Part shown: in pieces, positions 1 through 64,000 of the stretch | Numbering within the stretch: the stretch's first letter is position 1 | Layout: each line of letters begins with the position of its first letter | From: an uncultured Roseovarius sp. | GTDB taxonomy: Bacteria > Pseudomonadota > Alphaproteobacteria > Rhodobacterales > Rhodobacteraceae | Direction of reading: 5' to 3' | DNA length: 64,000 nt | Assembly: GCA_951812895.1 (NCBI GenBank) | Contig: OX638333.1 | Coordinates: 3,080,001-3,144,000, forward strand | Notes under the pieces: generated by a model | What the model was told of the DNA's origin: nothing | Database searches by the model: none | What the model saw: only the letters and a program-made list of their open reading frames with translations | Program-made: the position numbers and the translations under genes

Positions 1-49
1 GCGGTTGCGCAGATTGCATTAAGCAGCTTTTGTTTTGGGGAAAAACAAC

Positions 50-77
50 GTGGCACAAAACGACTCATTTGTGCCAC
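50..77 (-). terminator. Stem-loop, possible leftward terminator
   Basis: GTGGCACAAA at 50-59 pairs perfectly with TTTGTGCCAC at 68-77 around an 8-nt loop. Read leftward, the stem is followed by GTTGTTTTTC, a weak T-tract, so it could end leftward transcription. The pairing is seen directly; the terminator role is inferred. Confidence 0.4.
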
Positions 78-95
78 CTTACTTAATTAGTTCTG

Positions 96-356
96 CTACG
101 GATTTAAGAAAAGACCTTTGGAAACTTCCTCAGGTCGGCGCATCGCCATGAGCCCCGTGGCGGTCAGTTCAACCACGCCAGATATATACCCATAATTATC
201 CACACCACGAAAATCTGAGCTACCATAGCTTTGATCAAGAATTTCGACCGATTGTAGTCTTGTTTTACGTTGATCTTTTTCATTGGTGCTTCTCCAGTTT
301 GAAAAGTCGTGCGAACCAGTCTGATAAAAAGATATGCGAACGAGAGCCGCGAACAA
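96..356 (-). CDS. Uncertain small ORF (86 codons)
   Basis: An open frame of 86 codons that I do not recognise. It has no visible domain, signal peptide or membrane segment. The only support is its length and the leftward stem-loop just beyond its stop at 50-77. The surrounding 660 bases are AT-richer than the island that follows and may be decayed sequence. It may well not be a gene. Confidence 0.2.
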   Translation of the reverse strand: MFAALVRISFYQTGSHDFSNWRSTNEKDQRKTRLQSVEILDQSYGSSDFRGVDNYGYISGVVELTATGLMAMRRPEEVSKGLFLNP

Positions 357-664
357 GTGTTAGAAGTGCAATGCCGCTATGCATTCAAAGGTTCTATCCT
401 CGATGATACAGGCTATTGGCGGCATCCAATGGCATGAGCTGACTGACTGAAAGCGTCAGATGTCTGCTTTGAACCCTTACCTGCTCCGGAAGAAGAGGTT
501 GGCGCTGAATTGCTCGCGAAGCTGGTCTATGCAGATCGTGAATTCATCGCCCAAAAGTGAGGGAATTCGTGGATTGAACTGCTGTGGAAATTAAACGAAA
601 CATGCCAAATCCTGTGCATCTAGATTTATGTGAACAGGTCTCTATCAGAGCACATTGCTCTGCT
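357..664. other. Stretch with no convincing gene
   Basis: About 300 bases with no frame that reads convincingly. Short coding-like runs broken by stop codons are visible around 369-600 on the plus strand, which would fit a decayed gene remnant, but I cannot name the source. Confidence 0.3.
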
Positions 665-1180
665 TTATGCGTTTTGCTTGAAATACATCAGTTCGATTTC
701 CCGTAGCACGTCATCCGGGGCCTGCCCTGAGACCAATGTTTCGATGTCTTGCCTTCCTGCACGCTCAAGTGTGATCACGTGTTTATCCGGCGCGGGGCTG
801 AGGATACAGCCCGGTTTCATCATGTGGTGATGCCATGCTTCATTCTGTGCTAAAGCCTCGGCGGCAGACCGCACGATCGTTGCCTCGCTTGCATCGTGTT
901 CGCTGTGTGTGGCATCGAGAATAGTATCTCCGTGCAGTAACTGCACAAGTTCTTGGCACTCCGATGTGAACGGGGCGTTTGAAAATGCGCACCAGGTTTT
1001 TTGATTGTCCGTATCTTCAACCACGAAACAGTAACTATCTGGGCGTGGATTAAAGAGGCAATCGGGGTGCAGCGCGTGGATGTGCCAAGCATGGTCTGCC
1101 GCAGCGAGCGCTTTGCATTTCACTACGGCCTCTTCGCGCGCCAGTTCCGTGAATTCGAACGCGTTTGATATGCCAATCAT
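665..1180 (-). CDS. Unrecognised protein with two tandem WHxH units
   Basis: A 171-residue soluble protein whose family I do not recognise. It is internally duplicated. AWHIHALHPDCLFNPRPD at residues 31-48 matches AWHHHMMKPGCILSPAPD at residues 115-132, an 84-residue offset. The conserved pattern is AWHxHxxxPxCxxxPxPD, and each copy continues into beta-strand-like and then helical sequence. Clustered His and Cys suggest metal or cofactor binding, but that is inference. ATG at 1180 overlaps the RidA stop by four bases (ATGA), arguing for translational coupling; an in-frame GTG lies at 1192. It is the last gene of the leftward catabolic operon, so it probably acts on the same substrate pathway. 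Confidence 0.75.
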   Translation of the reverse strand: MIGISNAFEFTELAREEAVVKCKALAAADHAWHIHALHPDCLFNPRPDSYCFVVEDTDNQKTWCAFSNAPFTSECQELVQLLHGDTILDATHSEHDASEATIVRSAAEALAQNEAWHHHMMKPGCILSPAPDKHVITLERAGRQDIETLVSGQAPDDVLREIELMYFKQNA

Positions 1181-1572
1181 GACGACCTGCACCCGATCAC
1201 TGCCGTCGCGGCCAGTTCCACCTTTACGTCCGGCACCGGAAAAGCCACGACCACCGCGGCGTTGGTCGGTCGGATATCCGCAAAAATCTCTCCCATCACT
1301 GGGCCGACAATCTGGAACACCTCCGGTTCGGTTACATAGGTCGTCAGTTGCACGATGTCCGACAGGCTTGCCCCGGCCTCCTGAAACGCTGGCTCAATGT
1401 TGCGAATGATTTGGTGCAGCTGCTCAATTGGGTCTGGATCACAGGTGCCGTTCTCATAATTGATCCCGACTGTTCCGGAAATATAGAGTGTATCGCCTAC
1501 TTTGACCGCGCGGCTATAGCCAAATTTTTCTTCGAAGGTTGAACCGGAGGAGATGTTCAGGCGCTTGGGCAT
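1177..1572 (-). CDS. RidA/YjgF-family protein
   Basis: RidA family members hydrolyse reactive enamine/imine intermediates released by PLP enzymes and amine oxidases, or act as specialised deaminases in catabolic operons. The 131-residue product has the family's size and pattern: KVGDTLYISGTVG near the N-terminus, a central VQLTTYVTE strand, and the C-terminal RPTNAAVVVAFPVPDVKVEL block; the usual family Arg is present in RPTN. The start at 1572 follows a good AAAGGA ribosome-binding site; an earlier in-frame start at 1608 would overlap the upstream gene. Its place beside imine-forming or imine-reducing enzymes (ProC, the cucumopine-synthase-like protein and the divergent flavoenzyme) fits a role in imine clearance. 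Confidence 0.85.
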   Translation of the reverse strand: MPKRLNISSGSTFEEKFGYSRAVKVGDTLYISGTVGINYENGTCDPDPIEQLHQIIRNIEPAFQEAGASLSDIVQLTTYVTEPEVFQIVGPVMGEIFADIRPTNAAVVVAFPVPDVKVELAATAVIGCRSS

Positions 1573-1591
1573 GAGGTGTCCTTTCAGATGT

Positions 1592-2479
1592 TTAATCATT
1601 ACGACCAAGGCACCGCTTGGTCAGTTCATTAGCGGGATACCAAGGGATATGAATATCGACCCAGTTCGACATCCGGCTGCAATAGAGGATAATTTCGGTA
1701 AAGAGTTCCTGCAGCGGTACGACGCCGGCATCGATGACATTTACCGCATCCTCAAGCACATTCTGGCTTTCGGTCAAATGGCAGTAGTGCCCAAGTCGGG
1801 CGATGCCCAGTTCAATCGCGTTAATGGCGGCCACGCGGCGGGCAGCGTCTGGAAAACGGTCCGGCGTGTTCCATAGCTGCCAAAGGCTTTCTTGTACTGT
1901 ACGGAAATAGCCATCTGCCGTGGCCATAGGGCCAAAGGGAATATTGTGGCCTGACCGGGCCAGCATAGACCTGATTTCCTCTGGTTCTTCTGCCCAGACG
2001 GAACGGCGGGCACGCTGAATGCGCACCCAAGGAGTGTTACCCTCTGGCCCGGAACGCGTCGGTTTCGGCGGCGCATTGGTAAGCATCAACTCTGCTTTGA
2101 AGACTTTGGTACCTGCTTCACGACGTTGGTCCGTCGCGAAATCGCGAAGCCTATCCACACCGCCCTTCAGCTGGCCCAAATAGGTAACGGCCGCAGTTTC
2201 AGCCTGAAGTTCATCATAAATGATCTCCAGATACTGGCGGTCCGGGTAATAGAGGAACGCGCCCGGTTTCAGAGTGTGAATGTCCATACCCTTTTCCAGC
2301 CGTGCCAAGATTGGGCTAGGCCAATAGATATGGCACCCGGCGATCTTGGCGCAGTGGATGGTTATTTCGGCTGGCACCCAGTTGAGCAGCTGTTTAAGCG
2401 TTTCGGTCCCTTGCCCCGGGGACAGGTCGATCGCGAGATCCTGGCCCTCGCTGCGAAAGATCAACTCCTGCGCCATCAT
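1592..2479 (-). CDS. Cucumopine-synthase-like (cyclophilin-fold) protein
   Basis: The product has about 295 residues. Residues 1-120 resemble the cyclophilin-like DUF3830/cucumopine synthase N-terminal domain, including a PGAFLYYPDRQYLEIIYDE segment and GQLKGGVDRLRDFA. Residues from about 190 on are helical and resemble the cucumopine synthase C-terminal helical bundle. Cucumopine synthase of Agrobacterium Ti plasmids condenses histidine with 2-oxoglutarate by a Pictet-Spengler-type reaction. Bacterial chromosomal relatives have unproven functions, and this one could make or open a cyclic imine or amine adduct. ATG at 2479 lies one base past the SDR stop, so translation is probably coupled. 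Family assignment is from memory of the motif pattern, so confidence is moderate. Confidence 0.6.
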   Translation of the reverse strand: MMAQELIFRSEGQDLAIDLSPGQGTETLKQLLNWVPAEITIHCAKIAGCHIYWPSPILARLEKGMDIHTLKPGAFLYYPDRQYLEIIYDELQAETAAVTYLGQLKGGVDRLRDFATDQRREAGTKVFKAELMLTNAPPKPTRSGPEGNTPWVRIQRARRSVWAEEPEEIRSMLARSGHNIPFGPMATADGYFRTVQESLWQLWNTPDRFPDAARRVAAINAIELGIARLGHYCHLTESQNVLEDAVNVIDAGVVPLQELFTEIILYCSRMSNWVDIHIPWYPANELTKRCLGRND

Positions 2480-2480
2480 G

Positions 2481-3218
2481 TCATCCAATCGTGTACCCGT
2501 TCGCGGTCCAACCACCGTCCACCGGCAGGATAGCACCATTGATCATCGACGCCGATGGTGACGCCAGATATTGAATGGCACTGGCAATCTCTGCCGGTTC
2601 CGCAATGCGGCCTAGCGGCGTGCGGTTTTGGACACCGGCCATGTTATAAAGTCCTTTGTCGATCAGATCCTGCACCATCGGCGTGCGCACGCCCGTTGGC
2701 GCCACGGCGTTGACGCGAATGCCCATCGCCCCCCATTCCACGGCTAAGGCACGTGTCATGTTGTGAACCGCGCCTTTTGACGCGCAATACGACGTCCGTT
2801 GAGGCGCGCCGCCCTCGCCGTAAACCGAGCCCACAAATACGATTATTCCGCTGCCTTTTTCTACCATGTGTCGGGCCGCGCGCTGAGCGGGCAAGAATGA
2901 TCCCGTGACATTAATTGCCATGGTCTTTGCGAAGTCCGCGACCGGTACATCCAACGCCGCCTCGACCTTGACGATCCCGGCCGAGGTGACAACGCAATCA
3001 ACGCTGCCAAACGTCTCGATGCATTTTGTGATCGCCGCATCAACATCCACCTCATTGGTGACGTCACCATCGATGCCGATCACATCACTTCCAAGACCCG
3101 CGGCAGCATCTGCCGTACCGCCAAGGTCAAAAAGGCAAACTTTCTCCCCGGTTTCGACAAACCGTTGCGCGGCAGCATAGCCAATTCCTTGCGCACCGCC
3201 TGTAATTAAAACTGACAT
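2481..3218 (-). CDS. SDR-family NAD(P)-dependent dehydrogenase
   Basis: A classical short-chain dehydrogenase/reductase of 245 residues. It shows the TGGAQGIG dinucleotide-binding motif at residues 6-13, an Asp after beta-2 (LFDLGG) that favours NAD over NADP, the catalytic Ser at 131, Tyr144 and Lys148 in the YCASK motif, and the C-terminal GAILPVDGGW block. The start at 3218 is chosen because AAGGAG lies at proper distance; the ATG two codons earlier is too close to it. It probably oxidises a hydroxyl intermediate in the island's pathway. Substrate cannot be told from sequence. Confidence 0.85.
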   Translation of the reverse strand: MSVLITGGAQGIGYAAAQRFVETGEKVCLFDLGGTADAAAGLGSDVIGIDGDVTNEVDVDAAITKCIETFGSVDCVVTSAGIVKVEAALDVPVADFAKTMAINVTGSFLPAQRAARHMVEKGSGIIVFVGSVYGEGGAPQRTSYCASKGAVHNMTRALAVEWGAMGIRVNAVAPTGVRTPMVQDLIDKGLYNMAGVQNRTPLGRIAEPAEIASAIQYLASPSASMINGAILPVDGGWTANGYTIG

Positions 3219-3256
3219 GTCCATTTCTCCTTTGGTGTAAGCACTTTGGATTCCGG

Positions 3257-4069
3257 TTATTCAGACTGACCCAGTGCGATGCTTCGGTTTCGCGCTGCCG
3301 TCGCAGCGTCCATTACAAGTTGAACAAGCTGGCCTTCATTTTGCAGAACATCCAAAGCGGCCGCCGTTGTACCTCCGGGACTCGTGACCTGTTCTCTTGA
3401 CAAGGCGGGTGCAATATCCGATTGCGCCGCCAGCTGCCCGGCGCCAGCGACCGTTTGGGTTGCCAATTGCGATGCAACATCAGGTGGCAATCCCAGCATT
3501 TTTCCGGCAGATTCAAGTGCCTCAATGAAATGGAAAACATAGGCAGGGCCTGAACCCGAAATGGCCGTTACCGCGTCCATCTGCGCCTCTTCATCCAACC
3601 AGACGACGACGCCAGATGTCGCAAACAAACCCTCGACCAGGCGGCGTTCTTCCATAGTTGTGACCGAATTCGCGCAGAGCACCATAACGCCCGCGCCGAT
3701 GGCCGCCGGGGTGTTCGGCATGCAGCGGATAACTGGAGTGCCCTCTGGCAACTCAGCTGAAATGTCGGACATTGCAATGCCCGCTGCAACCGATGTTACA
3801 ACGGCCCCCGAGGCGGCAAATGTGGCGCAGTCAGCGGCGACGATGGGAACGACTTGCGGCTTGACCGCCAGAACAATCACATCAGGCGTTTCACCGTGCA
3901 AGGCCGAAACCGTTTCGGCTGTCTTGGCGCCTTGGGTGGCAGCCCGGTCGCGTAACATCGGTGTTGGCTCGGCCACAAGCACGCGCGTGTGTGGATCCGC
4001 CGCGATCCAGCCCTGCATCATGGCAAAGCCCATGTTTCCGCACCCGACAAGCAGGATAGTCTTACTCAT
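3257..4069 (-). CDS. proC: Pyrroline-5-carboxylate reductase
   Basis: A 270-residue ProC-type protein. The N-terminal GCGNMGFAM Rossmann motif, the VLAVKPQ strand, the RCMPNTPAAIGAG motif, and the C-terminal DAVTAISGSGPAYVFHFIEAL and REQVTSPGGTTAAAL blocks are all present and in order. The biosynthetic enzyme reduces 1-pyrroline-5-carboxylate to proline with NAD(P)H. Located between an E2 gene and an SDR gene, whose start codons it nearly abuts, this copy is probably a pathway-specific cyclic-imine reductase rather than the housekeeping enzyme. Its start overlaps the E2 stop by four bases. Confidence 0.85.
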   Translation of the reverse strand: MSKTILLVGCGNMGFAMMQGWIAADPHTRVLVAEPTPMLRDRAATQGAKTAETVSALHGETPDVIVLAVKPQVVPIVAADCATFAASGAVVTSVAAGIAMSDISAELPEGTPVIRCMPNTPAAIGAGVMVLCANSVTTMEERRLVEGLFATSGVVVWLDEEAQMDAVTAISGSGPAYVFHFIEALESAGKMLGLPPDVASQLATQTVAGAGQLAAQSDIAPALSREQVTSPGGTTAAALDVLQNEGQLVQLVMDAATAARNRSIALGQSE

Positions 4070-5349
4070 GTGATAGCCTCCGCCACAACGGATTTCAGAA
4101 TATCGATCACTGTTTCAGGTGCCTCCAGTTGAGGGACGTGGCCGATCCGGTCTAATAGATGCAACCCAACCCGCCCCGGCGCCGCAAGCGCGTTCCGCCA
4201 AGGCAAAACACGGTCAGCTTTGCCCCAGATAATCCGCGCGGGGCAGTCCAATCGATCCAGCGCGGCACGCAAATCAAACCCAGGCGTGCCATCAGGAAAA
4301 ACCTCCTCCGCCATCGCCTGTTGTGCGACCCGCAAGGCTGGATCGGAACGCGACGCCATGGCTGCCATGACAAAATCGCGCCCGATCAAACGGTCATCAG
4401 CGACCATAAGTTTAAGCCACTGTTCAAGACTGTCGGGTTTGGAGGCACGTGTGATCCCGTCGAGAAAAGTGTGATTGATTTCCGGCCCGAGCCCCCCCGG
4501 TGCAAGCAGGGTCACCGATGCAAGTTTTCGTGGTCGAATATCAGCAAGAGACAACGCACAGGCTCCGCCGAGGGAATGGCCCACAAGATGCGCCCGCTCC
4601 AGTTCAAGCTCATCAAATGCCTCGACAACCTCACGCGCGAGGCCACGAAACACGCCGATCGGACGCTTTGGCGACTTCCCGTGATTGGGTAGGTCAATTC
4701 GGATGATGGGGTGACGTGGCGACAGTGTTCGTTCTACTGGCGACCAGGATTGCGCATCGCTGGCAAAACCGTGCAGCATAACGATTGGCACACCAGTTTT
4801 CGCACCGGAACGATAGACCTTGAGAGGCCCGATTTCGCGCGGGATGGTCGCTATGGGCGATGCGACGGAAACGCCCGTCACATCGGTGGGGAGATCGCGC
4901 AACTTTATGCGCCCTGACGGGCTGCTGGCATCGATCTGTGCAAGATTGATGTCTCGCGTTTGCGCCGCACGTCTGGCCGCAGGGCTGACAATGATCCGGT
5001 CGCCTGCAGGCCAATTTTTCGTCGACCTGATTGGGGCATCGGATGGTGTTGACGTTTCAGGTTCATCCATCTGTTCCTGTGGCGACACCACGGCCTCGGT
5101 ATCGTCAACTGATGTGCCAATGGTGCCCAACATTTCCGAGACGGCGATTTCGGCGCCTGTTTCAGCCAGGATCGAGGACAGAGTGCCGTCGCAGGGAGCC
5201 TCGACATCGACAGCTGCCTTGGCCGTTTCTACTGTGACGATAGTCTCGCCTTCCGTCACCATGTCTCCGACAGAAGCGTGCCATTCCAGAACCACCACGG
5301 CTTCCATATATTCGCCGCCTGCCGATCCAACTGTGAAAGAAATTGCCAT
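4066..5349 (-). CDS. acoC: E2 acyltransferase with alpha/beta-hydrolase domain (AcoC type)
   Basis: A 427-residue protein in the AcoC architecture. It has an N-terminal lipoyl domain with the modified Lys44 (VETAKAAVDVEAP), an Ala/Pro-poor linker, a peripheral-subunit-binding domain at about 119-153 (SPAARRAAQ to GRIKLRDL), and a C-terminal alpha/beta-hydrolase fold with the nucleophile elbow GHSLGG (Ser259), Asp379 and His404. In AcoC the hydrolase-like domain replaces the usual E2 catalytic domain and transfers the acyl group from lipoamide to CoA. It follows E1-beta by 12 bases. No E3 (dihydrolipoyl dehydrogenase) gene is in the island, so E3 is probably shared. Acetoin is the classical substrate, but the neighbours suggest another diketone or oxo-acid. 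Confidence 0.85.
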   Translation of the reverse strand: MAISFTVGSAGGEYMEAVVVLEWHASVGDMVTEGETIVTVETAKAAVDVEAPCDGTLSSILAETGAEIAVSEMLGTIGTSVDDTEAVVSPQEQMDEPETSTPSDAPIRSTKNWPAGDRIIVSPAARRAAQTRDINLAQIDASSPSGRIKLRDLPTDVTGVSVASPIATIPREIGPLKVYRSGAKTGVPIVMLHGFASDAQSWSPVERTLSPRHPIIRIDLPNHGKSPKRPIGVFRGLAREVVEAFDELELERAHLVGHSLGGACALSLADIRPRKLASVTLLAPGGLGPEINHTFLDGITRASKPDSLEQWLKLMVADDRLIGRDFVMAAMASRSDPALRVAQQAMAEEVFPDGTPGFDLRAALDRLDCPARIIWGKADRVLPWRNALAAPGRVGLHLLDRIGHVPQLEAPETVIDILKSVVAEAIT

Positions 5350-5361
5350 CTGTTTTGTCCC

Positions 5362-6336
5362 TCAGGCCAATGCGGTTCGTGCGGCGGTGGCAATCTTGGC
5401 CGCGTTGGGCAGAACGGCGAGCTCCAGCGGCTCGGAATATGGGATCGGCATGTCTGGCATCGCCACGCGGCCGACCGCTGCATCAAGATCGTCAAAGCAA
5501 TAATCCATGATCGTTGCGGACAATTCGGCGGCGTACCCGCCAAACGTCCAGCCCTCATTGACGACGATCGCGTGGTTCGTCTTGGCAATTGATGTTTTGA
5601 TTGCATCAAGATCCAGTGGCCTGAGTGTCCGGAGATCTATCACCTCGGCGTTGATGCCGTCCTTGGCCAGCGCCTTGGCGGCCCCCTCGGCTTCGATGAC
5701 CATCTTGGAAGTGGCAAAAATCGAGATATCCGAGCCGTCCACCACCGTACGAGCCTTGCCAATTGGCACGAGTTCATCACCATCCGGGACCTCACTACGC
5801 ATGTTGTAGAGCAGTTTGTGTTCCAGAAACACAACCGGTTGCGGGTCTCGAATGGCAGCCTTGAGCAGGCCCTTTGCATCCGCGGCTGTGACCGGCGCAA
5901 CAACTTTTATGCCCGGAACATGAGCCACTAATGCATCAAGGCATTTCGCGTGTTGCGCACCCGTGCCAACGCCGCCACCACCCTGAGTGCGCAAAACCAT
6001 TGGCATCTCAACCTGGCCTTCCCAAAGGTACCCAAAAACCGAAGCCTGGTTCACCAAGGCATCCAATGTCAGTGGCATAAAGTCGGCGAACATAATTTCC
6101 AGAACCGGCTTAGTCCCCGTCATGGCGGCCGTGACCGCCATTGCTGTCAGCGCCTGTTCAGAGATGGGTGTGTCGCGCACGCGACTCTCCCCAAATTCGT
6201 CCATCAAGCCTTTGGTAACTTTGAAGACGCCGCCATAGCGCCCGATGTCTTCGCCAAATAGCCAAACAGATGAATCAGATAGCATTTCCTCTCGCAAAGC
6301 CGCGTTAAGAGCCTCGGCATATCGCATCATTGTCAT
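5362..6336 (-). CDS. acoB: 2-oxo-acid/acetoin dehydrogenase E1 beta subunit
   Basis: A 324-residue transketolase-like E1-beta subunit. Recognisable blocks are RYAEALNAALREEM, VRDTPISEQALTAMAVTAAMTG, the EIMFADFMPLTLDALVNQAS segment contacting the cofactor, and the C-terminal IDLRTLRPLDLDAI and VVNEGWTFGG blocks. Together with E1-alpha it makes the thiamine-diphosphate heterotetramer that decarboxylates or cleaves the substrate and loads the E2 lipoyl group. It overlaps E1-alpha by four bases. The small E1 subunits with a short E2/hydrolase fusion point to the acetoin-dehydrogenase branch rather than pyruvate dehydrogenase. Confidence 0.88.
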   Translation of the reverse strand: MTMMRYAEALNAALREEMLSDSSVWLFGEDIGRYGGVFKVTKGLMDEFGESRVRDTPISEQALTAMAVTAAMTGTKPVLEIMFADFMPLTLDALVNQASVFGYLWEGQVEMPMVLRTQGGGGVGTGAQHAKCLDALVAHVPGIKVVAPVTAADAKGLLKAAIRDPQPVVFLEHKLLYNMRSEVPDGDELVPIGKARTVVDGSDISIFATSKMVIEAEGAAKALAKDGINAEVIDLRTLRPLDLDAIKTSIAKTNHAIVVNEGWTFGGYAAELSATIMDYCFDDLDAAVGRVAMPDMPIPYSEPLELAVLPNAAKIATAARTALA

Positions 6337-7307
6337 TGGGTTGCTCCGGCGTAGGCGGCACTGGGGCCATGAATTTCGAACTGGGGAAGTGGGTCGGCCA
6401 GCGCCATGTCGAAAGCTGTCTGAATTTCTTCTTTGGCTGCGACCGCGATCTGGTTCAACTTGTCCGCCCCCACAATTTCAATCAGGGTAATCGTAGAAAC
6501 CGTAATCGGATCGCGCTCTCGCCACAGGGCGATTTCTTCGTCCGACTGATACCCCCCCATGTCCGATGTCGAAAACCCTTCCAGACGATAGGTCTTGGCT
6601 TCAATCAGTGTTGGTCCATCACCGCGGCGTGCGCGCTCTGCAGCGTCGGCCACGGCTCTGAAGACGGCGTCGGCGTCGTTTCCGTCAACAATTTCGCCGG
6701 GCATCCCATAACCCTGGGCGCGGATAGACAAATCCGCCACTGGCGATTGAACGTCCTGCCGGACAGTCAGACCGTACTGATTGTTTTCGAGCAGATAAAT
6801 CACCGGCAATCTCCACAGACCCGCCATGTTCATGGATTCATGGCAAATACCGGTTTGTGCGGCACCGTCACCAAAGATGGCCATCGCAACCCGGTCGTCA
6901 CCCAATAGCTGCATAGACATGGCCATTCCCGTGGCTGCAGGAATGCCCGCACCTACGATGGCATTGCCACCCAGCATACCCGTTTTGGCATCACCCAACA
7001 GCATATGGCCACCACGGCCTCCGCAATACCCGGTCTCGCGGCCAAAAATTTCTGCGACAACCCGACGTGGATCCATACCCTTACCTAAATAGACGTGATG
7101 CCCGCGGTGTGTGGTGCAGACATAGTCATCCGTACGCAAAGCAGCGCACGCGCCTACGCCCACTGCTTCTTGTCCGTCGCAACGATGCAAGGGGCCTCGG
7201 GTTTTGCCCTCTTTGACCAGCTCCCCCAAGATTTCCTCAAGGCGACGGGTGGCGACCATCTTTCGGTGCATTTCCAGTTGTTCCTTGACTGAAGGCGCGT
7301 TGTTCAT
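6333..7307 (-). CDS. acoA: 2-oxo-acid/acetoin dehydrogenase E1 alpha subunit
   Basis: A 324-residue thiamine-diphosphate-dependent E1-alpha subunit. The ThDP-binding motif runs from GDG at residues 146-148 to NN at 175-176, and the family blocks GQEAVGVGACAAL, THRGHHVYLGKG and YCGGRGGHML precede it. It is the first gene of the leftward operon. The start lies about 20 bases inside the candidate GntR operator at 7328-7339. Followed without gaps by E1-beta and E2, it defines the operon's core enzyme. Confidence 0.88.
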   Translation of the reverse strand: MNNAPSVKEQLEMHRKMVATRRLEEILGELVKEGKTRGPLHRCDGQEAVGVGACAALRTDDYVCTTHRGHHVYLGKGMDPRRVVAEIFGRETGYCGGRGGHMLLGDAKTGMLGGNAIVGAGIPAATGMAMSMQLLGDDRVAMAIFGDGAAQTGICHESMNMAGLWRLPVIYLLENNQYGLTVRQDVQSPVADLSIRAQGYGMPGEIVDGNDADAVFRAVADAAERARRGDGPTLIEAKTYRLEGFSTSDMGGYQSDEEIALWRERDPITVSTITLIEIVGADKLNQIAVAAKEEIQTAFDMALADPLPQFEIHGPSAAYAGATQ

Positions 7308-7327
7308 AATTTTCCTCGAATCGCTAT

Positions 7328-7339
7328 TTGTTATAACAA
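7328..7339. promoter_or_regulatory. Candidate GntR operator, leftward copy
   Basis: Perfect palindrome TTGTTATAACAA, 21 bases upstream of the E1-alpha start codon. The same 12-mer recurs at 7504-7515. The TTGT...ACAA half-site spacing is typical of GntR-family operators; the nearby GntR/FCD regulator (11682-12422) is the likely ligand-responsive binder. The pairing is seen; binding is inferred. Confidence 0.65.
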
Positions 7340-7503
7340 TTATGTAAATTATTTACTTTTGCAAAGCCCTGAAGGCAGATTTTTTGCACATTTGTTTAGC
7401 ATTATCACACACAATATCAATACTTTCACCATAGAATCAAAGTTTTACATTTTTCTTAATGTTGAATCACAACAAGAGACTCGACAAAATATCTAAATTA
7501 ATA

Positions 7504-7515
7504 TTGTTATAACAA
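7504..7515. promoter_or_regulatory. Candidate GntR operator, rightward copy
   Basis: Second exact copy of TTGTTATAACAA, 35 bases upstream of the binding-protein start at 7550. Two identical 12-mers about 176 bases apart in one intergenic region are very unlikely by chance. Confidence 0.65.
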
Positions 7516-7549
7516 AATAGAAATGATCCAACATGCGAAAGGGAGTCAT

Positions 7550-8590
7550 ATGACCAATTGGAAAACCATAATCGCCTGCATTAGCGCGACAGCGTTTTTT
7601 GCACCGATGGCAGCGCAGGCCGAAATCGGCAGTACGCTTGCGGGAGTAAAGGAACGAGGTGCGCTGTCGTGCACCGGGCATAATGGCTCATATCTTGGGC
7701 TGGCTGAGGTGGACGATAAGGGCAACTGGCAAGGTTTCGACATTGATCTCTGCAAGGCCATGGCCACCGCAATCTTCGGCACCCATGAAGGGCACCTGAA
7801 CATCCAGCCCACAAGCTGGGCACAGCGCTGGCCGTCAATTCAATCAGGCGAGTTGGACATTATCATCAAGTCTTCAGGTTGGACCTTTAGCCGCGACACG
7901 GACATCGGCATGCAGTTCAGTCGTCCGTATTTGATGGCGTCAATTAACTACATGGCCAGCGCAGACACCGGTGCGGAGTCCGCTGCGGATTTGGACGGCG
8001 GCACATTGTGTGTCCAAACCGGGACCACGACCGAGCGCAATGCGGTCGAGCATGCCGCCGCAAACGGCTATGACATCGAAGTTGTTCCCTTCGAGAAAAC
8101 AGAAGAGGCCAAAGCCGCGTTCCTTTCGGGCCGGTGCGATGCCTATATAGAATGGGATCTACAACTGGCCGTTATGCGTGCCACTGAGATCGAAAACCCT
8201 GACGATTTCGTCATTCTGCCTGACAGTCTTTCTGCGGAACCTGTGGCCATGGTCGTTCGCCAAGGTGACGATAATTGGGTCGATATCGCAAACTGGCTAC
8301 TTTCAGCACTGATGATCGCGGAAAAAAGTGGTGTGACCAGTGCCAACGTGGACGAAATGAAGGCAAATCCACCTACACCATCTGTTGCAAAGCTTCTGGG
8401 CGCCACACCCGGATTTGGCGGACAGCTCGGGCTTGAAGATGACTGGGCGTACAATGTCATCAAGACCCATGGAAACTATAGTGAAATCTGGGAACGCAAC
8501 CTGGGCAACGGCTCTCCATATGGATTGGCGCGCAACGTCAATGGGCTGATCCGCGATGGCGGTATCATGTTCCCCCTCGTCCTCGACTAA
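7550..8590 (+). CDS. aapJ: Amino-acid ABC transporter, periplasmic binding protein (AapJ type)
   Basis: A secreted solute-binding protein of 346 residues. A cleavable signal peptide ends at AAQA before EIGSTLAGVKERG. The mature part matches the AapJ/general L-amino-acid family: ERGALSCTGHNG, then GNWQGFDIDLCKAMATAIFG, and late NVIKTHGNYSEIWERNLG. The start at 7550 is chosen because GAAAGGGAG lies seven bases upstream and the signal peptide begins there; the earlier ATG at 7523 would add nine polar residues. It is the first gene of the rightward operon and is followed by a stem-loop that may let it be expressed above the permeases. Aap systems take up broad amino acids, but the actual substrate here is unknown. 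Confidence 0.88.
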   Translation: MTNWKTIIACISATAFFAPMAAQAEIGSTLAGVKERGALSCTGHNGSYLGLAEVDDKGNWQGFDIDLCKAMATAIFGTHEGHLNIQPTSWAQRWPSIQSGELDIIIKSSGWTFSRDTDIGMQFSRPYLMASINYMASADTGAESAADLDGGTLCVQTGTTTERNAVEHAAANGYDIEVVPFEKTEEAKAAFLSGRCDAYIEWDLQLAVMRATEIENPDDFVILPDSLSAEPVAMVVRQGDDNWVDIANWLLSALMIAEKSGVTSANVDEMKANPPTPSVAKLLGATPGFGGQLGLEDDWAYNVIKTHGNYSEIWERNLGNGSPYGLARNVNGLIRDGGIMFPLVLD

Positions 8591-8604
8591 TCTCCCTGAC
8601 TTTT

Positions 8605-8629
8605 CCGCCGGCCACTCAACGGTCGGCGG
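8605..8629 (+). terminator. Intercistronic stem-loop (partial terminator)
   Basis: CCGCCGG at 8605-8611 pairs with TCGGCGG at 8623-8629 (one G-U), followed by GATCTTTTCC. It lies between the binding-protein and permease genes. Such hairpins in ABC operons commonly protect the upstream mRNA or reduce read-through; here that role is inferred from position. Confidence 0.55.
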
Positions 8630-8654
8630 GATCTTTTCCTGAACGGAGCGTGAG

Positions 8655-9815
8655 ATGTTAAAAACCCGCAAAGCACGTGCCTGGGCTATCCAGATTGGTT
8701 TTCTTGCAATTGTTGCCTTCCTGCTGATCTCGTCTACACTTGTCGCACGTGACACACTGCACGCGCAGGGCATGAATTCGGGGTTTGGCTTTCTGGACCG
8801 CTCAACCGGCTGGGATGTTGGATTTTCCCTCATCGAGTTTTCGCCCTTCGATACCTATGGCAAAGTCATTGTCGTCGGATTGCTGAACACCATTTTCCTC
8901 GGGATTATCGGGATCGTTCTGGCCAACGTTGTGGGGCTAACTATCGCAGTGTTTCGAACCTCCGAGAATGGTGCTTTGAATGCCATTGGAACGCTTTACA
9001 TCGAGATTTTTCGCAACGTACCCATCATCCTGCAGGCGTTTTTCTGGTATGCAATTCTCACGCATTTGCCACGACCCAAGGATGCATACAACCTTGGTGA
9101 AGTGGCCTTTGTTTCCGCACGTGGCGTTTATCTTCCGGGGCTAAACGTCACTGGTAGCTCAGCGCTAATCTTCTTCATCGCCCTAGTTTTGGGCATCTTT
9201 TTCTATATCTGGTTTACGTCAGCGCGGCGGTTTCGCAGTTTAACTCCGTCAGCAAAGAAAAATGGCAAGCTGACAATCGTTGGGCTGGTGCTCGTCATCG
9301 CCGTTGCGGCCCTCGTCATGGGTCGCATCCCCGAAACCAACCTCTTCTCTATACCGACTCTCAAGGGTTTGAACATCCGCGAAGGCATCCGCATCCCGCC
9401 AGAAATGTCTGCTCTGGCCGTTTCGATGGCCGTTTATGGCGGTGCCTATTTGGCCGAGATCATCCGGGCGGGGTTCCTCTCGGTTGGCAAAGGTCAGGCC
9501 GAGGCGGCCGAAGCCCTTGGGCTCTCGCCTTGGTATGTGTTCACACGCGTGCGTCTTCCGCTCGCATTCCGCGCCATCCTGCCAACGTTGACCAACCAAT
9601 ATGTATGGCTGTTCAAGGCGACAACGCTGGGTATCGCCATCGGCTTTACTGACTTCTTCTCGGTCATCTCTGTCTCAATCAACCAGAGTGGCCAGACCCT
9701 GGAACTGATAGCCATCCTGATGGTCGGATTTCTGGTGATGAACAACACTATATCCTTCGTGCTCAATCGCGTGAACAAAGCGATCAAGCTCAAAGGCACA
9801 CAGTTGAGGACCTGA
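8655..9815 (+). CDS. aapQ: Amino-acid ABC transporter permease (AapQ type)
   Basis: An inner-membrane permease of 386 residues with an N-terminal membrane segment (IGFLAIVAFLLISS), a long periplasmic segment, and a core of about seven further hydrophobic helices. The EAA motif is recognisable late in the protein at GQAEAAEALGLSPWYVFTRVRLPLA. The long insertion between helices is typical of AapQ, which is larger than simple HisM/HisQ permeases. It pairs with the next gene to form the heterodimeric channel. Confidence 0.88.
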   Translation: MLKTRKARAWAIQIGFLAIVAFLLISSTLVARDTLHAQGMNSGFGFLDRSTGWDVGFSLIEFSPFDTYGKVIVVGLLNTIFLGIIGIVLANVVGLTIAVFRTSENGALNAIGTLYIEIFRNVPIILQAFFWYAILTHLPRPKDAYNLGEVAFVSARGVYLPGLNVTGSSALIFFIALVLGIFFYIWFTSARRFRSLTPSAKKNGKLTIVGLVLVIAVAALVMGRIPETNLFSIPTLKGLNIREGIRIPPEMSALAVSMAVYGGAYLAEIIRAGFLSVGKGQAEAAEALGLSPWYVFTRVRLPLAFRAILPTLTNQYVWLFKATTLGIAIGFTDFFSVISVSINQSGQTLELIAILMVGFLVMNNTISFVLNRVNKAIKLKGTQLRT

Positions 9816-9818
9816 ACC

Positions 9819-10910
9819 ATGACCGCACTAGATCACGCCGAAATACGCGCAATGGGTCCAAGCCTGACCGAAAGCCTGCGTCGCCGCTATTTTTCGTCAC
9901 CAGGTAACACTGCGATCAGCCTTGTGGGTGGTGCGCTGCTTCTGTGGATAGTTTGGACCGTTCTGAATTGGGCGGTGTTCAAGTCGGTCTGGACGACGCC
10001 GGATGGTACGTCCGAGGTGTGCAAGGGAATAGACGGCGCTTGCTGGGCGGTGATCCATCAACGCGGGCGGCTGATCATTTTTGGGCTTTTCCCGTATGAA
10101 GAACAGTGGCGCTCAACGCTGGCCTGTGTTGCCATGTTGATCACGGCCATTCTGTCATGCGTGCCGTGGTTTTGGAATGCCTTGCGTCTTGCGATGCTGT
10201 GGGTCGTGGGTTTTGCCATCTTTTACATCCTGATGCGAGGCGGTTTTCTTGGTCTCTTGTCAGTCCGGCCGTCAGAGTGGGGCGGACTGACACTGACGGT
10301 GTTCATCTACGCGGCGGGCATTCTTGTCGGCATGCCCATGGCCATCGCGTTCGCGCTTTTGCGACGGTCAGAACTCCCGGTCATCTCGGGATTTATAGCG
10401 GGGTTGATTGATGGTGTGCGTTCTTTGCCGCTGATCACAATCCTATTTGCTGCCGCCCTGATAATGCCGTTCATTCTGCCGGGGTGGCTTCAGGGGGATA
10501 AGATCTGGCGAGTAATTTTTGGGTTCGGACTGTTCTTCGCCGCTTATCAGGCCGAGATCATTCGATCGGGTATCCAAGCCCTGCCCGTAGGTCAGGAGGA
10601 GGCCGCCAAGGCCTTGGGCATGAGTTATTTCCACCGCACGACCCGGATTATCTTACCACAAGCCTTTCGCAACGCTTTGCCACCCACGATCAACCAGTTC
10701 GTGATCACCTTTAAGGAAACGTCGCTGGTTGTGATCGTCGGTTTCTTCGAAGTTCTGGCGTCGGGCAACGCGGCTTACGGGTCGGGTGAATGGTCTTTTG
10801 CATATGTCGAGGTCTACGTCTTTGTTGGCCTTATTTATTACGTTTTTGTGTTCAGTCTGTCCCGCTATGGCGCCTATCTGGAGCGTCGCATGCGGGTCGG
10901 TCAGCACTGA
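9819..10910 (+). CDS. aapM: Amino-acid ABC transporter permease (AapM type)
   Basis: The second permease, 363 residues, beginning three bases after the previous stop. Several hydrophobic helices are visible, with an EAA motif at VGQEEAAKALGMSYFHRTTRIILP and a typical following NALPPTINQFVITFKETSL block. AapM proteins are long because of an extended N-terminal region before the core helices, as seen here. It forms the transmembrane pore with the AapQ-type subunit. Confidence 0.88.
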   Translation: MTALDHAEIRAMGPSLTESLRRRYFSSPGNTAISLVGGALLLWIVWTVLNWAVFKSVWTTPDGTSEVCKGIDGACWAVIHQRGRLIIFGLFPYEEQWRSTLACVAMLITAILSCVPWFWNALRLAMLWVVGFAIFYILMRGGFLGLLSVRPSEWGGLTLTVFIYAAGILVGMPMAIAFALLRRSELPVISGFIAGLIDGVRSLPLITILFAAALIMPFILPGWLQGDKIWRVIFGFGLFFAAYQAEIIRSGIQALPVGQEEAAKALGMSYFHRTTRIILPQAFRNALPPTINQFVITFKETSLVVIVGFFEVLASGNAAYGSGEWSFAYVEVYVFVGLIYYVFVFSLSRYGAYLERRMRVGQH

Positions 10911-10925
10911 TCTGGAGGAATTGAA

Positions 10926-11666
10926 ATGAGCGAAGTCGCGATCCAAATCCGAGGTATGAACAAGTTTTACGGTACTTTTCACGCACTTAAAGAGATCAAC
11001 CTGACCGTCCAGAAAGGGGATCGCATTGTGATCTGTGGGCCTTCGGGGTCGGGCAAATCTACAATGATCCGCTGCGTCAACCGGCTAGAAGAGCATCAGG
11101 CCGGTGTAATCGAAGTGCTGGGAACCGAGTTGAATGACGAGGTAGGCAATATTGATGTGATCCGTCGGGATGTTGGCATGGTTTTCCAGCACTTCAACCT
11201 GTTCCCGCATCTGACGGTTCTGGACAATTGCACCCTCTCACCCATGTTGTCGCGCAAGGTTTCGCAAGCCGAGGCTGAGAAAACCGCGATGATGTATCTC
11301 GAACGCGTGAAAATCCCGGAACAGGCCGAGAAATTCCCCGGAGAACTATCAGGTGGTCAACAGCAACGCGTCGCGATCGCGCGCGCGCTTTGCATGAAGC
11401 CAGAAATCTTGTTGTTTGACGAACCCACATCCGCGCTGGACCCTGAAATGATCAGCGAAGTACTTGAGGTGATGGTGGAATTGGCGCAGGACGGCATGAC
11501 CATGCTATGCGTGACCCACGAGATGGGATTCGCCCGCCAGGTCGCTGACAGGGTCATCTTCATGGACAAAGGTGAAATCGTCGAGGAAGGCCCGCCGGAA
11601 GATTTCTTCAATAGTCCGAAAGAAGAACGCACTCGTACGTTCCTCCAGCAAATTCTGTCGCACTAG
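10926..11666 (+). CDS. aapP: Amino-acid ABC transporter ATPase (AapP type)
   Basis: A 246-residue ABC ATPase. Walker A is GPSGSGKST at residues 38-46, the Q-loop is in [12 protein letters not shown], the signature LSGGQQQR is in the middle, Walker B with the glutamate is [11 protein letters not shown], and the switch His is in CVTHEMGF. The start follows a strong GGAGGA site. It is closest to the polar amino-acid (GlnQ/AapP) class and energises the two upstream permeases. Confidence 0.92.
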
Positions 11667-11681
11667 CTGTGCTGATTTGGT

Positions 11682-12422
11682 ATGACGACAAGTATTTTCC
11701 AGCGAGTACAAAAAAGCGACGCCCCAATGTCAGGTAAACCTAAATTCGAAATGGCTTTAGAGGTGGTCGAAGCGCCGGGCCGAACCGAAACACTCAGCCG
11801 GCGGGTGAAAGATCAGCTGAAACAGGCGGTAATGGCTGGCCAGTTCAATCCCGGGCAAAAGCTGACAATCCGCAGTTTGGCCGGTGATCTAGGTGTCAGC
11901 CTGACTCCGGTACGCGAAGCTCTGTATCATCTGGCATCCCAAGGTGTGCTTGAGATGCGCACAAATGGGTCGGTCTATGTGCCCCAATTGACCGAGGAAC
12001 GGATAGTTGAGCTGACCAAAATCCGCGTTGCCCTTGAAGGGTTGGCTTCTCGTGAAGCGGTTCGGCACCTGAGCGACCACGACATCGAAGCCATCAGTGG
12101 CATAAATGACGAACTGATCGCCAAAGATCGCGATGGCGATTATTCTGAACTTCTGACGCTGAACTGGAAATTCCATTTCTCGATCTATGTCGCTTCTCAA
12201 ATGGATCAGTTGGTGCGGATGATAGAAAACTGTTGGCTGATGAACGGTTCGTATCTAAACATGATTTACCCTGAATTTGGCGAAATCGGTGAAGGAATCA
12301 ACAACCACAAACAAATTGTTCGCGCTCTAAAAGCACGTGATGGGGATCGCGTGGCAAGCACCATAAACACAGACATCAATCTGGCCGCCGACGCTCTTCT
12401 GGTAGCGATCAGTCGACTTTGA
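11682..12422 (+). CDS. GntR-family regulator with FCD ligand domain
   Basis: A transcription factor of 246 residues. The winged helix lies at about residues 35-95, with GQFNPGQKLTIRSLAGDLGVSLTPVREAL holding the recognition helix. The C-terminal all-helical FCD domain includes the metal-site pattern typical of the family (LTKIRVALEGLASREAV and a later NWKFH). It sits in the transporter operon and is the best candidate to bind the two TTGTTATAACAA sites at 7328 and 7504, repressing both operons until the substrate or an intermediate binds. An alternative start at 11727 cannot be excluded because neither has a good ribosome-binding site. Confidence 0.85.
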   Translation: MTTSIFQRVQKSDAPMSGKPKFEMALEVVEAPGRTETLSRRVKDQLKQAVMAGQFNPGQKLTIRSLAGDLGVSLTPVREALYHLASQGVLEMRTNGSVYVPQLTEERIVELTKIRVALEGLASREAVRHLSDHDIEAISGINDELIAKDRDGDYSELLTLNWKFHFSIYVASQMDQLVRMIENCWLMNGSYLNMIYPEFGEIGEGINNHKQIVRALKARDGDRVASTINTDINLAADALLVAISRL

Positions 12423-12437
12423 GATCTGCGGGGAACT

Positions 12438-13742
12438 ATGGCTGACAGGATCGATCCTACCATGGATGGAGTGCATTGGGTCGCCACAAGCAAGGAACCC
12501 GTGTTCAAACCTAAAGAATTAGGTCATCGTGACGTGTTTGATCTGGCCGTGATCGGAGCAGGGTACTGCGGGCTTTCCGTCGCACTTCAAGCTGCGCAGG
12601 CGGGTCTGTCGACAGTCGTCTACGAGGCCGGGACAGTGGGTTGCGGCGCATCAGGTCGGAACGGTGGCGTGATAGTTCCACATTTTCCAGGAGCCAGATC
12701 TCCGAGCTTTGCTGAAGAACAACTTGGGGTCGCGCGCGCGCAACGGTTGATTGAGGTTGTGCGCGGCGGCGCGGCTTATGCCTTTGATCGTATAAGAGAA
12801 TTGGGGATAGAGTGTGACGCAGAGCAAACCGGGTGGGTTCAACCCGGCCACTCTCAATCCACACTTGAGAAGGTAAAATCAGTTTATGATGATTGGGCGC
12901 AACGTGACGCGGATATTACTTGGTTGGATCGTTCTGCGTTGAACGACAGGCTCGGAGGTTGCAGCTACCTTGGCGGCTGGTATGCGCCCTCTGGCGGTGT
13001 GGTGAACCCGTGGGCATTGGCGCAAGGGCTGGCGCGCGCTGCAGAACATAACGGTGCGAACATCAAGGAACACGCGCCTGTGCGCAGCATCATCCCAGAT
13101 GGCGCGTACAATCGCCTGCGCACTGACTCAGAAGAAATCACCGCCCGCAAAGTTGTCATTGCAACTAACGGTTACACGCCGAACCTTGCTCCGCGTTTGG
13201 GCGATACGGTCATTCCCGTACGATTGTTTCACGTGCTGACCCGTCCTCTATCAGAAAATGAACGCCGTAACATTCTGCCGCGTCGCACACCTTTCACGGA
13301 TTTGCGGAAGTCAGGCGGGTTCTGCAGACTGGATGTTGACAACCGAGTGTTGAGCGGTGGTGCTGTTTTCGCCGCCAGCCACGCGCCAACTTATGGCCGT
13401 CGCCACGCTGCGCGCCGCATGGAAGAGCTTTTCCCACAACTTAAAAGCATCGAGATCGAGCACTATTGGGAAGGCTGGTGCGCCCTGCGCGAAAACTTTC
13501 TGCCTGTGATTCAAAATCACGGGAACGACGTATTATCTCTGATCGGGTTTTCGACAAGAGGTATCGCGCTCGCCCAGACCCTGGGGCGTGAGATGGGCAA
13601 GTTTCTCTGCGACGACCTGCCGGAAGCAATGCTGCCCGTACCCGTCGAGCCGACCAGCACAATCTCTCTGCGCGCACTCAAACAGTTCCTCGGAGGTTGG
13701 GCTTTCCCGGTCTATCAATTTCGCGACAAGGTCGGCATGTAA
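12438..13742 (+). CDS. DAO-family FAD-dependent amine/amino-acid oxidoreductase
   Basis: A 434-residue flavoprotein of the D-amino-acid oxidase/glycine oxidase superfamily. The FAD-binding Rossmann motif is VIGAGYCGLS at about residues 38-47, followed by a CGASGRNGG loop that is characteristic of PuuB-like enzymes acting on amines (gamma-glutamylputrescine oxidase type). A C-terminal GWCALRENFLPVI and GFSTRGIALAQ complete the FAD site. These enzymes oxidise secondary amines or amino acids to imines. As the last gene of the import operon it is the likely first catabolic step, giving an imine for RidA or the ProC-like enzyme to process. Confidence 0.85.
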   Translation: MADRIDPTMDGVHWVATSKEPVFKPKELGHRDVFDLAVIGAGYCGLSVALQAAQAGLSTVVYEAGTVGCGASGRNGGVIVPHFPGARSPSFAEEQLGVARAQRLIEVVRGGAAYAFDRIRELGIECDAEQTGWVQPGHSQSTLEKVKSVYDDWAQRDADITWLDRSALNDRLGGCSYLGGWYAPSGGVVNPWALAQGLARAAEHNGANIKEHAPVRSIIPDGAYNRLRTDSEEITARKVVIATNGYTPNLAPRLGDTVIPVRLFHVLTRPLSENERRNILPRRTPFTDLRKSGGFCRLDVDNRVLSGGAVFAASHAPTYGRRHAARRMEELFPQLKSIEIEHYWEGWCALRENFLPVIQNHGNDVLSLIGFSTRGIALAQTLGREMGKFLCDDLPEAMLPVPVEPTSTISLRALKQFLGGWAFPVYQFRDKVGM

Positions 13743-14130
13743 ACGAGGTATTTCAACTCCCAATAGTTCAACGACAGCATAAGCGAACAAACATTGGGAT
13801 TAGCCAGAAACACTCCCTTATCAAATCACCCTATTTGGGCCCACAGGCGCTGACGTCAAACATTACGTCCGCTCAGCAGAAATTCGAGCCAGCTGGTGAA
13901 CGTGCCTTTTCCCATTTGCCTCCTACAAAAACAATATGCCACTTTCGGGAAACACCACTTGGGGTGGGGGCAATTCAGCGCTGAAGGCTGTTGCCAAATG
14001 AATGCAAATACTGGTTTTGCGTACATGATGTACACCCTCGCATTATCTGGTTCGGAATTCTGTACAAAACCGATGTAGAAACTGTACAGATTGTACACAA
14101 AATATGGGCGTCAGTTTGCAGGGGTGATCG
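13743..14130. other. Intergenic region with TGTACA cluster
   Basis: A 388-base gap between the flavoenzyme and the acetyltransferase genes, with no convincing ORF. It holds a run of TGTACA elements at 14029, 14061, 14083 and 14092. The palindrome GTACATGATGTAC covers 14021-14033, and a spaced pair of TGTACA sites lies at 14083-14097. They lie 30-110 bases upstream of the acetyltransferase start, where operators would be expected. Confidence 0.5.
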
Positions 14131-14679
14131 GTGACAAGCGAACGGGAAAAGATGCGGAATGGCGACTGGTATCGCTGCCTTGACCCGGAATTAGTGGCAT
14201 TGCACCAAAAGGCACGTTCGGCCTGTCATCAACATAACATTACACCGCCCGGTGAACGTGGTCGTATTGGGCATCAACTTTTCGAATTATTGGGGGAAAC
14301 TGGCGTCGATGCGATGATCGAAGCTCCCTTCCACTGCGCCTATGGGTTCAACATCCGACTTGGAGCTGGGGTCTACATGAACGCCGGCTGCACCATCCTG
14401 GATACAGCGCCCGTAGCTATCGGAGATAAAACGCTTTTTGGTCCAGGGGTCCAGATTTACTGCGCCGATCACCACCGCGACCGTGCCAAACGTTCCGCCG
14501 GTCTTGAACGCGCTTTGCCGGTCCGTATTGGCAAAGAGGTTTGGATCGGAGGTTCTGCGATCATCCTTCCGGGCGTCAGCATCGGCGACGGTGCCATCAT
14601 CGGCGCTGGCAGCGTGGTCACACGCGACGTGGCACAAGGTGAAACTGTCGCTGGAAACCCGGCGGGAAAAACAACCTAA
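14131..14679 (+). CDS. Maltose/galactoside O-acetyltransferase family protein
   Basis: A 182-residue left-handed beta-helix acetyltransferase. After the family N-terminal block ([26 protein letters not shown]) come hexapeptide repeats such as [16 protein letters not shown] and [30 protein letters not shown]. The catalytic His is in the YCADHHRDR segment. It would transfer acetyl from acetyl-CoA to a sugar hydroxyl in the cytoplasm. The GTG start at 14131 gives the normal family N-terminus. Upstream TGTACA elements may control it. Confidence 0.85.
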
Positions 14680-14689
14680 ATCCCTGAAC

Positions 14690-14733
14690 TAAAAAAGAAA
14701 AACGGCGGCATGGGGGAGGATCCGTACCGCCGT
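14690..14733 (-). terminator. Rho-independent terminator of the DUF1127 gene
   Basis: Leftward, ACGGCGG (14733-14727) pairs with CCGCCGT (14708-14702), followed by a T-rich tract (plus-strand A-run at 14690-14702). It lies beyond the stop of the leftward DUF1127 gene at 14896. The strong stem and T-tract make this a confident call. Confidence 0.7.
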
Positions 14734-14895
14734 CTGTCACGTTCAACCCTAGGGAGGAGCGGACTGTTCGAACGTCTTTGCGCCGGTTAGCGCGATGTTG
14801 TCCGGCGGCGGCATCAGGGAGGAGTGTGGATGCCGCCGCCAGCTAAAGATGCCCTTCGGGGGGGAGGAGAAGGGGCACCTGTTCCGGGTTAGGAA

Positions 14896-15111
14896 TTACC
14901 GGCCGTAAACGGCCTTGCTTGCTTCTGCGCGGATACCCGAGCGATGCATGCCGAGATCTGTCAGAGTTGCGCTGTCCAGGTTGGACAATTCGCTTACGGT
15001 TTTGCGATAGGCTTTGTAATCGCTCAAACGCTGCACCAGCGCATGAACTGCGGTGCTGATGTAGAGAGAGAGCGCAGGTGATGCGACGCGGGCTACGGAT
15101 GTGTTTGCCAT
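14896..15111 (-). CDS. DUF1127 protein
   Basis: A 71-residue basic protein. The C-terminal half carries the DUF1127 (YjiS-like) pattern: LSNLDSATLTDLGMHRSGI, followed by a short basic tail. Short DUF1127 proteins of alphaproteobacteria bind RNA and influence phosphate and carbon metabolism in the cases studied. The start follows AGGAAAAGAG. A 160-base leader up to the terminator and the long 5' gap suggest independent transcription. A second, unrelated-looking DUF1127 gene lies at 55253. Confidence 0.8.
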   Translation of the reverse strand: MANTSVARVASPALSLYISTAVHALVQRLSDYKAYRKTVSELSNLDSATLTDLGMHRSGIRAEASKAVYGR

Positions 15112-15347
15112 TTTCTCTTTTCCTTACAATAACCTGACCTTGATCAGGGCTGTGTCTGTTATGGATGATACATACGCTCATGCTGCGCCTGCACAATCCC
15201 CATTTCGCTCAAACCCGCTATGCGAATTTTGCATATGACCGGGTCTGATACGTCCGCGAATTCCCATCCCGCCGGGCCAATTGTCACGCTCCCCTTGCAG
15301 TCGCTGGAAATTATGTCACCTATGACCCAACACTCGGGAGAACGCCC

Positions 15348-16421
15348 ATGACGAATATCCAAAAGGCCATCGAAGCAGAGCTTGAGCGTCTGGAGCTGCC
15401 CGACGGCGGCAATCTGATCTCGCGCGACATGATCCGGGCGCTGACCGTGGATGGGGCCGAGGTCCGCTTTGTGATCGAGGCACCATCGCCCGAGCTCGCC
15501 CGCCAGATGGAACCGCTTCGCGCCACCGCTGAACGCGCGGCGCTTTCTGTGGCCGGGGTTGAAAAGGCCACGGTCGCACTCACCGCGCATTCCGCGCCGC
15601 GCCCGGCCAAGGCGCCTCCGCCGGATCTGAAGATCGGTGGCCATCCCAAAGGGCAGGAAACGATCCGCCCCGACAGTGTAAGATCCATCATTGCCATCGC
15701 ATCGGGCAAGGGCGGTGTGGGCAAATCGACCGTGTCGTCCAATCTCGCCGTGGCTCTCGCACGGCAAGGGCGCCGCGTCGGCCTGCTAGATGCGGATATC
15801 TATGGCCCAAGCCAGCCGCGCATGATGGGTGTCAACAAACGCCCGGCCAGCCCGGATGGCAAAATCATCGAACCGCTCCACGCACATGGCGTCACAATGA
15901 TGTCCATCGGCCTGATGCTCGACCCGGACAAGGCCGTCGTCTGGCGTGGACCGATGCTGATGGGGGCCCTGCAACAGATGATGTCACAGGTCTGCTGGGG
16001 AGAGCTTGATGTGCTCATCGTCGACCTGCCCCCCGGGACAGGCGATGTTCAGCTCACCCTGTGCCAGCGCGCCGCCCCCACGGGTGCCATTGTTGTATCG
16101 ACGCCTCAGGATGTGGCCCTTTTGGATGCGCGCAAGGCGATGGATATGTTCCGCACGCTCAAGACGCCGATCCTGGGCCTGATCGAAAACATGTCGACAT
16201 TCCACTGCCCCAGTTGCGGGCACGAGTCGCATATCTTTGGCCATGGTGGCGTTGCGGCAGAGGCGGAACAACTGGGCCTGCCATTCCTTGGGACACTGCC
16301 GATTGACCTCGACACCCGTCTTGCCGGGGACAGTGGCACGCCCATTGCCGCAGGCGAGGGCGCGATTGCCGATGCCTATGCCCAACTGGCCGACCGGCTG
16401 ATCAAAGGTGGCATTGCCTGA
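15348..16421 (+). CDS. apbC: Mrp/ApbC Fe-S cluster carrier ATPase
   Basis: A 357-residue Mrp/NBP35-type P-loop ATPase that binds and delivers Fe-S clusters. Residues 1-80 form a DUF59-like (MIP18) domain. The deviant Walker A is [10 protein letters not shown] at about 119-128, the switch region holds VDLPPGTGD, and the cluster-binding CPSC pair is in [14 protein letters not shown]. The start follows GGGAG at proper spacing. It stands alone, transcribed away from DUF1127. Gene name mrp is used interchangeably. Confidence 0.9.
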
Positions 16422-16515
16422 CACCATGGACGGGCGCGTATTTGATTTTCTGATTCAGGCTATTTGCAATTCTTTTTCAGATATGCGGAGCAGAGCTCCA
16501 TGCGCGTCGCCGGCT

Positions 16516-16806
16516 CTAACCAGCCACAATATCCACCGCGATCCGTACCTCGCGCAAGGGGCGGACGAGGTCGATAGAGTGCTGATAGAGCGGATGTGCT
16601 TTATAGGCATCCAGCGCAGCCTTATCGGCAAATTCCGCATAGACCACCAGGTCAATGCTGTCCCTGGTCAGGCTATCGGCCTGAAGGTTTTGACCGACTT
16701 CGAAATGCTGGGAATGAGGGATATCGGCAAGCTTCATCAGGCCGCTGTGGATACGGTCAAGATCGGCCCGGTCGCGGGCAGTGAAGAGAACGATATGGCG
16801 GATCAT
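16516..16806 (-). CDS. Dabb-domain (stress-responsive barrel) protein
   Basis: A 96-residue ferredoxin-like barrel of the Dabb family. The opening [15 protein letters not shown] and the [25 protein letters not shown] block are diagnostic. Family members act as small dimeric proteins in stress response or as polyketide cyclases; this one has no known role. It overlaps the hisE stop by four bases, so it is the last gene of the hisF-hisE transcript. Confidence 0.8.
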
Positions 16807-17114
16807 TTTACACGAGATGCCTTTTCTGAAAGACCAGATGAATGGGTGCGGCGGGCCAGTTCGGCCATGACATCGGCCACGGCCACATCGCGCGACCGGA
16901 GCATGACCAAGAGGTGAAACAGCACATCAGCCGCCTCGGATGTGAGGCCCGCACGGTCGCCTTTGACTGCCTCGATCAGCGCCTCAATCGCCTCTTCTCC
17001 GAATTTTTCTGCCACCTTTTCAGGGCCCTTGGCCAGCAGTTTGGCTGTCCAGCTGTCTTCGGGTGCGGTGCTGGCGCGGGTGGTGATGATCTGTTCAAGC
17101 TCTTCAAGGGTCAT
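16803..17114 (-). CDS. hisE: Phosphoribosyl-ATP pyrophosphatase
   Basis: A 103-residue all-helical MazG-like enzyme converting phosphoribosyl-ATP to phosphoribosyl-AMP, the second step of histidine synthesis. The family signature is seen in [14 protein letters not shown] and [14 protein letters not shown]. It stands alone rather than fused to HisI. Its start overlaps the hisF end by 11 bases, and the pair is probably translated together. Confidence 0.9.
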
Positions 17115-17874
17115 CGCTCATCCTCATCGGAATGCCGGCAGCATGCATATGCGCCTTGGCCTCGGCAATGGTGAAGTGCCCGAAGTGGAAGATGGAAGCT
17201 GCGAGCACGGCGCTGGCCCCGCCCTTTGTCACGCCTTCGACAAGGTGGTCAAGCGTGCCGACACCGCCCGAGGCGATGACCGGGATATTGACCGCGTCCG
17301 AGATGGCCCGGGTAAGTGGAAGATTGAACCCTGCGCGCGTGCCGTCGCGGTCCATTGAGGTCAGCAGAATCTCGCCCGCGCCCTTTTGTTCGACCAGCCG
17401 GGCAAATTCCACGGCGTCAATGCCAGTAGGTTTTCGCCCGCCATGGGTGAACAGCTCCCACTTGCCAGGAGAGACGGTTTTTGCGTCGATGGCCACCACG
17501 ATGCACTGGCTGCCAAATTGCGCTGCGGCCTCGGCCACCACGTCCGGATTGGCGACAGCGGCAGAGTTGAAACTGACCTTATCCGCTCCGGCCAAAAGCA
17601 GTGCGCGCACATCTTCGGCGGTGCGGACCCCGCCGCCGACGGTCAGCGGAATATAGCATTGTTCAGCCGTGCGGCGGACGACATCGAACATGGTGCCGCG
17701 GTTTTCATGGGTGGCCTGAATGTCGAGAAAACACAGCTCGTCGGCGCCGGCCGCATCATAGGCGCGGGCCGCATCAACCGGGTCACCTGCATCGACCAGA
17801 TCGACAAAATTCACACCTTTAACCACGCGGCCATCGGCCACGTCGAGGCAGGGAATGATGCGGGTTTTGAGCAT
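17104..17874 (-). CDS. hisF: Imidazole glycerol phosphate synthase, HisF subunit
   Basis: A 256-residue TIM barrel that, with the HisH glutaminase, makes imidazole glycerol phosphate and AICAR. Catalytic Asp11 ([15 protein letters not shown]) is present, and the second catalytic Asp is in VVAIDAK. The phosphate-binding ASGGVG and [10 protein letters not shown] loops are intact. HisA lies upstream beyond one opposite-strand gene, but hisH is not in the window. Confidence 0.93.
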
Positions 17875-17976
17875 GAGTTTGCCGGTGTAACCTTTTTCAC
17901 GCGGTTGTTTATGGGCAAATTGTGGAACATGCCAGAGGATGAAGTGAACAGAATTTTGTGAAAACGGGGATTTGGT

Positions 17977-18423
17977 ATGAAAAAGCTGATTTTTGCTGCG
18001 GCATTTGCAATGATGGGCACCTCAGTTGCGGCTGGTGAGATTGTGAGGGTCGAGGCCGCGCGCAATGTTGCGGATACGATGGATGCGCTTGAGGCCACGG
18101 TGACCGACGCCGGGGCCACAGTATTTGCCCGCGTTGATCATGCGGGCGGGGCCGCGATTGTTGGTATGGAGCTTGCCCCGGCACTACTACTGATTTTCGG
18201 CAACCCCAAGCTCGGTACGCCCGCGATTCAGGATGATGTCATCGCCGGGTTATTTTTGCCGCTGAAAGTGCTGGTCTACGAGGATGCAAATGGACAGGTT
18301 TGGCTGGCCTATGAGGAACCAGCAGAGATGCTGGGAGATCTAAACGTGCCGGAAGATGCGGGATATGTGAAGAAAATGACCGGGGCACTGGCCAAACTGA
18401 CGAGAAAGGCGGCAGGAGGGTAG
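17977..18423 (+). CDS. Secreted DUF302 protein
   Basis: A 148-residue protein with a signal peptide (residues 1-19, cleaved after VAAG or SVAA). The mature part has the DUF302 fold pattern: [27 protein letters not shown], then [12 protein letters not shown] and [25 protein letters not shown]302 proteins are small periplasmic or cytosolic proteins of unknown chemistry, some linked to sulfide or redox handling. It is inserted on the opposite strand between hisF and hisA. Confidence 0.8.
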
Positions 18424-18433
18424 GATACAAATC

Positions 18434-19156
18434 CTAAGCAGACAGAATCTCCAGCGCCTCTTTCAGGTCAATTGCGCCATCATAAAGCGCGCGACCAGAG
18501 ATCGCCCCATTGAGGGGTGCGCCACAATCCCGCAATGCGCGCAAATCGTTGAGCGAGGATACTCCGCCTGACGCGATTACCGGGATCGATACGGCCCGGG
18601 CCAGTGCGGCTGTCGCCTCGACATTGGGCCCCTGCATGGCGCCGTCGCGGTTGATGTCAGTATAGATGATTGCCGCCACGCCCGCATCTTCGAACGACCG
18701 CGCAAGATCGGTGACCATTACATCGGTTTCCTTCGCCCAGCCTTTGGTCGCGACACGCCCGTCACGTGCGTCAATGCCAACCGCCACCTGGCCCGGAAAG
18801 GTGCGCGCGGCCTCGTGCACCAAAGCAGGGTTTTCAACCGCCACCGTGCCAAGGATCACCCGGGCCAAACCTTTGGACAGCCAACGTTCGATCGTGGCCA
18901 TGTCCCGGATGCCGCCGCCCAGTTGTGCTGGTGTTTTCGTGCGCTCCAAAATTGCCTCGACCGGGGCGGCGTTGACCGGCTCGCCCTCGAACGCACCGTT
19001 CAGATCAACCAGATGCAGCCATTCACAACCCGCATCGACAAATTCCATCGCCTGAGCAGCGGGATTGTCATTGAACACGGTGGCCTTGTCCATCTCGCCT
19101 TTCAAAAGGCGCACGGCCTGTCCGTCTTTTAGATCAATCGCTGGGTAGAGGATCAT
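18434..19156 (-). CDS. hisA: ProFAR isomerase
   Basis: A 240-residue TIM barrel catalysing the fourth step of histidine synthesis. The general base Asp8 is in [16 protein letters not shown], and the second acid is in [10 protein letters not shown]. The phosphate loops ([16 protein letters not shown]) are intact. The start at 19156 is chosen because MILYPAIDL is the family N-terminus; an in-frame start at 19216 adds 20 implausible residues. Its end lies just past the end of the opposite-strand DUF302 gene. Confidence 0.9.
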
Positions 19157-19241
19157 CGCGGGCATCCTGTGAAAAGTTATCCCGCGCGCTTTGGCATGAC
19201 GGGGCGCGATTTGCAACGCGACCCCGTATCAAATCTGTCTG

Positions 19242-19778
19242 TTATACAGCACCGATATATTCGCCGCGTGCAGGATAGTTGTTGGCAATCGCGAAATCGA
19301 GCGCACCCACCAGTTCTGAGAAATGCGGGCGTACAAACGGCATGGTCTGGGTCGAGCCGTAATAAAGCGTCTGTTCCTGGGTGACCATGAACAGGCCCGG
19401 TTCTGAAAAAAGCGCCGGTTCTTCAATCCCGATGGACGTCTTGCCGCGCGAGGTGGAGATATAAAGCCCCCATTTGCGGGCGGTTTCCAAGGAAAGATCA
19501 TAGGCAAACCGCAAACCCTTGGCGTTGATCTTGTCCGCCATGGCGCGGGTGCGCTCCTCGCCATCGGAACTGATGGCGACGGTGTTGACGCCGCGCTCTG
19601 CAAAATCGGCAACGCGTTTTTCAAGTTCTGTCAGGTAGGTGGCGCAAAGCGGGCAATGCAACCCGCGATAAAAACAGATGACCGTGCCACGTTCACTGGT
19701 TTCCGAGGCGAGGTCAAAATCCCCGTGATCAAGGGTTGGCAGGGACAAGTTGGGGGTTTTCTGGCGGGGGATAAGCAT
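19242..19778 (-). CDS. Peroxiredoxin-like protein (AhpC/TSA type)
   Basis: A 178-residue thioredoxin-fold peroxidase-like protein. The redox motif GLHCPLC contains two Cys four apart, unlike the single peroxidatic Cys of typical AhpC. Following blocks are ERGVNTVAISSDGEERTRAMADKI and LGLYISTSRGK. It could reduce peroxides or act as a thiol oxidoreductase. It is divergent from an AraC regulator, with repeat elements between that suggest inducible control. Confidence 0.75.
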   Translation of the reverse strand: MLIPRQKTPNLSLPTLDHGDFDLASETSERGTVICFYRGLHCPLCATYLTELEKRVADFAERGVNTVAISSDGEERTRAMADKINAKGLRFAYDLSLETARKWGLYISTSRGKTSIGIEEPALFSEPGLFMVTQEQTLYYGSTQTMPFVRPHFSELVGALDFAIANNYPARGEYIGAV

Positions 19779-19838
19779 CGTCGCTCCTATGATCTGACAT
19801 GTCTTGTTCTGAGGGTATGACAGAGTTATAAATCAATT

Positions 19839-19870
19839 AATTCCGAAATAGATGACAGAAATTCCGAAAT
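19839..19870. promoter_or_regulatory. Direct repeats, likely AraC operator
   Basis: AATTCCGAAAT at 19839-19849 is repeated exactly at 19860-19870, 21 bases (two helical turns) apart. A second pair, ATGACAGA, occurs at 19818 and 19853. They lie between the divergent peroxiredoxin and AraC genes and run into the araC start codon, which fits an AraC-family dimer that also represses its own synthesis. Confidence 0.55.
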
Positions 19871-20609
19871 GTCTGAATATGATCGCCTTACCACTTTGCT
19901 GCACCGATTCCAGTTGTCGGTGGTCTCCGATACGCCAGAGCGGGCAAATCTGATGATTTATGCAGATGCAATGGGGGCGGCTGGTTCGATTGTGTATTCC
20001 CCCGGCGCCCCTGTTGAGCAGGCGAACAAGTCATTGATGTTCAGTGCCTGTGTGGATTGGGAAAACGGAGTGAACCCTTTGTTACAGGCACTGCCGGGGT
20101 CGGTGACATATGACATTGCGGCGGATGCGGATGCCCAGGCTTTGGTCACGTTGATCCGGCATGAAAGCGCAGGCGCACGATGTGGCGCGGTGTCCGTACT
20201 GAACCGCTTATGCGAAGTTCTGATCGTGCGATTGTTGCGTGACCTCATGCAACGGGGAAAGGCCGATACCGGGCTGTTGGCCGGTCTGGCGGATGCACGG
20301 CTGAGCCGGGCAATTGTGTCGATGCATGACCGCCCGCAAAAGACGTGGACGGTAGAAGACCTGGCGCAGGTGGCTGGTCTTTCGCTGAGCCGGTTTTCTG
20401 AGCTGTTCTCAGAGATCGTGGGCGAAAGCCCGATGGCCTATCTGCGGCACTGGCGGCTGATCCTTGCCCGACAGGATCTGGCACGCGGGGACCGGGTGGC
20501 CAGTGTTGCGCGGCGCTATGGGTATGGATCGGCGGAAGGGTTCAGCCGCGCCTATCGGCGGCATTATGGCAATGCTCCGATACAGATGCGGCAGGGGCGT
20601 GCAGCGTAG
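19869..20609 (+). CDS. AraC-family transcriptional regulator
   Basis: A 246-residue regulator. Residues 1-130 form a cupin-like ligand-binding domain. The C-terminal 100 residues hold two helix-turn-helix units: ARQDLARGDRVASVARRYGYGSAEGFSRAYRRHYG matches the second. Being divergent from the peroxiredoxin gene and having direct repeats in the shared spacer, it most likely controls that gene and itself. Confidence 0.85.
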   Translation: MSEYDRLTTLLHRFQLSVVSDTPERANLMIYADAMGAAGSIVYSPGAPVEQANKSLMFSACVDWENGVNPLLQALPGSVTYDIAADADAQALVTLIRHESAGARCGAVSVLNRLCEVLIVRLLRDLMQRGKADTGLLAGLADARLSRAIVSMHDRPQKTWTVEDLAQVAGLSLSRFSELFSEIVGESPMAYLRHWRLILARQDLARGDRVASVARRYGYGSAEGFSRAYRRHYGNAPIQMRQGRAA

Positions 20610-20784
20610 AAGATGCAGAGCAAACAGAAGATTTCTGTGAACCAGTAGAGTTAGAAGCCAAATGTTAATTTTGCAACAGAGGTCTGAAGCGGACCATTAA
20701 ACACAAACTCTAATAGAGGACAGTGTAAAAGCCTATGGCAGCAACAGGCCATTTGCCGTCCTGAATCTGCCTATCAGAGCCCAG

Positions 20785-21306
20785 CTAAATCTCGTCGTCC
20801 CGTCCAAGCGCCACCAGCCCAAGCTGGCGGGCGGCGGCCAGCGACAGTACGCCGGAATCAAGCCCCTGTGGTTTCTGATAGGCCCGAATCGCATTCCGCG
20901 TCCTGCGGTCCAGCTCGCCGCTGACCGGACCGCGATAATATCCACGTGCACTTAACGCACGCTGGACAGAGGCCACGAAGTCCGGGGTCTGCATTTCGGC
21001 GCAGGGGATCTGAAACCACGTCTCGTTGCGTTCTTTGACTATCGCCTGGCGGGTTTCGGTCTTGTAGACCGCTGGTTGAACCACCGTGCCGTCGGCCATG
21101 ATCTCGGCAGGCTGAAGAATGATTTGTTCCGTCACGGTTTCAATCACCGCCGGACTCACTTCCTTGTCCCAGCACGTATCAGGCGCCGCGCCGGGTGGTG
21201 CGGCCCGATGGGCGCGTGATACCACATCTTCCTCGCCCGAAATTCCGCCATTACATCCGGCGGTTAACCCTGCGATTAGAAGGGCGGGAAAAAGGGAACG
21301 GAACAT
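20785..21306 (-). CDS. Lipoprotein with peptidoglycan-binding domain
   Basis: A lipoprotein of 173 residues. The signal ends in LTAGC, a good lipobox. A C-terminal PG_binding_1-type helical domain is seen in VQRALSARGYYRGPVSGELDRRTRNAIRAYQKPQGLDSGVLSLAAARQLGL. It probably sits in the outer membrane, touching peptidoglycan. The start at 21306 is the only one giving a signal peptide; the frame extends further back without one. Confidence 0.75.
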   Translation of the reverse strand: MFRSLFPALLIAGLTAGCNGGISGEEDVVSRAHRAAPPGAAPDTCWDKEVSPAVIETVTEQIILQPAEIMADGTVVQPAVYKTETRQAIVKERNETWFQIPCAEMQTPDFVASVQRALSARGYYRGPVSGELDRRTRNAIRAYQKPQGLDSGVLSLAAARQLGLVALGRDDEI

Positions 21307-21931
<625 letters not shown>

Positions 21932-21932
<1 letters not shown>

Positions 21933-22810
21933 TGACGGGCAGGGCGCAACCATACGGTTTGCGCCCACTGCTCCGAGCATCCTGCCGTTTTGTGTTGGCC
22001 GTGTGCCTGTCGGCACTCTGCCAATCCCTGTTCGCGTGTGAAGCTGAAACCAACGGCTGGGGGGATGAGGGTCGCTATGCTGAGGCAGAGTTTTCCAACG
22101 CCCGCGGATCATCCGGACAGCATGAAAGCTGGGTGCCCCACGATGCACAGCTGACCCTGCACGCTGGCTTTACCCGCGAAACAGACGAATATGGCCACCG
22201 CGTCCTTGGCCACGTTCGCGATGCCAAAATCCTGACAATTCATGTGCGCAGGCCGGGCGACGACCGGATTACATGCCCTACGGGTGTAGTGCTCCCACAG
22301 GGACAGGTCTTCGAAGATATCGCACCCCGGCTGGTTGATCTTGATGGCGACGGGATGCCGGAGATTATCGTGGTGCAAAGTGAACAGTCGCGTGGCGCTC
22401 GGCTGGCTGTGTTCGACCGCAGGGCCCGCCTGCTTGCGGTGACATCATATATTGGCCGAACTCACCGTTGGCTTGCCCCCATTGGTGCCGCGGATCTGGA
22501 TGGCGATGGCAATATCGAGATCGCATATATTGATCGCCCGCATCTGGCCAAGACCCTGCGCATTTGGCGCTTTGAAAAAGGCACGCTTACTGAAATCGCT
22601 TCAAAACCGGGTCTCAGCAATCACAAGATCGGATGGGCCCATATCCCCGGCGGTATCCGCAACTGTGGAGATGGACCACAGTTCATCACTGCCAACCACA
22701 ACTGGACCCGGATCATGGCGTCATCTTTGGACGGCGGAGCCATTCAATCCCGCGATATCGGCCCCTATGCTGGCCCGGACAGCCTGAACCACGCCACAGA
22801 CTGCCCCTAA
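21932..22810 (+). CDS. Exported FG-GAP/VCBS repeat protein
   Basis: A 292-residue protein with an N-terminal signal-like hydrophobic stretch (RFVLAVCLSALCQSLFACE). Two calcium-binding-like FG-GAP loops, DLDGDGMPEI and DLDGDGNIEI, lie in the middle and point to a beta-propeller. It is probably periplasmic or cell-surface. Function unknown. ATG at 21932 overlaps the ferredoxin stop by one base. Confidence 0.7.
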
Positions 22811-22843
22811 TCCTTTCATTGTTCTGAAAATACTCCGGGGAGC

Positions 22844-22890
22844 GCGAGGGGCAGTGCCCCTCGCCTCTGTCGGATCGCATCTGCGATCCG
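22844..22890. repeat. Double-palindrome intergenic element
   Basis: Two consecutive perfect palindromes. GCGAGGGGCA-g-TGCCCCTCGC covers 22844-22864, and CGGATCGCA-tc-TGCGATCCG covers 22871-22890. They follow a GAAAATACTCCGGGGAG lead-in at 22827-22843 that I remember as common in Roseobacter intergenic sequence. It lies between convergent genes and may act as a bidirectional terminator or a repetitive palindrome; no clear T-tract follows. Confidence 0.6.
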
Positions 22891-22988
22891 AAACGCCCTG
22901 AAAAAGTTAACGATGATAGAGGTGCATGTCCGGTGTACGGGTGGTGTACGGATATCACCCCCTGAAATGGGCGTGTTGCGCGATTTGG

Positions 22989-24254
22989 TTAACGCAACGC
23001 ACGCCAGCCGATATCTCGACGGCAAAACCCTTCCGGCCAATCAATCCGGTCCACCATGGCATAGGCCCGCTCACGCGCCTGCGACAGCGAAGCGCCACGT
23101 GCCGTGACGTTCAGAACCCGACCACCCGTGGCGGTGATGTGACCATCCTGCCCCGAAGTGCCCGCGTGAAACACCATATTGAAACTGTCCTCGGGACAAT
23201 CGCCCAACCCGTTAATAATGCTATCTTTTTCGTATGATCCAGGATAGCCCTGTGCCGCCAGAACCACCGTCAATGCATGATCATCGGCCCAGTTAACCTG
23301 CGCCTCACCAAGCTGTCCACTGGCCGCCGCTTGCAGTAAATCCAGCACCTGCGCCCCAAGTCGCATCATCAGAACCTGACATTCCGGGTCGCCAAACCGA
23401 ACGTTGTATTCCACCAGCCTTGGCTGCCCGTCACGGATCATTAACCCGGCGTAAAGCACCCCCTGATAGGGTGTGCCCCGTCGTGCCATCTCTTGCAGTG
23501 TCGGACGAATGATTTCGTCCATCGCCTTTTGTTCAACACGGGCATCCAGAACCGGAGCAGGGGAATAGGCTCCCATGCCACCAGTATTGGGTCCGGTATC
23601 GCCGTCCCCAACGCGCTTGTGATCCTGCGCCGTGCCCATCGACAGCGCCTCGGTTCCGTCGCACAGCACAAAGAGAGAGGCCTCTTCACCGTCCATGAAT
23701 TCTTCGATGACCACTTCAGCACCCGCACCGCCAAAGGCGCCGCCAAACATGTCTTTTACCGCTGCAATCGCCTCTGCTTCGGTCATCGCCACGATAACGC
23801 CTTTACCCGCGGCAAGGCCATCAGCCTTGATCACAATCGGTGCGCCATTGGCCCGAACATAATCCAGTGCGGCCTGCTCATCGGTGAAATGCCCGTAGGC
23901 GGCGGTTGGTGCAGCGGCCGCATCGCAGATCTCTTTGGTAAAGCATTTAGAGGCTTCCAATTGTGCCGCAGCACCAGACGGCCCAAAGGTTAAAATGCCC
24001 GCTTCCCGCAGCCTGTCTGCCACGCCCGCCGCCAACGGAGCCTCCGGTCCGACAATGACGAATTCAACCGCGTTTTCTTCGGCGAAATTGACCACCACAC
24101 CGGCATCCAGAATATCAAAATGCGCACATTCGGCGATCTGCGCAATTCCCGCATTTCCCGGGGCCACGATCAACCGGTCGCATTTGGGGTTTTGCTTTAC
24201 CGCCCAGGCCAGCGCGTGTTCGCGCCCGCCACTGCCGAGGATCAGGATGTTCAT
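22989..24254 (-). CDS. purD: Phosphoribosylamine-glycine ligase
   Basis: A 421-residue ATP-grasp enzyme making glycinamide ribonucleotide, step two of purine synthesis. The N-terminal NILILGSGGREHALAW, the ATP-grasp KADGLAAGKGV and the NTGGMGAYSPAP blocks are intact, as is the metal-binding EYNVRFGDPE. The start at 24254 gives the family N-terminus. It is divergent from xseA with a 73-base spacer. Confidence 0.93.
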   Translation of the reverse strand: MNILILGSGGREHALAWAVKQNPKCDRLIVAPGNAGIAQIAECAHFDILDAGVVVNFAEENAVEFVIVGPEAPLAAGVADRLREAGILTFGPSGAAAQLEASKCFTKEICDAAAAPTAAYGHFTDEQAALDYVRANGAPIVIKADGLAAGKGVIVAMTEAEAIAAVKDMFGGAFGGAGAEVVIEEFMDGEEASLFVLCDGTEALSMGTAQDHKRVGDGDTGPNTGGMGAYSPAPVLDARVEQKAMDEIIRPTLQEMARRGTPYQGVLYAGLMIRDGQPRLVEYNVRFGDPECQVLMMRLGAQVLDLLQAAASGQLGEAQVNWADDHALTVVLAAQGYPGSYEKDSIINGLGDCPEDSFNMVFHAGTSGQDGHITATGGRVLNVTARGASLSQARERAYAMVDRIDWPEGFCRRDIGWRALR

Positions 24255-24327
24255 ATGCCGCCTCTTCCGCTTGGCCTTTGTTCGGGGGCGTTCTAAGGTG
24301 CTGCGCACGCAGACACAAGGCAGTGAC

Positions 24328-25824
24328 ATGTCCGACCTCATCGACAGCGCCCAACCCGGTGAAAACGCGCCGGAGTTTTCGGTTTCTGACCTTTCCGGCG
24401 CGATCAAGCGCATGATCGAAGGCGAATTCGCCCATGTCCGCGTGCGCGGTGAAATCGGCCGCGTGTCACGCCCGCGTTCGGGGCATATCTACCTTGATCT
24501 CAAGGATGATCGCGCGGTTCTGGCCGGTATCATCTGGAAAGGTGTGTCCAGCCGTCTTGCGGTCCAACCTGAAGAGGGGATGGAGGTTGTCGCCACAGGC
24601 CGCCTGACCACCTTTGCCGGGCAGTCTCGCTATCAGATAGTTATCGAAGATATAAAGCCCGCCGGCATGGGCGCGCTCATGGCGATGCTGGAAAAGCGCA
24701 AGGAGACGCTGGCCGCCGAAGGTCTGTTCGCTCCGGAGCGCAAGCAGCCAATCCCCTATCTTCCCGGAATTATTGGCGTGGTTACGTCGCCTTCGGGTGC
24801 AGTGATCCGCGACATCCTGCATCGCCTGCGCGATCGGTTCCCGCGCAAGGTTCTGATCTGGCCCGTGGCTGTTCAGGGTGAGAAATGCGCCCCCGAAGTG
24901 ACCCGCGCGATCAACGGTTTGAACGCGCTTACCACGGGTGGGGCCATTCCGCGCCCTGATCTGCTGATCGTGGCGCGCGGCGGTGGCTCTGTCGAAGATC
25001 TATGGTGTTTCAACGAGGAATCAGTGGTTCGGGCCACCGCCGCATCCGAAATCCCGCTGATCTCGGCGGTGGGCCATGAAACCGATACCACTTTGATTGA
25101 CCTTGCCGCTGATACCAGGGCACCAACCCCGACTGCCGCGGCAGAGCTGGCCGTGCCGGTGCGCCTTGAACTGCTCGCATGGCTTGATGATCAGGACGCA
25201 CGGCTTAGCCATGCGCTCAGCGCAGGCATCAGCAATCGCCAACAACGGCTGCGCGATTTGTCTCGTGCCCTGCCCAGACCGGCAACACTGCTGGAAACCC
25301 CGGGACAGCGGCTTGATCTTCTGTCTGATCGATTGCCTGCGGCCCTTTCGCGGCTGGTACAACAGCGCAAACTACAACTCTCCGAAAATGCGGGCGTGTT
25401 GCGCCCCGGGCTGTTGCGGCAGGCTCTGGAGACCGAGAAAAGCCGTCTGTCCAGCTTGACCGCGCGCCTTAACATTGGTGCGTTGCAAAGGGATATCAAA
25501 CTGAAATCAAAGGACAAAGCTGCCTTGTCCGCCCGGTTTTCGGATGCCGCCGCCCGACAGGTGGAACGCCTTCGCGACCAGTTGGAAGGTCTTGACCGTT
25601 TGCGTGAAACCCTCGGCTACAGGGCAACGCTAAAGCGTGGTTATGCGGTGGTGCGCGGTGATGGGCAGGTCGTGATGACCAAACAAGCCGCGACAAAGGC
25701 GCAGGCGCTGGAGATAGAGTTCTCAGATGGTGTTATGCCACTTGATGCGCCTGCTGCTTCGGCACGAAAGCTTACAAAACCACGGAATAAACCGGACCCT
25801 TCAGATCAGGGGTCACTATTCTGA
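24328..25824 (+). CDS. xseA: Exodeoxyribonuclease VII large subunit
   Basis: A 498-residue protein. It has an N-terminal OB-fold (FAHVRVRGEIGRVSRPRSGHIYLDLKDD), a catalytic core with the RGGGSVEDLWCFNEE signature, and a long helical C-terminal part. With XseB it degrades single-stranded DNA to short oligonucleotides. The start at 24328 matches family length; the frame opens 131 codons earlier in antisense to purD. Confidence 0.92.
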   Translation: MSDLIDSAQPGENAPEFSVSDLSGAIKRMIEGEFAHVRVRGEIGRVSRPRSGHIYLDLKDDRAVLAGIIWKGVSSRLAVQPEEGMEVVATGRLTTFAGQSRYQIVIEDIKPAGMGALMAMLEKRKETLAAEGLFAPERKQPIPYLPGIIGVVTSPSGAVIRDILHRLRDRFPRKVLIWPVAVQGEKCAPEVTRAINGLNALTTGGAIPRPDLLIVARGGGSVEDLWCFNEESVVRATAASEIPLISAVGHETDTTLIDLAADTRAPTPTAAAELAVPVRLELLAWLDDQDARLSHALSAGISNRQQRLRDLSRALPRPATLLETPGQRLDLLSDRLPAALSRLVQQRKLQLSENAGVLRPGLLRQALETEKSRLSSLTARLNIGALQRDIKLKSKDKAALSARFSDAAARQVERLRDQLEGLDRLRETLGYRATLKRGYAVVRGDGQVVMTKQAATKAQALEIEFSDGVMPLDAPAASARKLTKPRNKPDPSDQGSLF

Positions 25825-25831
25825 CCTCGGC

Positions 25832-26230
25832 TCAAACGCCGATATCAGGGCCCATACAGGTTAGCGGCTCTGCGCTCTTTTCTACCTCATACAGTTCCAG
25901 CGAAGACGGCTCATTTTCAAATCGTGCCGTCAGACCACCCGGTGCAAGGTAGAACGTCCAGCATTGGGTATCTGGTTGATCTTCATAAACAAAACAGATC
26001 ATGTCTTCTTCGGTAAACCAGTGCCCCTCCTGACATCTTCCGTCCAGAAAAGTCCATCTTACCCGGCGGTTATCCAGATATTCCTCGGCACCGTAGGCAG
26101 AGCCCTGATTGCCGTAAAAGAAGGTTTTGCCACGGGTATAGCTATCAAACTCCGCACCCGTCATCGCGCTCTGCGCCCATAGCGGTGTTGCGATCAGGGT
26201 AAGACAGAGGGTCAGAAGTAGTTTTTGCAT
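25832..26230 (-). CDS. Secreted hypothetical protein
   Basis: A 132-residue protein with a signal peptide (MQKLLLTLCLTLIATPLWAQ). The mature part has four Cys (in GRCQEG, DMICF, DTQCW and LTCMG), likely in two disulfides, and a WTFLDGRCQEGHWFTEEDMICF block often seen in small conserved Rhodobacteraceae periplasmic proteins. No function can be given. The start at 26230 is chosen for the signal peptide. Confidence 0.65.
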   Translation of the reverse strand: MQKLLLTLCLTLIATPLWAQSAMTGAEFDSYTRGKTFFYGNQGSAYGAEEYLDNRRVRWTFLDGRCQEGHWFTEEDMICFVYEDQPDTQCWTFYLAPGGLTARFENEPSSLELYEVEKSAEPLTCMGPDIGV

Positions 26231-26312
26231 GTGCCGACTGTGACAGAACAGAAAGGGTGGGGCCACCAGATTTCGCATTCCCATGGGCTTCTTGCGGAAA
26301 TTTGCGCGCCAC

Positions 26313-27362
26313 CTATTGAGACGCATTTTTCGAAGGGCTTTGCCACCGGTCACACAAGGGATCCATCAGTTTGCGCCAGATCGGCGGAAACAGGGCCAGC
26401 ACGGCCATCACCGGCAGGGGCTGCGGCAGAAACGGCATGTCATCTGCTCTTAGCTGAAGCGCAGGATAGGCGCGTGAAGGTACGACGTGATGGTCAGAAT
26501 GCCGCGGTGCATTCAGCATCATGGCAGCTGAAAACATCTGCGGGGCGTTCCAAGAATGCTGCGGACCAACGGGTTCCAATCTTCCGTTGGCAAGCACCTC
26601 GCGCCGCAAACCGTAATGCTGGACGTAGTCTGACAAGAGAATTTGCAGCTGTGCATAGATTGCGATCGCCAGAATAGCGGCAAACCCACCCCAGCCCAGA
26701 CTTGTCAAAGCGATGACCAAAGCACCGGCTGCGGTGCCAATGTAAAGGCAGTAGGGGTGCGACCACAGTGATTTACCGACTTTTTTACGCCGGTCTGTTT
26801 CTGCGCGGTACCCTGCAATGAAAGATCCGCGGGCAACCCGTAGCGCATAGCGATAAAAACCTTCTCCGCGTTTGGCGCTATTGGGGTCTGCATCGCTGCC
26901 GACATGAATGTGATGAACCAACAGGTGGGCAGAGGCATGATGCCCGATCAGCAGGCTGGAATACATCAGCCGCCCTATCAGACGCAATACCCGGCTGGAT
27001 TTATGGATCAGCTCATGCGCCACCGGATGGGAAATCTGACCGAATATCAGACTGGCTGAGATCGCCACCAAAACCCGATCAACCAAACCAAGGCCGCTTG
27101 GCCCACCCACGGCCCAAACGCTAAGGGGCAGAATCACAAAATGCAGCAGCCCCAGAGTGATTAACAGGCTTTGTGCAGCTGGAAATTCTGCCTCAGGGTC
27201 AGCATTTTCAGCTTGCGATGCCATCAACCGGTCAAAGGAAAACACCAGTACCGTGATGTATCCGACAGCCGCCCACGCCCACGCACCGCCTTCGAAAGCG
27301 GCTGTGATCAAAAGCAGAACCGGTGCAATCGTTGCAATGGCGAACAGCAGCAAAATGCCCAT
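26313..27362 (-). CDS. alkB: AlkB-type alkane 1-monooxygenase-like protein
   Basis: A 349-residue integral-membrane di-iron protein. The His boxes of the AlkB family are HELIHK at 116-121, the HHASAHLLVHHIHVG cluster at 141-155, and RHSDHH in the C-terminal half. About six membrane helices are seen. The middle box differs from the usual EHxxGHH, since the preceding Glu is missing (LIGHH), so substrate class is uncertain. It could hydroxylate alkanes or other terminal methyl groups. A TTG four codons in has a better-placed AAAGGA site than the ATG at 27362. Confidence 0.75.
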   Translation of the reverse strand: MGILLLFAIATIAPVLLLITAAFEGGAWAWAAVGYITVLVFSFDRLMASQAENADPEAEFPAAQSLLITLGLLHFVILPLSVWAVGGPSGLGLVDRVLVAISASLIFGQISHPVAHELIHKSSRVLRLIGRLMYSSLLIGHHASAHLLVHHIHVGSDADPNSAKRGEGFYRYALRVARGSFIAGYRAETDRRKKVGKSLWSHPYCLYIGTAAGALVIALTSLGWGGFAAILAIAIYAQLQILLSDYVQHYGLRREVLANGRLEPVGPQHSWNAPQMFSAAMMLNAPRHSDHHVVPSRAYPALQLRADDMPFLPQPLPVMAVLALFPPIWRKLMDPLCDRWQSPSKNASQ

Positions 27363-27538
27363 CCTTTCGCCCCCTGACGACCAAGGCCCAGAACTCTGGA
27401 CCTATATGCCGACGCAAGGTTCATAAACAATTTAATTTTTGACGTAAAACGCTTCTATTGTCCCGTTTGTCGTTTTTGCCCTCGCGTTGCATCTGTGTCG
27501 GCGTTAAAACCTCAGGCAACGCATTCAGAGGAACAAAG

Positions 27539-29224
27539 ATGGCACTTGATGAGCGCAAAGGCGTCTGGAAATCGGGCAAAGGAAAAGGGCGCCGCACGCC
27601 CAAGGGCCGGCAGCTTGAAGATCAGCCCTGGCAGGAAGTACAGGAACTGTTGGGAGACCGCCCCAGACAGCGCGATTTGCTGATTGAGTTTCTTCATCTG
27701 ATTCAGGACAGGTACGGCCATTTATCTGCGGCTCATTTGCGCGCACTCGCCGAAGAAATGCGCATTTCACAGGCCGAGATTTACGAGGTCGCGACCTTTT
27801 ACGCGCATTTTGATATCGTTAAAGAAGGTGAAACCCCACCTCCGGCTCTGACCATCCGGGTGTGCGATTCGCTGAGTTGCGAATTGGCCGGGGCGAACCA
27901 ACTGCAAAAAGCGCTCGAAGACGGGATGGACCCGGCTCAGGTTCGGGTGTTGCGTGCGCCCTGCATGGGCCGGTGTGATACAGCACCAGTGCTGGAGCTG
28001 GGTCACAACCACATCGACCATGCCAGCGTTGACAAGGTGCATGCGGCCATCGCTGCCGCGGACACGCATGCCCATGTTCCGGAATATCAGGCATTTGATG
28101 CCTACCGCGCCGCGGGCGGCTATGTGGTTGTCGAAGGACTGCGCGTTGAAGGGAATTTTGAGGCGATCCAACAGTATCTTCTGGATGCCGGATTGCGCGG
28201 TCTTGGCGGGGCTGGGTTCCCATCCGGACGCAAGTGGGGCTTTGTCCGCGCAGAGGAAGGACCTCGTTATCTGGCCGTCAACGGCGACGAGGGAGAGCCC
28301 GGGACCTTCAAAGACCGCTATTATCTGGAACGCGTACCACATGTTTTCCTAGAGGGCATGCTGATCGCCGCCTGGGCGGTTGAGGCCGAGAAATGCTTTA
28401 TCTACATGCGAGACGAATATCCCGCAGTACTTGAAATCCTGAGGCGCGAGATTGCAGCGCTTGAATATGCGGGCATTGTGGCACCGGGATATATCGACCT
28501 GCGCCGCGGGGCAGAGGCCTATATCTGCGGCGAAGAAAGCGCGATGATCGAATCTATCGAGGGTAAACGCGGCCTGCCACGGCATCGTCCGCCTTTCGTG
28601 GCTCAGGTTGGCATCTTTAACCGACCCACGCTCGTTAACAATGTCGAAACACTCTACTGGGTGACGCGTATTTTGCGGGAAGGCAAAGAAATCCTGTCTG
28701 ATGTAGAATTGAACGGGCGCAAGGGGCTTCGGTCATTCTCGGTTTCTGGTCGGGTGAAAAACCCAGGTGTGCATCTGCTTCCCGCCGGATCGACGATGTC
28801 GGATATCATTGAGGCCTGCGGCGGCATGACGGATGGCCATACCTTCAAGGCGTATCAACCTGGCGGGCCGTCGGCAGGTCTGTTGCCGGCGTCGATGGCT
28901 GATATCCCGATGGATTTTGACGTCCTGCAGGAGCATGGCACGTTCATCGGTTCGGCTGCGATTGTTGTCCTGTCCGATCAGGACAGCGCGCGGGATGCCG
29001 CCCTGAACATGTTGCGGTTCTTTGAGGATGAAAGCTGTGGTCAGTGCACGCCCTGCCGCGTCGGCTGTGAGAAAGCGGTCAAACTGATGCAGGCTGACAA
29101 ATGGGATCAGGGGCTGCTGGAGGAACTGTGCTCGGCAATGGGCGATGCCTCGATCTGTGGTCTGGGACAGGCCGCACCCAATCCGATCCGCCTGACGATG
29201 AAACATTTCCCAGACGAGGTGTGA
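27539..29224 (+). CDS. fdsB: NuoE-NuoF fusion, formate dehydrogenase beta type
   Basis: A 561-residue soluble NADH-binding flavoprotein. Residues 30-175 are a NuoE-like thioredoxin-fold [2Fe-2S] domain with Cys109, Cys114, Cys142 and Cys146. From about 195, a NuoF-like part binds FMN and NAD(H): GLGGAGFPSGRKWG, NGDEGEPGTFKDR. An SLBB domain and a [4Fe-4S] site follow, with CGQCTPCRVGC at 500-510 and a further Cys near 540. Such subunits carry electrons between a molybdenum formate dehydrogenase and NAD. No fdsA or other catalytic subunit follows; the next gene is on the other strand. The gene may serve a distant partner. Confidence 0.8.
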   Translation: MALDERKGVWKSGKGKGRRTPKGRQLEDQPWQEVQELLGDRPRQRDLLIEFLHLIQDRYGHLSAAHLRALAEEMRISQAEIYEVATFYAHFDIVKEGETPPPALTIRVCDSLSCELAGANQLQKALEDGMDPAQVRVLRAPCMGRCDTAPVLELGHNHIDHASVDKVHAAIAAADTHAHVPEYQAFDAYRAAGGYVVVEGLRVEGNFEAIQQYLLDAGLRGLGGAGFPSGRKWGFVRAEEGPRYLAVNGDEGEPGTFKDRYYLERVPHVFLEGMLIAAWAVEAEKCFIYMRDEYPAVLEILRREIAALEYAGIVAPGYIDLRRGAEAYICGEESAMIESIEGKRGLPRHRPPFVAQVGIFNRPTLVNNVETLYWVTRILREGKEILSDVELNGRKGLRSFSVSGRVKNPGVHLLPAGSTMSDIIEACGGMTDGHTFKAYQPGGPSAGLLPASMADIPMDFDVLQEHGTFIGSAAIVVLSDQDSARDAALNMLRFFEDESCGQCTPCRVGCEKAVKLMQADKWDQGLLEELCSAMGDASICGLGQAAPNPIRLTMKHFPDEV

Positions 29225-29236
29225 GGTTGCGGGCGC

Positions 29237-29476
29237 CTAGCGCGCCCTCAACAACCGCTGAAACAGTCGCCCGCCAAAGCGCGGCATTAACACCATATAG
29301 GCAATCACCACCGCAAACAGGATCAGAGCTGGCATCCCGGTCAGCTCGAATCCACCATCAGTGGTGTCACCGGTGATGGTCGCGATGACATAGCCAAAAC
29401 CGGCAAAACTGCCGATCAGGTCAAAGATAAAGGCAATGACCAAGCGCCAGGTGGCTGGTTTGGATTTGTCTGACAT
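29237..29476 (-). CDS. Small membrane protein
   Basis: A 79-residue protein with two hydrophobic segments and basic ends (SKPATWRLVIAFIFDLIGSF and PALILFAVVIAYMVLMPRFGG). The opening resembles the first helix of RDD-family proteins, but the match is too weak to assign. It is convergent with the NuoE-F gene, 12 bases away. Confidence 0.5.
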   Translation of the reverse strand: MSDKSKPATWRLVIAFIFDLIGSFAGFGYVIATITGDTTDGGFELTGMPALILFAVVIAYMVLMPRFGGRLFQRLLRAR

Positions 29477-29557
29477 GTCTGTGCTCTCCCTCTTCGGAAC
29501 TTACAAAAGACTAGCCGGATCAGCGATTTGAGGGAAGTGTGATCCGACATGCGGCGT

Positions 29558-30442
29558 CTACTCGTTACGATAGACCCTGCATACACAGCCGCTTTTCCTG
29601 AATTTCGAACAATCACGCCAGGCCTGATCGCGGGTATCGCGGCCGAGACGGGCCATGAAATACCCGCCCTTGGGGCTGGCCCTGCTTTTCTCGAATATCA
29701 GCTCAGGAGTTTCGCCTTTAAACAACGCCGCACAGGCCCGGGTGGATTTCTTAAACTTGCTGAGTGCTTTTTTCTGAGTGGTGCCAAACGCCATCTGAAT
29801 CCCCCAAGGCCGGACGAGCGGATTGACCTCCTTCAACTTGGTCAGTCGCCGGTTCTTTGCCAGATCGTGGCAAGCGGGTTGAAAGGTGAGCGTCTGAGAA
29901 AGGCGCAGGTCGGGCTCTGGCAGCGGATCCTCCAGCCAGTTTTGATGCGGCACGCCGGTGATTATCCGGACGTAGTCAATCGTTTCCTGAGCAAGCCCGC
30001 CAGTTTCATCAATCAACCCTTCTGCGCGGCGTTCCCCTCCGTTATACCCTACGGCCGCCAGACCCAGATTGCCGTATTTTTCCGCCATTTCAGCAAGGTA
30101 ATGAGCTGAATGGTCCAACGCTTCCGCCGGGTTGTAGGCATCGCTTAACCCGCGGCGTTTGGCGGTGTGCGGCATGAACTGGGCAATCCCCTGTGCGCCG
30201 GCAGGGCTAAGCGCGTTTGGGTCAAACCGGCTTTCCTGCCAGATCAATCGGGCAAAAAAATGCGGGTCCAGTCCGTGGCGCAGGGAAAATTTTTCAATGG
30301 CGTTGCAGGTGTCCTGGACAAATCTATGATGATAAATGCATACAATATTTCCCCATTTTGACGTCGAACAGCTCCGCGGTGGAGGGTCCGCCGAAAGCGG
30401 GGTAGCAAGCAAAACCAGAAAAACTGCAAACAGACGTTTCAT
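29558..30442 (-). CDS. Lytic transglycosylase (SLT domain)
   Basis: A 294-residue exported peptidoglycan-cleaving enzyme. It has a signal peptide (residues 1-18). The SLT core holds the catalytic Glu in WQESRFDP and the AGAQGIAQFMP and VGYNGGERRA motifs. The C-terminal third is basic and of unclear role. It cleaves glycan strands to 1,6-anhydro ends during wall remodelling. Confidence 0.85.
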   Translation of the reverse strand: MKRLFAVFLVLLATPLSADPPPRSCSTSKWGNIVCIYHHRFVQDTCNAIEKFSLRHGLDPHFFARLIWQESRFDPNALSPAGAQGIAQFMPHTAKRRGLSDAYNPAEALDHSAHYLAEMAEKYGNLGLAAVGYNGGERRAEGLIDETGGLAQETIDYVRIITGVPHQNWLEDPLPEPDLRLSQTLTFQPACHDLAKNRRLTKLKEVNPLVRPWGIQMAFGTTQKKALSKFKKSTRACAALFKGETPELIFEKSRASPKGGYFMARLGRDTRDQAWRDCSKFRKSGCVCRVYRNE

Positions 30443-30540
30443 CTAATTTCATACTTGCGAGTCAAAGCGCTCTGTCAACTCTGCCTTTTCAATGACCGCC
30501 AAGCATATTACTTGGGTTAGACTTTATTCAGGTGGCGCGC

Positions 30541-31881
<1,341 letters not shown>

Positions 31882-31889
31882 GACACAAA

Positions 31890-31950
31890 TGCCGGGGTAA
31901 ACCACGGCATACATCTGCCATTGGTGGTAGGCCGGGGTTCACCCCGGCAC
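31890..31950. repeat. Paired palindromic repeat after ftsY
   Basis: Two copies of a GCCGGGGT(A/G)AACC...GGC element in opposite orientation at 31890-31912 and 31925-31950. The outer arms TGCCGGGGT and ACCCCGGCA pair exactly. A third copy is at 61101-61125. This looks like a dispersed palindromic (REP-like) unit; here it lies in the 76-base ftsY-transporter spacer. Confidence 0.65.
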
Positions 31951-31957
31951 TCCAAAC

Positions 31958-32860
31958 ATGAGTGACTGGCTGATCTCTCTGGAAGGTACTGACGCAGGTC
32001 ACCGGCTTGCCCTGTGGTTGGCTCTCATGGCGGCGTTTTTGCATGCGGTGTTTGGTGCCTTGCAAAAAGGCCGGCATGACCCTTGGCTGACACGCGGGGC
32101 TGTCGATATCTGGTTATTCCTGATCGCAACTCCGATCGCGCTCTTTGTTGTACCCATGCCGGGGCCACATATGTGGCCGATTTTCGCCACCGCGGTTGCG
32201 ATCCATGTGGCTTACAAATGCTTTCAGGCGCAGGCCTATACAAAAGGCGCCTATACGGTCGTTTACCCGGTGGTGCGTGGGACCGGACCGCTTTTTGCCG
32301 TCATCGGCGCCTATCTGATATTTTCCGAGACCTTTACCGCGATGCAGTGGCTGGGTGTTGGCGTGCTGTTATGCGGTATTTTCGGACTTGCGATTTACAA
32401 CCTGCTCTATCTGTCCATAGCGCGTGACACATTGCCTATTGCGCTGTTTTTAGCCTTTGTGACCGGGCTTTTGGTGGCGCTTTACACGACCTATGATGCC
32501 TACGGAATTCGTGCCGCCGCCGATCCGTTTTCGTTTCTCGCCTGGTTTTTCATGTTTGAAGGCATGACCCTTCCTGGCGTTGCCTATATTCGTTGGCGGC
32601 GCATGGCGGCCCCCCCGGCCCCGGGCCCCTTAATGGTTCGGGGGTTGATTGGTGCAATTGTGGCTTTCATGTCCTTTGGCTCTATCCTGTTGGCGACCCG
32701 TGTCGGCAACGTGGGCGAGGCGGCGGTTCTGCGCGAAACATCCACCGTGTTTGCCGCGTTGATCGGGTGGCTTGTGCTGAAAGAAACCGTTGGTCCGCGC
32801 CGGATATTGCTGATGGCTTTGATTGCAATTGGCGCGGTGTTGGTTGAGATAGGGGGATAG
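31958..32860 (+). CDS. EamA/DMT-family transporter
   Basis: A 300-residue protein with about ten hydrophobic helices in two EamA repeats: AALMAAFLHAVFGALQKG begins the first, VVRGTGPLFAVIGAYLIFSETFTAMQWLGVGVLL ends it, and VLRETSTVFAALIGWLVLKETVGPRRILL ends the second. DMT exporters and importers move metabolites such as amino acids or purines. Substrate unknown. Confidence 0.85.
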   Translation: MSDWLISLEGTDAGHRLALWLALMAAFLHAVFGALQKGRHDPWLTRGAVDIWLFLIATPIALFVVPMPGPHMWPIFATAVAIHVAYKCFQAQAYTKGAYTVVYPVVRGTGPLFAVIGAYLIFSETFTAMQWLGVGVLLCGIFGLAIYNLLYLSIARDTLPIALFLAFVTGLLVALYTTYDAYGIRAAADPFSFLAWFFMFEGMTLPGVAYIRWRRMAAPPAPGPLMVRGLIGAIVAFMSFGSILLATRVGNVGEAAVLRETSTVFAALIGWLVLKETVGPRRILLMALIAIGAVLVEIGG

Positions 32861-32905
32861 AGTGCGCATATTCCAAATGCCCCGACACAAAAGAGCAGGA
32901 AGATC

Positions 32906-33511
32906 ATGACAGAAAAGTCCTATCCCGGCTGGCTAAAGCCCGCGCTTGAACTGGGCCCGATCCTTTTGTTTTTTATCGCCTATCTGCGTCTGAAGGATCG
33001 CAGTTTTGTCATCGGCGGTACGGAATACGAAGGGTTTATCGTTGTCACCGCCGGGTTTATCCCCTTGTTTTTGTTGTCGATGGCCGCGTTGTGGAAGCTC
33101 ACCGGGCATTTATCCAAAATGCAGATCGTAACGGCGGTGCTGATCATCGTATTTGGTGGCCTGAGCGTCTGGTTCAATGATCCGCGCTTTTTCAAAATGA
33201 AACCGACCATCATTTATCTGCTGTTTACCGGCGTTCTGGGCGTGGGGTTGCTACAGGGTCGTTCCTATTTGCAAAGCCTGATGGACGGTGTAATGCCACT
33301 GACCGATCAGGGTTGGATGATCCTGACCAAACGTTTGACGTTCTTTTTCCTCGCACTTGCGGTGATGAATGAGCTGATTTGGCGGACAATGAGTGAAGAA
33401 AACTGGGTCTACTTCAAAACCTTCGGACTGACCGCTGCGATGTTCCTGTTTTTCATGACGCAAGGGAAATTGTTTTCCGAACATGGTACAGAAAAGGATG
33501 ATCCGGAATAA
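32906..33511 (+). CDS. yciB: YciB/IspZ inner-membrane septation protein
   Basis: A 201-residue protein with about five membrane helices. Family-specific signs are the opening KPALELGPILLFFIAYL, NDPRFFKMKPTIIYLLF and LNQLIW-type NELIWRTMSEENWVYFKTFG. YciB influences cell-envelope width and division in enterobacteria. It follows the transporter gene by 45 bases. Confidence 0.85.
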   Translation: MTEKSYPGWLKPALELGPILLFFIAYLRLKDRSFVIGGTEYEGFIVVTAGFIPLFLLSMAALWKLTGHLSKMQIVTAVLIIVFGGLSVWFNDPRFFKMKPTIIYLLFTGVLGVGLLQGRSYLQSLMDGVMPLTDQGWMILTKRLTFFFLALAVMNELIWRTMSEENWVYFKTFGLTAAMFLFFMTQGKLFSEHGTEKDDPE

Positions 33512-33578
33512 TAATCCGGAAGTTACAAAGCGGGCTTTTCTAACTCATCAAACGCGTAACCAGTGGGCACTGATAGTG

Positions 33579-33607
33579 TTGACCTCACCGTTTCCCACGG
33601 TTAAACG
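33579..33607 (+). promoter_or_regulatory. Predicted sigma-70 promoter of the metZ leader
   Basis: A -35-like TTGACC at 33579-33584 is followed after about 17 bases by TAAACG as a -10-like box. A start near 33613 would place the RNA's 5' end at the first riboswitch base, which supports the call. Confidence 0.45.
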
Positions 33608-33612
33608 AACCC

Positions 33613-33668
33613 TTGTGGCGATTTGTTACCGGATTGCGGGCCACGTAAAACAACACCGCTAAAGAGGT
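33613..33668 (+). promoter_or_regulatory. SAM-II riboswitch
   Basis: The conserved SAM-II pseudoknot pattern is visible. GTGGC at 33615-33619 pairs with GCCAC at 33640-33644. GATTTG follows the first arm, and CCGGATTGC lies between them. After the second arm, GTAAAACAACACC precedes GCTAAAGAGG at 33658-33667, whose AAAGAGG is the Shine-Dalgarno-like segment sequestered when S-adenosylmethionine binds. SAM-II is confined largely to alphaproteobacteria and controls methionine-pathway genes, and here metZ lies 77 bases downstream. Confidence 0.85.
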
Positions 33669-33678
33669 CAGGATGAGG

Positions 33679-33713
33679 GGCCCCCTTTCGCTTGACCGCG
33701 TTGGGGGTTTTTT
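33679..33713 (+). terminator. Intrinsic terminator between riboswitch and metZ
   Basis: CCCCC at 33681-33685 pairs with GGGGG at 33703-33707, and an inner CGC/GCG pair extends the helix. Six Ts at 33708-33713 follow. It lies directly after the SAM-II aptamer and before the metZ start, suggesting transcriptional attenuation. Confidence 0.7.
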
Positions 33714-33744
33714 CATGGGCGTTACCTGCGCCAAAGGACGAGAG

Positions 33745-34926
33745 ATGACACAAGACTGGAATACACGAACCAAACTGGTTCACAGCGGCACCCGCCGCAG
33801 CCAATATAATGAGGTCAGCGAAGCGATTTTCCTGACCCAGGGGTTTGTTTATGAAACCGCCGAACAGGCCGAAGCGCGGTTTATTGAGGCCGGGCCTGAC
33901 GAGTTCATTTATGCACGCTATGGCAATCCAACTGTCGCAATGTTCGAAGAACGGATTGCAGCACTGGAAGGGGCCGAAGATGCGTTTGCAACCGCTTCCG
34001 GCATGGCCGCGGTTTCCAGCACTTTGATTTCGATGCTCCGGGCCGGGGACCATGTCGTGGCAGCGCGGGCGCTGTTTGGGTCCTGTCTTTATGTCTTGGA
34101 AGAAATCCTGTGCCGCTACGGCGTCGAAGTGAGCTTTGTTGACGGGACTGATATTGATCAGTGGCGCGCGGCAATCCGGGATGACACCAAGGTGGTGTTC
34201 TTCGAAACGATCGCCAATCCGACGCTGGAAGTGATCGATATTCAGGCCGTTTCTGACCTTGCACACAAGGTGGGTGCCGCCGTTTTAGTCGATAACGTCT
34301 TTGCAACCCCGGTGTTTTCCAAAGCCATTGAACAGGGTGCGGATGTGGTCATCTACTCGGCCACCAAGCATATTGACGGGCAGGGGCGCGCATTGGGTGG
34401 TGTGATCCTTGGCAGCCGCGAGTTTATCCGCAAAACCATTGAACCCTATATGAAACATACAGGTGGGGCGATGTCGCCGTTTTCTGCCTGGGTGATGGTC
34501 AAAGGGCTAGAGACCATAGACCTTCGGGTGCGGGCACAGGCACATTCGGCACTGGCTATCGCAGACGCGGTGCAAGGTCACGAAAAGCTTTTGCGCGGGA
34601 TCTATCCGGGTCACAAATCACACGCCCAGCATGACATGGTTCAGAAAAATCTGGGGTCTGGTGGCACGGTCGTCGCGCTTGATATCAAAGACGGAAAAGA
34701 CGCTGCTTTCCGTTTTCTTAACGCGCTGGAAATCGTGCTGATTTCCAACAATCTGGGTGATGCGAAATCCATCGCGACCCATCCGGCCACAACCACGCAT
34801 CAACGTCTGTCTGATGAACAAAAAGAGCAGCTGGGAATTACACCCGGTCTGATCCGGCTGTCGGTTGGGATAGAAGATACACAGGACCTGATCGCCGATA
34901 TTCTCGGGGCACTTGACGCTGTTTGA
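33745..34926 (+). CDS. metZ: O-succinylhomoserine sulfhydrylase
   Basis: A 393-residue PLP enzyme of the Cys/Met metabolism family that makes homocysteine directly from acyl-homoserine and sulfide. The PLP Lys208 is in YSATKHIDGQGR, and the SGMAAVSSTL and RYGNPTVAMFEERIAALEG blocks are typical. The start at 33745 has AAAGGACGAG upstream and the family N-terminus. An in-frame ATG at 33673 would sit next to the riboswitch's SD but reads through the terminator stem, so it is unlikely for the main product. Confidence 0.9.
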   Translation: MTQDWNTRTKLVHSGTRRSQYNEVSEAIFLTQGFVYETAEQAEARFIEAGPDEFIYARYGNPTVAMFEERIAALEGAEDAFATASGMAAVSSTLISMLRAGDHVVAARALFGSCLYVLEEILCRYGVEVSFVDGTDIDQWRAAIRDDTKVVFFETIANPTLEVIDIQAVSDLAHKVGAAVLVDNVFATPVFSKAIEQGADVVIYSATKHIDGQGRALGGVILGSREFIRKTIEPYMKHTGGAMSPFSAWVMVKGLETIDLRVRAQAHSALAIADAVQGHEKLLRGIYPGHKSHAQHDMVQKNLGSGGTVVALDIKDGKDAAFRFLNALEIVLISNNLGDAKSIATHPATTTHQRLSDEQKEQLGITPGLIRLSVGIEDTQDLIADILGALDAV

Positions 34927-34989
34927 TATCGCCCTGATCCTGCGGCGCACGAACGTGTTCTACAGGCCGCATGGTCATCGGGGGTGATA

Positions 34990-36114
34990 GTGAAACAGGT
35001 TGATCTGGCCATTGTCGGTGCGGGCATCATGGGGCTGGCGCACGCGTTTCACGCCACACGCGCCGGTCTGTCCGTTGCCGTGTTCGATCGTGCCGCCGAT
35101 ACAAACGGCGCGACAGTCCGCAATTTCGGGATGCTGGCGGTCGTGGCGCAGGCGCCGGGGGCACAGCTTGCCTCGGCGCGTCGTTCACTGGCGCACTGGC
35201 AGGAGATCGCCCAACAGGCAGGGATCGCGATGCGTCGCGCCGGGTGCCTGTTTTTGGCAAGAACGCCGCAAGAGATGGTTGTTCTGGAAGAAAGTACCCA
35301 ATTTGAGGGTCCTGAGGGCCATACGCTTTCACTACTGTCCCGTGATGAGCTGGCAGGCATGGCCAGCAATCTGCAAATACAAAACCTACTCGGTGGCGTA
35401 TGGAGCCCCGATGCATGGAAGCTGGATCAGCGTGACGCACCGGGCAAAATCGCCAATTGGCTGCAGAGCGAACACAAGGTCACCTTTCACTTTTCGACGG
35501 AAGTGCACGGCGTAGAATCAGGGGTTTTGGAAACTTCAGGCGGGACGTTCAAAGCAAGACATGTGATCCTTTGTGGCGGGGATGACTTTGAAACTCTGTT
35601 CAAAGATGAGTTTCGCGCAGCCGGTGTAAAGCTTTGCCAGCTACAAATGCTAAGGACATCCCCCCAGCCAAACGATTGGGTGCTGGACCCGTTTGTTTTG
35701 GGCGGGCTAAGCCTGACCCGTTACAATGTGTTTGCCAACTGCCCTGGTCTGGCGGCCCTGAAAGCTCATCAGGAAAAGCATCAGGCCGCCCATCTTAAAC
35801 ACGGGATCCATGTGATCGCCTGTCAGGAGCCAGATGGCAGCATCACAATTGGCGATTCACACGATTATAGCCCGGACTCGGGTCGATCAGATGAAATCGA
35901 CGAGCTGATACTTAGCGATCTGACCGGCATGCTGGCCCTGCCTGATGCGTCAATTTCAGAGAAATGGTTGGGCCACTACGCCTATTTGCCGGGGCATGAC
36001 AGTTTGAAAATTACGCCGATGCACGGCGTTTCAGCAATCACCATGACAAATGGGCAAGGCATGACACATTCGCTGTCGCTGGCCGAAGATCACATTCAAG
36101 AGATTTTTGGCTAA
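34990..36114 (+). CDS. TIGR03364-type FAD-dependent oxidoreductase
   Basis: A DAO-superfamily flavoprotein of about 374 residues. The FAD motif is VDLAIVGAGIMGLAHAFHA, followed by NGATVRNFGML, a block typical of the TIGR03364 group. In other bacteria that group is often near phosphonate (2-aminoethylphosphonate) genes, but none are here. The GTG at 34990 has GGGGGTG at better distance than the GTG at 34984. It ends four bases from the end of the convergent M24 gene and may be functionally linked to it. Confidence 0.8.
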   Translation: MKQVDLAIVGAGIMGLAHAFHATRAGLSVAVFDRAADTNGATVRNFGMLAVVAQAPGAQLASARRSLAHWQEIAQQAGIAMRRAGCLFLARTPQEMVVLEESTQFEGPEGHTLSLLSRDELAGMASNLQIQNLLGGVWSPDAWKLDQRDAPGKIANWLQSEHKVTFHFSTEVHGVESGVLETSGGTFKARHVILCGGDDFETLFKDEFRAAGVKLCQLQMLRTSPQPNDWVLDPFVLGGLSLTRYNVFANCPGLAALKAHQEKHQAAHLKHGIHVIACQEPDGSITIGDSHDYSPDSGRSDEIDELILSDLTGMLALPDASISEKWLGHYAYLPGHDSLKITPMHGVSAITMTNGQGMTHSLSLAEDHIQEIFG

Positions 36115-36118
36115 AGCG

Positions 36119-37369
36119 CTACATTTCCCACGGAAATGTATCCAGCCGCTCTGTCCCATCAGCTGTGATCAGCACCTGCGTTTCAAGTTTGATGCTTTCA
36201 CTCCCGGGTTCTCCGATCAAGCTTTCAACACAAAGAACCATTCCTTCTTCAACTTGGCCTTCGTGATTGTGCTCAAAATCCGGATGCAGCAGAACGACGG
36301 GCCATTCATCGGCCATACCTACCCCGTGCAGCGCCAGAGAATAACGATAATCCACATGCGTTGTAGGGATGCGCCAGCTTTGAGTGTTGAAATCGGCAAA
36401 GCTTAGGCCCGGTTCCAGCAACGCCATGTTATGCTCGATCTGCTCTCTTGCAGTGGCATAAAGCCGTTTCTGGGTGTCGTTCATCGGCGTGTAACCACAG
36501 GTCCAGCTGCGCGACAGATCGGCACAATATCCGTATGGCCCGATCATATCTGTATCAAAAGAGATCATTTCACCACTTTGGCATACCCTGTCAGAGCATT
36601 CGCGATACCACGGATTGGTGTTTGGGCCGCAGGTCAGCAATTTGGTCTCTAACCATTCTCCGCCTGACCGGGCATTTTCGAAATGCAGATGCGCCCAAAG
36701 TTCACGCTCCGTTACCCCCGGAACTGAATGGTCATAGATGCGTGCCATCCCGGCCTCGCAAACACGGATCGTCCAGCGCATCAGCGCAATTTCATCCGCA
36801 GATTTGATCGAACGGGCAATCTCGGTGATCTGACCTGCGTCTATTACATTCATGGCACGCTCAGCCAGCGCAAAGGCACCTTCGGGTTCAATTCGATCCA
36901 CACCTAACCGCGCATTGCCGCCACCATGCGTGCGCATCAGATCGGCAATCTCATCAGCCCAGACCGCCAGTCGCTCACCGGCACGATTACCATGCGACAT
37001 GAACATGCAGCCGCTTGAGGTGCGCAGCTCATCAATTCCCGCCAGACCGTCGTTGAGATGCTCACACCCGCGGAATTCAAACATGATCCCCGGCCCGTCG
37101 CAGAAGATAAGCGCATAGCGCAGCGGGTTATGCGCGGTCCAGATGCCCATGTTCACGCTGTCAAAGGCGTAGCGAATGTTTACCGGATCAAAAAGTAGCA
37201 GTGCCGTCACATCCTGTTTCGCCATTTCTGCGCGCAAGCGCTCCAGACGGTATTTTCGGGCGCGTTCCAAAATGTCATGCGGCAGCGGGGAAATCAGCGG
37301 TTTGTTTGCCCCCTCAGCATTGAGATAGGTAAGCTTGCGGTCGTCCCGAAAAATGCTGGGGCTTGTCAT
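36119..37369 (-). CDS. M24 family enzyme, DddP-like
   Basis: A 416-residue pita-bread-fold protein. The metal-ligand set reads Asp272, Asp274, Asp284, His348, Glu382 and Glu396. The spacing of these matches, to within one residue, the iron-binding set I recall for the DMSP lyase DddP. Other DddP features also align: DPVNIRYAFDSVNMGIWTAHNP with Trp77, Tyr343 and Asp354. DddP cleaves dimethylsulfoniopropionate to dimethyl sulfide and acrylate. The N-terminus and overall identity differ enough that this may be a paralogue with another substrate. It overlaps the oxygenase gene upstream by four bases, so the two are translationally coupled. Confidence 0.75.
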   Translation of the reverse strand: MTSPSIFRDDRKLTYLNAEGANKPLISPLPHDILERARKYRLERLRAEMAKQDVTALLLFDPVNIRYAFDSVNMGIWTAHNPLRYALIFCDGPGIMFEFRGCEHLNDGLAGIDELRTSSGCMFMSHGNRAGERLAVWADEIADLMRTHGGGNARLGVDRIEPEGAFALAERAMNVIDAGQITEIARSIKSADEIALMRWTIRVCEAGMARIYDHSVPGVTERELWAHLHFENARSGGEWLETKLLTCGPNTNPWYRECSDRVCQSGEMISFDTDMIGPYGYCADLSRSWTCGYTPMNDTQKRLYATAREQIEHNMALLEPGLSFADFNTQSWRIPTTHVDYRYSLALHGVGMADEWPVVLLHPDFEHNHEGQVEEGMVLCVESLIGEPGSESIKLETQVLITADGTERLDTFPWEM

Positions 37370-38232
37370 GATGCACGACCATAAAAACCGATGCGTTCGT
37401 CATCCGAGAACTGGATGCCGGGGGTCTCATAAAAACTGAACACTGAAATGATCCGGGGCCGGTTGCCTTGGATTGGGGTAACGCGATGCGCGGTGTTCTT
37501 ACCCTTGAAAACATTCAGGGTTCCGGCGCTGAGTTTGAGCTGGCGCACAGCATCGTCACGCCCGTTTAACATGTTTGCCACCCCATCATAGTTTGGGTCA
37601 TCCGCGCTGCGCAGACCCGTTCGGTACTCAAAATCACCACCTTCCTCTGGTGCCTGCAACAACAGTGTTGTGGTGAATTCTGACCGATCAAAATGCCAGT
37701 TAAGTGTTTGCCCCTCGCGGTAGGCCATAATGTTCACCCGCGCCAGCGAATCCGCCATTGTATGAAGCGCTTCCATCTCCATTGTCGCGGCCAGGAATTG
37801 CGCAAATTCAGTCCATTCATAGAGCCGGATAACAGCGCTTTGAGGAAACTGGTCAGCGCACAGCGTGCGATTTGAGGTCCTGAATCGCTGCAGTGCAGGG
37901 TGATCTGGATCGACGCCCGCAACGGATTTCAGAAAATAAATGTTGTGATCCCGTTCATGCAGAAAGCCTTCTGTCTCAAATCTCGGCTCCAGTAACTTTG
38001 CCTCCTGCTTTGCCACCTCCGGGCGGAAAAAGCCGAACAGGTTGAACATTCCGTTCTCTGCAAGCTCAACACGGCATTGATGTACCAGTTCGACCCAACC
38101 GGGGCTATGGGGCCGGTCGAGCGGAAACTGGTCAAGATCGAGAATGTCGCGCATAGGGGGCTCCGCAATCAGTTTATGCCAACACTGCGCCACTTTCGGC
38201 GTTTCTCCAAGATAGATGCTCTGGTATTCCAT
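37366..38232 (-). CDS. BesD/HalD-family Fe(II)/2-oxoglutarate enzyme with HxD motif
   Basis: A 288-residue protein of the family that includes the radical halogenases BesD and HalD. The iron ligands are His180 and Asp182 (NWHFDRSEF) and His249 (NTAHRV); Arg260 is placed to bind 2-oxoglutarate. BesD-type halogenases have Gly instead of this Asp to make room for chloride, so this enzyme is predicted to hydroxylate, probably a free amino acid. The start at 38232 is chosen since an upstream in-frame start overlaps the divergent LysR gene; the SD is weak. First gene of a two-gene operon with the M24 enzyme. Confidence 0.8.
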   Translation of the reverse strand: MEYQSIYLGETPKVAQCWHKLIAEPPMRDILDLDQFPLDRPHSPGWVELVHQCRVELAENGMFNLFGFFRPEVAKQEAKLLEPRFETEGFLHERDHNIYFLKSVAGVDPDHPALQRFRTSNRTLCADQFPQSAVIRLYEWTEFAQFLAATMEMEALHTMADSLARVNIMAYREGQTLNWHFDRSEFTTTLLLQAPEEGGDFEYRTGLRSADDPNYDGVANMLNGRDDAVRQLKLSAGTLNVFKGKNTAHRVTPIQGNRPRIISVFSFYETPGIQFSDDERIGFYGRAS

Positions 38233-38258
38233 AAGAAAATCTTTCGGAAGACATACAT

Positions 38259-39128
38259 ATGAAGTTACCACCCCTAAATGCTTTGCGGGCCTTCGAGGCA
38301 GCTGCGAGAACAGGGAGTTTTTCAACGTCAGCAGCGGAATTATCGGTAAGTTCCGCCGCAGTAAGCCAACAGGTCCGCAAGCTTGAAGAGTATCTGGGCC
38401 GCAATCTGTTCTTTCGGAACAACAACCGAATTCAGCTGACCGATGCGGGCCGGGACCTGTACGTGAACGCGGCAGAGGCGCTTGGCCAGATTTCCAACTT
38501 CACTGCTGGGATCATGCAGGACACAGGACCAAGGCCGCTGGTCATATCAGCGCTGCCGTCACTGGCGGAACGGTGGCTTCCGCAGATGTTAACCCGGTTG
38601 CCCGACTTCCCAGTGCGCGTTCGGGTTGAGGAAGACCCGGTCGAGATGGAGGCAGAAGGGGTTGATGTCAGGCTCACCTATGGCGGCTCGGCGTATCCTG
38701 GGTTCTGGATTAAGCCCATGTTCGATGATGTCATGGCGCCAATGGCGGCCCCTGATCTGTCCAGCGATTGGGACAGGGTGGCCCCGGATCTTGCCGACCA
38801 CCGATTAATCCATATGGATTGGGGCCCAAGTTTTGCGCGTGCGCCGGATTGGAATGACTGGGGTCGAAAACGAGACATCGCGCCACCGCCGCGGGCGGCG
38901 ATTTCGGTCTATGGCGGCACCACCGCCCTTGCCCTCGCCGAAGCCGGGGCAGGGGTTGCCTTGGGACAGCAGGCACTGGCGCAGGACGCTTTGGATCAGG
39001 GCCGTTTGGTGCGATTGTCAGGTGTGGAACTTACGCTGCCAGAGCCGTATGTGGTGGTGGTTGCCCATGCGCGCCTGCGTCGGCAGCGGATACAGCAGAT
39101 GTTGGCCCATCTGCCGGCGTTGAATTAG
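38259..39128 (+). CDS. LysR-family regulator (GcvA type)
   Basis: A 289-residue regulator. The N-terminal winged helix is LPPLNALRAFEAAARTGSFSTSAAELSVSSAAVSQQVRKLEEYLG; the rest is a substrate-binding-protein-like effector domain. It is divergent from the oxygenase gene, start codons 26 bases apart, so the two promoters must overlap. It most likely controls the oxygenase-M24 pair. Confidence 0.85.
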   Translation: MKLPPLNALRAFEAAARTGSFSTSAAELSVSSAAVSQQVRKLEEYLGRNLFFRNNNRIQLTDAGRDLYVNAAEALGQISNFTAGIMQDTGPRPLVISALPSLAERWLPQMLTRLPDFPVRVRVEEDPVEMEAEGVDVRLTYGGSAYPGFWIKPMFDDVMAPMAAPDLSSDWDRVAPDLADHRLIHMDWGPSFARAPDWNDWGRKRDIAPPPRAAISVYGGTTALALAEAGAGVALGQQALAQDALDQGRLVRLSGVELTLPEPYVVVVAHARLRRQRIQQMLAHLPALN

Positions 39129-39226
39129 TCGGGCGTGACGCAATTGAAGCAATTTCGCGCGGAATTGGCAATTTCCGGTAGAACAGATTATGTTTGGCTT
39201 CGGCAAGGACGGTTAAGGATCAGGAA

Positions 39227-40327
39227 ATGAACATCCATTCTCCAAATGGTGATCAGCACGCCCGCGAAGAGGCAGAACAGGCCCTTGCCGTTCTGCGCAC
39301 GTGGGCCGCACGGGCAACGCCCGAGGAAATTGCCGACCTTGACCCTTCCGTCGCACGATTGCTGCCGGATGGCGCCGTGTCGAACTATCCCGCACTCAGC
39401 CGGGACTATGCCGACGGTTTTGCGCCCGATGATGCCTATCGCGCTACGATGCCCGATTTGCAGAATGGTCCTGCCTCGCTGATCAAGGGATCAAAGAAGC
39501 ATCTCCAACATGTGGGCATTTCTAATTTCCGCCTGCCGATCCGTTACCACACCCGCGATGGTGGTGATCTGACGCTGGAAACGTCCGTAACCGGTACGGT
39601 CAGCCTTGAACCCGGGAAAAAGGGCATCAACATGTCCCGGATCATGCGCAGCTTTTACAAGCACTCTGAAAAAACCTTTAGTTTCGAAGTGATTGAACAC
39701 GCGTTGGATGACTATATCGCCGATCTGGAATCGATCGATGCCCGGTTGCAGATGCGGTTTTCTTACCCGGCCAAAGTACAATCTTTGCGCTCAGGGCTGG
39801 AAGGTTATCAGTATTACGATATCGCGATGGAGCTGGTAGAACGCGATGGCGCGCGCCGAAAATTCATGCATCTCGACTATGTCTATTCATCGACCTGTCC
39901 CTGTTCACTTGAGCTGAGCGAGCATGCAAGACAGGCGAGGGGACAGCTCGCCACACCTCATTCGCAACGCTCTGTGGCGCGTTTGTCGTTTGAGGTGCAG
40001 GACGAGGGCGATATCCTTTGGTTCGAGGATGTGATCGACATGGCGCGCCGTGCGGTGCCGACAGAAACACAAGTGATGGTCAAACGCGAAGATGAACAAG
40101 CCTTTGCCGAACTGAATGCTTCCAATCCAATCTTTGTAGAAGATGCCGCCCGGCTCTTTTGCGAACAATTGTTGGAAGAGCCCAGGATCAGGGATTTCCT
40201 GATCGTGGCCAGCCATCAGGAAAGCCTGCACAGCCATGATGCCGTTAGCATCGTGACCCATGGCGAAACGTTTTCGGCAGACAGCATTGATCCCAAATTG
40301 CTTACCACCCTGTTCCACGTTGGATGA
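39227..40327 (+). CDS. folE2: GTP cyclohydrolase FolE2
   Basis: A 366-residue type IB GTP cyclohydrolase, which opens GTP to dihydroneopterin triphosphate for folate or queuosine precursors. The catalytic Cys is in SSTCPCSLELSEHAR, and the metal-binding Glu/His region VEDAARLFCEQLLEE is intact. FolE2 is the zinc-independent alternative to FolE and is often Zur-regulated; I saw no clear Zur box. SD AAGGATCAGGA is close to the start. Confidence 0.9.
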   Translation: MNIHSPNGDQHAREEAEQALAVLRTWAARATPEEIADLDPSVARLLPDGAVSNYPALSRDYADGFAPDDAYRATMPDLQNGPASLIKGSKKHLQHVGISNFRLPIRYHTRDGGDLTLETSVTGTVSLEPGKKGINMSRIMRSFYKHSEKTFSFEVIEHALDDYIADLESIDARLQMRFSYPAKVQSLRSGLEGYQYYDIAMELVERDGARRKFMHLDYVYSSTCPCSLELSEHARQARGQLATPHSQRSVARLSFEVQDEGDILWFEDVIDMARRAVPTETQVMVKREDEQAFAELNASNPIFVEDAARLFCEQLLEEPRIRDFLIVASHQESLHSHDAVSIVTHGETFSADSIDPKLLTTLFHVG

Positions 40328-40353
40328 TCAAGGCCAAACAACACCCCGACTAC

Positions 40354-40412
40354 GCATTGATGTTGCACCGTTTCCCAAAAAACTGATGCCTCAGGTTTAT
40401 TGCGAAAAGCTT
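40354..40412 (+). repeat. Dispersed palindromic repeat, copy 1
   Basis: About 58 bases similar to the reverse complement of 62513-62569. Shared parts include GCACCGTTTC, CTGATG, CTCAGGTTTATTGCGAAA. In this copy the inverted arms are degenerate (CGTTTCCCAA against TTGCGAAAAG). It lies just past folE2. Confidence 0.75.
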
Positions 40413-40470
40413 TTGCGTCTTTGCTTCTTATTTAATCATTCTCAATCTTGACCACGAAAACAGGCAAAAT

Positions 40471-40503
40471 TTTGCACGTGCAGCATTTTGCTGCGCATGC
40501 AAA
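40471..40503. promoter_or_regulatory. PhaR-type TGC-rich palindrome
   Basis: TTTGCACGTGCAGCA at 40471-40485 and TGCTGCGCATGCAAA at 40489-40503 form an imperfect inverted repeat with 13 of 15 pairs. TGC-rich palindromes of this kind are the binding sites of PhaR, the PHA-sensing repressor of phasin genes in Paracoccus and relatives. The site is 64 bases upstream of the phasin-like gene. Confidence 0.65.
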
Positions 40504-40566
40504 GGTGTTATGTATGCGTCACATGATTTTGTTACTGACACACAGACATAGTGAAAGGATCCTCAA

Positions 40567-41094
40567 ATGATTTCTGTTTCCGCCCAATTGCAGCTGTCTG
40601 CTGTCGGAATTCGACTGGCTGGATACGTAGTTGAAAACCACCTGCGTGCAGCGCGGACTTTCGGAGAAGCCGCGATCGAAAGTAATCCTTTTTTGCCCCG
40701 CACCAGTTTAATGCCGTTAAAATCCTCTGAAAATGCAGTTGCTAAACCTCAACCAGAGACAGTTAAGGCCGAACAGGCAAAGCCAACGCCAAAGCCGAAA
40801 TTGCAAAAAGCTGCGCCAGCGAAAATTGACGGAGGAGAGCCCAAGCTTGTTGGTAAAACAACGGAAAAACCGGCAGAACATCAATCCGGCATTGTTGAAA
40901 TTAAGCCGGCTGAACTGGCGCCTTCTTCGTCTCAACCTGGCAAAGCTGACACACAGGTCGAGTCAGCAAAACCGAAAAGCGAAGCACCGGCAAAACGCGC
41001 GCGTGAGCCATCGCAGCCTCCGGCAATGCCTGGCCGAGTGAGCTCGGAACTGAAATCGCCGGCACAGGGAACAAAATCGACCCGCAAATCGTGA
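40567..41094 (+). CDS. Phasin-like, Lys/Pro/Ala-rich protein
   Basis: A 175-residue protein. Residues 1-45 could form an amphipathic helix (QLQLSAVGIRLAGYVVENHLRAARTFGEAAIES). The rest is low-complexity, rich in Lys, Pro, Ala, Glu and Ser, and likely disordered, with no phasin fold visible. The upstream PhaR-type palindrome is the main support for a PHA-granule role. AAGGA precedes the ATG. Its composition is close to histone-H1-like proteins too, so DNA binding is an alternative. Confidence 0.6.
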   Translation: MISVSAQLQLSAVGIRLAGYVVENHLRAARTFGEAAIESNPFLPRTSLMPLKSSENAVAKPQPETVKAEQAKPTPKPKLQKAAPAKIDGGEPKLVGKTTEKPAEHQSGIVEIKPAELAPSSSQPGKADTQVESAKPKSEAPAKRAREPSQPPAMPGRVSSELKSPAQGTKSTRKS

Positions 41095-41174
41095 GATCCC
41101 TCTCGGCCCGCAGGCTGGGCTGCGTAACGACAACGACTTGACAGTGCGGGGCCCTCACGACAAGGCTTCGCCCT

Positions 41175-42623
41175 ATGTTGGATATGCGTCCTGTTGGTTA
41201 TGTAATTGGTCTTATGGTCATGGCCCTGGGCCTGACCATGATCCTGCCTATGTTGACGGATTTTGCCGAAGGGCGGGGGCATTGGACTGTTTTCGCCCAA
41301 AGTTCCATCCTCACTGTCCTGATAGGTGGCCTGGTCGCCTTGGCCTGCCGGAACGGGGTCCGCGAAGGGCTGACCATTCAGCAAACCTTTTTGCTGACAA
41401 CCGGGGTATGGATGGTTTTGCCGATATTTGGCGCATTGCCGTTTTTGTTTGGTGAAACGGATTTGCGGGTGGTCGATGCTGTGTTCGAGGCGATGTCCGG
41501 GCTGACCACGACCGGATCAACGGTGTTGACCGGTCTTGACGACTTGCCAAAGGGTATCCTGCTGTGGCGTGGTTTGATGCAATGGCTGGGTGGAATCGGT
41601 ATTATCGTTGTGGCAATGGTATTTCTGCCAGAACTGCGCGTTGGCGGTATGCAAATTTTCCGAAACCAGGGATTTGATACCTTTGGTAAGATCCTGCCAC
41701 GGGCGACCGAGATTTCTGCAAGAATATCAGGAATTTACCTGAGCCTGACCTTGGCCTGCGTCATCGGCTACATGTTGACCGGTATGGAGACCTTTGATGC
41801 CACGGTCCATGCTATGACAACGGTAGCAACCGGCGGTTTCTCGAACTACGACGCCTCCTTCGCAGCATTTGGTAGTGCTACGGAATATGTGGCCGTCGCC
41901 TTCATGATGCTGGCAGCCCTGCCATTTGTACGTTTCGTTCAGATGACCGCGGGAACGGCAAAGCCCTTGCTGCGCGACGCGCAGGTGCGCGGGTTTTTCC
42001 TGACAGCCATCGTTCTGGTGCTGCTATTGACCTTTTGGCGGTTCAGTGAGCTTGGAGAGATGAGCGAAGCAGGCTTTCGCAAAGTGCTGTTCAACACCGT
42101 GTCGATCCTGACGGGAACCGGATATGCGAGTGCGAATTACATGTTGTGGGGCAGCTTTGCCGTTGTGATGCTGTTCTTCATCGGTCTGATCGGTGGTTGC
42201 GCGGGATCGACGTCTTGCTCGATCAAGATATTCCGCTACCAGCTGCTGTTTTCATCGGTCCGGGCACAGCTTAGCCGAATTCACTCGCCTCACGGGGTGT
42301 TCACCCCTCGCTATCAGGGGCGCGCCATCAGTGACGATGTCCTGAACTCGGTGATGTCGTTCTTTGTATTTTTTATTGTGACACTGGGTGTGATTGCCGT
42401 GATCCTTGGCTTGACCGGGCTGGATTTTATCACCTCCGTATCAGGTGCCGCTGCATCGCTGGCCAATATTGGCCCGGGTCTGGGAGAGACGATCGGCCCA
42501 TCAGGTACATTTGCGGGTCTTAATGACACCGCAAAATGGGTGCTGAGCGCCGGAATGCTGATCGGTCGGTTGGAGCTGATGGCAGTCTATGCAATTTTCA
42601 CCATCAGCTTCTGGCGGGCATAA
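41175..42623 (+). CDS. trkH: Trk/Ktr potassium transporter TrkH
   Basis: A 482-residue membrane protein with four MPM repeats. Selectivity-filter-like segments are LTTTGSTVLTG, TTVATGGFSNYDA, TGTGYASANY and ASLANIGPGLG. It forms the ion-conducting part of the Trk system together with a TrkA gating protein encoded elsewhere. A later Met at 41184 is an alternative start. Confidence 0.9.
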   Translation: MLDMRPVGYVIGLMVMALGLTMILPMLTDFAEGRGHWTVFAQSSILTVLIGGLVALACRNGVREGLTIQQTFLLTTGVWMVLPIFGALPFLFGETDLRVVDAVFEAMSGLTTTGSTVLTGLDDLPKGILLWRGLMQWLGGIGIIVVAMVFLPELRVGGMQIFRNQGFDTFGKILPRATEISARISGIYLSLTLACVIGYMLTGMETFDATVHAMTTVATGGFSNYDASFAAFGSATEYVAVAFMMLAALPFVRFVQMTAGTAKPLLRDAQVRGFFLTAIVLVLLLTFWRFSELGEMSEAGFRKVLFNTVSILTGTGYASANYMLWGSFAVVMLFFIGLIGGCAGSTSCSIKIFRYQLLFSSVRAQLSRIHSPHGVFTPRYQGRAISDDVLNSVMSFFVFFIVTLGVIAVILGLTGLDFITSVSGAAASLANIGPGLGETIGPSGTFAGLNDTAKWVLSAGMLIGRLELMAVYAIFTISFWRA

Positions 42624-42808
42624 GCTCAACAGCGCGCGAAAGCCCTGAACTAACCCATGCTTCTTTCTTGCTCAAAATACCCGTAATCCGGCAACACAAT
42701 TCGCAGGCGGTTCACAAGTTGTGTGCACCATGTAAACAGCTCGCCGAAAAAACAACGGGTTCTTGTGCAGATCACATATACAAATCGTACAATTTCAGCA
42801 GGTGTAGA

Positions 42809-44551
42809 TCAGTCCCAGCAACTGACCAGAACGGTCATACCTGACGCTTTGCGGGACAGGGCCTCTGGCGGAACCTGCTCCCCTCCTTCTGAGGCGTCCG
42901 GCGTTACACCAGCTTGCTGCAACACATCGCGCAACACCTCTGAACCTGCCGCAAAACTTACGCCATCGGGCAATTGGCGCCCTGATGTAGGAGCAGGCAA
43001 CAGCATGCCAAGAACAGCACCACGTCCGTCAACCACCGGCCCCCCGGCATCTCCGTCAAGCGTCGCCAGCGTCAGCCGCGCCAATTCAGTTTCGCCATTA
43101 AGACCGCGCAGATCAGCCAATTGTCCAAAGGTCAGTGTCGGTGCACCCAGAACACCGCCATAGGAAAACCCTGCAACTGCGACATCAGATTGAAGCCGTG
43201 GAATAGCAGTTTGGAAAGTGGCTACCGAAAGCGGAGCGAGACTGTCCAAAGGTTGCAATACCGCGATTCCCAATGCTTCGTCATTGAATACGATCTCGGC
43301 TTCGTAATCCTGATCAAGGGTGATTTTGCGACACCCGGCAACGGTTTGAGCAGTTGTCAGAGTTGTTCCGGAGCGATCCACGTAAAAGCCAGAACTTGAA
43401 ACGCGAGGCTTGCGGATCTCCAGCCCGGACACCAGGTCGATGCTTTGAACGGCATTGGCACCCGCTGTCGGATCCAGCACACCCTCAGTGCGCTCAAAAC
43501 TTTCCTGCATTTCACCCAGCAGGCGGGTACGTCGTTCTTCGTCACCTGCGGGCCAAATCAGCGTAAAGCCTTTTACATGTCCATTTTTGAGCCAGGCTTG
43601 GGTGTGAGAGATGGTCAATGCACCTTCGCCGATGAGAGTAAAGGCATTCTTTTCGAGAGTCCTCGGGCCAGTTTCAGGCACGATCGCAAGGGTTTGCATG
43701 ATGTCGTACAATCCGGCCAAGGTGTTTTCATCGCCCGCCTGGCTGATCAGCAACACGCGGGCATCGATGTCTCCGGTTGCTGCGTAATGCGCAAATGGGG
43801 CTTCATATTTTTCAAAGGTTACCACACCAGTGGGCTGCTTCATCGAGATGCCTGCGCCTGCATCTTGAACCAGCCGGATGTCCATCCCTTCAAGTACAGA
43901 ATTATACTGGCGTAACAGTTCGGCCCGTTGGCGCGTGGTCAAAACACCGGTGACTTCAAAACCGTTGGTGTCCTGCCAGTCGGACATCGCAGCGCGGGTG
44001 CCACGACCAAAAGCTGCGTCAATTTTCGAGGTATAAAACCCGGCCCATTTCAGCGCGACCTGCAGCTCTGCCTTTTGCTCCCGCGTGAGCTTGCTTTCAC
44101 TGGCGCGGGCCTGACGAGGGGTTTCGTCTGCAGCTTCGGGTTCCGGTGCGGCCTCTGCCTGTGGTTCAGGTTCGACGACGATCGTGGTTTCGACTGTCGT
44201 GGTGGATGTCTGATTCAAAATATTCGCGCCGACGGGCCAGAACTGAGACCGAAAATCTGAGGTGCTCGCGATATAACTGTCTTGGGGGATCAGCCGGTTG
44301 CGTCGCAGATTTCTCAGGATATCCTGCGCCTCTTCCTCGGTATAGGGGCCAAGCGCCACGGTGTACCACCCTCCGCCAAGCGAGAAGCCGTTCACATCAC
44401 GGAGCTGTCCTGAGAAATTCCGCGCACTTTGTTGTGCATTTGCAAGGCTTGGATGGGCCTCGACCTGTATCCAGGCATCTCTTTGCTGGGCGAATGTCAA
44501 TTGGGTAGAGAGGATAAGCGCCGTAAGAATCGGCAATAAAAATCGCATCAT
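42809..44551 (-). CDS. Trypsin-fold protein with SPOR and peptidoglycan-binding domains, catalytic residues lost
   Basis: A 580-residue exported protein with a signal peptide (residues 1-21). Residues 25-100 resemble a SPOR domain, and a PG_binding_1-like domain follows (ELQVALKWAGFYTSKIDAAFGRGTRAAMSDWQ). The C-terminal 200 residues have a trypsin-like fold (TLTTAQTVAGCRKI, GIAVLQPL, GDAGGPVVDGRGAVLGML). In this fold the expected catalytic His position reads Gln (TTAQTV for TTAHV), the Asp position reads Gly (GIAVL for DLAVL), and Ser reads Ala (GDAGGP for GNSGGP). It is probably a non-catalytic, wall-associated protein. Confidence 0.75.
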   Translation of the reverse strand: MMRFLLPILTALILSTQLTFAQQRDAWIQVEAHPSLANAQQSARNFSGQLRDVNGFSLGGGWYTVALGPYTEEEAQDILRNLRRNRLIPQDSYIASTSDFRSQFWPVGANILNQTSTTTVETTIVVEPEPQAEAAPEPEAADETPRQARASESKLTREQKAELQVALKWAGFYTSKIDAAFGRGTRAAMSDWQDTNGFEVTGVLTTRQRAELLRQYNSVLEGMDIRLVQDAGAGISMKQPTGVVTFEKYEAPFAHYAATGDIDARVLLISQAGDENTLAGLYDIMQTLAIVPETGPRTLEKNAFTLIGEGALTISHTQAWLKNGHVKGFTLIWPAGDEERRTRLLGEMQESFERTEGVLDPTAGANAVQSIDLVSGLEIRKPRVSSSGFYVDRSGTTLTTAQTVAGCRKITLDQDYEAEIVFNDEALGIAVLQPLDSLAPLSVATFQTAIPRLQSDVAVAGFSYGGVLGAPTLTFGQLADLRGLNGETELARLTLATLDGDAGGPVVDGRGAVLGMLLPAPTSGRQLPDGVSFAAGSEVLRDVLQQAGVTPDASEGGEQVPPEALSRKASGMTVLVSCWD

Positions 44552-44721
44552 TTAGAAACCTTGCCCTTGCCCGGAATGTTTTTCGAATGGGTTATGTGGA
44601 ACGTTTTAACAAATCTATCGCCGCATGCATCCAAAATATGCGTTTTCGTGCAATTGACCCTTTCGTGACGGGACCGTAGGTAGGGGCGGCAATTTCATCC
44701 GGTTGCGGTCAGAGGGTTAAA

Positions 44722-45651
44722 ATGTCGGAAAAATCCCCCAAACCACGCTGCTTTCAGGAAATCATCCTGCGGCTTCAGGCTTATTGGGCATCCAAAGGCT
44801 GTGCCGTGATGCAACCCTATGACATGGAAGTAGGGGCCGGTACATTCCACCCGGCAACCACTTTGCGCTCTTTGGGGTCGCGGCATTGGGCTGCGGCCTA
44901 TGTTCAACCGTCCCGCCGACCGACTGATGGGCGCTATGGTGAGAATCCCAATCGGTTGCAGCACTATTATCAATACCAGGTGTTGATCAAACCCAGCCCA
45001 CCTGATTTGCAGGCGTTGTACCTCGGTTCGCTGGCGGCGATCGGGATTGATATGGACCTGCATGATATTCGTTTTGTCGAAGATGACTGGGAGAGCCCGA
45101 CGCTCGGTGCCTGGGGACTGGGGTGGGAGGTTTGGTGCGACGGTATGGAAGTGAGCCAGTTCACCTATTTCCAACAGGTCGGTGGGCATGATTGTACCCC
45201 GGTTTCCGGCGAGCTGACTTATGGGCTGGAACGGTTGGCGATGTATGTTCTGGCCGTCGATCATGTGATGGATATGCCATATAACGACCCGGATGCACCT
45301 ATCGCGCTGAGCTACGGTGACGTGTTTCGCCAGACCGAAGAAGAATACAGCCGCCATAACTTTGATGTCGCCAATACCGAAGTATTGTTGCGGCATTTCG
45401 AAGAGGCAGAAGCAGAGTGCGAAGCGTTGCTGTCCCTACCGGCGCAAGACCCAAAGACAGGCAAGCGGATCATAATGGCCCACCCTGCCTATGATCAGTG
45501 CATTAAAGCCAGCCATATCTTTAACCTGCTGGATGCGCGTGGTGTAATTTCAGTCACCGAACGGCAGGCCTATATCGGCCGTGTCCGGGCGCTGGCGAAA
45601 CAATGCGCCGACGCGTTTGTTCAAACCGAAGCCGGGGGGCATGCGGCCTGA
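44722..45651 (+). CDS. glyQ: Glycyl-tRNA synthetase alpha subunit
   Basis: A 309-residue class II synthetase subunit. Motifs are [57 protein letters not shown] and [12 protein letters not shown]. It forms an alpha2beta2 enzyme with GlyS two genes downstream. The DUF6446 gene overlaps its stop by one base. Confidence 0.95.
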
Positions 45652-46178
45652 TGGGTAAGGTTCTGGCATTCAGTATTCTGATCACCGCAGCCGTGGCCGG
45701 GGCGGTGATGTATTACCTGCAAGTCTATGCGTTTTATGACAAAGTACCGGCGAACGGGGTTGATGATGTGGTGATGACATCGCTGATCACGGATACCGCC
45801 GAACCGGTGCTGTACGGTGATTTTCGTGCGATCGATGCGGACAGCTCTCCAATCCGGTACCGGGCGTGTTTTACCACCAAGATGAGCCAGGCCATGCTCA
45901 CCGAGACCTACCACCTCTACGAAAAGGCCGAACCGTTGACGGCACCCGGCTGGTTTGACTGTTTTGACGCAGTCGAAATCGGTGAAGCGCTGGAAGAGGG
46001 CCGAGCACTTGCGTTCCTTGGAACCAAGGATGTCCGCTATGGCATCGACCGGGTCGTTGCTATTCACCAAGATGGCCGCGGCTTTGTCTGGCACCAGATC
46101 AATCGCTGTGGCGAAATTGTTTTTGACGGTGCTGCGGCGCCAGATGACTGCCCCAAACCACCTGAAGGGTATAAATGA
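45651..46178 (+). CDS. DUF6446-type membrane-anchored protein between glyQ and glyS
   Basis: A 175-residue protein with one N-terminal membrane anchor (VLAFSILITAAVAGAVMYYLQVYAF) and a soluble domain with Cys in YRACFTT, WFDCFD, NRCGEI and DDCPKP. It is found between glyQ and glyS in related Rhodobacteraceae as far as I recall. Function unknown. Start overlaps GlyQ by one base and it ends one base before glyS. Confidence 0.8.
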   Translation: MGKVLAFSILITAAVAGAVMYYLQVYAFYDKVPANGVDDVVMTSLITDTAEPVLYGDFRAIDADSSPIRYRACFTTKMSQAMLTETYHLYEKAEPLTAPGWFDCFDAVEIGEALEEGRALAFLGTKDVRYGIDRVVAIHQDGRGFVWHQINRCGEIVFDGAAAPDDCPKPPEGYK

Positions 46179-46179
46179 C

Positions 46180-48474
46180 ATGCCTGATCTTCTGATCGAG
46201 TTGTTTTCCGAAGAAATTCCGGCACGGATGCAGGTGCGTGCGGCGGAGGATCTGAAAAAGCGGATTACCGATGGTCTGGTCGAGGCCGGTTTGACCTATT
46301 CCGGGGCGGCGGGCTTTTCGACGCCGCGCAGGCTGGCTCTGACGGTACAAGGCCTGACCGCGGTATCGCCCACTTTGCGAGAGGAACGCAAAGGGCCACG
46401 TGTGGATGCACCCGACAAGGCGATCGACGGATTCCTGCGGGGTGCCGGCGTGGCGCGTGAAGATCTAGAGGTGCGCGATGAGAAAAAGGGCCAGGTCTAT
46501 TTTGCGGTCGTAACCAAGCCAGGCCGCAACGCAGATGAGATTGTGGCAGAGGTGTTGGAAGCGACAATACGTAACTTCCCCTGGCCCAAGTCGATGCGGT
46601 GGGGCAGCGGCAGCCTGAAATGGGTGCGCCCATTGCATTCGATCCTGTGCATTCTGACCGACGAAGCCGGAGAGGCGCGTGTTGTCGATCTGGATGTGGA
46701 TGGGATCACCGCCGGAAACACCACCGAAGGGCATCGGTTCATGGGCGATGGCCGGTTTGCTGTATCGTCTTTTGAGGATTATCAGGCACGGTTGAAACGC
46801 GCGTATGTGGTGCTGGATACTACAGAGCGGGCCGAAACGATTTGGCAGGATGCCACCAATGTAGCCTTTGCCAATGGGCTGGAGGTTGTCGAAGATCGCG
46901 GGCTATTGGCCGAAGTGGCCGGGCTGGTGGAGTGGCCGGTGGTACTGATGGGTGAGATTGGCGAGGATTTCCTCGGCCTGCCGCCCGAGGTGCTGCAAAC
47001 CTCGATGAAAGAACATCAAAAGTTTTTCTCGGTAAAGAACCCCAAAACCGGCCGGATTGAGCGATTTATCACTGTGGCCAATCGGGAGGCGGCAGATCAG
47101 GGCGCGACCATTCTGGCCGGCAACCAAAAGGTTCTGGCGGCACGGCTGGCGGATGCGAAATTCTTCTGGGAGAACGACATTCGCGTCGCCGAAACCGGGG
47201 GGCAGGCGTGGCTGGACAGCCTTGCCAATGTGACCTTCCACAACAAGCTGGGAACACAGGCCGAACGGATTGAGCGGATCGCTGCGCTGGCGCGTGAGAT
47301 TGCACCGGTCGTAGGTGCGGATGCCGACCTTGCGGAACAGGCAGCGCGTTGGGCCAAAGCGGATTTGTCGTCTGAAATGGTCAACGAGTTTCCGGAACTG
47401 CAAGGGCTGATGGGGCGGTATTATGCCGGTCCTGCTGGATATCCTGAAGAGGCGGCAAATGCTGCGCAAGAGCATTATTCGCCGCTGGGGCCATCAGATG
47501 ACATACCGACAGCACCGGTTTCGGTGGCTGTCGCGCTGGCAGATAAACTCGATACGCTGACAGGGTTTTGGGCGATTGATGAGAAACCCACCGGGTCGAA
47601 GGATCCGTTTGCCCTACGCCGGGCGGCATTGGGGATTATACGGTTGGTGTTGGAGAATGAGGTGTACATCTCGTTGATTAACACGCTGAAAACTTCATAT
47701 GTGGGAACAATCCACTCAATTGCTGAGAATTCAGCCGTTTTTATTAAGGCCCAAATTGGTGAGGGCGAAACAGGCTACAATCAATATAGCCTTGCTGGCT
47801 TAGGAGATGAATTTGACGATAGGCTGGTTACGGAAAGCTTGTTCACGGAATTCAAATCGAGAAACGAGCCAGACGGCCATCACGAAGGTTCATGGGTGGG
47901 AGAGGACGAAACGCTTCTCGTGTGCTTGGTAAGTCAAGTTGAATTAGGAGAACACCTCCTCTCCTTCTTCCACGACCGCCTCAAAGTCTACCTTCGCGAC
48001 CAAGGCATCCGCCATTATGTGATCGATGCCTGTATTGCGATGGAAGGCAATGATGATCTGGCGTTGCTTGTCAAACGCGCGACAGCCCTTAGCGATTTCC
48101 TCAAAACCGACGATGGCGAGAACCTGCTGCAAGGGTTCCGCCGTGCCAACAATATTCTGACCCAGGCCGAGGAAAAGGATGGGGTAGAGTATTCCTATGG
48201 CGCCGACCCCAAATTTGCGGAGACTGATGAGGAACGGGCGCTCTTTGCGGCGTTGGATACGGGCGAGCCGGCTATCACTGCCGCGCTGAAGGTCGAGGAT
48301 TTCGCCGCAGCCATGGCAGGTATGGCCGCCTTGCGGGCGCCGATTGATGGGTTTTTTGAGGCAGTGCAGGTGAATACCGATAATGACATCGTTCGCCGCA
48401 ATCGTCTGAACCTGCTCAGCCGGATCCGGCAGCTGTGCAGCGCAGTGGCTGATCTGACGCGGATCGAGGGATAG
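46180..48474 (+). CDS. glyS: Glycyl-tRNA synthetase beta subunit
   Basis: A 764-residue subunit. The N-terminal PDLLIELFSEEIPARMQ and the central TSMKEHQKFFSV, SSEMVNEFPELQGLMGRYYA and KDPFALRRAALGIIRLVLENE blocks are typical. Between that and HLLSFFHDRLKVYLRDQGIRHYVIDACIA, at about residues 492-588 (47650-47950), lies an extra segment of nearly 100 residues that the classical protein lacks. Its DNA is AT-richer. The start at 46180 fits the family N-terminus. Confidence 0.93.
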   Translation: MPDLLIELFSEEIPARMQVRAAEDLKKRITDGLVEAGLTYSGAAGFSTPRRLALTVQGLTAVSPTLREERKGPRVDAPDKAIDGFLRGAGVAREDLEVRDEKKGQVYFAVVTKPGRNADEIVAEVLEATIRNFPWPKSMRWGSGSLKWVRPLHSILCILTDEAGEARVVDLDVDGITAGNTTEGHRFMGDGRFAVSSFEDYQARLKRAYVVLDTTERAETIWQDATNVAFANGLEVVEDRGLLAEVAGLVEWPVVLMGEIGEDFLGLPPEVLQTSMKEHQKFFSVKNPKTGRIERFITVANREAADQGATILAGNQKVLAARLADAKFFWENDIRVAETGGQAWLDSLANVTFHNKLGTQAERIERIAALAREIAPVVGADADLAEQAARWAKADLSSEMVNEFPELQGLMGRYYAGPAGYPEEAANAAQEHYSPLGPSDDIPTAPVSVAVALADKLDTLTGFWAIDEKPTGSKDPFALRRAALGIIRLVLENEVYISLINTLKTSYVGTIHSIAENSAVFIKAQIGEGETGYNQYSLAGLGDEFDDRLVTESLFTEFKSRNEPDGHHEGSWVGEDETLLVCLVSQVELGEHLLSFFHDRLKVYLRDQGIRHYVIDACIAMEGNDDLALLVKRATALSDFLKTDDGENLLQGFRRANNILTQAEEKDGVEYSYGADPKFAETDEERALFAALDTGEPAITAALKVEDFAAAMAGMAALRAPIDGFFEAVQVNTDNDIVRRNRLNLLSRIRQLCSAVADLTRIEG

Positions 48475-48580
48475 TTCGCGCCTTTTGGCGTCACTGCTGC
48501 CGCTCTGAACAATTTGGGTATGCGGGCCTTGCCTTGTGGGCGCAGCGGCGTATGCTGCACCGACAGAGAGGAATGCCGCA

Positions 48581-51121
48581 GTGCAGAATAATGACCCGCA
48601 TATCACCCTGATCACGCCCGATGCACCCATGGCGGCGGAGACCCATGGCGGGCGTGCCAAATGTATTCAACGGCTTGTGCGGCTTGATCTGCCGGTACCG
48701 CAGACCATTGCGCTGTCCTTCAAAGCGGTACACGGGATCGCTGCAGGTGAAATGCCGGATGTCGAGGCCCTGATCGCGCCGTTCGACAAATCCGCGGTTC
48801 TGTGTGTGCGCCCGTCGTCTGAAGATCCCGATTGGGGCGGTCCGGGTGCTGTGCTGAACATCGGCATGAACGATGCGCGGTTTGTCGAATTATCAGACCG
48901 GATCGGGCGAGAGCCTGCGGCCTCTCTCTATCTTCGGTTTGTGCAGGCCTATGCCATTCACGTGGCGCGGCTGGATCCGGATATTTTTGACGACGTGTCG
49001 TCAGAACCGGTTGAAGGGTTGCGGCAGGCATTGCTGGCCTATGAAGATGAAACAGAGGAAACCTTTCCACAGAACCCTGCGACCCAATTGGCCGAGGTGC
49101 TGCGTTCGATGGCACGGGCATGGCAGGGAACTACGGCGCGGTTGCTCAGACAGGCAAAAGGTGCACCTGCTGATGCGGGCCTGGGCCTTGTGGTGCAGGA
49201 GATGGCTCTTGGATTGGGCGAGGGAGAATGCGGATCCGGTGTGATCCAGCTGGTCAACAGCGAAACGGGTGTGCGTCAGATCACTGGCCGTTACTTAAGT
49301 CAAAGCCAAGGACGCGAGGCGTTAAGCCAGGAAGCAGATTCATTGTTTTTAGAGAAAGATCCGCGCGGATCGTCTTTGGAAGAATTGGCACCCGAAGCGT
49401 TCGAAGCGCTCAAGGCGCACACCGCATTGATGCGGGTGAAGCTGCGCGAAGAAATGCAGGCCGAGTTCACCATCGAAAACGGCCGTGTGTTTCTGTTGGA
49501 CGGTGTCCGTGTTGCCCGCAATGCGCGGGCTGCGGTGGCGATTGCTGTGGCGCTGTCCGAGGATGGCATTATTCCGCAGCAAGAAGCGTTGATGCGGGTG
49601 GAGCCGCGGGCATTGAACGAACTTTTGCACCGGCAGATTGATCCCGATGCTCCGCGTGATTTTCTGGCGCGTGGCATTGCGGCAAGCCCCGGTGCTGCCA
49701 GTGGCCGCATCGTATTCAATGCGGCCGATGCCCAGGCGGCAGCGGCGCGGGACGAGCAGACGATCCTTGTGCGCCGGGAAACAAACCCCGAAGACATTCG
49801 CGGCATGCACGCTGCTGTGGGCGTTTTGACAGAGCGTGGCGGTATGACAAGCCATGCCGCAGTGATAGGGCGCGGTATTGGTCTACCTTGCGTTGTTGGA
49901 GCGTCAGACATTCGATTTCAGACCCGAAAAAAACAACTTAGCTTTACCGATGGACGTGTCATCAAAGAAGGCGAGATCATTACGATTGATGGCACTAATG
50001 GCGAAGTGTTGCTGGGTCGGGCTCCAATGGTGGAGGCCACACAGGATGATGCGCTACGAACACTGATGCAGTGGGCTGACGAAGCGCGGGATATTGCTGT
50101 GCGCGCCAATGCCGATACACCGGCAGATGCCAAGGTGGCGCGTAATTTCAAAGCCGAGGGGATCGGCTTGTGCCGGACGGAGCATATGTTCTTTGAAGCT
50201 GATCGCCTGACAGTCATGCGAGAAATGATTTTTGCGGATACTAGTGAAGATCGTGCCGCCGCTCTTGAACTGTTGTTACCGATGCAGCGGGCTGACTTTA
50301 TCGACCTGTTTCGGATCATGAATGGCAAGCCGGTCTGCATCCGCCTGTTTGATCCGCCGCTACACGAATTTCTGCCCTCGGACCGGTCCGGGCATCGCGA
50401 ATTGGCTGAGGCATTGGATTTGCCACTGTCGGATGTGACACGGCGTGTCGAGGCATTGGGTGAATACAACCCGATGCTTGGAATGCGTGGCGTGCGGCTT
50501 GGGATAACTGTGCCTGAAATCTATGAAATGCAGGCCCGCGCTATATTCGAGGCCACCATAGCCGCCAGTGAAGGCGATGATCGGGTCGTTCCGGAAATTA
50601 TGATCCCCCTGGTCAGCGCCAAACGCGAGGTCGAGCTGGTTAAAACCCGGGTCGATGCGGTGGCCGCTGCCGTGCGCACAGAATCCGGTGAAGATTTTAC
50701 CTACCGATTGGGGGTCATGGTTGAAACGCCACGTGCGGCATTGCGAGCGGACGAGATCGCGCCACATGTCTCATTCCTGAGCTTTGGAACAAATGACCTG
50801 ACCCAAATGACCTATGGGCTGTCGCGGGACGATGCGGGGCGGTTTATGTCGGCCTATGTCCAGCAGGGCGTCTACCCGGAAGATCCGTTTCATACCTTGG
50901 ATGTAGATGGAGTGGGTGAGCTGTTGCGGATCGGGGCCGAGCGGGGCCGTGCGGCAAAAGATGATTTGTTCCTGTCTATTTGCGGTGAACACGGTGGCAA
51001 TCCCGAATCAATTGCATTCTGCCGAGAGGCTGGATTCGACTATGTTTCCTGTTCTCCGTTCCGTGTTCCGGTGGCGCGACTAGCTGCCGCACAACTGGCT
51101 GTGAGTGACAAGATAGGGTAG
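48581..51121 (+). CDS. PPDK-like phosphoenolpyruvate-utilising enzyme
   Basis: An 846-residue protein with the phosphohistidine domain (His425 in GGMTSHAAVIGRG) and the PEP/pyruvate TIM barrel (C801 in CGEHGGNPES, SFGTNDLTQM), as in pyruvate phosphate dikinase. The N-terminal ATP-grasp part is divergent: it lacks a clear GGKGANLAEM block and has HGGRAKCIQRL. So ATP use is uncertain. The GTG at 48581 with AGAGGA at eight bases is chosen. A true PPDK may exist elsewhere. Confidence 0.8.
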   Translation: MQNNDPHITLITPDAPMAAETHGGRAKCIQRLVRLDLPVPQTIALSFKAVHGIAAGEMPDVEALIAPFDKSAVLCVRPSSEDPDWGGPGAVLNIGMNDARFVELSDRIGREPAASLYLRFVQAYAIHVARLDPDIFDDVSSEPVEGLRQALLAYEDETEETFPQNPATQLAEVLRSMARAWQGTTARLLRQAKGAPADAGLGLVVQEMALGLGEGECGSGVIQLVNSETGVRQITGRYLSQSQGREALSQEADSLFLEKDPRGSSLEELAPEAFEALKAHTALMRVKLREEMQAEFTIENGRVFLLDGVRVARNARAAVAIAVALSEDGIIPQQEALMRVEPRALNELLHRQIDPDAPRDFLARGIAASPGAASGRIVFNAADAQAAAARDEQTILVRRETNPEDIRGMHAAVGVLTERGGMTSHAAVIGRGIGLPCVVGASDIRFQTRKKQLSFTDGRVIKEGEIITIDGTNGEVLLGRAPMVEATQDDALRTLMQWADEARDIAVRANADTPADAKVARNFKAEGIGLCRTEHMFFEADRLTVMREMIFADTSEDRAAALELLLPMQRADFIDLFRIMNGKPVCIRLFDPPLHEFLPSDRSGHRELAEALDLPLSDVTRRVEALGEYNPMLGMRGVRLGITVPEIYEMQARAIFEATIAASEGDDRVVPEIMIPLVSAKREVELVKTRVDAVAAAVRTESGEDFTYRLGVMVETPRAALRADEIAPHVSFLSFGTNDLTQMTYGLSRDDAGRFMSAYVQQGVYPEDPFHTLDVDGVGELLRIGAERGRAAKDDLFLSICGEHGGNPESIAFCREAGFDYVSCSPFRVPVARLAAAQLAVSDKIG

Positions 51122-51256
51122 GTCATTACTGGCGTTCCCGCTAAATCGGCTAATGCAAACAATGAAGTTTTAGGCGTAAATACCCCTAAAACCTACCTAA
51201 AATTTCACACGGCTAGACGTAGCGCACTTATTTTTGTAAGCACCCCTGATATTTCG

Positions 51257-51276
51257 GGCCCTGAACGGGCCTTTTT
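51257..51276 (+). terminator. Intrinsic terminator upstream of the SleB-type gene
   Basis: GGCCC-TGAAC-GGGCC at 51257-51271 followed by TTTTT at 51272-51276. It ends 17 bases before the cell-wall hydrolase start, so it may terminate the PPDK transcript or attenuate the hydrolase transcript. Confidence 0.6.
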
Positions 51277-51292
51277 GCCTGGGGAAGAGACG

Positions 51293-51904
51293 ATGTTTCG
51301 ACTTGTGGTGTTGGGCCTGACGCTCGCGCTTGGCAGCGCGGCGATGGCTGAAACGGCGGTAAGCCGGTTGTTCGAACAAGAGCGCAAAGTACTTAGCGCT
51401 ATACCGGAAGAGCGTTTGGCAAGCTATCTTAGCCGTCCTGGTGTTGAGGTAGAGTATTCGCGTGATTGGCTGTCAGCGCAACCAGTTGGTACGGGCGGTG
51501 CGGAATGGCGGTGTCTCGCAGAAGCGCTGTATTTCGAAGCACGCGGTGAGAGCGTCAAAGGCCAGTTTGCAGTGGCAGAGGTGATCCTCAACCGCGTGGA
51601 CAGCACCAGCTTTCCTGACAGCGTATGCGGTGTGATTCATCAGGGAACCGGGCGCAAGTATCAGTGCCAGTTCACCTACACCTGCGACGGGCACAAGGAA
51701 GTGATTTCAGAGCCTCGCGCCTTCGAACAGGTAAGCAAGGTGGCGCATTTCATGATCAGCGGGGCGCCACGCCCGTTGACCAAGGGTGGTACCCATTATC
51801 ATACGCGCGCGGTTAGTCCGCGCTGGTCACGCACATTCGCACGCACCGCGACGATCGGCGTTCACCACTTTTACCGGATGCCCACACGTCTTAGTCAGAA
51901 CTAA
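51293..51904 (+). CDS. Cell wall hydrolase (SleB/CwlJ type)
   Basis: A 203-residue exported protein with a signal peptide (residues 1-19). The Hydrolase_2 (SleB) domain is seen from EWRCLAEALYFEARGES through AEVILNRVDSTSFPDSVCGVIHQG to YHTRAVSPRWSRTFARTATIGVHHFYR. The catalytic Glu is in YFEARGE. Used in spore-forming relatives for cortex lysis; in Rhodobacteraceae the substrate is ordinary peptidoglycan. Confidence 0.85.
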   Translation: MFRLVVLGLTLALGSAAMAETAVSRLFEQERKVLSAIPEERLASYLSRPGVEVEYSRDWLSAQPVGTGGAEWRCLAEALYFEARGESVKGQFAVAEVILNRVDSTSFPDSVCGVIHQGTGRKYQCQFTYTCDGHKEVISEPRAFEQVSKVAHFMISGAPRPLTKGGTHYHTRAVSPRWSRTFARTATIGVHHFYRMPTRLSQN

Positions 51905-51977
51905 GTCGCCGCGGTTCACAAAAACCGGTTGACTCGGCCCTCAACCGCTATAAAAGGCGGGCTTCACACAGGATTTC

Positions 51978-51998
51978 ACAGATGGCTGTGCCATCTGT
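51978..51998 (+). promoter_or_regulatory. Leader hairpin directly before rpmG
   Basis: ACAGATGGC pairs perfectly with GCCATCTGT around a TGT loop. It ends four bases before the AGGAG Shine-Dalgarno of rpmG. A TTGACT (51929-51934) and TATAAA (51949-51954) lie upstream, spaced 14 apart, which is short for a promoter. The hairpin is a candidate translational control element. Confidence 0.5.
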
Positions 51999-52013
51999 AT
52001 CAGGAGACATAAA

Positions 52014-52181
52014 ATGGCGAAGCCGACGACTATCAAGATCCGTCTGAACTCGACAGCTGGCACGGGCCATTTCTACGTGACCAAGAAAAATGCGCGTACC
52101 ATGACCGAAAAAATGGTTGTGCGGAAATATGACCCGGTTGTGCGCAAGCACGTTGAATACAAAGAAGGTAAGATCAAGTAA
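52014..52181 (+). CDS. rpmG: 50S ribosomal protein L33
   Basis: A 55-residue ribosomal protein, of the usual family length. The sequence opens [20 protein letters not shown] and continues [10 protein letters not shown] and [18 protein letters not shown], typical of alphaproteobacterial L33. It lacks the paired Cys motifs of zinc-binding L33. AGGAG is eight bases upstream. A terminator follows. Confidence 0.95.
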
Positions 52182-52203
52182 GATCGACCTGTATTAGACT
52201 TTG

Positions 52204-52231
52204 AAAGCCGCGCTGTTGAGTGCGGCTTTTT
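52204..52231 (+). terminator. Terminator of rpmG
   Basis: AAAGCCGC at 52204-52211 pairs with GCGGCTTT at 52222-52229, followed by a T-tract. Confidence 0.8.
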
Positions 52232-52261
52232 TGTTTGATGGGTATCGATGGGGCGGTATTT

Positions 52262-53089
52262 TTAAAAATCCCGCCGCTGTTTCGCACCGTCATACAGGAT
52301 ATCCGACCAGACCTGATTGACTTGATCTCTCATCGCCATATCCGATGGTTCCATATCTTTCTTGGGGCGTCCGATCAGATCAAAATTGCCAAACGGATCT
52401 TTTCCCCGTATCAACTGCGCCGGTGCGCGTTTGATAACTTGTTCGACATGCGGGGGCATATAGGGCTGAATGACAAACCCAATACGGCGGTCATCGCTGC
52501 GGTTCGGAAGCGAACTGTGAATTACCCGGGCGCTGTGAAACGAGGCCTGTCCCGGACGCAAATCGAGGGTGATTGCTTTGGATTCGTCAACATCCTCTAC
52601 CTCTTGACCGCGGGTCAGAATGTTTTCTTCTCCGAAAGTGTCGTTGTGCGCTTTGATTTCGCCGTGGCTGCCGGGGATCATCCGCATGCTGCCGCTGACT
52701 TCGTTCGCATGTGACAGTGCGATCCAGGCGGTGATGCCGACATGCGGTTCAAGTCCCATGTAACGGGCATCCTGATGCCAACTGACAAATCCCGGGTCAT
52801 GCGGTTCTTTGATAAACAGAACTGTACCATAGTTCAGTATATCGGGCCCTATGATATCTTCGATTGCGTCCACCAGTTTTGTGTTGTGGACAATTGAATC
52901 GAGGCACATCACGTTCAGATGGGCATTGTTGCGGGCGGCGCCCTGAAATGCTTCGGGCCATTTCTGTTCGGCCGCTTCTAATTCTGTGCGTAGCTGAAGC
53001 GCTTCTTCTTCGGTAAAAATATCGATTGGGCACAAAAACCCATCGCGGTGGTAGGCTTCAATTTGTTGGTCTGTCAGTACTTTGCCCAT
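52262..53089 (-). CDS. Phytanoyl-CoA dioxygenase (PhyH) family protein
   Basis: A 275-residue Fe(II)/2-oxoglutarate-dependent oxygenase. The iron ligands are the HxD pair in FVSWHQDARYM and the distal His in ARVIHSSLPNRSDDRRIG, where the Arg binds 2-oxoglutarate. It resembles PhyH proteins acting on small molecules rather than ectoine hydroxylase. The start at 53089 follows a strong AGGAGG. Upstream in the same operon is an M24 enzyme, the second such pairing in the window. Confidence 0.85.
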   Translation of the reverse strand: MGKVLTDQQIEAYHRDGFLCPIDIFTEEEALQLRTELEAAEQKWPEAFQGAARNNAHLNVMCLDSIVHNTKLVDAIEDIIGPDILNYGTVLFIKEPHDPGFVSWHQDARYMGLEPHVGITAWIALSHANEVSGSMRMIPGSHGEIKAHNDTFGEENILTRGQEVEDVDESKAITLDLRPGQASFHSARVIHSSLPNRSDDRRIGFVIQPYMPPHVEQVIKRAPAQLIRGKDPFGNFDLIGRPKKDMEPSDMAMRDQVNQVWSDILYDGAKQRRDF

Positions 53090-53118
53090 TGGTAAACCCT
53101 CCTGTTTGGACAAGTAGT

Positions 53119-54294
53119 TCACACGTCAATAACGTGCACCTCGCGGGGGAATTGCGTCAGACATACCGCGTCATTGGCGCGGACGTGGATGGTCTCACTT
53201 AGCTCCATCCCCCAACCATCCATCCACATACCCAGGATGATATGCACCACTGCATTTTCGGGTAGTGCGGTGCGGTCATCGGGGCGGAAACTGATCGTGT
53301 GCTCGCCCCAATCAGGAGAGTAGCCGACACCGATGGAATATCCGATGCGGCTTTTCTTTTCTAACCCATACTGGTCCAGAACGGCCTGCCAGGCCGCGTG
53401 GACGTCACAGCAAAGTGCGCCGGACTTCATTGCGCCCAGAACTTCTTCCATGCCTTCACCAACGGCCTTGGCCGTGGTGATCAGGGTCTGCGGAGGTGTA
53501 CCAAGGTGAACAGTCCGCGCCAGACCGGCATTATACCGTTTGCGGCAGCCGCCCAGTTCGAATGCGATTGTCTGATCTTTCTCGAACGGTGCGTCGGTCC
53601 ACATCGGGTGAGCGGTCGAAGCGGCCTCACCTGCCAGTACCAGCGGATAGAGAGCAGTCATGTCCCCGCCAAAATCGGGCGTTCCCCGGATTTGAGCAGC
53701 AACGATATCTGCCATCAAATCGCATTGCCGAACGCCGGGCCGCACACCGTCATAAGCCGTCTGCATTGTGATACCGGCAATAACAGCGGCCTGCTGCAAC
53801 ATTGCAATTTCTGCCGGGCTCTTGGTCAGTCTTTGCCAGTTCACCAGCAATCTGCAATCCGTCCAGGTGCTGTCTGGCAGTTTTGATTTCAGATGGGCAG
53901 TGGCGGCGGGAGAGAGAAAGTAGACATCGCTCTCATACCCCACACGCTTACCATTCAACCCTTTTGACGCCATCCAGTCGCCCATGAATTCAGCCGGATG
54001 CACATGCGTTTGCTGCACCAGATTTTCGTCGAACGGTATGACCTGATCTGGGGGCAAGTAGGTTGTGAATGAGGCGGCACCTGCATCCATTTCGCGGCCA
54101 ATCCACGTGGGCTCTAGTTCAAGCCCCACGACCATGATCTGGGGCGTGTAAAATGACCAGGCATCATATCCTGTTAACCAGTTAACGTTGTTGGGGTCCC
54201 CGATTACCAGAGCATCAAAACCGCGTTCGGTCATTGCTGTTCGGACCCGGGTTAGCCGGTCAGCATATTCGTCACGAGAGAAGGGTGGGGGCAT
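53119..54294 (-). CDS. doeA: M24-family hydrolase, ectoine hydrolase/creatinase-like
   Basis: A 391-residue pita-bread protein. The N-terminal block includes DPNNVNWLTGYDAWSFYTPQ, which resembles ectoine hydrolase (DoeA). In the catalytic core the canonical metal-binding Asp positions read FELGGCRKRYNAGLARTV, where Asp residues are replaced by Glu and Ala/Gly, as in metal-free creatinase-like enzymes. His and Glu are present later in HTISFRPD and ELSETIHV. So it may be a creatinase-type amidohydrolase. The product goes to PhyH downstream. The doeA symbol is tentative. Confidence 0.65.
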   Translation of the reverse strand: MPPPFSRDEYADRLTRVRTAMTERGFDALVIGDPNNVNWLTGYDAWSFYTPQIMVVGLELEPTWIGREMDAGAASFTTYLPPDQVIPFDENLVQQTHVHPAEFMGDWMASKGLNGKRVGYESDVYFLSPAATAHLKSKLPDSTWTDCRLLVNWQRLTKSPAEIAMLQQAAVIAGITMQTAYDGVRPGVRQCDLMADIVAAQIRGTPDFGGDMTALYPLVLAGEAASTAHPMWTDAPFEKDQTIAFELGGCRKRYNAGLARTVHLGTPPQTLITTAKAVGEGMEEVLGAMKSGALCCDVHAAWQAVLDQYGLEKKSRIGYSIGVGYSPDWGEHTISFRPDDRTALPENAVVHIILGMWMDGWGMELSETIHVRANDAVCLTQFPREVHVIDV

Positions 54295-54360
54295 TGTGAT
54301 TCTCCATAACGATATGTGTTTTCCAAACGCGATTATTCGGAAAACTTTTTGTATAGCAAC

Positions 54361-54389
54361 AAAAAAGGGCCAGCTGCTTAGGCTGGCCC
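54361..54389 (-). terminator. Terminator of the BI-1 gene
   Basis: Leftward, GGGCCAGC (54389-54382) pairs with GCTGGCCC (54374-54367), followed by six Ts (plus A-run at 54361-54366). It lies 26 bases past the stop of the BI-1 gene. Confidence 0.85.
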
Positions 54390-54414
54390 TTTGGGGTTGA
54401 TCTGTAACGATCGG

Positions 54415-55134
54415 TTATTCGCGATTGCCAAACAGGTGCAGCAACATCATGAACATGTTGATAAAGTCCAGATAGAGCCGCAGCGCGCCCATGATCGCAG
54501 ATTTTCCAAGCCACTCGCTGTCCGCCTGATGGGCGTGTGCAAGGTACTCATTCTTGATGTCCTGTGTGTCATAGGCGGTAAGTCCTGCAAAAATCAGTAC
54601 GCCCAGGATCGAAATCGCGAACATGATTGCGGGCGATCCGAGGAAGATGTTCACAATTGATGCCACGATGAGGCCAATCAGACCCATGATCAGGAAGCTG
54701 CCCCAACCGGAGATGTCTTTCTTGGTGGTGTATCCCCATAGCGACAGTCCAGCAAAGGCGATCGAGGTGATCAGGAAGACCTGAGCAATCGACATCGAGG
54801 TGTAGACCACGAATATGTATGAGATTGAGACACCCATCACGGCCGCGAAGACGTAAAAGAACAGCTGTGCTGCCGCGGCGGACAATTTGTTAATGACTGC
54901 GCCGAAGGCAAATACCATCAACAGAGGGGCAAACATCACGATGTAGCGTGTGAACCCAGTGAACAGGGTATTCATCATCGCGGCGTTATTGCCCACGGCC
55001 CAGGCCGTAAGGAAGGTGAGAAGCATGCCTACGGACATCGTGCCGTAGACTTTGTTCATGTGGGTGCGTAGCCCCTCGTCAATCGCAGCGGCGCGCGTTC
55101 CTGTTGCCGTCCGGATCGTGTCGAATTCAGCCAT
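54415..55134 (-). CDS. Bax inhibitor-1/YccA-family membrane protein
   Basis: A 239-residue protein with seven hydrophobic helices. The sequence around helix 2 (VGMLLTFLTAWAVG), GVSISYIFVVYTSMSIAQVF, and the C-terminal AYDTQDIKNEY-LYLDFINMFMMLL end is typical. Family members bind to FtsH and modulate its proteolysis, or form calcium leak channels. SD GGAGG precedes the start. Ends in a strong terminator. Confidence 0.88.
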   Translation of the reverse strand: MAEFDTIRTATGTRAAAIDEGLRTHMNKVYGTMSVGMLLTFLTAWAVGNNAAMMNTLFTGFTRYIVMFAPLLMVFAFGAVINKLSAAAAQLFFYVFAAVMGVSISYIFVVYTSMSIAQVFLITSIAFAGLSLWGYTTKKDISGWGSFLIMGLIGLIVASIVNIFLGSPAIMFAISILGVLIFAGLTAYDTQDIKNEYLAHAHQADSEWLGKSAIMGALRLYLDFINMFMMLLHLFGNRE

Positions 55135-55252
55135 TAAAGCCTCCGATAAGTTAAAAGACGAAGCCCATAGATCCGGGCTTTGCCTGTAATATCGGGTACG
55201 CGGGCGGGTAATTCAAGAATTTCCGGGCCTGCGAGGCCCGGAAATATGCGTA

Positions 55253-55459
55253 TTATTTGCAGAATTTCGGTAAATCCCAGAATGAACGCGCAGATTCGCG
55301 CTGTGCTTCTTCGCGGGTTATCCCAATATCGTGCAGTTGATGATCATCCAGTCGGGCCAATGTGCGGCGCTGGCTATATATTCCAATCACATTGAATAGC
55401 GAAGGTTTGCGACGCTTGGCCGTGTGATGCGATGCGAGGGTGCTGGTGTAAGTAGCCAT
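55253..55459 (-). CDS. DUF1127 protein (second copy)
   Basis: A 68-residue basic protein. The DUF1127 core is SQRRTLARLDDHQLHDIGITREEAQRE. It differs strongly from the copy at 14896, so the two are paralogues from different branches. AGGAG precedes the start. It is transcribed away from the LysR regulator. Confidence 0.8.
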   Translation of the reverse strand: MATYTSTLASHHTAKRRKPSLFNVIGIYSQRRTLARLDDHQLHDIGITREEAQRESARSFWDLPKFCK

Positions 55460-55584
55460 AGTGCTCTCCTATTCAAATATTGATGCGTTTGCCGTTTTGT
55501 ATTTTCGATGTTGATATATCTGGGGGATAAAGTTACATTTGTGAAACGAATGTTTGTGAATGATCTCATCAAGGAGTGTGATGT

Positions 55585-56460
55585 ATGCGAAATCTCGACA
55601 TGACAACACTGCGGTCTTTCTTGTCTGTGGCGGAACATGGCGGCGTGACCCGTGCGGCGGCCGCACTCAATTTCACCCAGTCGGCGGTATCGATGCAGCT
55701 CAAACGGCTTGAGGAATTGTTGGACATTCAGCTTCTTGATCGAAGCAATCGAACAATTGCGCTGACCTCGACAGGCGAACAATTGCTAAGCTATGCGCGG
55801 CGTATTGTTGAATTGAATGACGAAGCTGTTGGTCGGCTAACCGAAGATGCCTACGAGGGTGAGATTACCCTGGGGGTGCCGCATGACATCGTATACCCGG
55901 TGATACCCAGGGTTCTGAAGACGTTTAATAGCGTATTCCCGCGCGTGAATGTGAATCTGCGCTCTTCCAGCACGGTCAAACTCAAAGAAGCTTTGCAAAA
56001 GGGAGAGGTCGATCTGATCCTGACAACAGAGGAGGGTGTCGGCGAAAACGGCGAAGTGCTGATTGAAAAACCGTTGCGTTGGATCGGCGCGATCGGCGGT
56101 CAGGCCTGGCGCAAGCGGCCATTGCGGCTCGCATTTTGCAAGTTCTGCATTTTCCGTCCCTTTGTGTTGCGGCATTTGGAACATACCGGATTGGATTGGG
56201 AACTGGCGGTTGATTCCGATGATGACCGTTCTGTCGAGGCTTTGATCAGCGCAGACCTTGCGATTGGCGCGATGCTGGAAGACAGTCTGCCCCCGCATCT
56301 GGAAATGGTTCCGGGCAACAGTGATTTGCCCGAGTTGGGCAGCCACAAGATCAATCTCTATGGATTGCGGGATCATAGTGGCGAGGTGTTGTCAGAGCTG
56401 GCGGGAATGTTGCGAACTGGGTTTAGCTCTCCTGCGCCTTCACTGGTCAGGCAGGCGTGA
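55585..56460 (+). CDS. LysR-family regulator
   Basis: A 291-residue regulator with an N-terminal winged helix (LRSFLSVAEHGGVTRAAAALNFTQSAVSMQLKRLEELL) and effector domain. Its end overlaps the convergent quinone reductase gene by 14 bases. Targets could include that gene or the divergent DUF1127 gene. Confidence 0.88.
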   Translation: MRNLDMTTLRSFLSVAEHGGVTRAAAALNFTQSAVSMQLKRLEELLDIQLLDRSNRTIALTSTGEQLLSYARRIVELNDEAVGRLTEDAYEGEITLGVPHDIVYPVIPRVLKTFNSVFPRVNVNLRSSSTVKLKEALQKGEVDLILTTEEGVGENGEVLIEKPLRWIGAIGGQAWRKRPLRLAFCKFCIFRPFVLRHLEHTGLDWELAVDSDDDRSVEALISADLAIGAMLEDSLPPHLEMVPGNSDLPELGSHKINLYGLRDHSGEVLSELAGMLRTGFSSPAPSLVRQA

Positions 56461-57409
56461 CAACAACTTTCCCGGTTGATTTGCGCTGTCGCAACAGATC
56501 CAGTGCCTCAGCCGCGTTCTCAAGCGGGAGCGTGTGGCTGATATGCGGTTTGATCAAGCCCTGTGCATGCCAGCTGAACAACTGTGACAGGCTTTGGGTG
56601 ACCACCTCGGGGCGGAATTTCAGGTACCCGCCCCAATAAAGTCCGACGACGCTAATATTCTTCACCAACAAATGATTGGCGGGAATCTGAGGCACATCGC
56701 CACTGGCAAATCCAATGGTCAAAATTCTTGCTTCAGGATTGCAGGCCCGAAAGGCCGCCTTGAACTGATCCCCGCCCACCGGGTCATAGACCACATCGAC
56801 CCCGCCAAGGGATTTGCAAACCTCCCGGATGTCTTCGGTCTTGGCATCGATCAGATGATCGGCACCGGCCTGTTTTGCGATGGACAGCTTGTCAGCGCCT
56901 CGGGCGCAGGCAATGACCCGGGCGCCCATCAGCTTGCCGATTTCAATGGCTGTCAGGCCGACCCCGCCAGCGGCCCCTAAAACCAATAGGGTTTCGTCAG
57001 GTTGCAGTTTGGCACGATGGTCAAGGGCAACGTGGCTCGTACCGTAAGCCACTTGGAATGCTGCAGCATCGGCATAACTCATAGTGTCGGGCAGGATCAC
57101 AGCCCGCTTTGCAGGAAAGCACCCATATTCAGCCAGGCCGCCTTGTCCGCCAAAAACTGCGACGCGCTGCCCGGGTGCCGGGGTGTTGACGCCTTTACCC
57201 GATCCATCAACCAGACCGGCAACTTCCATCCCGAGAGTGAAAGGGGCCGCAGGTGTATCCTGATACTCCCCTCGAACCATCAAGAGGTCGGCAAAGTTCA
57301 ATCCACAGGCACCGATTCTCACACGGATTTCGCCTGCGGCAGGATTGGGCAAGGGAATTTCTGTAAGTTCGGGTTCTGTACCCTCTTTTGCGATGTGGTA
57401 TGCGCGCAA
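56447..57409 (-). CDS. NADPH:quinone oxidoreductase-like MDR protein
   Basis: A 320-residue zinc-independent medium-chain reductase of the quinone reductase type. NADPH-binding motif LGAAGGVGLTAIEIGK and opening LPNPAAGEIRVRIGACGLNFADLLMVRGEYQ are typical. A TTG start at 57409 with AGGAG seven bases upstream fits the family N-terminus (LRAYHIAKEG); no ATG nearby does. Confidence 0.85.
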   Translation of the reverse strand: MRAYHIAKEGTEPELTEIPLPNPAAGEIRVRIGACGLNFADLLMVRGEYQDTPAAPFTLGMEVAGLVDGSGKGVNTPAPGQRVAVFGGQGGLAEYGCFPAKRAVILPDTMSYADAAAFQVAYGTSHVALDHRAKLQPDETLLVLGAAGGVGLTAIEIGKLMGARVIACARGADKLSIAKQAGADHLIDAKTEDIREVCKSLGGVDVVYDPVGGDQFKAAFRACNPEARILTIGFASGDVPQIPANHLLVKNISVVGLYWGGYLKFRPEVVTQSLSQLFSWHAQGLIKPHISHTLPLENAAEALDLLRQRKSTGKVVVTPA

Positions 57410-57712
57410 TTTGATACTCCTGTAATGCAGAAGTACCTGTAACCTTTTGGCGGAGTTATGGAAACTGCTTGTTTGCCGGTCAGTTTGCAAGCGCTGGTTG
57501 TGGGGCAATATACTAAAGATCAGTCACTCGCCTAGATTGTGGTGTGTAATGGCCGATCCCCTATTTAGGTAGCAAAGTTACTTGTTTTTTACAATTGAAC
57601 TGCTACCTTGTGGGCGCGCCGCGGGGATGCGCTGCGCACAGGGAGATTTGCCAGTAGAGTCAGGTGACGGTTTTGACCGTCGTGTTACAGGTATTGCAAG
57701 AAAGGATATCGT
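57410..57712. other. Intergenic region with an inverted repeat
   Basis: 303 bases between the reductase and the XRE regulator. AGGTAGCA at 57567-57574 and TGCTACCT at 57601-57608 form an 8-bp inverted repeat with a 26-base T-rich loop. It could be an operator or a weak terminator. No gene is seen. Confidence 0.4.
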
Positions 57713-58084
57713 ATGCCGCACCCGGTAGATGTGCATGTTGGAAAGCGAGTCAGACACCGCCGTTGGTTGGTCGGGATGACACAACAGCAATTGGCTGAAT
57801 GCGTCGGCATCAAGTTCCAGCAAATTCAAAAATATGAGACCGGTGCAAACCGCGTAAGTGCGTCTCGTCTTTGGGATATAGCAGACGCTCTTGATGTTGA
57901 TGTGAGCTTTTTCTTCGAAGGTATCGAAGCAGAAGGAAGCGGTCGCAGCGGATCTGATTCGGTTCCGGCGGATATTCTTGGAGATAAAGAAGCGCTGGAG
58001 CTTGTACGCTCATACTATGCCATTCCCGAAAACCAGCGCCGCCGTCTGTTCGACCTCGCCCGGGTTCTGAGCGACGTTGCTTGA
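57713..58084 (+). CDS. XRE-family helix-turn-helix regulator
   Basis: A 123-residue regulator. The helix-turn-helix is GMTQQQLAECVGIKFQQIQKYETGANRVSASRLWDIADALDVDVSFFFEG, the SinR/Cro type. The C-terminal helical tail is short. Common in alphaproteobacteria, with unknown targets here. It may be autoregulated via the inverted repeat upstream. Confidence 0.88.
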   Translation: MPHPVDVHVGKRVRHRRWLVGMTQQQLAECVGIKFQQIQKYETGANRVSASRLWDIADALDVDVSFFFEGIEAEGSGRSGSDSVPADILGDKEALELVRSYYAIPENQRRRLFDLARVLSDVA

Positions 58085-58143
58085 GTAATTCTGCCCGCCG
58101 GGCTAGGTCATTGTGCAAACAATGCTCTGAATTGGCGGGCTGA

Positions 58144-58932
58144 ATGGACACAAATCACATTATTTCTACAGCCCATGCGCTCGCGGATGTCGCGAGGGCT
58201 GAAACTCTGCGCTTTTTCAGGGCCGAGGGATTAACAGCTGATAACAAAGATAGCGGCGGTTTCGACCCAGTAACTCAGGCGGACAGAGCTGCGGAACGGG
58301 CGATGCGTGCGGTGTTGTCGGCGCGGCGCTCAGACGATGGAATTCTCGGAGAAGAAGAAGGTTTCCAAGAAGGCAAAAGCGGCTTAACTTGGGTGCTGGA
58401 CCCAATCGATGGAACGCGGGGATTTTTGTCCGGAACTCCAACCTGGGGCGTCTTGATTGCTGTTTCAGACGCTAACGGACCAATTTATGGTTTAATTGAC
58501 CAACCCTATATCGGGGAGCGTTTCGAGGGTGGGTTTGGTATCTCCAAATTGTCCGGACCACAGGGTGAACGAGGCTTGAAAGTACTTGGCTCAAGATCTT
58601 TGAATGAGTCGATCCTTTTCACGACTTTTCCTGAAGTCGGGTCAGCGGAAGAAGAAACGGCATTTAGGGCTGTATCTGAGAAAGTGCAGCTGACGCGATT
58701 TGGCATGGATTGCTACGCCTATGCATTACTGGCCTCGGGGCAGGTCGATCTGGTAATTGAAGCAGGACTGAATTCTTACGACATTCAGGCGCCCATTGCC
58801 GTTGTTGAGGCCGCTGGCGGCATTGTCACTGACTGGCAGGGAGGCCCGGCACATGAAGGTGGCCGCGCGATCGCGGCGGCAGGGCGACAGCAACATGAAG
58901 CAGCCCTGGAAATTTTGTCGCGAGTTACTTGA
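58144..58932 (+). CDS. hisN: Inositol monophosphatase-family phosphatase (HisN type)
   Basis: A 262-residue metal-dependent phosphatase. The metal ligands are Asp46 (DPVTQADRAAE), Glu70 (ILGEEEG), Asp86 and Asp89 (VLDPIDGTRGF), and the C-terminal Asp in SYDIQAP. The GTRGF continuation favours the histidinol-phosphatase (HisN) branch. This could supply the phosphatase for the histidine pathway whose hisA, hisF and hisE genes are at 16803-19156. Inositol phosphate or PAP as substrate cannot be excluded. Confidence 0.75.
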   Translation: MDTNHIISTAHALADVARAETLRFFRAEGLTADNKDSGGFDPVTQADRAAERAMRAVLSARRSDDGILGEEEGFQEGKSGLTWVLDPIDGTRGFLSGTPTWGVLIAVSDANGPIYGLIDQPYIGERFEGGFGISKLSGPQGERGLKVLGSRSLNESILFTTFPEVGSAEEETAFRAVSEKVQLTRFGMDCYAYALLASGQVDLVIEAGLNSYDIQAPIAVVEAAGGIVTDWQGGPAHEGGRAIAAAGRQQHEAALEILSRVT

Positions 58933-59047
58933 ATTGCCAGTAAAATAAGGGCAATATGACGTATACCGCACGGGTCTTTACCCCTTTCCGTCGTGCAGGG
59001 TTCACATGTGTATGAGGGGGTTTGACACATGTGGAGAATTGCAAATT

Positions 59048-60388
59048 ATGACTGAAGTGTTGATCCGCAAGGCCAGTTATTTACTGACCATGAATGATGC
59101 ACGCCAAGAGTTGCGTGATGTGGATGTTTTGATCCGCAATGGACAAATCGCTGAGATCGGTCAGGGGCTGAACAGTACCGGCGAAGTGGTGTTGGCACAT
59201 GGGTGCGTGGTTACACCCGGGTTGGTGAACACCCATCATCATCTTTACCAAAGCCTGACCCGTGCAGTGCCCGGAGGGCAGGATGCACTGTTGTTTGGTT
59301 GGCTCCAGACACTCTATCCGATTTGGGCGCGGTTTGGGCCGGATGAAATGCGGGTGTCGGCGCTGACTGGGTTGGCAGAGTTGGCACTTTCGGGATGTAC
59401 GCTAAGTTCCGACCATTTATACCTTTTTCCCAATGGTGCACGCTTGGAAGACACCATTGCCTCGGCGAATGAAATCGGAATTAGGTTCCACCCAACGCGT
59501 GGCGCCATGAGCATTGGGGAAAGTGCGGGCGGGTTGCCCCCGGATTCTTTGGTGGAGGCAGAGGTAGCTATACTCGAGGATTGCATCCGGGTGATTGATG
59601 GATTTCATGATCCCGGTGAGGGTTCAATGTGCAGGGTTGGGGTCGCGCCGTGTTCGCCGTTTTCTGTAAGCAGGGAATTGATGCGGGACGCGGCGATTTT
59701 GGCGCGGGACAAAGGGGTTATGTTGCATACGCATCTGGCCGAGAATGACGAGGATATCGCGTATTCAGAGGCAAATTTCGGCTGCCGCCCGGGGCAATAT
59801 GCCGAGGAGCTTGGCTGGACCGGGGCGGATGTCTGGCACGCGCACTGCGTTAAGTTAGACGGGCAGGAAATTGATTTATTCAGCAAATCAAAAACAGGGA
59901 TCGCCCATTGCCCATGCTCGAACTGTCGATTGGGGAGTGGGATTGCGCCGGTTCGGGGGATGCGGGATGCGGGTGTGAAGGTGGGATTGGGGGTTGATGG
60001 GTCTGCCAGCAATGACACCGGCAATCTGATGGCTGAAGCAAGACAGGCGATGTTGCTGCAGCGGGTGCAGAATGGTGCGGATAAAATGAGTGCGCGGGAA
60101 GCGCTGGAGATTGCAACGCGCGGAGGTGCAGAGGTGCTGGGGCGGCCTGATTGCGGTGAGATTACGCTGGGAAAACAAGCGGATATTGCGATCTGGGATG
60201 CATCCGAAATCGAGAGCGCGGGGAGTTGGGACCCGGCCGCGTTGTTGTTGGCCGGACCGCAGAAAGTGCGCGACTTGTTTGTCAAAGGCCGTCAGATTGT
60301 GCGCGATGGGGTGATAACCACACTGGACCTGCCATTGGTTATTGAAGAGCAAAACCGTCTGGCCCGGCAACTGGCAGAACGGGTGTGA
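59048..60388 (+). CDS. 8-oxoguanine deaminase-type amidohydrolase
   Basis: A 446-residue amidohydrolase of the chlorohydrolase/8-oxoguanine deaminase group. The zinc ligands are the HxH in NTHHHLYQSL, His in HTHLAEND, and a later Asp in GVDGSASND. The CPCSNCRLGSGIAPV block is typical of 8-oxoguanine deaminases. It hydrolyses an exocyclic amino group of an oxidised purine to urate. A neighbour of the guanine deaminase downstream. Start at 59048. Confidence 0.8.
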   Translation: MTEVLIRKASYLLTMNDARQELRDVDVLIRNGQIAEIGQGLNSTGEVVLAHGCVVTPGLVNTHHHLYQSLTRAVPGGQDALLFGWLQTLYPIWARFGPDEMRVSALTGLAELALSGCTLSSDHLYLFPNGARLEDTIASANEIGIRFHPTRGAMSIGESAGGLPPDSLVEAEVAILEDCIRVIDGFHDPGEGSMCRVGVAPCSPFSVSRELMRDAAILARDKGVMLHTHLAENDEDIAYSEANFGCRPGQYAEELGWTGADVWHAHCVKLDGQEIDLFSKSKTGIAHCPCSNCRLGSGIAPVRGMRDAGVKVGLGVDGSASNDTGNLMAEARQAMLLQRVQNGADKMSAREALEIATRGGAEVLGRPDCGEITLGKQADIAIWDASEIESAGSWDPAALLLAGPQKVRDLFVKGRQIVRDGVITTLDLPLVIEEQNRLARQLAERV

Positions 60389-60390
60389 GG

Positions 60391-60471
60391 TTTGTGCAAT
60401 TCGTACAAATTGTACACGTGAATTGCACAAAGACCGGGGTTTGTGGGGAAATTGTGTACGTTATGCACACA
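60391..60471. repeat. Nested inverted repeats after the deaminase gene
   Basis: TTTGTGCAATTC at 60391-60402 pairs exactly with GAATTGCACAAA at 60420-60431. Inside it, GTACAA-a-TTGTAC at 60403-60415 is a second palindrome. A third, TGTG...CACA, lies at 60453-60471. The long AT-rich stem could end transcription, but no T-tract follows. It may instead be a set of operators for the next gene, and resembles the TGTACA cluster at 14021-14097. Confidence 0.6.
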
Positions 60472-60626
60472 TTGTCCGATTTCCGGTGCATTTGGAGGCG
60501 TGGTGCCATGGGTATTTTTTAGCAAGAAAGAAGCGAGTGTTTGGTACTCAAACTGACACAGTCTGCATCAGATTCGCGTAGATTGCAGGATTGGTGGTGA
60601 GGCTGGATTCGGAGTATGCTTTCGGT

Positions 60627-61076
60627 ATGTCTGTTTTGAGATCCATTCTTTTGACTTTGTGCGTATTGGTTGCAGTTCCGACAGCGGCGCAAAATTTGAG
60701 TGATCAGGGGGCCGCGGCGCAGGCCATGGTCAACGATCTGCGCAAGGGCAAAAGCCGCCAACCATTGACAGTTTCCGCAAAGCTGACACGTGCCGCCGAA
60801 GCCCATACGCGGGATATGGTGAAAAACGGGTTTTTCAGCCATTCGGGATCAGATGGCAGCAGTGTTGGCGACCGGGTCAGACGGCAGGGTTATGGCTTTT
60901 GTTTCGTAGCCGAGAATATCTCGAAAGGTCGTAAGAGTGTTGAAGATGTGCTGGCTGCCTGGATGGCATCGAAAGGGCATCGCAGGAACATCCTGCACAA
61001 ACAGGCGCGCGAGTTTGCACTGGTTCGCGGGTCTGGTGATGTCTGGGTGATGGTGCTGGGCCGGCCCGGGTGTTGA
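60627..61076 (+). CDS. CAP-domain (SCP/PR-1) secreted protein
   Basis: A 149-residue protein with a signal peptide (MSVLRSILLTLCVLVAVPTAAQ). The CAP pattern is AQAMVNDLRKGKSRQPLTVSAKLTRAAEAHTRDMVKNGFFSH, then GENISKG-like AENISKG and SKGHRRNILHK. The predicted metal-binding His residues are present. Role of bacterial CAP proteins is mostly unknown. The start at 60627 is chosen for the signal peptide. Confidence 0.8.
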   Translation: MSVLRSILLTLCVLVAVPTAAQNLSDQGAAAQAMVNDLRKGKSRQPLTVSAKLTRAAEAHTRDMVKNGFFSHSGSDGSSVGDRVRRQGYGFCFVAENISKGRKSVEDVLAAWMASKGHRRNILHKQAREFALVRGSGDVWVMVLGRPGC

Positions 61077-61100
61077 TCGGGTTCAACAATTTAGGAAAGT

Positions 61101-61125
61101 TGCCGGGGTAAACTCCGGCCTACGG
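61101..61125. repeat. Dispersed palindromic repeat, third copy
   Basis: TGCCGGGGTAAACTCCGGCC matches the elements at 31890-31950. Here it covers the stop codon of the leftward guanine deaminase gene, so the element supplies the gene's end. Confidence 0.65.
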
Positions 61126-62406
61126 CATTGGATTGCCTTTGATCCAGACTTGTTTGATTGCGCGGTCATCGCCCATCATAATTGTGGGAAAAAGTGCTTC
61201 CCATATATCACTGGCGCGGGCACTGCGCTGTACGATAGCGGGCGTCGAGCCCAGATCAAGCGCGATAAGGTCCGCCTCGATCCCCGGAGATATGTTTCCG
61301 ATTTTGTCAGAGAGATGCAGGGACTGAGCCGAGCCCATGGTTGCCAGCCAGTAAAGCTGGGCCGGGTGCAGCGCGGTTCCGGTCAGCTGCCCGATTTCAT
61401 AGGCGGCCGCCATTGTGCGCAGCATGGAAAAGGAGGAGCCGCCGCCGGTGTCAGTGGCCAGGCCAACGATCTGTCCTTCGGTGATGCGGGCCGCGGTGTT
61501 GAACAGACCGGAACCGATAAAGGTATTGGAGGTTGGGCAATGAATCAGCGATGCACCCACCTCGCGCAGCCGGTCACGTTCGCGGTCTTCCAGATAGATG
61601 GCGTGGCCGTACAGGCTGCCTTTGCCCAAAAGTCCATGCTCTTCATAGGTATCGAGATAGTCGCGGGCCTGTGGGAAGAGCGATTTGACCCAAGCAATTT
61701 CATCTGTCTGTTCCGACAAGTGAGTCTGCATAAGGCACTCGGGGTGTTCCGCCCACAAGGCACCCATTGCCGATAGCTGATCGGGCGTGGAAGTGGGCGA
61801 GAAACGCGGTGTGATCATGTAGGACAGGCGGTTAACCCCGCGCCATTTGTGCAAAAGCAACTTGCTGTCGTCATATGCCGATTGTGCAGTGTCACACAGG
61901 CCATCAGGTGCATTGCGGTCCATACAGGTTTTGCCAGCCAGGGCGCGCAGGCCCCGTGATTGCGCCGCGGTAAAGAAAGCGTCAACGCTGGCGGGGTGAA
62001 TGGTGCAGTAGCTGGCCGCAGTGGTGGTGCCATTGGCCAGCGTGAGGTCAAAATAACGGTTGGCAATATCGGTGGCATACGCCAGATCGGAAAAGCGCAT
62101 TTCTTCGGGGAAGGTATAGGTATTGAGCCAATCAATCAGCCGCTTGCCCCAGCTGGCGATCATCGCGGTCTGGGGATAATGCACATGGGCATCGACAAAA
62201 CCTGCTGTGATCAGAGCGTCGCCCATATCGGTGATCTTCGCGTCAGGAGCCGCCTTTTGCAGGTTGGCCAGCGGCCCGGATGTCACAATATGCCCATCGC
62301 GGATCAGCACCGCCTCGTCCAGCTGTGCGGCATCGTTCGGATCACCGTCAAAAGGCGAGCGGGTGAAGGATAGAACCTGTCCCTTTAGGATTGTATGTTG
62401 CTGCAT
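61120..62406 (-). CDS. guaD: Guanine deaminase
   Basis: A 428-residue amidohydrolase that deaminates guanine to xanthine. The zinc site HxH is in DAHVHYPQTAMIASWG, with the other ligands in QTHLSEQTDE, GHAIYLED and ATDTGGG. The start at 62406 fits the family N-terminus (QQHTILKGQVLSF). Its last codon and stop lie in a palindromic repeat. Convergent with the CAP gene. Confidence 0.9.
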   Translation of the reverse strand: MQQHTILKGQVLSFTRSPFDGDPNDAAQLDEAVLIRDGHIVTSGPLANLQKAAPDAKITDMGDALITAGFVDAHVHYPQTAMIASWGKRLIDWLNTYTFPEEMRFSDLAYATDIANRYFDLTLANGTTTAASYCTIHPASVDAFFTAAQSRGLRALAGKTCMDRNAPDGLCDTAQSAYDDSKLLLHKWRGVNRLSYMITPRFSPTSTPDQLSAMGALWAEHPECLMQTHLSEQTDEIAWVKSLFPQARDYLDTYEEHGLLGKGSLYGHAIYLEDRERDRLREVGASLIHCPTSNTFIGSGLFNTAARITEGQIVGLATDTGGGSSFSMLRTMAAAYEIGQLTGTALHPAQLYWLATMGSAQSLHLSDKIGNISPGIEADLIALDLGSTPAIVQRSARASDIWEALFPTIMMGDDRAIKQVWIKGNPMP

Positions 62407-62512
62407 CTGGCCGAATTTTCCATGAATTGGGGACTGTGCCCCAGGATAAGTAAGCTGTGGCACCGGGTAAATCAGTCTATTGTCATTGTTTTCCTGAAGC
62501 TGCTTCTTTAAA

Positions 62513-62569
62513 GCGTTTCGCAATAAACCTGAGTCATCAGGTGTTTGCGAAACGGTGCGACATTGATGC
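62513..62569 (-). repeat. Dispersed palindromic repeat, copy 2
   Basis: CGTTTCGCAA at 62514-62523 pairs exactly with TTGCGAAACG at 62545-62554, and inside ACCTGA (62527-62532) pairs with TCAGGT (62537-62542). Its reverse complement resembles 40354-40412. It lies in the 251-base spacer before mgtE. Confidence 0.8.
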
Positions 62570-62657
62570 ACTGGCAGGACGTTCTTCGCCAAACCTGCTT
62601 CAGGTTCGACGAAAATCGCTTTGATCCTGCCCGCGAGGCGAACGGGGAGGGAAGCGC

Positions 62658-64000
62658 ATGACACAAGATGAGCATCAGGCGGAACCCGAGCTGGAGCGCG
62701 AAGACCCCGAGCTGGACCGGGAAGAGGATGATTCCGATACCGACGCCTATGCGCTTGACCAAAAAGCAGTAGCGCGGATTATTTACGCGGTGGATGCTCA
62801 GGACCGGGCGCTGTTGGTTGAAGAGCTCGATCCGTTGCATGCTGCGGATATTGCCGACCTTCTTGAGCAGATAAGTGCGTTTGACCGGCGACGGTTAATC
62901 GAGCTCTATGATCGCGATTTCGACGGTGAAATCCTGTCGGAGCTGGACGATTCAATCCGCGAGGAAGTGATCAACATCCTGCATCCCGAAGTTCTGGCCG
63001 AGGCGGTGCGGGAACTGGATTCCGATGATGTGGTGGATCTGGTTGAAGACCTTGAAGAAGGTCAGCAGGAAGCCATTCTCGAAGTTCTGGAAGACAGTGA
63101 CAGGATTGCCGTTAAACACTCGCTGACCTATCCGGAATATTCCGCCGGGCGTCTGATGCAGCGCGAAGTGGTCATGGCGCCCGAGCATTGGAACGTGGGC
63201 GAGGCGATTGATTATCTGCGGGATCAGGATGATCTGCCGGGGCAGTTTTATCACCTGACGCTGGTTGACCCGCGGCTGAAGCCGATTGCGAACGTGTCTT
63301 TGGGGATGTTGATGGGGTCACGGCGCGAGGTGCTGTTGAAATCCATTGTTGAGGAGACGTTTCATACCATTCCTGTGTCTCAGGACGAGGAAGACGTAGC
63401 CTATGCGTTCAATCAGTATCATTTGATTTCCGCACCGGTGGTGGACGAGAATGACCGGCTGGTGGGCATGATCACCATAGATGACGCGATGGTGGTTCTG
63501 GACGAAGAGCATGAGGAAGATATCATGCGCCTTGCCGGTGTGGGCGAGGGCGGGGGCCTGAACGACAACATCTTCGATACGACCAAGCAACGGTTTCCAT
63601 GGCTCGCAGTAAATTTGGTAACTGCGATTCTGGCCTCGCTGGTGATTGCCCAGTTCGAGGCGACGATCGCACAGTTTGTCGCTTTGGCCGTGTTAATGCC
63701 GATCGTGGCGTCGATGGGCGGCAATGCCGGCACGCAAAGCCTGACCGTGGCGGTGCGGGCGATTGCAACCAAGGACCTTACCGGATCGAACGTGTGGCGG
63801 GTGATCCGCCGAGAGGTGCTGGTGGGGCTGGTCAATGGCGTAGTCTTTGCCGTGGTGATGGGGATTGTCGGCGTGATGTGGTTTGGCGGGCCCGAGCTGG
63901 GCTATGTGATAGCCGCGGCGATGGTGATCAATCTGGTGATGGCGGGGCTGGCCGGGACGGTGATTCCGGTGCTGCTGGACCGGGTCGGGGTGGACCCGGC
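62658..64000 (+). CDS. mgtE: Magnesium transporter MgtE (cut by window end)
   Basis: The frame runs 447 codons to the window edge. Residues 1-30 are acidic. The MgtE N domain follows (VEELDPLHAADIADLLEQISAFDRRRLIELYD), then two CBS motifs (about 140-260), and the first membrane helices (WLAVNLVTAILASLVIAQFE, MPIVASMGGNAGTQSLTVAVRAIA, a typical Mg-sensing filter block). GGAGGG lies before the ATG. Imports magnesium with gating by the cytoplasmic domain. Confidence 0.92.
   Translation, partial: MTQDEHQAEPELEREDPELDREEDDSDTDAYALDQKAVARIIYAVDAQDRALLVEELDPLHAADIADLLEQISAFDRRRLIELYDRDFDGEILSELDDSIREEVINILHPEVLAEAVRELDSDDVVDLVEDLEEGQQEAILEVLEDSDRIAVKHSLTYPEYSAGRLMQREVVMAPEHWNVGEAIDYLRDQDDLPGQFYHLTLVDPRLKPIANVSLGMLMGSRREVLLKSIVEETFHTIPVSQDEEDVAYAFNQYHLISAPVVDENDRLVGMITIDDAMVVLDEEHEEDIMRLAGVGEGGGLNDNIFDTTKQRFPWLAVNLVTAILASLVIAQFEATIAQFVALAVLMPIVASMGGNAGTQSLTVAVRAIATKDLTGSNVWRVIRREVLVGLVNGVVFAVVMGIVGVMWFGGPELGYVIAAAMVINLVMAGLAGTVIPVLLDRVGVDP

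Follow-up and report, generated by a model that had tools for sequence, protein, structure and literature searches.

A divergent fourteen-gene island in Alphaproteobacteria that appears to import and degrade a candidate ring-shaped amino-acid compound

The window, i.e., the whole 64,000-nucleotide stretch of DNA that was analysed, contains an island of 14 closely spaced genes (665–13742) that appears to import and degrade a candidate ring-shaped amino-acid compound. The 14-gene set is real and co-inherited, and we propose, with a probability of roughly 0.4, that it serves the GntR-controlled uptake and breakdown of an amino acid that is opine-like or cyclic. This proposal draws on the gene content observed, on co-inheritance, on palindromes shared among loci, on the predicted fold of one protein, designated P3, and on the repeated proximity of a thiamine-dependent enzyme to P3.

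Organization of the island and its control region

As stated in a preliminary description of this DNA, the island comprises two divergent operons with one control region, and all the genes named there are present. According to the ORF list of the window, the minus-strand operon encodes, in order of transcription, E1-alpha, E1-beta, E2, ProC, SDR, P3, RidA and WHxH, and the plus-strand operon encodes AapJ, AapQ, AapM, AapP, GntR/FCD and DAO; adjacent genes of each operon share a few bases or lie no more than 64 bp apart. Pfam and NCBIfam comparison covered 10 of the 14 island proteins; the four transporter proteins are named after the preliminary description and the amino acid ABC transporter annotation of their 63–80% identical relatives in Shinella H4-D48. 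The start codons of WHxH, RidA, P3 and AapJ (ATG at 7550) were chosen by us within longer ORFs. The features are as follows:

665–1180, minus strand: WHxH protein, of an orphan family; the repeat W-H-x-H ... P-x-C ... P is present twice
1177–1572, minus strand: RidA/Rid-family protein; PF01042, E 5.2e-24; TIGR00004, 67.4 bits, below the cut-off of 106.25
1592–2479, minus strand: P3; two domains, cyclophilin-like N-domain and helical C-domain; predicted McbB (Pictet-Spenglerase) fold
2481–3224, minus strand: SDR dehydrogenase; PF13561, E 2.5e-58
3257–4069, minus strand: ProC-type cyclic imine reductase; TIGR00112, 241.9 bits, above the cut-off of 196.75
4066–5349, minus strand: E2 of the AcoC type (lipoyl domain, E3-binding motif, alpha/beta hydrolase domain); NF011457, 313 bits, cut-off 307; PF00364, PF02817, PF12697
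5362–6336, minus strand: E1-beta of a thiamine-dependent 2-oxo acid or acyloin dehydrogenase; NF006667, 373.3 bits, cut-off 321
6333–7307, minus strand: E1-alpha, dedicated copy; PF00676, E 6.1e-71
7308–7549, no strand: divergent control region, from the sequence; its extent hinges on the AapJ start chosen
7328–7339, no strand: TTGTTATAACAA palindrome, a putative operator for GntR, 20 bp ahead of E1-alpha
7504–7515, no strand: TTGTTATAACAA palindrome, a putative operator for GntR, 34 bp ahead of the chosen AapJ start
7550–8590, plus strand: AapJ-like periplasmic binding protein; ORF, 70.5% identical in Hoeflea
8655–9815, plus strand: AapQ-like permease; ORF, 57.7% identical in Hoeflea
9819–10910, plus strand: AapM-like permease; ORF, 70.3% identical in Hoeflea
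10926–11666, plus strand: AapP-like ATPase; ORF, 80.5% identical in Hoeflea
11682–12422, plus strand: GntR/FCD regulator; PF00392, PF07729; HutC model, 26.8 bits, cut-off 220
12438–13742, plus strand: DAO flavoenzyme; PF01266, E 1.9e-63; NF050086, 212.8 bits, cut-off 600; 54% in Hoeflea

No member of the set was found upstream of position 665 when the ORF list was inspected by eye. The GC content of the island (0.550) equals that of 13743–64000 (0.558), and recent transfer inferred from GC was therefore rejected.

With AapJ starting at 7550, the control region measures 242 bp. It contains two exact copies of the TTGTTATAACAA palindrome, the mean expected from 100 shuffles of the window being 0.01. 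The same palindrome precedes E1-alpha in six of the eight regions scanned, and relatives of the GntR regulator (50–63% identical) adjoin P3 or E1 genes in other loci. From these sequence patterns we infer that the palindromes are GntR operators; together with the regulator, they make the inducer open to direct testing. A catabolic role is suggested by the importer genes, by the GntR regulator and by the sharing of palindromes.

Recurrence of the gene set and its enzyme families

A search for the same neighbourhood in other genomes, proposed in the preliminary description, did recover it. The complete 14-gene set occurs in one locus of Hoeflea, in a different gene order, and all 14 gene types lie inside approximately 23 kb of a Shinella plasmid, while parts of the set were found in further genomes. 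Among 72,556 plasmid records, searches with P3 (limit E 0.01) and E1-alpha (limit E 1e-80) returned the identical seven. In Shinella and Sinorhizobium, P3, there only 32–33% identical, belongs to an adjoining module at a distance of approximately 14.5 kb from E1-alpha.

A thiamine enzyme was encoded near P3 in 15 of the 16 loci examined, being of the E1/E2 type in 12 and of a split, sulfopyruvate-decarboxylase-like type in three; G253 was not counted here, nor were G278, a Cucumopine_C type whose P3 match is weak, and G485, a fragment that contains a stop. The remaining locus (G503, contig C7) showed neither E1 nor the split enzyme on its 13-kb contig. In three genomes (G311, G413 and G578), P3 was present without other island genes. 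The DAO and Aap genes are not universal, since they are absent from two related loci: G004 gave no DAO match at E 1e-40, the sole DAO match of G254 was 30% identical and located elsewhere, and neither the 20 kb fetched for G004 nor the first 20 kb of G254 contained Aap or ProC relatives. A DMF-amidase-like gene and an importer near the G004 locus were excluded from the system.

The E2 protein scored above the cut-off of the acetoin dehydrogenase E2 model NF011457, and the SDR reached 198.8 bits on the meso-2,3-butanediol dehydrogenase model (cut-off 270). Both results would fit an operon for acetoin or 2,3-butanediol dehydrogenase whose neighbouring genes are unrelated to it, a reading we regard as improbable, given that the importer, DAO, ProC, RidA and P3 accompany the dehydrogenase genes in Hoeflea. 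E1-alpha has one other long match in the genome, 40% identical, along with two short, weak ones.

RidA and ProC belong to families of imine enzymes. Island ProC scored above the cut-off of the pyrroline-5-carboxylate reductase model TIGR00112; a second ProC, 42% identical, is encoded elsewhere in the genome (C1:491993-492763), and therefore a role of island ProC as mere cellular proline maker was rejected. The nearest named family for DAO was the L-pipecolate oxidase AmaA, with a score below the cut-off of the AmaA model.

P3, its relatives and the WHxH protein

The AlphaFold2 model of P3 (pLDDT 88.7, pTM 0.90) matched McbB (3x27) over its full length in Foldseek (E 1.1e-12, TM 0.78/0.74, 319 columns), at approximately 16% identity in the structural match, and matched KslB over one domain. 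At the profile level, P3 aligned with KslB at E 0.007 and 0.017, the single-domain E-values being weak, just 0.25 and 0.72. The initial seven-sequence P3 profile retrieved neither KslB nor McbB at E<=1, and the P3 sequence of the window alone gave a best E of 0.34 against the PDB, to unrelated proteins.

Both P3 domains showed homology to the cyclophilin-like and helical-bundle domains of the cucumopine family. In hhalign comparisons, the N-domain aligned with the DUF3830-type protein of the G278 pair at 95.6% (E 1e-8) and the C-domain with its Cucumopine_C-type partner at 80% (E 1e-5) and with another Cucumopine_C protein at 64%, while the island DAO, used as a control, gave 0.5%. One cucumopine-catabolic-type protein (L040, 288–1271) aligned with P3 at 12.5%. 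In Pfam, the P3 of the window matched PF18050 only (E 0.0063; 17 bits, below the cut-off of 22.7). Five of seven P3 members matched PF18050 (best E 2.5e-4) and one of seven matched DUF3830 (E 7e-4); Cucumopine_C did not appear in the family lists of these seven at E<=1. A Cucumopine_C scan of the own genome gave no match, nor did its controls, and the scan of a phylum sample gave 0 of 398 with its controls likewise at 0 of 14, so that it carries no information. The P3 of the window gave no match above the curated cut-offs to the Pfam pair DUF3830 and Cucumopine_C (PF12903/PF18631), which marks the cucumopine synthase family. The cucumopine-synthase-like assignment made in the preliminary description therefore held at the level of fold (McbB over the full length, KslB over one domain) and, more weakly, of profiles, but not by Pfam cut-offs. 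Judged from its profiles and predicted model, P3 is a distant relative of the cucumopine family and of alkaloid- and opine-forming enzymes.

McbB and KslB are both biosynthetic, and a DMT-family transporter gene adjoins RidA in the Shinella loci, in line with a biosynthetic cluster in which P3 would act as a forward Pictet-Spenglerase making a beta-carboline-like or other alkaloid. We consider this improbable, since the four-gene importer, the GntR regulator with palindromes resembling operators, and a complex of the kind that forms acyl-CoA suit uptake and breakdown, and an exporter was not recognised in the island of the window. P3 probably works in a degrading pathway here.

Cucumopine synthase condenses histidine with 2-oxoglutarate. 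Cucumopine-family proteins adjoin histidine-breakdown genes on the Ti plasmid pTiLBA1190, in Paraburkholderia and in G253, that is, in three of the four cucumopine-family loci read at comparable length, and these hut-linked loci also carry amino-acid importer genes; the exception was the mikimopine plasmid pRi1724, whose cucumopine-family protein lacked hut genes in the stretch seen. None of the 10 island proteins compared matched NCBIfam hut enzyme models, the GntR regulator being far below the HutC cut-off, and no hut genes were recognised by eye among the transporter proteins or in the rest of the window. The island thus differs from the arrangement on pTiLBA1190, where hut genes accompany a DUF3830 protein. 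Breakdown of cucumopine itself or another histidine opine, which the fold and two-domain make-up common to P3 and the cucumopine family might suggest, is very improbable because the island has no recognised hut gene of the kind found beside the enzyme in those three loci; moreover, the P3 sequence is far from cucumopine-family proteins.

The WHxH protein represents an orphan family; it matched neither Pfam nor NCBIfam models at E 1e-3, and its motif is conserved in four sequences. Its AlphaFold2 model (pLDDT 88.1) consists of tandem a-b-b-b-a units and found no PDB match at E<=1e-3 in a structure search (best 2.3e-3). WHxH was found only where P3 is also present, and is absent from G004 and from the Neorhizobium record.

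Proposed pathway and comparison with known systems

The substrate, the order in which the steps run, the kind of reaction that P3 catalyses and its direction, and the part played by WHxH are all inferred. AapJQMP would take up an amino acid of opine-like or cyclic structure. DAO may oxidise a secondary or ring amine to an imine, which RidA and ProC would hydrolyse or reduce. P3 could cleave the bond between the amino-acid part and an oxo-compound, in a reaction of the reverse Pictet-Spengler or Mannich type, SDR might adjust a hydroxyl or keto group, and E1-alpha, E1-beta and E2 would convert the released oxo-compound to acyl-CoA. Counting against this scheme, a classical Pictet-Spengler adduct would need an aromatic-ring-breaking gene, and none was recognised in the island.

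That same observation, the proximity of DAO to L-pipecolate oxidase and the imine chemistry of the RidA and ProC families would agree with the oxidation of a cyclic, pipecolate- or proline-like imino acid, in which P3 hydrolyses, isomerises or traps the imine and is no C-C lyase. We hold this to be somewhat unlikely: by itself it leaves both the repeated P3–thiamine enzyme proximity and the full-length McbB fold of P3 unexplained, the DAO score lies below the AmaA cut-off, and two relatives are without DAO. Mycosporine-like amino acids were rejected as a substrate, no supporting gene being recognised and no paper appearing among those listed in a literature search.

Of the uptake-and-breakdown reading proposed above, a more specific version can be offered tentatively, and with some doubt: Alphaproteobacteria of sea and soil may share a rare pathway that couples a McbB-fold reverse Pictet-Spengler or Mannich lyase to thiamine-dependent oxidation, by which non-agrobacterial opine-like or alkaloid amino acids are eaten, WHxH being a new dedicated enzyme or carrier. 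Should the island indeed serve such catabolism, a fold known for the making of alkaloids and opines would extend to catabolic islands beyond the agrobacterial opine world, P3, E1-alpha and WHxH would together provide a genetic marker for tracing the substrate, and the existence of cyclic amino-acid nutrients that have been overlooked as a class would be suggested. The preliminary description knew of no published pathway that combines these genes. Among the papers listed in literature searches on such a pathway, on mycosporine-type substrates, on the catabolism of cucumopine or mikimopine and on retro-Pictet-Spengler enzymes, in which few subscription journals were covered, none describes the set in its title or the beginning of its abstract, but cucumopine-type catabolic regions are a precedent for the general idea, and the cucumopine-family proteins beside histidine-breakdown genes are one for catabolic use.

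P3 shares its predicted full-length fold with McbB, one of the McbB-type Pictet-Spenglerases that act in marinacarboline (McbB) and kitasetaline (KslB) biosynthesis; the helical domain of KslB aligns with that of P3, the domain order being opposite. In contrast to these biosynthetic enzymes, P3 sits amid importer and breakdown-type genes. With the acetoin dehydrogenase complex (AcoABC), the island has E1-alpha, E1-beta and a lipoyl–hydrolase fusion E2 in common, whereas its other partner genes differ and no E3 gene was recognised in it. AmaA and related DAO flavoenzymes provide the best named family for DAO, which nevertheless scores far under the curated cut-off. Finally, the cucumopine and mikimopine regions of Agrobacterium/Rhizobium Ti/Ri plasmids, which, judging from passages in the literature, presumably degrade these opines, likewise encode an amino-acid ABC importer, a regulator and DUF3830/Cucumopine_C proteins. 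These are joined by hut and hydantoinase genes on pTiLBA1190 and by hydantoinase genes on pRi1724, whereas the window has E1/E2, ProC, RidA, DAO, SDR and WHxH instead.

Island layout and counterparts in other genomes

In agreement with the preliminary description, the following operon genes were present, as two divergent operons sharing one control region:

within 665-13742, minus strand: E1-alpha and E1-beta (parts of a thiamine-dependent dehydrogenase), lipoyl-E2/hydrolase, ProC, an SDR, the two-domain protein P3 (1592-2479), RidA and the orphan-family protein WHxH (665-1180)
within 665-13742, plus strand: the amino-acid importer AapJQMP, a GntR regulator and the flavoenzyme DAO

Family matches were obtained for 10 of the 14 island proteins, and genes inside each operon either overlapped by a few bases or were separated by at most 64 bp. 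The genome is a single contig of 4.54 Mb, in which the island ProC and E1-alpha are extra copies. By reading of the ORF list, no further set members were found beyond 665, where the genes resemble glycerol-use and TRAP-transporter genes; two groups of M24-type peptidase plus dioxygenase-like ORFs were also read at 34984-38325 and 52262-54294.

The neighbourhood search proposed earlier showed that the genes recur together. In Hoeflea alexandrii, all 14 lie at one locus in a different order, with identities of 76% (E1-alpha), 83% (E1-beta), 53% (E2), 54% (ProC), 67% (P3), 73% (RidA), 53% (SDR), 34% (WHxH), 58-80% (Aap proteins), 63% (GntR) and 54% (DAO). Shinella/Sinorhizobium plasmids hold GntR, Aap, E1-alpha, E1-beta, E2, ProC, SDR, RidA and DAO (45%), adjoined by a module encoding P3 (32-33%), WHxH and a second DAO together with a B12-binding protein and an importer of branched-chain type; about 23 kb separate P3 from the 45% DAO in Shinella H4-D48. 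Beside P3 in Rhizobiaceae (stretches L007 11307-14890 and L008 4948-10507), a module comprised a KstD-like flavoenzyme and a B12-binding protein of 579 aa, which matched no named family across its first 450 residues.

Partial sets were detected in the comparison genomes (G numbers; C, contig) G004 (E1-beta, E2, SDR, P3, RidA, GntR), G254 (the same plus E1-alpha) and G503 C7 (P3, RidA, WHxH, DAO and a weak ProC relative), while G311, G413 and G578 carried P3 with no other island gene in the 20 kb seen. G004 had no DAO match at E 1e-40, and the best in G254 reached only 30% and was located elsewhere in the genome. Because some relatives lack DAO, Aap and ProC, the steady core consists of E1/E2, SDR, P3, RidA and GntR. 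A DMFA2_C (N,N-dimethylformamidase-like) gene and, by reading, urea/branched-chain-type importer genes were observed near the P3 operon of G004 (L005 2804-10858).

P3 is rare and WHxH rarer still: two of the family sample's 198 genomes carried P3 and one WHxH, and in the class sample of 385, P3 was detected in eight (E 1e-3, two weak) and WHxH in two. The P3 counts include the own genome in both samples, and every genome with WHxH also held P3. Among 72,556 plasmid records, P3 was found in seven, the same seven with E1-alpha (E 1e-80), and WHxH (E 1e-3) in six of these and no other; as five of the seven are Shinella, they do not represent independent events. A second WHxH copy stood alone in G503 (C40, L034 5198-5719), on a 10.7-kb contig holding none of the class-sample P3 profile matches. 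Two HxH-plus-Cys motifs in WHxH suggest metal binding.

The palindrome TTGTTATAACAA occurred twice, both times exactly, in the divergent region (7328 and 7504; mean expected count 0.01 over 100 shuffles of the window), 20 bp before E1-alpha and 34 bp before the AapJ start as chosen. With 0 or 1 mismatch, the site also directly precedes E1-alpha in Sinorhizobium RAC02, three Shinella records and G254, and it was not found at the Hoeflea and Neorhizobium loci with up to two mismatches allowed. In total, 6 of the 8 E1-alpha upstream regions covered by the scan, which are those of the window and the loci just named, carry the site; the window alone showed a second copy, paired with the first, in front of AapJ. 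In the simplest reading, the palindrome would be the operator of the island GntR protein.

The nature of P3

An AlphaFold2 model of P3, built from 8 sequences, was confident (pLDDT 88.7, pTM 0.90); in it, a beta-rich N-domain precedes a helical C-domain. By far its top PDB match was the McbB-tryptophan complex, over the entire length (E 1.1e-12; TM 0.78 and 0.74; 16% identity), followed by single-domain cyclophilin-like proteins and KslB (about 140 columns). The reactions of McbB and KslB are treated in excerpts of PMC7024544 and PMC12513458. The 8-member P3 profile aligned with KslB, helical domain against helical domain (E 0.007 and 0.017), but the single-domain E-values were 0.25 and 0.72, and the top-ranking match was a cyclophilin-like protein; a previous 7-sequence profile had found neither KslB nor McbB (E<=1). 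In KslB, the domain order is swapped relative to P3.

In hhalign comparisons, the N-domain matched a DUF3830-type protein of G278 (95.6%, E 1e-8) and the C-domain Cucumopine_C-type proteins (80%, E 1e-5, and 64%), whereas P3 against one cucumopine-catabolic-type protein gave only 12.5% and the control, the island DAO, 0.5%. One place in G278 was matched by both the P3 profile and Cucumopine_C (24.4 bits, short of the cut-off of 27). On G278 C75 (L029 8211-12843), split DUF3830 and Cucumopine_C-like genes adjoin importer genes, branched-chain-type by reading, and glutamate-synthase-like genes, also by reading. The earlier label "cucumopine-synthase-like" held for the modelled McbB fold and, more weakly, for the hhalign links of both domains, but P3 did not reach Pfam cut-offs. 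P3 is thus a distant relative sharing the same build; Pictet-Spenglerase status is not proven.

Cucumopine-family relatives in catabolic loci

G253 gave three Cucumopine_C matches over the cut-off, at a locus with HutH, HutU, HutC and HutG, each over its curated cut-off, and, by reading, amino-acid ABC transporter genes. At this hut locus (C31, L039/L040), cyclophilin-first and helical-first proteins, the latter order depending on a weak DUF3830 match, stand side by side, together with a split pair. One G253 protein shared 67.6-69.4% identity with proteins, mostly annotated DUF3830, of 13 Agrobacterium/Rhizobium plasmids, one of which is the "cucumopine Ri plasmid pRi2659" in an excerpt of a paper. 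In pTiLBA1190, the one plasmid of the 13 whose neighbours were read, these were hutG, hutI, formimidoylglutamate deiminase, hutH, hutC, hydantoinase and ABC transporter genes. Paraburkholderia pSYMBR3459 holds a similar locus with hutH, hutU and hutI; there (L063), amino-acid transporter genes flank a helical-first protein, followed by hutH-hutU-hutD-hutI. In the mikimopine plasmid pRi1724, a split pair adjoins genes for amino-acid import and hydantoinase, and the 18.5 kb seen contained no hut gene. pAtAg67 is termed an octopine/cucumopine-catabolic plasmid in a portion of PMC10745273. On a Rhodococcus BH4 plasmid (L062), genes for C45 peptidase, MmgE/PrpD and Xaa-Pro peptidase lie in a row on one strand and are followed by a helical-first protein. 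We infer that cucumopine-family proteins may release histidine by the reverse reaction; the loci show association only.

Thiamine enzymes and the proposed pathway

A thiamine enzyme was located near P3 at 15 of 16 loci (window, Hoeflea, G004, G254, two in G503, G311, G413, G578 and seven plasmids). At 12 it was of the E1/E2 type, within about 3 kb of P3 in the window, Hoeflea, G004, G254, G503 C416 and Neorhizobium, and at a distance of about 14.5 kb in six plasmids. In G311, G413 and G578, a split sulfopyruvate-decarboxylase-like enzyme, under NCBIfam cut-offs, lies divergent from P3, and the sole locus without a nearby thiamine enzyme was the 13-kb contig G503 C7. Since both enzyme types usually use 2-oxo acids or acyloins, P3 plausibly produces or acts on such a compound.

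The island is real, recurrent and specific. In its most likely pathway, AapJQMP would bring in the substrate, DAO would oxidise an amine or ring, RidA and ProC would deal with imines, P3 would cleave a bond, the SDR would carry out one step, and E1/E2, with an E3 encoded elsewhere, would oxidise an oxo-compound to acyl-CoA. Hypothetically, a reverse Mannich split would supply ProC with a pyrroline-type imine and E1/E2 with an oxo-compound. The lack of any recognisable ring-breaking gene counts against a classical aromatic adduct. Like the preliminary description, which knew of no described pathway with this gene set, the literature search found none among the papers listed or in the portions covered of PMC7024544, PMC12513458, PMC8554961, PMC10745273 and PMC6286910. 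The island is best read as a novel version of opine-type catabolism.
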